IMG/VR virus record: IMGVR_UViG_3300010885_024139
Span: 1-23,683 of that record
Direction: 5' to 3' (one strand)
DNA from: a virus
DNA length: 23,683 nt
The notes under the pieces: model-generated
What the model was told of the DNA's origin: nothing
Seen by the model: the letters and a program-made list of their open reading frames with translations, nothing else
Databases searched by the model: none
Shown here: in pieces, positions 1 to 23,683 of the stretch
Numbering within the stretch: the first letter of the stretch is position 1
How the letters are laid out: each line of letters begins with the position of its first letter
Translations under genes and position numbers: made by a program

Positions 1-125
1 CCTCCTCTGGGCCAGTCATGATGAACAAGATTAGTTAGTTCATCTCGCTAATCAGTCAAGGCCGAGGGACTTATACGCGGTTGCGTTAAGGCACTCCACC
101 TAGATTGAATAATACATTATATTCT
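1..125 (-). promoter_or_regulatory. Intergenic leader of the next, off-window gene
   Basis: This is non-coding sequence downstream of the protease polyprotein stop. Read on the minus strand, it ends with GAGGAGG at 7-1, a strong Shine-Dalgarno-like stretch right at the window edge, so another minus-strand gene probably begins just outside. An alternative is an ATG at 19-17 (reading M-T-G-P-E-E) that runs off the edge; it has no good ribosome-binding site of its own. A TATAAT box lies at 121-116 inside an imperfect dyad (GAATA, 8 bases, TATTC), which could be a promoter, but no good -35 box is visible. In related phages the major capsid gene often follows the protease, so that is the first guess for the next gene; this is inference. 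Confidence 0.4.
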
Positions 126-3100
126 TTAGGTTAATAGTCGAAGAAGCTTACTAAGCTCAGAGGAAATTTCCTGCTGAGTAAAGTAGTCTCCGCCGGACAT
201 AAAGGACCGCAAGCCAACGGTTGCCTCTTCAGCATCTTTTGCACCGATCTTTTCTGTCACTCGTGACAGCATATCGTCCATAAGATTTTTTAAAGCTGGA
301 GGAAGATCGCTGTAGCGAACCTTCTCCGTTTCGCTACCAAACGGCAGTGGCAGGTTAGCAATAACCTCACCTAAGGCTTTTGCCGAGGAGCGAACATTTT
401 CTATTGCCTGTGGGTTTAGGGCTCCGGCATCTAGTCTATCCACGATACCGATAACATCGTTGGCAGCCTTAGCCGCGTCCTCGTAGTTACCGACCTCGTT
501 GAGTTGCTCTGCCTTTGCCACCTTTTCAACTACGTCCTGCAGACCTGCGTCTCCAAGATCTTGCTTAATACGCGCTAGAACTGTGCGAAACTTACCTTTT
601 TCATCGCGCGGTTGAGTGTCAGGAGTATATTTGCCCTGCGCTTGAGCCTCAACCGCTAGTGTTTTTCCCATGTCATCGCCTAGCTTAGCGGAAAACTCCG
701 CAAGACGCGCGCGTAGATCATCGACCTCTTCGTCTACCATGGAAAGTGATTTCCAGTTTTCTGGGATGAGATCCGGGCGGTCAAACTTACGAGCCATCTT
801 TGAGATGTGGCGGCGAACGGCTGCTCGCTTACCTGGCTTAGAACGACCGTATGCTTGAATTGAGTCCTTTAAGGAATCAAGGTTTGTAATTGGGTAGGAA
901 CCGTCTGGAAGAGCCTTGCCTTCCTTGGCTAGCTTCTCACGCTTTTCGCGAGAGATGTATCCAAAGTTATCCTCGTAGCGAGGAGCTCCGTAGATACGGG
1001 CGTAAGCTTCAGCGGCCTTAATTGAGAGCTGAGCTTCCTTCTCGTCACGAACTTCGTTAAATTTTGCCTTTGCGATATCCGCTTTTGTAGAAAGTTGCGC
1101 ATTTTCTAACTGCTCAAGTTTTTCAATTCTAGAGCTTAAATCTGCAACAGGATCTGACTTCATGCGAGCAAGTACCTGGGCACCTGCCGCAACCAATGCC
1201 ATAACCGCACCTGAGGCTACACGAGCCCGTGCGATAGGAAATCCTGGAACGTTTACCTGGCATACGGCAACGAGCTCAAGTTGTCCCTTGATTGGACGCC
1301 AGTCGCCAGAAGGTGCAGACGCGCGAAGCGCGCGGACCTGCTCTGGAGATGTGCCTGGGCGTAGAGCGCCAGATACCCAGATGCCAAACGCATCCTCGCC
1401 GGCATGAACATCCGCGATTGCTGAGCCAGTATCGTCGTAGTGACGAGCAGCCTCATGCGCTGATGCCTCTAGTGAGGCGTGGCCTCCTGCTAATGTTAGT
1501 TGACCTACAGGAACGTCTGTTCCTTCGTCTGTGCGAACAACACCCGTGTGGAAGTAGGCATACTTGCTCTTTGAGCGGGGTGGCCGAGTTCCAAATGACA
1601 TTCCGATGTGATCTACATGCCATGCAGCGATGTGACCAAACACACGGCCATCGTCATCTACCGTCAATGGTGTTGCCTGGCGTAGTTGCGGATTTTCAAA
1701 CCATGAGGTTGGAGGAGCTATCGGAATAGAACCTGCAACAAGGCCGCAGGCAACAAGCGCTGACGCTTCTACCGGGTCCATCTCATCTGCGTAAACTCCG
1801 TCTGGAATCACGATGTCCTCCTGAGTCTTGTCGTTATTGACAAGGTAGATTTGGCACTCTTGAAACGCCGGTTTAGGCACTAGAGTTACCGCCATGACAC
1901 GCGCATGAGTAATCATGAGCTTGTCTGTTCCAATTTTACCAGCATCTTCATCTTCAGATAATTCAGCTGTCTGCTGACTTGCCTCAAATTGATCTAGGTC
2001 AGCGGAAACTCCACGGATAAAGCCTTCGCGCACAAGACGCTCAGCCTCCTGTCCGTAGGCACCAGAGTCAAAGACTCCGGTGGCATTTCCAATACCATTT
2101 TCAGTGCGTTCCATGAAGTCAATGCGGCCAACGACAACCGATCCGTTATGACCTTCATCTGTCTTGATCTGCCACATCAATGGAAGTGGTAGTTCACGAA
2201 TTTCAATTGCATTCTTCTTGAACTTGCGACCGTCTCCAGACTCTAGGTCTTCAGGGATTACAAGTGGGATGCTAAACGCAGAGCCGTCCGATATCTCTAT
2301 CTCAGCGCCTGCCGTAATAACGCGTGAACGCGCATGTGCGGCCTTGGCAGAAAGTATAGACGCTGCTAGCACGTCTTCATATGAGTTGATACCGTCGATG
2401 GCAAATGCTCCTTTGTTATTTCCTGGGTTGTTCTTATCGCCTGGCCACATACCTGTCACCTCGTGGTGACGTAGGGAGCAATATCCCTTAGCGCGTGGAC
2501 CCATGTACTTCTTCAAGTATCGATAGCAACGTGTCCAATCGCCAGGTGTGTTCCAGCGAATTTTTAGTGCGCCTTTGCCGACTGTCCAGTAGCGACGCAG
2601 CGTCTCTGCGTTTCCTCTGTTTCTATCTGCTCCACCAGCGGCAGTCATTACCATGACGTTTCCGTTAGCGCCCCATAGAACAGTGATGATGTCAGAGTCG
2701 TCGTAGGCAGATGCCACTACCGGGACAATTCCATCAACCTGCTCAATAACACTTTTTAGAGACTCTCCGTCTAATGGAACTACCGGAGGAGGCGTTGGAG
2801 AGTTAAGGTCAGCCAGGATAGTTTCCTCGCGATTCCACTTATTATTTTTACGAACGTAGGTCATAGGGTCCGTGGAGGTAGAGCTTGCAGGAACGAGAGA
2901 GACTAGTTCTAAGACAGCTCCTGGATCATCTTGAGATACAACCGCAAAGAACAACGGCTGAACATCACTAGTTTCTGGAGTAGTCTCTACGGAGCTGCCA
3001 GGCTTAGTAGATTTAACCTTACTATCTTCTTTTTCTTCGTTAGAATCTTCAGAAGCCGCGCTGCCACGAACAACAGGTTGGTAGTATATCTTGTTTGGGT

Positions 3101-4772
3101 AATAGTAGTTGCCGTCTGATCCTTTTACCTTCTTGTTTAAGAAGCTTTTAAGAACAGGGTGCATGTAAGGATCTGTAATTAACTTTATGCCGGTTAGCTT
3201 CTCAAGAGCCTTAATGGTCTCGGACTTTTCAATCTTAGGAGACTGCCCTGGTCCTGTGATAAGCTTTTCTGCCTTTGGTGATGCCGTAGGATTGTTAGTC
3301 TTAAACGCATCCCGCTGTGACTTAACCCAGGCGGGCCAGTCACCCATAATTTTTCCAAGGTCCTCGGGTGATAAGGCTGGAAGAGTTCCAGGGATCCTCG
3401 CGTTAGGGCGGTCAATAGGTGTGCGCGGCTCTCCAAGAATTCCTGATGTGTCTAGTCCTTCAAATTCGATTGGTGCTCGCGTAGAAGACGTAGGCGCTGC
3501 TGTCGCCTCTGGTTCTGTAGCGCGTGCCGGAACGTCTACGATACTGCCAGAATCAAGTTGAACACGCACGCTTTGAGTAGCGGGGTTTAGGGCAATGATG
3601 TTTCCAGCGCCTTTTGCCTTGTCTCCGCCGACAACTACACGTGAACCAACCTTTGAAAATTTGCCGGTCTTGTCGCGCACTTGCTTATCGGCGTTCTTTG
3701 CACGTTCTTCAGGAGTATAGTTTCCGTCTCCTGGAACCGGAGTGCCTGGAGCTGCGGCCGCTGTAACTACTCTATCTATAAAGGTATAGTCAAGCTCCGA
3801 TGCCGCCTTAAGAATCATGTCTGCCTCATCGTAGTTGATGTCAAACAACGAGATGTAGTGTCCTGGGTTTTCCTGCAGAGAGGCAGAGATAAAAAGTGCG
3901 GACTCTGCGTCAATCTCAATGTGGGTCTTTTCAACAATATCATCTGGGTCATCAAGTGCTAGGTCATAGCTAGTAAAGTCTGAGTTTACCTCTGGCATAG
4001 AGTGCCAGAAGCCTGCGTCCCACACGGAGACATTGTATGCATCATCTATCTTGTAGAGACGATCAATTCCTGAGCCGTCCATACGCATGCGGGCAATAAA
4101 TTCAACTGCTCCGTTATCGGTAGCTGCCGCAACCTTAAATGCATCAACGTCCGCGTCGTAGCTAGTGTCAGTTGCATAGTTGTAAGAGTCTTCCTCGTAG
4201 CCGTGATCTGCGTAACCGTCAGCTCTTACGGCTTTTTTGTTCTCGCGCTCGACGATAGCCTGTGCCCATTTCCATCCCGCGTCTCCGCCCCAGAGAGCCC
4301 ACGCAATACGCCCGCGAGAAGGAAAGCCTTTTTCGCCCGGCTGGTAGCCTTCCGCCTTCTTATCAATCTCATGACGAGGAAAATACTTGGCAATATGACG
4401 AACTTTTTCAATCCCAATCTGTCCGCCCTTCGCTAGTGTACGCGCCGAGTTGACGCCGACAGGTGTTCCACCACGGTCATGTTCCTTACGCCATTCAAGA
4501 CCGCGCTTAGCTTCCTCCTGGGCGCCCTTAGGGATGGTGTACATGCGACCAGCGGATGAAACAATACTTACATCTAGTGTTGTTAACGCAGCCTGGGCAA
4601 GCTCGGCAGTTGATTCATCAAACTCGATGCTGTCATCTTTCCATACGGTAGAAGCAACGAGAGCAGATAAAGGGCCAGAGTCAATTACAACGTTTTCTTC
4701 AACGTCAATAACAACGCCGTTGTTCTCGTTAGAGAACAGAACGTGTGAACCATTCTTACCTACGATATCCAT
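126..4772 (-). CDS. Giant head polyprotein with prohead (capsid maturation) protease domain
   Basis: A multi-domain structural protein (1548 aa from the chosen start). Residues about 77-178 hold a conserved phage module (RGGTPVG, FPRHE, IAWALWGGDAG). About 360 is a Q-V-R-D-K-T-G-K-F motif followed by an SH3/KOW-like stretch. About 723-770 is a module with RNRGNAE, RRYW, GDWTRCYR. About 840-935 is the protease, with candidate catalytic H875 (GHNGSVVVGR) and S923 (RGVSADL). About 1018-1178 is an actinophage head-associated module (GRVFGHIAAWH, GEDAFGIWVSGALRP, VPGFP). About 1271-1338 carries KEGKALPDGSYPI and RRHISKMAR, and near 1385 is a second Q-P-R-D-x-x-G-K-F motif. The family assignment of the protease is from memory of actinophage proteins. 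The ATG at 4772 follows the upstream TAA by one base and has a GGGAAGAAG purine run ahead; a TTG at 4814 would add 14 residues and overlap the upstream gene. Expected in the prohead, processing capsid or scaffold. Confidence 0.8.
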   Translation of the reverse strand: MDIVGKNGSHVLFSNENNGVVIDVEENVVIDSGPLSALVASTVWKDDSIEFDESTAELAQAALTTLDVSIVSSAGRMYTIPKGAQEEAKRGLEWRKEHDRGGTPVGVNSARTLAKGGQIGIEKVRHIAKYFPRHEIDKKAEGYQPGEKGFPSRGRIAWALWGGDAGWKWAQAIVERENKKAVRADGYADHGYEEDSYNYATDTSYDADVDAFKVAAATDNGAVEFIARMRMDGSGIDRLYKIDDAYNVSVWDAGFWHSMPEVNSDFTSYDLALDDPDDIVEKTHIEIDAESALFISASLQENPGHYISLFDINYDEADMILKAASELDYTFIDRVVTAAAAPGTPVPGDGNYTPEERAKNADKQVRDKTGKFSKVGSRVVVGGDKAKGAGNIIALNPATQSVRVQLDSGSIVDVPARATEPEATAAPTSSTRAPIEFEGLDTSGILGEPRTPIDRPNARIPGTLPALSPEDLGKIMGDWPAWVKSQRDAFKTNNPTASPKAEKLITGPGQSPKIEKSETIKALEKLTGIKLITDPYMHPVLKSFLNKKVKGSDGNYYYPNKIYYQPVVRGSAASEDSNEEKEDSKVKSTKPGSSVETTPETSDVQPLFFAVVSQDDPGAVLELVSLVPASSTSTDPMTYVRKNNKWNREETILADLNSPTPPPVVPLDGESLKSVIEQVDGIVPVVASAYDDSDIITVLWGANGNVMVMTAAGGADRNRGNAETLRRYWTVGKGALKIRWNTPGDWTRCYRYLKKYMGPRAKGYCSLRHHEVTGMWPGDKNNPGNNKGAFAIDGINSYEDVLAASILSAKAAHARSRVITAGAEIEISDGSAFSIPLVIPEDLESGDGRKFKKNAIEIRELPLPLMWQIKTDEGHNGSVVVGRIDFMERTENGIGNATGVFDSGAYGQEAERLVREGFIRGVSADLDQFEASQQTAELSEDEDAGKIGTDKLMITHARVMAVTLVPKPAFQECQIYLVNNDKTQEDIVIPDGVYADEMDPVEASALVACGLVAGSIPIAPPTSWFENPQLRQATPLTVDDDGRVFGHIAAWHVDHIGMSFGTRPPRSKSKYAYFHTGVVRTDEGTDVPVGQLTLAGGHASLEASAHEAARHYDDTGSAIADVHAGEDAFGIWVSGALRPGTSPEQVRALRASAPSGDWRPIKGQLELVAVCQVNVPGFPIARARVASGAVMALVAAGAQVLARMKSDPVADLSSRIEKLEQLENAQLSTKADIAKAKFNEVRDEKEAQLSIKAAEAYARIYGAPRYEDNFGYISREKREKLAKEGKALPDGSYPITNLDSLKDSIQAYGRSKPGKRAAVRRHISKMARKFDRPDLIPENWKSLSMVDEEVDDLRARLAEFSAKLGDDMGKTLAVEAQAQGKYTPDTQPRDEKGKFRTVLARIKQDLGDAGLQDVVEKVAKAEQLNEVGNYEDAAKAANDVIGIVDRLDAGALNPQAIENVRSSAKALGEVIANLPLPFGSETEKVRYSDLPPALKNLMDDMLSRVTEKIGAKDAEEATVGLRSFMSGGDYFTQQEISSELSKLLRLLT

Positions 4773-4773
4773 T

Positions 4774-5364
4774 TTACTTCTTCCCTGGTTCATTATTTCT
4801 AGGTTGAGCGTCAAACACTATGTCTCCTACAAAACTGTCTGCGGTTTGGCCGTCCATGTAATCTAACAGCCACGCATTAGGGCCATCTGGGTCTACCGAG
4901 CCGAGCGCCGCAAATACTAGCTCAATCATACCAGAGGCTGTGATTTCTTGCTCTGGATCCTCGCTTGCAAGCTGCTCGTAGAGTTCAGGGTAGTCTTGAA
5001 ATACCTGGTCAATGTCGTCCGAGGCAATTGCCATAGACGTTCCTGTTTTCTTGCCATTTACTGCTGATTCTGCACGGGCAAGCGCGATCTTTTCACTTTT
5101 AACCGCGATCTTTTCATTTAATTCTTCAGTTGCCTTAGAGAAGAAAAAGTTAATTAGACCGGCGGTAGAAAGAGCAAGATAGTCATCTACTGTGAGGCCT
5201 TTAGTCTTGCTGGACATTTCCATGATTCTTGCGACACGCTTCTTAGAATCAAACATGGCGTTATTGTCATCTTCAAATACGTAGGAGAAACCTTTGTCTG
5301 TGGCAACGATGGAAAACATATGCATATCATCTGTAAGATCATATGCGCGTACTACTTTTATCAT
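4774..5364 (-). CDS. Hypothetical head-operon protein, 196 aa
   Basis: I do not recognise this family. The protein is soluble-looking and acidic in its C-terminal half. A central helical, charge-alternating stretch (about residues 75-105, KATEELNEKIAVKSEKIALARAES) could form a coiled coil. The N-terminus (MIKVVRAYDLTDDMHMFSIVA) resembles a compact alpha/beta start. The C-terminus, DAQPRNNEPGKK, faintly recalls the Q-P-R-D-x-x-G-K-F motif of the neighbouring head proteins, but the match is too weak to lean on. The ATG at 5364 is preceded by GGAGATAGACACA, a good ribosome-binding site, 12 bases after the giant gene's stop. The stop is one base before the protease ATG, so the genes are almost certainly co-translated. 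A scaffold, decoration or assembly-chaperone role is possible from position only. Confidence 0.75.
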   Translation of the reverse strand: MIKVVRAYDLTDDMHMFSIVATDKGFSYVFEDDNNAMFDSKKRVARIMEMSSKTKGLTVDDYLALSTAGLINFFFSKATEELNEKIAVKSEKIALARAESAVNGKKTGTSMAIASDDIDQVFQDYPELYEQLASEDPEQEITASGMIELVFAALGSVDPDGPNAWLLDYMDGQTADSFVGDIVFDAQPRNNEPGKK

Positions 5365-5376
5365 TGTGTCTATCTC

Positions 5377-8300
5377 CTAGTCCCAGTACCTATTTTTAAG
5401 AACGTTCTTAAATTCTCCGTGATTAGAGCCATCTGGCTTAAGTAGAGCGTCTAGGCGAGAGTTAATTGCAGCTCGGTAGTTGTCTACGCTGCCCCAACGG
5501 TCAATCAACATGTCAAGTTCCTTGCCTGTAGGCAATATACTATCTCCCTTTAGCGCTTCTCTCATGCGATTAGCTTCATTTTGGAATATTGCTAAAAGTT
5601 CATCTTCCTTTAGCTTCTGTGTAAGAACTGGCATCGTTGCAGCGTAGACGCTATCTCCGCGAACAGACATAATATCTTCTATTCTAAAGTCGTCTAGTCT
5701 GCTTGGCTTAAGCTGCGCTAGGGCGTGATCAATAGGAAGAACTCGAATACGGGTTGGGTCGCGGCCGTCAACTGCTAGAAGAACATTTCCGTTATGACGA
5801 TCTTCATTGTTAATAATAAGATCAAGTAACGCCATGCGAACAACGTCCTCGGGTGCGTATAGATTACTTGCTAAACTTTCTTCTTTAAACAGTAATCTAG
5901 AACCATCATTACGAGTGATGCCGCCACGTCTATACACCTTAGCGGCAACCTCAGGTGCGCTTCCAAGATTCATGCTAGACCCAGCCTGCTGCATTACAAG
6001 AGCCCCGTTTGTGCTTGTAACAGTTCTTGTCTCATAGGCACCTTGCATGTTTAGAGCTCTAATCAGTATTCCTGCTTCTGCTTCAGCCTGTGGCGCGTCG
6101 ATTCCATAGTCTTGTGAAAGCTGATCTTGCTTGACATAGAAGACTTGACCGGAGTCCGTGTGTGTTACTAGATAGGTCTCGTTATAGCCAGACTCGTCAT
6201 GACCAAGTACACGAGAACTAAATCCGGGAACCTGATTATTTACGATAGCTTGATAGTCAGCTGCCGCTAGCTCATCTCCCACGCCGAAGTTCCTTGCAGT
6301 CATACGTGGATTATCGGCGTATTCTTCTGCATCTAAGGCAGTACGAAGTTGGAATACATCATTAAGAGGAAGTTCACGTCCTTCTCCTTGTAAAATCTGC
6401 TCGCTTACATAGAGGCTTAGTGCATTCTTGGCTGCCGGTGATAGCACAGCTAAAGAACGATTGTTCTGTAAGACATCGCGAATCTCTGCCATATATGGCT
6501 GAAGGGCTGGATTATTTGTTTCAAACTCGTTGCTGTTTGCTTTAAGTGCAAACTCACGAGAAACATTTGGTTTATTTTCTTTTGCCTCTACGCGCTTGCG
6601 AGCCGCGCGAATCTGATCATAGTTAATTGATTGTATCTGCTCCTTGGCGGTAGGGTCAAGTCTCTTAACACCCATCCATCCATTGCGCGACATAAGTTCT
6701 TTACCAGCCCAGGTCTTTGCGCCAGGATACCAGCCGACAAGTGCAAGTTCCATAGGTGTAGGTGTCTTGTTAAGATCTAGTCCGCCATCAGTAAGTTTAG
6801 CAGCATTTGCTTTTTCTATTAGACGGTCTATCTGCGCAATTTCGCCATCTTTTGTAGCAGAGCGACGCATAGCTCTTAGACGTGAAAACACTTCGCCTTC
6901 TGCTCTTGTAGGTGTCTCCCAGTTAAATCCGTTCAATGCCCATACAAATCCGCCTTGGTATCCGCCGCCGGCAGCTGCCTGAACGTGAATTTCCTTAACC
7001 CCATTAGCGATGTACCAGTCTTCCATAAAACGGTTGTATGCTGTAGCAAACCCAGACTTCTTATCCTTAGCATTGTTTATGCCTAGATAGTTATTTTTTA
7101 CCATCCACTCATAGTTCTTATCTTCAGTGCTAGGGTTGGTAACTTGCTTGCCGCTAATCGTTCTACTTACCGATCCAATAGTTCTACCGTTAGCGTCAAG
7201 AACATTCATAGAGACACTAAGACTCATCGGTTGATTTCCAGATTCTAGCTCTTCCTTCGTTCCACCCAGAAATATACTAAATCCGCCAAATGACAGAGAG
7301 TACTTGTTACTTCCAAAAGTTACACTGTCGCGAACACCGTATGTGTCCTTCATCATGGCGTCAAGAATTTCTTTTTTCTTAGTTACTTCTAGCGATAACC
7401 TTTCTTTTTCCTCTTGTGAAATAGGTTCTCTATTCGCTAAGACAGCAAGCTGGTAGTCAATAGCTGCCTGCTTAATGCTTTCAAGTTTTACACGATCACG
7501 TCCAGCTCTGGCAATTTCCCCTGCACGGAGTCCCCACACAGAGAAATCGCTTTGCTTTGCATCGGGATTGACAAATTCCTTTAGGCGATCTGGTGTAGTC
7601 CCGAGATCATTAACACCTTGGATATTTCCTTCAGTTGCGATAGCGCCAGGGTTTAGAGCTAGAGCGTTTAGACGTTCTGAAACATCTGGAATTGGTGGAG
7701 GTGTAGGCGCTTGTCGTTGAGCTTCATTAGGAGCTATTTGTTGAGCGTCTCCAATTGCTCTTACCTTAAGCGCAGAGCGGACTGCAATTGTTCCATCGTC
7801 AAAGCGAACACGAACGTAAGGAATACGTTCTCCTGTGCGCGAGTCAATATTTTGAACTGCGATTACCGTTCCGGTGCGTCCATCGCGAGAAGCACGAATA
7901 CGAGTTCCGTTGCCCATAACCTTTCCGGTAATGTCAAGTACCGTGTTATCTACGTTGTATCCGCGATTTTCTGGTCCAGGATATTGAAGAGTAGGTGTGG
8001 CAAGAGCAGGTGTATCTACACTTGGGTCTCTTGGCGTATCTGCTGAGTCAGCTGGAGGTTCTGGCTGAACAGCAGGTGCGTCTGGAGTGTAGCTGCCTAT
8101 GCGCTCAGACATTGCAGACGACTCTTCTGGAGAAAGCTGACGCCAACCTATGTTAGCACCAGGGCCATCAAACCATGCAGGGCTTACACCGGAGTAGCTA
8201 CTTGTGATGCCATCACGAGAAGAAAGAAAGATAATTACTCTATTTTCGTCGGTGTATTCAGTTGCAACTGCAATCATAGCTCTGCCGTTGTCGTCTTCTT

Positions 8301-11300
8301 CGTACACTCCAACAACTTTATTTTCAGGGCCAAAGCCATTGCTAAACGCGCGAGCTACCTCACCAGCGAGGTCATTGAGAACTGCGTTATTCGCAAAAGG
8401 AGCAAAATCTTGTTCTGGAGTTTCTGGAGCTTGACGTTCTCCCGTGGTTGGCGGACCAACGCGGGCTGGGTCTTCATTAAGTGTGCGTGCGTATGCTGAT
8501 TCTAGGCGGCGAACTTCTTCACGAGTAATTCCAAGGTCTCTTGCAACCTTCTCAAGTGAGTCACCGGTTGCCATGCGACGTTCATAGATTTCTTTACCGC
8601 TGGCGCCTGCTGAAGGAGTCTCGGAAGCTTGGCCAAATATTCCTGCTCCTGCAACTTCTGTAATTGCATCAATGATCTCTGCATCATCGGCCTCGGACCA
8701 ATCAACAAGTCCTTCTTGATCTATAGCATCGCGAATCTTGTCTGCTGTGTCATCATCGACAGAGCCGCCAGCTTGCTCTACAAGATCTTGAATCATCTGA
8801 GAGTGTCCCTGAAGAGTCCGTGTTTCCGAAGCCTGAGGCTGTTCTACTCTGTCTAAGTTAGGGATAAATCCGTCGTCCATTGCCTCATCGCCGTTGGCAG
8901 CCTGCTTGATGTATCTGCCAGCTTCTCTAAGAGTTCTCTTTGCCTCCTGTAGATCTTCATCTCTAACGACTATCTGAATTCGATTATTGTTACCCTTGTT
9001 GATAAGAGCGCCTTCATACACGTTACCAATCTTTACTAAGTTAAGCTCGAACTCTGCGCCATTTTTATCTTTTATTTTTTGGTTAGAGATCTGTTCTGGA
9101 AGAAGAGAGGTTAAGTCCTCAGACATGTCGTTTGACTCCTTCTTAAGATCAAGAAGAAGCTGATTGGTGTTTATACCTTTAAGCTGCAACGCGTCACGTA
9201 TTGCCTCGATTGGGACCTCAACCGTGATGTTGTCAAACGCTAGAAGAACAACACCTGAACCGTCGGTGATGCCTGCTATAAATTGCTCGATAAGATCCGC
9301 AACCTCGTAGTCACCTGCAATTATCTCTGGGTTGTCTGTATATCCGTTTTCATCAAGGTCCGGTTGTGATGGTATATATGCCTGTGGGTTAGGTATGTAA
9401 TAGTCAGGGTTCTCAAAGTCAATTGCGATGTTTTCAATGAGTGAACCAGGCAGAGGCTCAGGTGAGGATGCCTGCTTCTTATTTGCGACTGGAGAGTCAC
9501 CAGGCTCAGATACCTCCTTTAGCTGACGAATCTCTTGAACGATGTCGTCTACAAGCTGCGCCTCCTCAGCTGAAGGGACTCCACCTTGTGCTTCAATAAG
9601 TCTATTAAGGTTGTTGTTGTTTCCGTTAGCTGAATCGTAGATGTTAGCAATTACACGATTTGGATCTAGTCCAGCCAGATATAGAGCGTTATATAGCGCC
9701 TCAGCCGGGACAAACTCGGCGCCAGCGTTAAACTCTAGCTGACCTGCACCCGAAGGAACTCCCATACGAACTGAGGCAATATCTACGCTGTCTGGAAGAT
9801 CTGCAGGATCAACAACGTCATCGTTGTCATCAACATTAGCGTTAAGAATATCTGCAACAGCAGAGTCATCAGAGTTACCAAGAAGCGCCTGTGACATTCC
9901 GCGCACGAGTTCCTGCGGGGTATATCGTGTTGCTATGATTTTAGGGTTGTCATCGTAGTCTGTTGACTTTTCATCAACGCGACCTTCAGGCTCGTAGTCT
10001 ACTGTGCGAAGCTTAAATGCACCTTCTGGCACGTCAAAGTTTTGAAATAAAGGTGGTGCACTTGGGACGTTAGGGCTAGGTGTCTTAGGAGGAGTTCCGC
10101 CTGAAGGAGGAGTAGGCGGCTCGTCTGGCGCGTCATCTACAATGATCGGGTTGTCCTCGGCAAAGGTTCTGTTGAGATACTCAACGATTCCTGGAACGCC
10201 GTTCTTGTTTACGTCTTCGAGAGACTCAAACCTCCGCAGGGGACCGCGGCCGTCTGTCCCTGGCTCTGGAGTCCAGCCATACCTGGATCCTGCCTTGTAG
10301 GTTCCGTCAGGATTTTGCTGTGCAAGTATCTGGTATGTTCCGCCATCGCGCTGTGGCATCTCACGAATGTAGTTAGTATCCGACGCGTCGTTTGGATCGC
10401 GTGTCCAACCTTCAGGGACAGGCTTTCCAAAGAGATCTCTGTTGGCTGGAAGTTCCTGCGGCTGCGGAGCTGCTTCATCACGCGCGCGATTTTCCTCGGC
10501 ACGTTGGCGCTGCATCTCAATTAAGTCTGCTGGGTCAACTACATCAGATTCTTTAGCACCAGGAATTCGACCAATAGGAAGTTGGCCTTCTTTTTCCTCT
10601 GCTTGAATACGCGCAATTTCCTTTTCAAATTCTGGTTGATCCTTCTCAATCATCTTGTTGACTTCTTCCCAGCTTCGAGGCTCGCCTATGGTGAGTCCGC
10701 CAAGACCGCCGTTAGCGTCAATACGCTTAAGAAACTTAGGACTTCCGTCTCGCCCAGGGATAACAGCATAGTTGTCGTCTGAAGCCCAGAAGGAACGTTG
10801 CCATGTCCATCCGATAGGAGTTTCTCGACGTCCTGCCTTTACCTGTTCAAGACTTGGAATATCCTTGTCAAATTGTCCTTCAAATGTTCCCTGCTCTGGA
10901 GCCTTCATTCCTGGAATACGTGCTTGATAGACTACTGCGTTGTTGCTGTTAATAGTGTAAAGACCTGATGGAATTTGTGGAACTCCCTGAACATGAATAA
11001 GACCGGTATCGGTAGTTAGAGAAGACCCTGTGCCCGAGCGCTCGATCTTAGACTCTCCGCCAGCACCAATATAGGTGCCACGACCTGTAACTATGGAGCC
11101 GTCAGGCATACGGAAGCGGAAGTTTACGCCGCGTCCCATCTCAACCCAGCGGCCTAGACGATCACGCCACTGCAACGCAACGCGGGCACGCTTTGCGGCA
11201 GATGAGTTGCCACTGCTAAACGCGGCAACGATAGCTGAGAGATTATCGATCTTAAAGTAAGATGCAAGAAGAGTCTTGCTCGCGTTTAGTCGAGCAAACG

Positions 11301-11787
11301 CGTGCTCGCGCTCGATTGAGCCTGGAGCTGCTGAGTGAGCGGAGGCAACTAGAGGACGAATTGACTCGTGAATAGAAGGATCAGCCGCAATCCACTGCGC
11401 GTTCTTCTTAAGAAACTCTTCAACGGAGATAGACGCGTTAAGAGTAGATAGTGGGTGACCTGCAACTAGTAGATCTATGTTATCTGTCTGGCTAGACGTG
11501 AACGTCTTTGTTGCAACGTTGAGGAAGCGTGACACCTCCTTGAGGACCGCAAAGCTGCGTGCCTCATAATCTAGCGATGATAGACTTGCGAGAGAACGGT
11601 TCATTACTGTAAGCGCGGAGCGTGGAGTTACATGACGCTCTTGAGGCAACTTAGAGTTTACATCCTTAACAAGTGCAAGAACCTGCTCGTGAAGAGAAAG
11701 GACAGGCATGTAGTTGCTGTCATTCTTCTTGCGCGCGGCCTTGCGCTTAAGTGTGCGCTCAATCTTCTCGTTTAGAGGTGCGTCCAC
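5377..11787 (-). CDS. Giant polyvalent-type virion protein with C-terminal PI3/4-kinase-like domain
   Basis: A protein of 2136 aa. The N-terminus (1-200) is helical and basic, and is followed near residue 206 by QWRDRLGRWVEMG, a variant of a motif also seen in the protease polyprotein. A Pro/Asp/Glu-rich middle contains two clear copies of a module starting near 610 (DDNPKIIA) and 815 (TDNPEIIA). A helix-turn-helix-like segment lies near 1063-1100 (SLEKVARDLGITREEVRRL), a KOW/SH3-like strand region near 1275-1345, and a possible GNAT-like region near 1510-1640. The C-terminal domain from about 1855 has kinase hallmarks: VK at K1886, catalytic-loop-like NNEDRHNGN with D1996 and N2001, and a metal-binding IDHA with D2020, closest in memory to type II PI4-kinase/HipA-like folds. 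The GTG start shares its G with the previous TAG (TAGTG) and has GGGAG upstream. It probably travels in or on the head; a role in host takeover after injection is inference. Confidence 0.8.
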   Translation of the reverse strand: MDAPLNEKIERTLKRKAARKKNDSNYMPVLSLHEQVLALVKDVNSKLPQERHVTPRSALTVMNRSLASLSSLDYEARSFAVLKEVSRFLNVATKTFTSSQTDNIDLLVAGHPLSTLNASISVEEFLKKNAQWIAADPSIHESIRPLVASAHSAAPGSIEREHAFARLNASKTLLASYFKIDNLSAIVAAFSSGNSSAAKRARVALQWRDRLGRWVEMGRGVNFRFRMPDGSIVTGRGTYIGAGGESKIERSGTGSSLTTDTGLIHVQGVPQIPSGLYTINSNNAVVYQARIPGMKAPEQGTFEGQFDKDIPSLEQVKAGRRETPIGWTWQRSFWASDDNYAVIPGRDGSPKFLKRIDANGGLGGLTIGEPRSWEEVNKMIEKDQPEFEKEIARIQAEEKEGQLPIGRIPGAKESDVVDPADLIEMQRQRAEENRARDEAAPQPQELPANRDLFGKPVPEGWTRDPNDASDTNYIREMPQRDGGTYQILAQQNPDGTYKAGSRYGWTPEPGTDGRGPLRRFESLEDVNKNGVPGIVEYLNRTFAEDNPIIVDDAPDEPPTPPSGGTPPKTPSPNVPSAPPLFQNFDVPEGAFKLRTVDYEPEGRVDEKSTDYDDNPKIIATRYTPQELVRGMSQALLGNSDDSAVADILNANVDDNDDVVDPADLPDSVDIASVRMGVPSGAGQLEFNAGAEFVPAEALYNALYLAGLDPNRVIANIYDSANGNNNNLNRLIEAQGGVPSAEEAQLVDDIVQEIRQLKEVSEPGDSPVANKKQASSPEPLPGSLIENIAIDFENPDYYIPNPQAYIPSQPDLDENGYTDNPEIIAGDYEVADLIEQFIAGITDGSGVVLLAFDNITVEVPIEAIRDALQLKGINTNQLLLDLKKESNDMSEDLTSLLPEQISNQKIKDKNGAEFELNLVKIGNVYEGALINKGNNNRIQIVVRDEDLQEAKRTLREAGRYIKQAANGDEAMDDGFIPNLDRVEQPQASETRTLQGHSQMIQDLVEQAGGSVDDDTADKIRDAIDQEGLVDWSEADDAEIIDAITEVAGAGIFGQASETPSAGASGKEIYERRMATGDSLEKVARDLGITREEVRRLESAYARTLNEDPARVGPPTTGERQAPETPEQDFAPFANNAVLNDLAGEVARAFSNGFGPENKVVGVYEEDDNGRAMIAVATEYTDENRVIIFLSSRDGITSSYSGVSPAWFDGPGANIGWRQLSPEESSAMSERIGSYTPDAPAVQPEPPADSADTPRDPSVDTPALATPTLQYPGPENRGYNVDNTVLDITGKVMGNGTRIRASRDGRTGTVIAVQNIDSRTGERIPYVRVRFDDGTIAVRSALKVRAIGDAQQIAPNEAQRQAPTPPPIPDVSERLNALALNPGAIATEGNIQGVNDLGTTPDRLKEFVNPDAKQSDFSVWGLRAGEIARAGRDRVKLESIKQAAIDYQLAVLANREPISQEEKERLSLEVTKKKEILDAMMKDTYGVRDSVTFGSNKYSLSFGGFSIFLGGTKEELESGNQPMSLSVSMNVLDANGRTIGSVSRTISGKQVTNPSTEDKNYEWMVKNNYLGINNAKDKKSGFATAYNRFMEDWYIANGVKEIHVQAAAGGGYQGGFVWALNGFNWETPTRAEGEVFSRLRAMRRSATKDGEIAQIDRLIEKANAAKLTDGGLDLNKTPTPMELALVGWYPGAKTWAGKELMSRNGWMGVKRLDPTAKEQIQSINYDQIRAARKRVEAKENKPNVSREFALKANSNEFETNNPALQPYMAEIRDVLQNNRSLAVLSPAAKNALSLYVSEQILQGEGRELPLNDVFQLRTALDAEEYADNPRMTARNFGVGDELAAADYQAIVNNQVPGFSSRVLGHDESGYNETYLVTHTDSGQVFYVKQDQLSQDYGIDAPQAEAEAGILIRALNMQGAYETRTVTSTNGALVMQQAGSSMNLGSAPEVAAKVYRRGGITRNDGSRLLFKEESLASNLYAPEDVVRMALLDLIINNEDRHNGNVLLAVDGRDPTRIRVLPIDHALAQLKPSRLDDFRIEDIMSVRGDSVYAATMPVLTQKLKEDELLAIFQNEANRMREALKGDSILPTGKELDMLIDRWGSVDNYRAAINSRLDALLKPDGSNHGEFKNVLKNRYWD

Positions 11788-13817
11788 TAGATATCTCCCT
11801 TACGCTTCCTTGGAAGTAAGTCTGCATCCTTAGATTCATAAAGTTTTGTCGCTAGGGTATATGCTCGCTCAAACGGGATATCCCCGTCTCTGACACCGCG
11901 TAGCCATGCTCCGCGTAGCGCTGGGATTGCCTCATATCCTAGAGATGAATACTCGGCCATCGCATGAATAGCGTGCTCCGGTGAGCCGTACTCGTCTGCA
12001 GATCTAAGTGCGATAGATAGAAGTTCATGTTGCATTATTGATGCCTCTGCGCGAGATGATCTAGGATGCGCCTTAGGCAAAAGATCGTTGTCCTGCTTGT
12101 AATTTGGATTTGCAGGAGAGCCAGACCTTAAAAGTTTAAGGAACGCGTTAACACGTGCCATTGCCCAGCCGTCACGCGTCATACCTGGTCGGTGACTAGA
12201 TGAGAACGCACCTGAGCCTCTACGATAGACAGCCTTTAACATCGGAAGAGTTGCCTTACGTCCAGGCTTTGCGTTTTCGTTATGCGCCTCTACCTTATTG
12301 CGAAGACCAGCCTCTGTTCTTGCGGAGAAAACAATCTTCTTAGATCCAGCTGCAGATCCTGGCTTGTTTGTTTTCGAGCCGTGAATGCGATCTTTCTTTG
12401 GAGCAGGCTTAGAGCTTGCCGCGGTTATAGGTCCGCCGACTGCCCACGCGTTACATGTGCGTGTAGCCGCACACTTGAAGTCTAGTGCCTCGCAGTAGCC
12501 AAGATCGGCTTGGTCGATAGCTGCGTCAGCGTCTACCGCACTTGAGTCACCTTGCTCTAATCCTGATGATATACAGTCAAGCATCTTTGGGGTGCGAATA
12601 AAGAATACACAGTTTCCGCACACCGCGGTCTTTGCTTCCTCAGCAGTTGTCTTCCACTTGTCAGCTTTTTCCTGCCAAAATTCTTCGTTTGGTTCTTGAG
12701 GATTCAACGGGCCGTAGCCAACGTTGTCAATTGCATTTTGACGATTCTTTAGGTTAACTTGAATATCCTGTGTTGCGACAGGACATGCGTCAGGTTCAAC
12801 GGCAGCGGTGATCTGGCTGTCTTCAACCTTAACTACTCCGTCAGGGATAACCGCAAAGCGGCACTTGCCGTCGTCTTCAATTGGTTGCTCAATAATCTTG
12901 CAAACACCTGGACCTTCGTAGAGTACACAGTTGATGCACTTAACTCCAATGTCCTTATATTCGTTCTCAGCAGCAGGAGTGTATCCTGCCCAGATACCTG
13001 TGCGGTCCTCGTTAAACTTTCCATATTTGTCAGCGATCTCTAGTAGAGCTGCGGCAAGATCTTGTTCCTCGGCGACGATAACTCCCGCTGCCTGAAGAGC
13101 TTCAGTTTGTTGCTCTTGAAAAGAAAAATACATGTCCTGCGAGCTATATTGTCCATATTCGGTTGCAGAGAGACATTGGGTACACACACAACCGGAGTCA
13201 CATAGGCACTGTCCTCCGTCACATCCTGGGCATACACAGCCAGCAACACCGCATAGTGGGCAACCGTCTGCATCATCCATAAGCTGTTCAACAACAGGAG
13301 TGTCTCCTGCGTCTAAAAGTTCAACAGCTTCAGATTTTCCCGGCATACCTGAATCACTAGGTGTTAGGTAGGCACTGATCTGCCAACGCCATTTCTTGTG
13401 CATGTCATCACGCTCTGCAAGGAAGTTAAGAACACCTTGCTCGTTGTAGTTGGTGGCAACCTCTAGGGCTTGGCCAATAACCGCGATGAGTATATCATTT
13501 GCCGCGTGGAGATCTTGCAGCATAAGCATAGGGTCGTTATTAATGTCCATGTCCTGTGTTTGATTTAGAGCAATAAAGTCTTGAAGCTTATACGGAGCGT
13601 TGCTTCCCATCTTTAACATTAGCTCTGCTAGTGGATCTACTGAGCTATAAACATCCTCGTAGATCTCCTGGAAGAAGTCGTGGAACTCTGCGAAGTCACG
13701 CCCTTTAACGTTCCAGTGATGACCATGCGCCTTAAAGTACATAGTTACGGCGCTGCCTAGAACTACGGCAATTGAGCCGCTAAGCTCTGAATGGCTAGAG
13801 TCTTGATTTTGATGCAT
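11787..13817 (-). CDS. Dps/ferritin-like domain fused to cysteine-rich and phage head-associated modules
   Basis: A protein of 676 aa. Residues about 10-152 match Dps (mini-ferritin): HGHHWNVKGRDFAEFH, then SVDPLAE. By alignment from memory with E. coli Dps, ferroxidase ligands correspond to H34, H46, D61 and E65; the usual D67 position is Q50. Residues 186-215 hold ten cysteines in thirty positions. C294, C297, C306 and C319 form a four-cysteine module like high-potential iron-sulfur proteins. C400, C403, C415, C442, C449 and C455 form another phage cysteine module ending CNAWAVGGPI. Residues 497-585 carry a phage head-associated module (YRRGSGAFSSSHRPG, RVNAFLKLLR, DNDLLPKAHP). The ATG overlaps the portal stop (TAATG) behind AAGGAG, implying coupled translation with portal. 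It is therefore likely a structural or packaged protein that may bind iron, zinc or DNA; whether the cysteines hold Fe-S or Zn is unknown. Confidence 0.82.
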   Translation of the reverse strand: MHQNQDSSHSELSGSIAVVLGSAVTMYFKAHGHHWNVKGRDFAEFHDFFQEIYEDVYSSVDPLAELMLKMGSNAPYKLQDFIALNQTQDMDINNDPMLMLQDLHAANDILIAVIGQALEVATNYNEQGVLNFLAERDDMHKKWRWQISAYLTPSDSGMPGKSEAVELLDAGDTPVVEQLMDDADGCPLCGVAGCVCPGCDGGQCLCDSGCVCTQCLSATEYGQYSSQDMYFSFQEQQTEALQAAGVIVAEEQDLAAALLEIADKYGKFNEDRTGIWAGYTPAAENEYKDIGVKCINCVLYEGPGVCKIIEQPIEDDGKCRFAVIPDGVVKVEDSQITAAVEPDACPVATQDIQVNLKNRQNAIDNVGYGPLNPQEPNEEFWQEKADKWKTTAEEAKTAVCGNCVFFIRTPKMLDCISSGLEQGDSSAVDADAAIDQADLGYCEALDFKCAATRTCNAWAVGGPITAASSKPAPKKDRIHGSKTNKPGSAAGSKKIVFSARTEAGLRNKVEAHNENAKPGRKATLPMLKAVYRRGSGAFSSSHRPGMTRDGWAMARVNAFLKLLRSGSPANPNYKQDNDLLPKAHPRSSRAEASIMQHELLSIALRSADEYGSPEHAIHAMAEYSSLGYEAIPALRGAWLRGVRDGDIPFERAYTLATKLYESKDADLLPRKRKGDI

Positions 13818-15547
13818 TACTTTACTCCTTCTTGTGGTTCCTGTAGCGCTGCTGGCAGTTCTTCTTCAACTGGCTCCGGCGCAGGGGCAGGTGTTGCGCC
13901 TTCTAGAATCTGTTGAATCTCGGGAGGAACGGGCGAGGCAGACTCAGCCTGCTGTGCATCGCGGACAGACTTCATAACGTCTGGAGCGATGGCTCCGATC
14001 ATTGCCTCTGTAAGTTCTGGTGAGAGGCTGCCCTTCTCTACGAGCATGCGGATGGCAAGCTCTGTTGAGTCTGGAGCGTCGGCGGCCGCAAAGCCGTGAG
14101 CGCGACGCCATGTCTCGTATGAGACTGCCATCTTTTCAAATCCTGAGTCAGCGTCCGCTGCACGGTCATTACGTGTGGCAACCTGTGAGGGATCAAACCA
14201 AACGGTGATACGTCGAACGTCCTCCTCGGCAAACCCTCCCGCTAAAAGAGCAGGGCGTAGATATGCAACTGTAAGCGCGTCGGCGATAAGAAGCATCAAC
14301 GGTTCGATGTGGGACTTGTATAGCGCTTCATCAATTTGAAGAGCGTTCGAGTATTTCACATTGGCAAGACCAGTAACTATATCCTTTGGAACATCTAGAC
14401 CTTGAAGGATACGTTCTAGCACACGGTCTGCACGTTGAGCCAACGCAGGGTCGAACGAACGCTCAAACTTAAACTGCTTAATCTTGTCGCCAAGTTCCGC
14501 AGGTCCTCGAATAATAAGTGGAACAACCGCCGATGCGGAGTCCTCGTCACGAATTGGAGTCGTCATTGCGTCCATGAGTTGGTCCTCAAACTCATCCGCT
14601 GCCTCCTCGGCAGTCATGCCAGGATTTAGATCGTTCTCGTCATCATATGGGTAATCAGGATCTGGAGACGCGGCAACGGCAAGGCCGTCTGGGAGATATA
14701 AGGCTCCGGCGTTTAGACGTGAGCGCGCGGTAGCGCGAAACGTGCGGTTAAGCAAAAGTAGCTCTGAGCAAAGATCAAGCAGACCGCGCAACGAGGAATC
14801 AGCCTCTTCAGAGTAACGAGGGTGAGCTCTCCAGATACGACCAACGAAAGCGGTGTTAGGAAGCTTAGCTGCGTTAGCGCCTGAGCGAGAAGACGAGGTT
14901 CCGATAATGTCGCGACGAGGAACTATGACATACGCGTTCTTGGAGTCAAGTTGCAGCTCGTCTGTTGAGCGAATGTCCCAGGACTCCTTAATTCCTGAGC
15001 CTTTGCGCTCCGGCGATTGAACAAGATAACATTCGCCTGTAACTGAAAGATTAAGGGCTGCATCCTTTAGAAGACCAGCCTGTCCGCCGTATGCGGAGTC
15101 TAGACGTGATAGCGCGCGCTCAGCTGCCGCGGCAAGACGCGAATCAATGACGTTGCTGTCGCGAGCAGGGACTGGACTTTCCGCAGGGTTATCAACTACC
15201 GCCGCGTATAGACGAATACGTGAAACTACAGATGCAACTAGGTTAAAGGCATACTTGATTTCGCCGATGGCGTCATAGTATTCCCAGGCTTCACTTTGCC
15301 AGTCACTTGATCCGCCGGTGCGGCGTTGCTTAAATCTTTCAACCTCGCCCTTGTCGTTAATCTGCAACTGAACTGCCGCGGCTGTAAGAGCGCGAGGAGC
15401 AGAGTAAGGAACTGCCTGGGCGTAGGTGACACCTTGGTAGACTACAGACGCTGGCTTAACATCACGAGGTGCCTGTGCGGTGATACGACGAGGACGGGAA
15501 TTGGAGCCTGAAGGCTTCTTACTATTATCCTTAGAGAATAGTCCCAC
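13817..15547 (-). CDS. Portal protein
   Basis: A 576-aa protein that forms the dodecameric ring at the head vertex through which DNA is packed and ejected. It matches actinophage portal proteins: an N-terminal basic, disordered tail (KKPSGSNSRPRRI); an entry segment DAIGEIKYAFNLVASVVSRIRLYA; a core with GECYLVQ, RIWRAHPRYSEEADSSLRG and LDLCSELLLLNR; the region FERSFDPALAQRADRVLERILQ; and GLDVPKDIVTG, KYSNALQIDEALYKSHIEPL. Length fits the family (about 450-600). The C-terminal 40 residues are Pro/Glu-rich. The start is GTG at 15547 with GAGGAG seven bases ahead. It begins 39 bases after the DUF1360 gene and its stop overlaps the next gene's ATG. The order terminase, portal, protease agrees with the standard head module even though lysis genes intervene. 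Confidence 0.93.
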   Translation of the reverse strand: MGLFSKDNSKKPSGSNSRPRRITAQAPRDVKPASVVYQGVTYAQAVPYSAPRALTAAAVQLQINDKGEVERFKQRRTGGSSDWQSEAWEYYDAIGEIKYAFNLVASVVSRIRLYAAVVDNPAESPVPARDSNVIDSRLAAAAERALSRLDSAYGGQAGLLKDAALNLSVTGECYLVQSPERKGSGIKESWDIRSTDELQLDSKNAYVIVPRRDIIGTSSSRSGANAAKLPNTAFVGRIWRAHPRYSEEADSSLRGLLDLCSELLLLNRTFRATARSRLNAGALYLPDGLAVAASPDPDYPYDDENDLNPGMTAEEAADEFEDQLMDAMTTPIRDEDSASAVVPLIIRGPAELGDKIKQFKFERSFDPALAQRADRVLERILQGLDVPKDIVTGLANVKYSNALQIDEALYKSHIEPLMLLIADALTVAYLRPALLAGGFAEEDVRRITVWFDPSQVATRNDRAADADSGFEKMAVSYETWRRAHGFAAADAPDSTELAIRMLVEKGSLSPELTEAMIGAIAPDVMKSVRDAQQAESASPVPPEIQQILEGATPAPAPEPVEEELPAALQEPQEGVK

Positions 15548-15586
15548 GTGTTACTCCTCGTCTTTTGTTAACGGAGCGCTGAGTCA

Positions 15587-15895
15587 CTACTGATCCAAAC
15601 GCGCAGTTATGAGGCCTGCTATAGCAGACAGGGTAAATATACACCCAATTAGAATAGTGATACTTGGAAATAGAGCGTAGGAGAACACAACAGGGAGCGC
15701 GACCCACAAGGAGACGCACCAAGGGCACGTAAGGAAGTATCCTATCTGAGAAGAGTGCGGAGGCTTTCTATCCCAGATCCAGTCACGGACCGGAGCTAGC
15801 AACTCATCCAAAACGATGACTCGTGTCAATCGGTAGACAAATAGGGCAAGGATAATTACGTGCAAGACAGACATCTTTTCAATTACTGAGTTCAT
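15587..15895 (-). CDS. DUF1360-family small membrane protein
   Basis: A 102-aa protein. Three hydrophobic segments at about residues 9-28, 51-76 and 79-99 predict an inner-membrane protein. The signature of DUF1360 is present: YRLTRVIVLDE after the first helix, then PP, GYFLTCPWCVSLWVA with a CPWC motif at 57-60. Function of the family is unknown; it recurs in Gram-positive and actinobacterial phages. I chose the ATG at 15895 because it overlaps the previous stop as ATGA and has AAGGA nine bases ahead; an upstream in-frame start at 15970 would lie wholly inside the preceding gene. It sits between a CxxC protein and portal. A holin-like or superinfection-exclusion role is conceivable but unsupported. 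Confidence 0.85.
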   Translation of the reverse strand: MNSVIEKMSVLHVIILALFVYRLTRVIVLDELLAPVRDWIWDRKPPHSSQIGYFLTCPWCVSLWVALPVVFSYALFPSITILIGCIFTLSAIAGLITARLDQ

Positions 15896-16284
15896 TCGGT
15901 AGGGTCCTTTACTGAGTCCATTGTTATGTAAGGGCTCCAAGATCGCAGTCTGCTGCCGCAGGTTGAGCAACCTTGAGTCTTACGAAATGCCATAATCTTC
16001 CCTGACTGCATAAGCGCCTGGGAATCCGTTGATTTATCTCCTGACCAATTAAGGTTCGAGATTTTCTCGCGGAAAATTAACCGCGGTCCTGAGTGGTAGT
16101 CTCCTGCGACCATAAAGATTAGTTCGTTGTGGTCGTTGTTAAGAATCACAACGCGAACACGCTCTAGAAACTTGTTGCCGTTAGGCAGCTGGTCGAGCTG
16201 TGTAGACGCTGTTGTAAAATCATCTAAGACTCCGGGCGCAATCGCAACTATTGTTGCGGGAAAGAAATCATGAATTACCTTCAT
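15892..16284 (-). CDS. Hypothetical protein with C-terminal CxxC motif, 130 aa
   Basis: Not recognised with a function. The N-terminal 75 residues alternate short hydrophobic stretches typical of a beta-rich fold (TIVAIAPGVL, RVRVVILNN, ELIFMVAGDYH). The C-terminus carries SGKIMAFRKTQGCSTCGSRLRSW with C106 and C109; a single CxxC with a basic, Trp-containing flank could bind zinc in a dimer or nucleic acid. No signal peptide or membrane helix is visible. The ATG at 16284 overlaps the stop of the preceding helix-turn-helix gene (ATGA), and its own stop overlaps the DUF1360 start in the same way, so all three are expressed as a coupled unit. Confidence 0.78.
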   Translation of the reverse strand: MKVIHDFFPATIVAIAPGVLDDFTTASTQLDQLPNGNKFLERVRVVILNNDHNELIFMVAGDYHSGPRLIFREKISNLNWSGDKSTDSQALMQSGKIMAFRKTQGCSTCGSRLRSWSPYITMDSVKDPTE

Positions 16285-16772
16285 TGGGCGAGCGCCTTAT
16301 CTACTCTGCGTTTCATTGCGCGATAGGTAACTCCTGAGGCACGGGCTAACTCTGACACTGTAACACCCTTGTTGTAAAGATTTCCTGCGATGTTGGTAAG
16401 CTCCTGATTTGCGGTGAAGGAAACGGATGACGGATTTGTTCTTGCGCGGAAGCGCCGAGCAACAGGTGACAGACGCGCAATGTGCAGTTGCTCATCGAGC
16501 GGAATACCTGGAGACCTAGGACGTTTACGTCTTGACTTAGGCTTAGGTTGAGGCGGGGTAGGGGTCGCGGTGATAAACTCGAACTCGGGAGTATCCTTGA
16601 CAACCCAGCTGCGAATCGTGGATCTACGGCGAGGAGGCGAGAACGCATCGGCGATGGACTGAAGCGTCCAGCCTGCATCATTGAGATCCTTTACTCGACG
16701 CCAGAGCTTGTCCTTAGATAGCGAGGCGAGTAGATCTACCTCGCTCCTTGGAAGATCGGGTGTGTGCGCCAT
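16281..16772 (-). CDS. Helix-turn-helix DNA-binding protein at head of the head-gene operon
   Basis: A 163-aa protein with two helix-turn-helix-like segments: residues about 31-58 (GWTLQSIADAF, then RSTIRSWV) and 132-160 (GVTVSELARASGVTYRAMKRRVDKAL). They are joined by a Pro/Lys/Arg-rich linker (PPQPKPKSRRKRPRSPG). This suggests a DNA-binding protein, either a regulator of the late operon or a small-terminase-like packaging protein; TerS proteins often have such N-terminal helices, but this gene is not next to the large terminase. No Shine-Dalgarno precedes the ATG. A TACAGT box lies six bases ahead of the ATG, so the mRNA is probably leaderless. Two 13-base direct repeats lie 28-65 bases upstream and may be operators, possibly for this protein itself (inference). 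Confidence 0.78.
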   Translation of the reverse strand: MAHTPDLPRSEVDLLASLSKDKLWRRVKDLNDAGWTLQSIADAFSPPRRRSTIRSWVVKDTPEFEFITATPTPPQPKPKSRRKRPRSPGIPLDEQLHIARLSPVARRFRARTNPSSVSFTANQELTNIAGNLYNKGVTVSELARASGVTYRAMKRRVDKALAQ

Positions 16773-16778
16773 GAGAAT

Positions 16779-16810
16779 ACTGTATCACCTTCGAGGACGA
16801 ATGTGTACAA
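16779..16810 (-). promoter_or_regulatory. Candidate promoter for a leaderless late-operon mRNA
   Basis: On the minus strand, TACAGT (16784-16779) is preceded by TGA, giving an extended -10 box. A TTGTAC hexamer at 16810-16805 could serve as -35 but with a long 20-base spacer. Only six bases separate the -10 from the ATG, so transcription would begin at or next to the start codon. No Shine-Dalgarno is present, consistent with a leaderless transcript as is common in actinobacteria. Confidence 0.5.
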
Positions 16811-16837
16811 ACTGCGCTTATAGTAATGTGTACAAAC
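16800..16837. repeat. Direct repeat pair AATGTGTACAAAC, probable operators
   Basis: The 13-mer AATGTGTACAAAC occurs perfectly at 16800-16812 and 16825-16837, a 25-base start-to-start distance. Its core TGTACA is self-complementary, so each copy could bind a dimer. The downstream copy contains the putative -35 hexamer of the late operon. A related ATGTGTAC also spans the terminase start at 21016-21023. Confidence 0.6.
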
Positions 16838-16897
16838 GAAGCAGAAGCAGTACCTTTTGGTTAAAATGGCTTGGAGGTGAGAAAGGGTTACGTATAG

Positions 16898-16940
16898 GGA
16901 GAGGGGTTTTCAAAAACGTCTCCAACATTTTTTTCTTTTA
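16898..16940 (+). terminator. Plus-strand intrinsic-terminator-like hairpin
   Basis: On the plus strand, GGAGA (16898-16902) pairs with TCTCC (16919-16923), enclosing an inner GTTTT/AAAAC stem. It is followed by seven Ts at 16928-16934 and more T-rich sequence. It faces the minus-strand terminator at 16963-17008. No plus-strand gene is visible, so it would end a short non-coding transcript or guard against antisense readthrough. Confidence 0.4.
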
Positions 16941-16962
16941 TTGTATAAAAATAAATAAAATA

Positions 16963-17008
16963 GAATTAGAAATAAAAGAAGACTGGCTAGTGCCTAGGCA
17001 CCTGCCAG
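16963..17008 (-). terminator. Rho-independent terminator after the lysis block
   Basis: On the minus strand, CTGGC and GCCAG (17008-17004 and 16987-16983) form the outer stem. GTGCC and GGCAC form an inner stem around a TA loop, separated from the outer stem by a two-base internal loop. A T-rich run (TCTTCTTTTATTTCT) follows. It lies about 20 bases after the peptidoglycan-binding gene's stop, in the 254-base non-coding stretch 16773-17026, which otherwise holds the repeats, the promoter and the opposite hairpin. Confidence 0.75.
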
Positions 17009-17026
17009 CCTCCTCTACTTAAAGGT

Positions 17027-17494
17027 TTAGAGTACTACGTTAACGTGTACATCTCCTTCAAAGATCTTGATAAAGGTTTCAGAGTCAACAGATCCTGTGA
17101 CGTCCATTCCCTTGTCAGCCTGGAAGTCCTTGATTGAAGCTACAGTCTCATCACCTAACCAACCATCCTTGTCAGCGTCAGCGTCCTTGTAACCAAGTTC
17201 AATGAGTCGACGTTGTAGATGATGTACTGTCAATGACTTGCGTGCATAGACATTTTTGTATACACAGTTAGCGAGCATGACGTCATCGACGTCGCCACCA
17301 CTGACTGCCTGGCTAACATGATGTGCAGCCTTGACTTCAGGCTCAGGCATAGGTTCCTCAGCAATTACTTGCTCAGGCTCTACGATAGACTCATGTACTT
17401 CTTCTTCAACCTCAACAGGTGCTTCAGCTATAACCTCTTCGGTTACCGCATCTATGTCGCCCGCAGGCTCGATGTATTCTTCTTCTATACTCAT
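17027..17494 (-). CDS. Acidic protein with C-terminal peptidoglycan-binding domain
   Basis: A 155-aa protein. Residues 1-56 are extremely acidic and Val/Pro-rich (many E, pattern EEV/EAPVEVE), probably disordered. Residues about 88-146 match PG_binding_1: LTVHHLQRRLIELGY, DKDGWLGDETVASIKDFQADKG, VTGSVDSETF. Such domains hold cell-wall hydrolases on peptidoglycan. There is no catalytic domain and no signal peptide, so it may act with the neighbouring lysozyme-like protein, reach the wall after holin opening, or be a virion component. A TATATT box sits six bases before the ATG and no close Shine-Dalgarno exists (nearest AGGA is 13 bases off), so leaderless translation is possible. It starts 26 bases after the lysozyme stop and is followed by a strong terminator. 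Confidence 0.82.
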   Translation of the reverse strand: MSIEEEYIEPAGDIDAVTEEVIAEAPVEVEEEVHESIVEPEQVIAEEPMPEPEVKAAHHVSQAVSGGDVDDVMLANCVYKNVYARKSLTVHHLQRRLIELGYKDADADKDGWLGDETVASIKDFQADKGMDVTGSVDSETFIKIFEGDVHVNVVL

Positions 17495-17500
17495 GTGAAT

Positions 17501-17513
17501 AATATATTCCTAT
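17501..17513 (-). promoter_or_regulatory. Possible leaderless promoter box of the peptidoglycan-binding gene
   Basis: TATATT (17506-17501, minus strand) lies six bases ahead of the ATG, the same geometry as the 16772 gene. The surrounding AGGAATATATTATTC strongly resembles AGGAATATAGTTATTC at the promoter near 19236-19252, pointing to a shared control element. No convincing -35 box is present. Confidence 0.35.
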
Positions 17514-17520
17514 CCTGAGA

Positions 17521-18096
17521 TTATGACTTAGGGAAATCCGGTATCCAGCGTGTTACCGCAGGCTCGGCAGCCGTGCCGTCGTAGGCATTAGGACCTAAGC
17601 CCCACGAGCCCCAGTCCGCACCGCCACCAGTCATGTAGTGGGCAGCCTTTGCATTGGCCACAGGATCTAATAGGTCCGCAACCTTAGCGATACCTACGTT
17701 GTCCTGAAACTTAGCTAGCCGCTCTGTTCCTAGGCTACCGATCATGTTGATTTGGAATAGCCCGTATGAATTGTCGCCGGTACTGGCGTCCTTGTTGTGT
17801 GACGTAGGATGCCCCTTTGACTCCCGCATGACAACTGCCCATGCAGTTTTGAGAGCCTTGCCCTCAAAGCCAACAGCCGCAAGTAGTTCTACAAGCTCTT
17901 GGCTTGTTAGCTCTACCGCGTTCTTGTATTTCTCCAGTGGGTCTACCGCAATAGGCGCGGTAACTACTGGTTCTGGTTTTGTACTACTTTCGTCAGCGTA
18001 GCTGCTCACCATAGTGAGCGAGAATACTCCGATTGTTAGTGCCGTGATATAGGCCGCTGTCGACATTGCTATTCCACGTAGTGTGAGTTTTTGCAA
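17521..18096 (-). CDS. Secreted lysozyme-like (transglycosylase/Rpf-type) cell-wall hydrolase, endolysin candidate
   Basis: A 191-aa protein. The N-terminus has a basic start, a hydrophobic core (about residues 12-30) and an SSYA-DES site, reading as a signal peptide, so export by Sec is likely. After a Pro-rich linker, residues about 65-185 form a lysozyme-like fold: AWAVVMRESKGHP with probable catalytic E92, NSYGLFQINM at 109-118, LLDPVANAKAAHYM and DWGSWG. Enzymes of this fold cut the glycan strand between MurNAc and GlcNAc. The start is chosen as TTG at 18096, ten bases after AAGGAGG; an ATG at 18066 (residue 11) has only a weak site and would shorten the positive N-terminus. It is preceded by a leader of about 175 bases and followed by the peptidoglycan-binding gene. 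A signal-bearing endolysin could be exported without a holin. Confidence 0.85.
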   Translation of the reverse strand: MQKLTLRGIAMSTAAYITALTIGVFSLTMVSSYADESSTKPEPVVTAPIAVDPLEKYKNAVELTSQELVELLAAVGFEGKALKTAWAVVMRESKGHPTSHNKDASTGDNSYGLFQINMIGSLGTERLAKFQDNVGIAKVADLLDPVANAKAAHYMTGGGADWGSWGLGPNAYDGTAAEPAVTRWIPDFPKS

Positions 18097-18300
18097 CGCT
18101 AGTTCGCCTCCTTAGGTCGGGGATGGGACAACCCGCTGATGTTCCAACGAGCTTCTTGCTACCGCTATGCTTCTCAAGCTGATGCTTGTCCTCTACCGCT
18201 TGCATAGGGCCGGAGATAAAAGGGGATAACATCGTTAGTCCTTTCGTCTCTCCGTAGTAGGCTATTTGCCTGGTGTTAACTATACCATATTTAAAGCGAA
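18097..18300 (-). promoter_or_regulatory. Promoter and structured leader of the lysozyme gene
   Basis: TGG-TATAGT (-10 at 18284-18279, extended) should start a transcript near 18272, leaving about 175 untranslated bases. The leader can form CAAGC/GCTTG (18188-18175, loop of four) inside an outer CTATGC/GCATAG pairing (18207-18165), and repeats AGCGGTAG twice. An upstream ORF of 79 codons starts at ATG 18232 behind AAAGGA, and overlaps the lysozyme start in another frame, ending at 17993. It does not show the conserved cyclic-di-AMP (ydaO) riboswitch elements I know, although that class often precedes such hydrolases in actinobacteria. Control by leader folding or by the upstream ORF is inference. 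Confidence 0.4.
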
Positions 18301-18323
18301 ACAGGTACCCGTAGGGTACCTGT
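18301..18323 (-). terminator. Perfect hairpin terminator after the small membrane gene
   Basis: ACAGGTACCC and GGGTACCTGT form a perfect 10-bp stem with a three-base loop. On the minus strand it is followed by TTTCGCTTT, a modest T-run. It lies 15 bases after the 56-residue gene's stop and directly upstream of the lysozyme promoter, so it insulates the two units. Confidence 0.65.
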
Positions 18324-18338
18324 CGCCTACTAATTTGT

Positions 18339-18509
18339 CTATACGGTCTGAGCTAGTCCAGCCCAGGCTATAGCAGATAGCCCTAAGGCTAATGTAAGTG
18401 TTCCCTTGTCAGGCGCTATAAGTGCAGTGAGCACCGCTAATGCGCCAAATAAGGCTGACACTACAGCTGGCCAGATAAGGCTCTCTAGTAGAAGTTTAAG
18501 CCTAGTCAT
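18339..18509 (-). CDS. Small two-helix membrane protein, holin candidate
   Basis: A short ORF of 56 codons. The translation begins MTRLKLLLESLIWP and ends ALGLSAIAWAGLAQTV. Two hydrophobic segments (about residues 11-32 and 37-53) are separated by a short polar turn, APDKG, and the N-terminus is basic. Size, topology and position next to a cell-wall hydrolase fit a small class II holin, but holins share no diagnostic motif and it may be another small membrane protein. The ATG follows the helix-turn-helix gene's stop by two bases (TAAACATG) with GGAAGG ahead, so it is translated from the same mRNA. A perfect hairpin terminator follows. Confidence 0.65.
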   Translation of the reverse strand: MTRLKLLLESLIWPAVVSALFGALAVLTALIAPDKGTLTLALGLSAIAWAGLAQTV

Positions 18510-18511
18510 GT

Positions 18512-18697
18512 TTACTTTGCCTTCCGCGTCTTACCCTTGAGTCTATCGGAGGTATTACGGATAGGAGTCCCTGAATCCGCGATAAGCTTACGAGCTTTAC
18601 CGTATGTAATTCCTAGCTCTTTAGCTATTTCGTCTACAGACTGACCTGCCTTGTAGAGCTCTGCCACCTTGCTAGGTGTCACTGTTGATGTTGTCAT
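18512..18697 (-). CDS. Small helix-turn-helix protein, Lsr2-C-terminal-like
   Basis: A 61-aa protein, almost all of it one DNA-binding motif: VAELYKAGQSVDEIAKELGITYGKARKLI, followed by SGTPIRNTSDRLKGKTRKAK. This arrangement is widespread in actinobacteria as small helix-turn-helix proteins related to the Lsr2 DNA-binding tail. The strongly basic C-terminus supports DNA contact. It probably binds DNA as a regulator or nucleoid-type protein; no enzyme domain is present. The ATG has AAAGGA upstream. A palindrome CGTATATACG (18709-18718) lies 12 bases ahead of the start, in the likely promoter, and could be an operator. It is co-transcribed with the 56-residue membrane gene. Confidence 0.82.
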   Translation of the reverse strand: MTTSTVTPSKVAELYKAGQSVDEIAKELGITYGKARKLIADSGTPIRNTSDRLKGKTRKAK

Positions 18698-18708
18698 TAC
18701 ATTCCTTT

Positions 18709-18718
18709 CGTATATACG
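18709..18718. repeat. Palindrome CGTATATACG upstream of the small HTH gene
   Basis: A perfect 10-base palindrome between the preceding gene's hairpin and the ribosome-binding site. It contains TATATA/GTATAT boxes usable as a -10, though no good -35 box is found. Short enough to arise by chance; its position makes an operator plausible. Confidence 0.3.
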
Positions 18719-18746
18719 TAATCACACTGTATGATTATGTATTTAT

Positions 18747-18768
18747 TTGAGCAAATAAGACTGCTCAA
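18747..18768. terminator. Hairpin at the end of the zinc-ribbon gene
   Basis: TTGAGCA (18747-18753) and TGCTCAA (18762-18768) form a 7-bp perfect stem with an eight-base loop that includes the gene's TGA stop. The minus-strand flank is A/T-rich rather than a clean T-run, so it may be a weak terminator or an mRNA 3' end protector. Confidence 0.4.
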
Positions 18769-19214
18769 GATTTTGTGCCTTTTACAGGCTTTGGTGGGAT
18801 CTTCCCATGATTGTCGCACAGGGAGCGTCCATTCCACGAACCACGTGGTTTTATGTTGTTATCGCAGTCAGATCCATATCCAGCTGCGGAACACTTGATC
18901 TTGCTGCCTCGAGTAAAGTTATTAACCAGTGAACCTATTGCCCGCTTAACCACAGAGTTGTTAACTACGAACCCATTCTCCTGATGGCACAGCCAACAGA
19001 GATATTCGTTTCTCCGGTGTGATGGGTCTCGGACGGCATTAAGCTCACCGCACTTATCACAGCGGGTAATCTTCTTTATAGTTCTTGTCTTGTTTCTATA
19101 GTCCTCTGCGCAGAGAAGCTCGTTGTCTAGCTCGTAGACAAGCACGTTGGACTCAGCACAGAGAAGGCAGGTACCGTATATGTAGATCTGTTCCCGCTGG
19201 TTTGTTCCTGTCAT
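18765..19214 (-). CDS. Cysteine-rich zinc-ribbon-like protein, 149 aa
   Basis: Function not recognised. Cysteines fall in three groups: C16-x2-C19 with C35; C52-x2-C55 with C73-x2-C76 (CDKCGEL and CWLCHQE), a convincing zinc ribbon; and C108, C117 with C133-x2-H136 (GRSLCDNH). The fold would therefore bind about two or three zinc ions. No membrane segment or signal peptide is present. Basic patches (RNKTRTIKKITR, SHRR, C-terminal KPVKGTKS) suggest nucleic-acid binding. An HNH nuclease was considered, but the paired catalytic His residues are not in place. The ATG is preceded by CGGAGGACAG, a strong ribosome-binding site. It has its own promoter at 19242-19270. Confidence 0.75.
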   Translation of the reverse strand: MTGTNQREQIYIYGTCLLCAESNVLVYELDNELLCAEDYRNKTRTIKKITRCDKCGELNAVRDPSHRRNEYLCWLCHQENGFVVNNSVVKRAIGSLVNNFTRGSKIKCSAAGYGSDCDNNIKPRGSWNGRSLCDNHGKIPPKPVKGTKS

Positions 19215-19235
19215 CTGTCCTCCGTAAATGTCGTT

Positions 19236-19270
19236 GGAATAACTATATTCCTGTTTTGATTATCTGTAAA
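19236..19270 (-). promoter_or_regulatory. Promoter with overlapping dyad for the zinc-ribbon gene
   Basis: Minus strand: TTTACA (-35, 19270-19265), a 17-base spacer, then TATAGT (-10, 19247-19242), a near-consensus vegetative promoter. The dyad GGAATA-TAGT-TATTCC (19251-19236) covers the -10 box, so a bound repressor could block it. A near copy lies ahead of the peptidoglycan-binding gene. Confidence 0.65.
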
Positions 19271-19277
19271 CCTTAGA

Positions 19278-19559
19278 TTACTTCCTTGGAGGAACTACTC
19301 CAAGAAGGGTCTTAGCCTGCTTACTTCTAACCATGCGTAGGTGAGCAAATTCTTCCTTGGCAATGTACTCGGTGTGACGAGACAGAACCCATAGAGGCGC
19401 GACACCTGCCACCACTAGGAACGCGGCTGCAAGGAACGCGGCAATACTTGGATAGATAAAAAATGTGTTGGCCGCATACGGAATCCAGGCTAGAGCTAGG
19501 AGACGTAGGGCTACTGTGTAACGGCGATACTTATATCCTTTAAAGTTGTTGATCTTCAT
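19278..19559 (-). CDS. Small two-helix membrane protein, 93 aa
   Basis: Not recognised by name. A basic N-terminus (KINNFKGYKYRRY) precedes two hydrophobic segments at about residues 16-35 and 36-60 (ALRLLALAWIPYAANTFFIY and AFLAAAFLVVAGVAPLWVL). They are followed by a charged cytoplasmic tail ending LLGVVPPRK. Topology and size could suit a holin or antiholin, but it lies next to the terminase and not next to the lysozyme, so a general membrane role is equally likely. The ATG has AAAGGA seven bases ahead and its own extended -10 promoter (19594-19623). Confidence 0.72.
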   Translation of the reverse strand: MKINNFKGYKYRRYTVALRLLALAWIPYAANTFFIYPSIAAFLAAAFLVVAGVAPLWVLSRHTEYIAKEEFAHLRMVRSKQAKTLLGVVPPRK

Positions 19560-19593
19560 TTGAAGTCCTTTCAGTCGGTTCGTCGTTAGTATA

Positions 19594-19623
19594 ATTATAT
19601 CAGGTAGATCAGGATAATGTAAC
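19594..19623 (-). promoter_or_regulatory. CCTGATATAAT-type promoter (copy 3)
   Basis: Minus strand: GTTACA (19623-19618, 4 of 6 to consensus), 18-base spacer, extended -10 TGATATAAT with TATAAT at 19599-19594. CCTGA occurs twice, once eleven bases upstream, as in copy 1. An inverted repeat AGGTAG/CTACCT spans the -35 region. It overlaps the terminase stop codon and drives the 93-residue membrane gene. Confidence 0.6.
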
Positions 19624-21017
19624 TACCTAACGCGGAAGGTGTTTCTAAGACCAGGTATTTTTCTACCGGCTGGGGACTTAGCCGTAATCTTCCCACCAAC
19701 GAATCCCGCCGGTGGTTTTATGAGTAGAGCCGTAAGGGCGTGAACCAAGGCATCAACGCGGTCAGGTGATTTACCTTCGCCTGGAATCCACGAGGTCATC
19801 TGGGACTCAAGGTCCGCTAGGTAGCCAATGTGGTGAACACGATTCTGCTCGTAAGCTAGTGTGATTGGCTCAGCTCTAAGAGCTTTGCCGTATTTGGAGT
19901 GAACCTCGAGGACCTTTACAGATGGGTCAATTGTGTTAATGGCGCTGCGAACGAGTGCACCGCCTTGGTTTACCTCCGCGATAACAGGGCAACCCCACTT
20001 GCGAGCCATAGCTACTACCTTGTTTGCCCATACATCAGGTGAACCTAAGATTGAAGCATCCTCAAGTACCCAGCTCTGACGTTTGTAAAGATCTCTATCG
20101 CCAGTTGAAGCTACAACAACGATGCCGCACTCATCTCTTGGATTTTCAGCTACTGATGGGTCAACACCTATGCAGCGAAGCGGAGCGCCTTGCGGCATAA
20201 CAAGCTCTCGTGTCTTATCGATAAGTTCTACAGTCCAGAGCGCACCCTCAACATCTGAAAGCATCTCACCGTAAAGTTCCTGTGCAGCTAAACGAGTTCC
20301 TTCGTATACTCCAAGGATACCGTCCATGTAGGCCGCAGAAAGGTTTCCGCTGTTGTCCATGGTTGAGCCTTTAGTAATGATAACCTTGCTAGGATTTGTA
20401 TCGGCCTCACGAAGAAGCTCATACAACAGCGGCACACGTTTTGGAGTTGTGGTAATCATAATCTTAGGATTTTTCCCAAGACGAGTACCGATACGTAAGT
20501 TTTCAAATGCCGTAAGCCCAGCTCCATCTGGAGTCTGACGCCAAGCTGCAACCTCATCTCCCCAGGCATGTGTAAATTGGGGACCACGAAGAGAGTCTGG
20601 CTCATCTGCCGTGAAGCATGTTGCGGTATTACCGTTAGGCCAAGTTAGTCTTCGCTTAGATGGTTCGTATAACGGACGCTCACTTGGAGGTGTTACGTTA
20701 ATAATTCCTGATTCACCCTCAACGATAACGTCACGAACATCAGCTGCGGTACGAGCTACGAGTGCGAAACGACGTTGACCGGTAGTTGTGTACTTAGCTT
20801 CTTCACGCACCCACTCTGCTGCAGTGCGAGTCTTACCAGCACCGCGACCAGCAAGGTACATCCAGATATTCCATTCATCGCCGGCAGGACGTTGCTGTTC
20901 AGGACGTCCCCAGAAACTCCAGTCCCATTGAAGAGCGTCTGGATCTAAACCTGCTAGAACTTCAATACGCTCTTCGTCAGACATAGCGGCAATAATTTGT
21001 GCAAGACTTTTAGCCAT
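19623..21017 (-). CDS. terL: Terminase large subunit (packaging ATPase-nuclease)
   Basis: A 464-aa motor protein that pumps DNA into the prohead through the portal and cuts the concatemer. ATPase domain: Walker A GRGAGKT at 57-63, adenine-side region, Walker B AWGDE with D154 and E155, and coupling motif TTTPKR at 189-194. Nuclease domain of RNase H fold: IGVDPS with D286, VIAEVNQGG with E348, and SPDRVDALVHAL with D422. Length is normal for the Terminase_6-type family. All key residues are present. No small subunit is adjacent. No Shine-Dalgarno precedes the ATG; TACTAT lies seven bases upstream, suggesting a leaderless mRNA, and a 12-base palindrome GTACTATAGTAC covers that box. HDAC-like and phosphatase genes lie directly upstream. 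Confidence 0.96.
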   Translation of the reverse strand: MAKSLAQIIAAMSDEERIEVLAGLDPDALQWDWSFWGRPEQQRPAGDEWNIWMYLAGRGAGKTRTAAEWVREEAKYTTTGQRRFALVARTAADVRDVIVEGESGIINVTPPSERPLYEPSKRRLTWPNGNTATCFTADEPDSLRGPQFTHAWGDEVAAWRQTPDGAGLTAFENLRIGTRLGKNPKIMITTTPKRVPLLYELLREADTNPSKVIITKGSTMDNSGNLSAAYMDGILGVYEGTRLAAQELYGEMLSDVEGALWTVELIDKTRELVMPQGAPLRCIGVDPSVAENPRDECGIVVVASTGDRDLYKRQSWVLEDASILGSPDVWANKVVAMARKWGCPVIAEVNQGGALVRSAINTIDPSVKVLEVHSKYGKALRAEPITLAYEQNRVHHIGYLADLESQMTSWIPGEGKSPDRVDALVHALTALLIKPPAGFVGGKITAKSPAGRKIPGLRNTFRVR

Positions 21018-21019
21018 GT

Positions 21020-21031
21020 GTACTATAGTAC
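21020..21031. promoter_or_regulatory. Palindromic promoter/operator GTACTATAGTAC at the terminase start
   Basis: A perfect 12-base palindrome beginning three bases upstream of the terminase ATG. On the minus strand it contains TACTAT (21030-21025), seven bases from ATG, and TATAGT, four bases from ATG, either a potential -10. ATGTGTAC across the start codon matches the core of the repeats at 16800 and 16825. No good -35 was found. Confidence 0.4.
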
Positions 21032-21047
21032 CTTATAAAAGGAAATG

Positions 21048-21971
21048 TTATACGGCTACTTGACTAACAGTTGAATACACCTGAGCTACTACCTGTGCCC
21101 ATACCTGGGGAGTATGTGTAAGTGGTTGATACCCACCGGCTCCTCCGATAAGGACTCTACCCTTTGCATGCTTGTTAGCAATGTTACCCACGATTTGAGC
21201 CGCAGCTCGATATCCGGGATAATCAAAGTTAAGACTAGATAGTGGATCTGAATGATGTGCATCAGCTCCGGTAGCTAGAAGAATAACATCTGGCTGAATC
21301 TTATCTGCAAGCAGCTCAATCTCCTGCATTGCATCTAGAAATTCTATGTCTCCGTCTCCGCCACTCAACGGGAAGTTGTAAGCTCCATTTTCTGGCTTAC
21401 TTGCAAGACCGGTGCCGGGAAAGATTCCACCTTGGTGAATACTTGCCGTAACTATGTCTGGGTAAGCTAGCAGAAGATTTTCAACGCCATCACCGTGATG
21501 TGCATCCCAATCAATATACATAGGCTTTAGCCCCGCAGCCATAAACAGCTTAGCAACTAGTGCCATGTCATTGAACACACAAAAACCAGAGCTATGGTCA
21601 TACTGCGCATGGTGCTTAGCTCCCTGCGGATTAAAAGCTACCTGAGCTTCGCCGCTAAGAATCTTTTCATACAGGCGAATAGTTCCCGCAGCCATTTCAA
21701 GAGCTACGGCTCCTAGATGTGGTTGGTCAGGATACCACTCACCGCTATGGCCTTCGTCTAGAATTTTAGAGATGTACTCACCGGAGTGAACATGACTTAG
21801 CAAGTCCCTGTCAAACTCAGATGCAGATGGCTTAACCACTATTGGATCTAAGTTTTCAAGAAACTCTACAGCAAGCTTAGCACGAACTGGATTAGTTGGG
21901 TGACTGCCATCACCGCTGCCTAGCTGCCAATCAAGATATATATCGTCGTATGCGACGTGTAGCTTACTCAT
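21048..21971 (-). CDS. Histone-deacetylase-like zinc amidohydrolase
   Basis: A 307-aa arginase/deacetylase-fold enzyme of the HDAC/AcuC/acetylpolyamine amidohydrolase superfamily, which removes acetyl groups from lysine or polyamines. The motifs are complete: KHHAQYDHSSGFCVFND with catalytic H120-H121, YIDWDAHHGDG with zinc ligands D156 and H158, SIHQGGIFPGTG, ATGADAHHSDPL with zinc ligand D237, and GGAGGYQP with Y281 as transition-state tyrosine. Length is normal for bacterial members. The start at 21971 overlaps the phosphatase stop (ATGAGTAA), implying coupled translation; a longer reading from 22094 lies inside the phosphatase. The substrate is unknown. Polyamines released for DNA packaging or deacetylation of host proteins are both possible; neighbouring terminase makes the former attractive. 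Confidence 0.92.
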   Translation of the reverse strand: MSKLHVAYDDIYLDWQLGSGDGSHPTNPVRAKLAVEFLENLDPIVVKPSASEFDRDLLSHVHSGEYISKILDEGHSGEWYPDQPHLGAVALEMAAGTIRLYEKILSGEAQVAFNPQGAKHHAQYDHSSGFCVFNDMALVAKLFMAAGLKPMYIDWDAHHGDGVENLLLAYPDIVTASIHQGGIFPGTGLASKPENGAYNFPLSGGDGDIEFLDAMQEIELLADKIQPDVILLATGADAHHSDPLSSLNFDYPGYRAAAQIVGNIANKHAKGRVLIGGAGGYQPLTHTPQVWAQVVAQVYSTVSQVAV

Positions 21972-22485
21972 TTGTCTTGTCCAACGTTCGAACGTATACT
22001 TCAAACTCATCGTTGAATAGAACATACTTAGTTCTTTTAGTGCGAAGAAGAGTGATAGCCTCATCAGCCGTGTAGCCAGCTTCAATAAGAACAAGAGCTG
22101 CAGTTAGACCGGAGCGGTTTAACCCAGCTTGGCAACGAATCAAAACTCTCTTGCCAGCTTGCCACTTGCTAAGTGCAAAGCTTACCGCACTATCTAAAGC
22201 TTCCTTGTCGATGTGCTCTACATCTGAATCATAAAAACCAAAGCGTAGTTCCTCAACTAACCAGTCAACTGGATTTGCCCATGCGTAGAGAGTTACTACC
22301 GCATCAAAGTTTTCCTTTGTAATTGCCTTAGGGAGATTTAGGTTTGAAGACTGTTCAATTGTATCGAAGTCATCTGTGCCACCTACCCATAAACCTGGCA
22401 GGATCTCGCTGTGCAGAGGAAAGTCCCAGTCATCAATTTGATGAACCGGTGCGTATCCTTCGTTTGTTTCAATGAGCTTTGCCAT
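21964..22485 (-). CDS. Dual-specificity-type protein phosphatase
   Basis: A 173-aa cysteine phosphatase. The P-loop is RCQAGLNRSG, fitting C-x5-R with C118 and R124, followed by the helix LTAALVLIEAGYTADEAITLLR, typical of DSP/PTP-like proteins. A general acid is likely D86 or D88 in FYDSDVEH. The N-terminal EILPGLWVGGTDDF is the usual start of the DSP fold. The residue before the cysteine is R117, where most family members have His; this may alter cysteine pKa or substrate choice. Probable substrates are phosphoproteins, but RNA 5'-phosphate or phosphoinositides also occur in the family. The ATG has AAGGAG upstream. Co-translated with the HDAC-like gene. Confidence 0.9.
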   Translation of the reverse strand: MAKLIETNEGYAPVHQIDDWDFPLHSEILPGLWVGGTDDFDTIEQSSNLNLPKAITKENFDAVVTLYAWANPVDWLVEELRFGFYDSDVEHIDKEALDSAVSFALSKWQAGKRVLIRCQAGLNRSGLTAALVLIEAGYTADEAITLLRTKRTKYVLFNDEFEVYVRTLDKTNE

Positions 22486-22526
22486 TGTGTATTTCTCCTT
22501 TTGTCATTTTGTCATTTAATAATACT

Positions 22527-22560
22527 ATTATATCAGGATAAGTTACCTGTCAGTAACTTA
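22527..22560 (-). promoter_or_regulatory. CCTGATATAAT-type promoter (copy 2) with inverted repeat
   Basis: Minus strand: extended -10 TGATATAAT (TATAAT at 22532-22527), and possible -35 CTGACA at 22553-22548 with a short 15-base spacer. A perfect 8-bp inverted repeat TAAGTTAC / GTAACTTA (22539-22560, six-base gap) overlaps this -35 region and the stop codon of the upstream protease gene, and may be an operator. Drives the phosphatase-deacetylase pair. Confidence 0.6.
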
Positions 22561-23124
22561 CTCTTCTTGGATAAACGTGTGAATGCTACCGCCGGAGTAG
22601 ATGTCATGCTTGATAGCGATTTCTACAGCTCGGTAAACAATCTTCTCAGCTTCCTTTGCAGTCTTACACTTTTGATAGTTAAGAGCTTCAAGAACACCGA
22701 GAGCTAAGTCTGAACCGCTACCTGAGTGATAGACGTTTCGTTCTTCTCTGTCCCAAGAGTAATCTTCGTACACCGGGTAAAGAACTCCGTGTATCGAAAC
22801 AATAAACTCTGAATCATGAGCCGCAGCTTCGCCATCGGCCTTCATGTCATAACCAGACTCGATAAAAACCTTACGCATTGACGGTATAAATACTTTTGTC
22901 ATAAATACATCTAGGTTTTGTCCAGCTTTAGGTCTAGGAGCTCTCCAACCAAATTGAAGTATGTTTGAGCCGCGTCCTGCACCGGAACCCGCAATTAAAA
23001 TACCGTTGTTCTCTACAACTTTATGTGTAGCCATCTCTAGGTAACGACCAGTTTCGTCTGACGAACGTGAATCGCAGCCGATGACGGACCAGCCATCACC
23101 TTGAATCGCCACAAGTGTAGTCAC
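22558..23124 (-). CDS. Proteasome/HslV-type N-terminal-threonine hydrolase
   Basis: A 188-aa Ntn hydrolase of proteasome beta fold. The start MTTLVAIQGDGWSVIGCDSR aligns without gaps to the mature N-terminus of HslV (TT-V at 1-4, D17). After Met removal T2 becomes the nucleophile; D18, K35 (THKVV), the GSGSD loop at 135-139 and the DIYSGG motif (D174, S177) supply the other conserved positions. There is no propeptide. The GTG start has GGAGAGGA seven bases ahead. HslV or proteasome would need an ATPase partner (HslU, Mpa/ARC); none is seen here, so it may use a host one or act alone on peptides or small molecules. Upstream is a strong stem-loop. Confidence 0.85.
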   Translation of the reverse strand: MTTLVAIQGDGWSVIGCDSRSSDETGRYLEMATHKVVENNGILIAGSGAGRGSNILQFGWRAPRPKAGQNLDVFMTKVFIPSMRKVFIESGYDMKADGEAAAHDSEFIVSIHGVLYPVYEDYSWDREERNVYHSGSGSDLALGVLEALNYQKCKTAKEAEKIVYRAVEIAIKHDIYSGGSIHTFIQEE

Positions 23125-23151
23125 GGTATTCCTCTCCAGGTAAAACGCCTA

Positions 23152-23186
23152 CCAGGCGCTAGGCAAACTGTATCCTAAGCGCCTGG
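23152..23186 (-). promoter_or_regulatory. Stem-loop between the KOW gene and the proteasome-like gene
   Basis: CCAGGCGCT and AGCGCCTGG form a 9-bp perfect stem, extended by AGG/CCT with one bulged A, around a ten-base loop. On the minus strand TAGGCGTTTTACC follows, a weak T-run, so it could be an attenuating terminator or a leader structure for the hydrolase gene. The ribosome-binding site at about 23138-23131 lies just outside. Confidence 0.5.
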
Positions 23187-23194
23187 ATAGCGTC

Positions 23195-23530
23195 TTACTT
23201 TACGAGATCAATTATAGCCACAGGAACCACAATATCTGCTGATTCTGACTTTCCTGTCGCCGGGTTAATTTTTTCGAATCTTCCGACGGGTGTCTCCAGT
23301 CTTACAACAACCTTCTTCTGTTTCATCCCTGTCACGGTTGCCTTGCGGCCAACCATGTAGCGAGTCCCAGTTAGATCATTGAAGACTACCGTGTCACCGA
23401 CGTGATAATCCGACATTGTGCGAGAAACACGAAGTGCCTTTAGACGTTCGTCTACCGCTTCCTTGATTTTTGTCAAGGATAAATCAAATGTGCCTGACTC
23501 GATGTCAGATACGAGTTGTTCCATATTCAT
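23195..23530 (-). CDS. Small protein with helical N-terminus and SH3/KOW-like domain
   Basis: A 111-aa protein. Residues 1-40 form a charged helix (IESGTFDLSLTKIKEAVDERLKALRVSRT). Residues 41-111 (YHVGDTVVFNDLTGTRYMVGRKATVTG, KKVVVRLETPVGRF) resemble an SH3/KOW barrel, common in small phage proteins of unknown role; nucleic-acid or protein contact is likely. The ATG at 23530 is chosen over the in-frame ATG at 23545 because GGAAGGA lies seven to eight bases upstream and nothing suitable precedes the longer start. A near-consensus promoter lies 31-60 bases upstream. A stem-loop follows the stop. Confidence 0.75.
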   Translation of the reverse strand: MNMEQLVSDIESGTFDLSLTKIKEAVDERLKALRVSRTMSDYHVGDTVVFNDLTGTRYMVGRKATVTGMKQKKVVVRLETPVGRFEKINPATGKSESADIVVPVAIIDLVK

Positions 23531-23560
23531 GTATTTTCCTTCCATCGTTGTTATAGTTTA

Positions 23561-23590
23561 ATTATATCAGGTTTGGTCAGGAAAGTACAA
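23561..23590 (-). promoter_or_regulatory. CCTGATATAAT-type promoter (copy 1)
   Basis: Minus strand: TTGTAC (-35, 23590-23585), 18-base spacer, extended -10 TGATATAAT with TATAAT at 23566-23561. CCTGA occurs twice in the spacer. It overlaps the 3' end of the preceding gene and drives the KOW-like gene. Confidence 0.65.
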
Positions 23591-23683
23591 TAGCTGCTTG
23601 GTCAGGGCAATACCCAAATAACTGAGCAGACATCTGCATACTGGTCTTACCCGTATCAGTCCAGTCCTTGTAGACTCTCTTCC
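23577..23683 (-). CDS. 3' end of an unidentified gene (partial)
   Basis: A frame open from the window edge to TGA at 23579-23577 gives 34 residues, beginning KRVYKDWTDTGKTSMQ and ending GYCPDQAAIVLS. The composition looks like a real protein tail, and the stop falls right at the next promoter, as for other genes here. A second frame is also open across the stretch but reads as Leu/Arg/Cys-rich and is less convincing. Too short to name. Confidence 0.5.
   Translation of the reverse strand, partial: KRVYKDWTDTGKTSMQMSAQLFGYCPDQAAIVLS

Follow-up and report, generated by a model that had tools for sequence, protein, structure and literature searches.

When a phage encodes a ferritin, the protein is usually taken to help the host through infection. 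Dps genes are already known from phages, and Lactobacillus plantarum myophages (PMC6669764), the 'Gratiaviridae' (PMC8008677), Gilson and Aeromonas phages likewise encode proteins of the Dps family, which stand alone. Ferritin-like cargo, sometimes with an Fe-S partner, also occurs within an HK97-fold shell in the ferritin-loading encapsulins (EncFtn, and IMEF with ferredoxin; PMC5012862, PMC8346489), which are nanocompartments derived from HK97-type capsids. We found no description of a head-fused phage Dps in the accessible literature, covering phage metallothionein, auxiliary Dps, and Dps with prohead protease. Here, we describe a protein in which Dps is joined to cysteine modules and a head-operon module, encoded in a window of 23,683 nucleotides (the whole stretch of DNA that was analysed). 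The protein is encoded in the head operon of a lake virus of bacteria. Judged on its sequence, it is probably a head polyprotein with a mini-ferritin cargo that would handle iron or peroxide, a reading to which we assign a probability of roughly 0.58.

A modular fusion gene in a phage head operon

The genes that define the operon are as follows.

19623..21017, minus strand: terminase large subunit (Pfam Terminase_6N, 7.7e-22)
13817..15547, minus strand: portal protein gene, directly upstream of the fusion gene (PHROG 776 portal, 9e-107)
13815..13829, minus strand: stop/start overlap TAATG and AGGAG Shine-Dalgarno, inside the portal gene end (sequence)
11787..13817, minus strand: Dps-Cys-HiPIP-like-6Cys-C-module fusion protein, 676 aa (ORF and translation, ATG start)
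11790..12416, minus strand: basic C-terminal module of the fusion protein, residues 468-676, with a DUF5824-like core (Pfam DUF5824, 3.6e-6)
5377..11787, minus strand: 2136-aa protein, directly downstream, start overlap TAGTG (ORF)
4774..5364, minus strand: 196-aa head-operon protein (homologue fused to module H2 in relatives)
126..4814, minus strand: 1562-aa protein matching the capsid maturation proteases of phage DSL-LC01 (synteny and similarity)

The fusion protein consists of Dps, a ten-Cys cluster, a HiPIP-like module (H1), a six-Cys module (H2) and the basic C-terminal module, in that order. An earlier note on this DNA had pointed to the head-operon position and the unusual fusion, and both are supported. 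Translational coupling of the fusion gene to portal is plausible, as its ATG shares bases with the portal stop codon and is preceded by AGGAG at a distance of 8-12 bases. The Dps part is under strong purifying selection (dN/dS 0.07-0.20); because of this, and because relatives occur on hundreds of viral contigs (442 viral relatives of the 676-aa protein in a similarity search), the ORF is not a chance product. The fusion is modular, and in relatives the same modules are found as separate genes or joined to other head proteins.

The C-terminal module, with a net charge of +17, is the basic part of the fusion protein. It is 64.5% identical to WJZ48509 of DSL-LC01, and a homologue sits between the portal and capsid genes in Roseobacter phage CRP-823. 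The segment 467-676, which had been called a 'head-associated module', is related by sequence to DUF5824 and to proteins from the head operons of other phages, and its label is corrected here. The 2136-aa protein is the positional counterpart of a 3289-aa protein of DSL-LC01. The capsid maturation protease of that phage has an S78 match that is sub-threshold only.

The Dps domain and its relatives in phages

13365..13796, minus strand: Dps mini-ferritin domain, residues 8-151 (Pfam, PHROG, PDB, AF2, Foldseek)
13623..13718, minus strand: ferroxidase-centre stretch H34...H46...(Q50)...D61...E65 (ligand conservation)

The fusion protein starts with a true Dps domain, as had been proposed from the sequence alone. 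Residues 7-151 match Pfam Ferritin (1e-12, 48.6 bits; cut-off 24.5), and the domain matches PHROG 3636 (8e-21) and the solved Dps 3iq1 (1.4e-12), with Dps chains as the best PDB matches. The AF2 model (pLDDT about 95) shows the Dps fold, with helices at 8-36, 42-69, 96-123 and 127-151 and a short one at 78-84, and Foldseek aligns it with solved Dps at TM 0.87-0.94. The ferroxidase ligands H34, H46, D61 and E65 lie where they had been placed, and all four are kept in 130/130 phage Dps domains, despite overall identity down to about 50% or below. At the fifth position, residue 50, the fusion protein has Q and 31/130 phage domains have E, as against E or D in 28 of 29 bacterial Dps; to judge from these residues, the fifth ligand is degenerate in phage Dps. 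In a phylogenetic tree, the phage clade stands apart from the bacterial sample with 100% support, and a contig scan for bacterial relatives gave one match, on a contig that is itself phage-like.

Binding of packaged DNA by the Dps part, another role suggested by the earlier note, is less likely, given that a basic N-terminal tail is lacking (residues 1-15 contain neither K nor R) and that residues 1-155 carry a net charge of -13. A DNA-condensing protein acting through a basic tail is not supported by this charge; a Lys/Arg-rich DNA-binding tail is a trait of some Dps members and is not strictly defining.

The genomic context was tallied for 131 non-redundant related phage Dps loci, using our own HMMs and neighbours read by hand. 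Head genes surround 104/131, a proportion in which head-linked lineages may be over-represented because the loci were collected with phage Dps queries. Dps directly follows portal in 71 loci (35 of these fused to the C-module), is fused to a head-maturation protease of S78 or XkdF type in 22, and lies between terminase and portal in five. Pfam Ferritin and Peptidase_S78 share one ORF in L135, L140, L177, L193, L200, L201, L208, L225 and L226, and Ferritin and Peptidase_S78_2/XkdF do so in L164 and L169; L135 is flanked by portal and an HK97-type capsid gene. Further 'Prohead protease' entries match the Dps-fusion model in Foldseek. The protease-fused state requires at least three changes on the starred tree branches, and the Dps fusion arose several times. 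Because fusions to prohead proteases recur, it is more likely that the fusion protein is carried in the virion. That members of a single Dps clade are repeatedly joined to different head-maturation proteases and to proteins of the head operon suggests a mini-ferritin inside some particles.

Two other uses of the domain have to be weighed against this. Dps may be an auxiliary stress gene, its product a cytoplasmic iron/peroxide sink in late infection and its place in the head operon a matter of late expression only. Such a role would suit the conserved ligands and the 27/131 loci without a recognised head neighbour, and ferritin is listed among the ROS-defence genes of freshwater phages (PMC6802176), while stand-alone phage Dps/DPS of gut and Lactobacillus phages have been interpreted in this way (PMC8008677, PMC6669764). 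However, neither the recurrent fusions to prohead proteases and head modules nor the fixed place after portal would be expected of a free cytoplasmic enzyme, and we consider this explanation unlikely. The helical bundle could also serve structurally, as an oligomerisation scaffold in head assembly with vestigial metal binding. The degenerate fifth ligand agrees with this, as does the position of Dps next to portal and in fusion with proteases, but the invariance of the other four ligands speaks against it. Dps is missing from many relatives of the fusion protein and is therefore dispensable for head assembly; it is absent even from close relatives, some of which retain its first helix only. 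Known Dps cages are tetrahedral 12-mers and do not match a 12-fold ring, which also counts against a scaffold, and we regard this use as very improbable.

Cysteine modules and boundary motifs

13173..13262, minus strand: metallothionein-like cysteine cluster, residues 186-215 (Cys conservation)
12813..13100, minus strand: module H1, residues 240-335, HiPIP-like four-Cys core 294-319 (HiPIP profile comparison, shuffle control)
12801..12812, minus strand: ITAA boundary motif, residues 336-339, proposed prohead-protease site (motif enrichment, MCP junction)
12447..12785, minus strand: module H2, residues 345-457, six-Cys core 400-455 (57% identity to L079:23140-23607, Cys conservation)
12417..12428, minus strand: ITAA boundary motif, residues 464-467, proposed prohead-protease site (motif enrichment)

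The ten cysteines that had been noticed within 30 residues are located at 186, 189, 194, 196, 199, 204, 206, 210, 212 and 215, in the pattern CxxCx4CxCxxCx4CxCx3CxCxxC, with CxC and CxxC repeated as in metallothionein. Nine of the ten are invariant or nearly so among the 29 aligned relatives carrying the cluster; in place of C199, ten rows have S or V. In a search for metallothionein homology, no Pfam family matched the cluster at E values up to 1.

Both of the Cys modules claimed earlier are present, and the HiPIP likeness of the four-Cys module is supported by profile comparison and shuffling. Wherever the modules occur, C294, C297, C306 and C319 of H1 are invariant, as are C400, C403, C415, C442, C449, C455 and C345 of H2. 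H1 aligns with a HiPIP profile of only three sequences at an hhalign probability of 95.9% (score 40.9), whereas Cys-preserving shuffles (n = 30) score at most 16; on this comparison its relationship to HiPIP holds. H1 does not pass the curated Pfam HIPIP model (best of 23 members, E 0.0098), and the weak HIPIP match of the window protein (0.22, 12.3 bits; cut-off 22 bits) falls in H2. HiPIP assignment of H2 was rejected (hhalign 8%), though the DSL-LC01 annotation uses that name.

The Cys modules may instead be zinc-binding or disulfide-forming structural elements, with neither an Fe-S nor a metallothionein character, and Dps an unrelated cargo. This alternative covers the Cys modules only and is compatible with a cargo carried in the head. 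It draws on the lack of any Pfam family above its cut-off for the modules and on the low AlphaFold confidence (pLDDT 37 for residues 228-472 alone, with no confident structure, a value that is uninformative about the modules). A PDB sequence-profile search with the modules returned a splicing factor as its sole match, which was not significant. What tells against this alternative is that H1 and HiPIP align across the four-Cys core better than Cys spacing alone would allow, and we take it to be a serious contender that is nevertheless the less probable view of these modules.

The motif [I/L/V]TA[A/G] was found at the module boundaries. It lies upstream of four module starts in 85/120 distinct sequences, compared with 10% of random 16-mers; where the C-terminal helical part begins, the fifth anchor examined, it occurs in only 2/15, and the Dps/Cys-cluster boundary has no strict motif. 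The 1562-aa protein carries the same motifs, and in the related major capsid protein the junction between scaffold and capsid reads ITAG|ADIPG, almost invariantly, at 80 loci. Since the same motif marks the module boundaries and this junction, we infer a prohead polyprotein whose modules would be cut apart inside the head. The motifs could partly reflect linker composition.

Proposed role and comparison with known systems

In the head-polyprotein reading, the protein would be made right after portal and enter the prohead, probably via the conserved basic C-terminal module. Cutting by the capsid-maturation protease at [ILV]TA|[AG]-like sites would then leave three pieces in the head: the C-terminal module, the six-Cys module, and a piece comprising Dps, the Cys cluster and the HiPIP-like module. 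With its main metal ligands kept, though with Q50 in place of the fifth, the Dps part would be expected to bind Fe(II) and to use up peroxide or O2; metal or an Fe-S cofactor may be held by the Cys modules, which would act as a metal sink or as redox partner. What the phage would probably gain is that Fenton chemistry is kept away from its DNA, whether packaged or just injected, or that iron is managed in the infected cell.

It is thus probable that phages of this kind package an iron/redox protein in their heads, which raises the testable question of virions that carry and deliver iron or a peroxide-consuming cargo and bears on iron in lake viral particles. A broader view, in which the head is an iron/redox compartment in a phage group, with ferritin-family cargo and HiPIP-like and metallothionein-like modules produced within head polyproteins or maturation proteases, released by the prohead protease and delivered together with DNA, is offered tentatively, as somewhat doubtful. 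The proposed boundary motif would make it possible to predict cleavage sites in many head polyproteins of these phages that have yet to be characterised.

Bacterial Dps (Vibrio cholerae 3iq1, Thermosynechococcus 2c41) shares four ferroxidase ligands and the fold, in which a short helix likewise lies between B and C, at 21-24% identity in fold alignment. Phage Dps differs in forming a separate clade with a degenerate fifth ligand, in being acidic and without a basic N-terminal tail, and in its fusion to head and Cys modules. The stand-alone phage Dps that were examined are unfused, lie in replication or accessory regions and are only 25-33% identical over the matched parts; in the cultivated Streptomyces phage Gilson and Aeromonas phage BUCT695, a distant Dps lies outside the head operon. 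Actinomycetia phage DSL-LC01 (OQ999401), which is metagenome-assembled (PMC10611076), has the same head operon, with the C-module and H2 ('high potential iron-sulfur protein') as separate genes and H1 at the C-terminus of the capsid protease, but no Dps was found in its head region. HiPIP proteins (Pfam HIPIP) share with H1 the pattern C-x2-C ... C ... G-x-C and profile similarity, whereas H1 is an internal module of a head-operon fusion, has a shorter second Cys spacing and stays below the Pfam cut-off. An encapsulin cargo system, whose shell comes without phage packaging genes, does not fit the terminase and portal genes of a tailed-phage head operon. The fusion would rather be a viral parallel to encapsulins: the shell would be the head of a tailed phage, made with portal, terminase and maturation protease, and Dps is fused to head proteins, unlike encapsulin cargo with its targeting peptide.

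Domains of the 676-aa protein

Pfam Ferritin matches residues 7-151 of the 676-aa protein (48.6 bits against a cut-off of 24.5), and the same residues have matches in PHROG 3636 and in numerous Dps chains of solved structure. In an AlphaFold model of the full 676-aa protein, built from 46 aligned sequences, the Dps part has a pLDDT of ~95 and contains every Dps helix, including the short one between B and C. Dps structures top the Foldseek ranking; over the Dps chain, the best of them reach TM 0.87-0.94. The Dps-like domain proposed in the earlier note is thus borne out by Pfam, PHROG, solved chains, AlphaFold and Foldseek. Four of five ligands had also been claimed, and H34, H46, D61 and E65 are indeed invariant in 130/130 phage Dps domains, with a degenerate fifth position: position 50 is E in 31 of the 130 and otherwise G, A, Q, S, N or L, versus E or D in 28 of 29 bacterial Dps. 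Because four ligands are fixed and position 50 is variable in phages, the pattern suggests a centre in which metal binding is kept and one side altered. Pairwise dN/dS of the Dps part is 0.07-0.20, and its net charge is acidic (-13). Set beside this ligand pattern, the rival reading that the Dps bundle serves a purely structural role is considered the less likely one.

The ten cysteines reported to follow the Dps domain are found within residues 186-215, with metallothionein-like spacing, and nine are invariant or nearly so. The four-cysteine module (residues 240-335) aligns with HiPIPs at 95.9% in profile comparison, the HiPIP profile being made from only three sequences, and its alignment score is 40.9 versus 16 or less in 30 cysteine-preserving shuffles. 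Because these shuffles score far lower, the likeness exceeds cysteine spacing, and the HiPIP-like nature claimed for this module is upheld by both profile comparison and shuffle control. Profile comparison of the six-cysteine module (residues 345-457) with HiPIP gave no alignment, and AlphaFold gave no confident fold for any of the cysteine modules. The C-terminal C-module is basic (+17 over residues 467-600).

Dps among phage head genes

All main genes of the 23.7-kb virus record lie on the minus strand:
terminase (-)
lysis-like genes (-)
portal (-)
11787-13817 (-), 676-aa protein
5377-11787 (-), 2136-aa protein
196-aa protein (-)
1562-aa protein (-), matched by capsid maturation proteases of phage DSL-LC01

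The 676-aa gene overlaps portal by one base, which ends the portal stop codon and begins the ATG (TAATG); AGGAG sits 8-12 bases upstream of its start, and its stop overlaps the next gene's start codon. Separately, residues ~1980-2040 of the 2136-aa protein, near its C-terminus, give a below-cut-off kinase-like match (PI3_PI4_kinase, 3.5e-4). Three further Pfam matches were observed in the window:
21048-22094 (-), 348-aa protein, full histone-deacetylase-family domain (Hist_deacetyl, 1.9e-55)
21964-22485, dual-specificity-phosphatase-like gene (1.8e-9), overlapping the deacetylase-family gene
22558-23124 (-), 188-aa protein, proteasome-family (Ntn hydrolase) match (Proteasome, 3.9e-8)

Two further scans with phage Dps queries gathered 131 non-redundant related Dps loci, whose context was tallied using HMMs built for this analysis and by reading of neighbours. 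Dps directly follows portal in 71/131, fused to the C-module in 35 of these; among the other 36, some are truncated by a contig end. It is fused to a head-maturation protease in 22, lies between terminase and portal in 5, adjoins or is fused to other head genes in 5, and is fused to the C-module on a contig without portal in 1; 27 had no head context assigned. The use of phage Dps queries leaves under-sampled those lineages whose Dps lies outside the head operon, for instance in Streptomyces phage Gilson and Aeromonas phage BUCT695. Pfam confirmed Ferritin and Peptidase_S78 in one ORF in nine examined ORFs, and Ferritin with Peptidase_S78_2 (XkdF) in two. The order of the two domains varies, Dps preceding the protease in some ORFs and following it in others. 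One locus (L135) is flanked by portal and HK97-type capsid genes, and another (L188) reads terminase, Dps, portal, scaffold. As an independent line, several uncultured-phage "prohead protease" entries among the Foldseek viral models match the 676-aa model. In a tree, phage Dps domains form a single clade apart from 29 gammaproteobacterial Dps, the one bacterial class sampled, and the starred branches imply that the protease-fused state changed at least three times. Weighed with these gene positions and fusions, the rival reading of Dps as a cytoplasmic stress enzyme expressed late appears less likely than a head polyprotein.

Other domains were observed near Dps in these loci:
L135:4325-6265, L140:3860-5806 and relatives, HAD/polynucleotide-kinase-phosphatase-like domain, Dps and S78 prohead protease in one ORF
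L211:2762-5824, 1021-aa ORF combining Dps with a zeta-toxin-like kinase domain, which PHROGs put in minor head proteins
L169, L193, L201, L128 and L134, the small domain Hva1_TUDOR (PF11160), recurring next to Dps, both within head-maturation proteases and in proteins nearby

Module boundaries, exchange and loss

A [TSAVLI][TASV]A[AGSV]-type motif lies upstream of four module starts in 85/120 distinct sequences; random 16-mers drawn from these proteins have it in 10% of cases. At a fifth anchor it occurs in only 2/15. Head proteins of the window contain seven copies of the strict form [ILVM]TA[AGS], where shuffling predicts ~1.4; the other ORFs examined, namely the phosphatase-like and deacetylase-like genes, contain two. 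The module-boundary motif is matched by ITAGADIPG, almost invariant between flanks that vary, at the junction of the variable acidic pro-region and capsid domain of a related major capsid protein (80 loci):
L263:5845-7785 (DSL-LC01) and L264-L343, major capsid protein loci with ITAGADIPG

We read the [ILVM]TA[AGS]-type motif as a putative prohead protease recognition site; the protease would then have cut sites in the 676-aa protein too, at 338/339 and 466/467.

DSL-LC01 is a lake phage assembled from metagenomic data, and its host is predicted to be actinobacterial. Its C-module and six-cysteine module are separate genes, its HiPIP-like module lies C-terminally in a capsid maturation protease (L263:2612-5167), and Dps is absent from the region of the same operon that was read. 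Elsewhere, Dps is a separate gene of ~157 aa immediately following portal (L075-L077, L122), or forms a separate ORF with the cysteine cluster (L074). The fusion is thus modular. The relative L004 shares 84-96% identity in the other modules and just 53% in the Dps part, a gap which suggests that the Dps part has been exchanged. Some Dps-less relatives retain the first Dps helix: in L018 and L026 it is joined to the cysteine cluster, in L032 to the HiPIP-like module. These stubs are evidently remnants of in-frame deletion. Because relatives without Dps exist, some with such remnants, Dps is, on this comparative evidence, dispensable cargo.

Proposed role and known systems

Phage Dps are already known (PMC6669764, PMC8008677), and ferritin is among the listed ROS-defence genes of freshwater phages (PMC6802176). 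The fusion had been called unusual, and this agrees with our literature search, in which the searchable papers gave no description of a Dps fusion to head proteins or to their proteases; databases already contain such proteins under automatic names.

The 676-aa protein is most likely a head polyprotein that would carry Dps and the cysteine modules into the prohead. There, the modules may be cut apart and then stay with the DNA. Iron binding and peroxide consumption would fall to the Dps part, with the cysteine modules serving as a redox partner or a metal sink. Encapsulins offer a parallel, in which an HK97-fold shell houses ferritin-like cargo, sometimes with ferredoxin (PMC8346489); the likeness is in how the protein would work and not in membership of the encapsulins.
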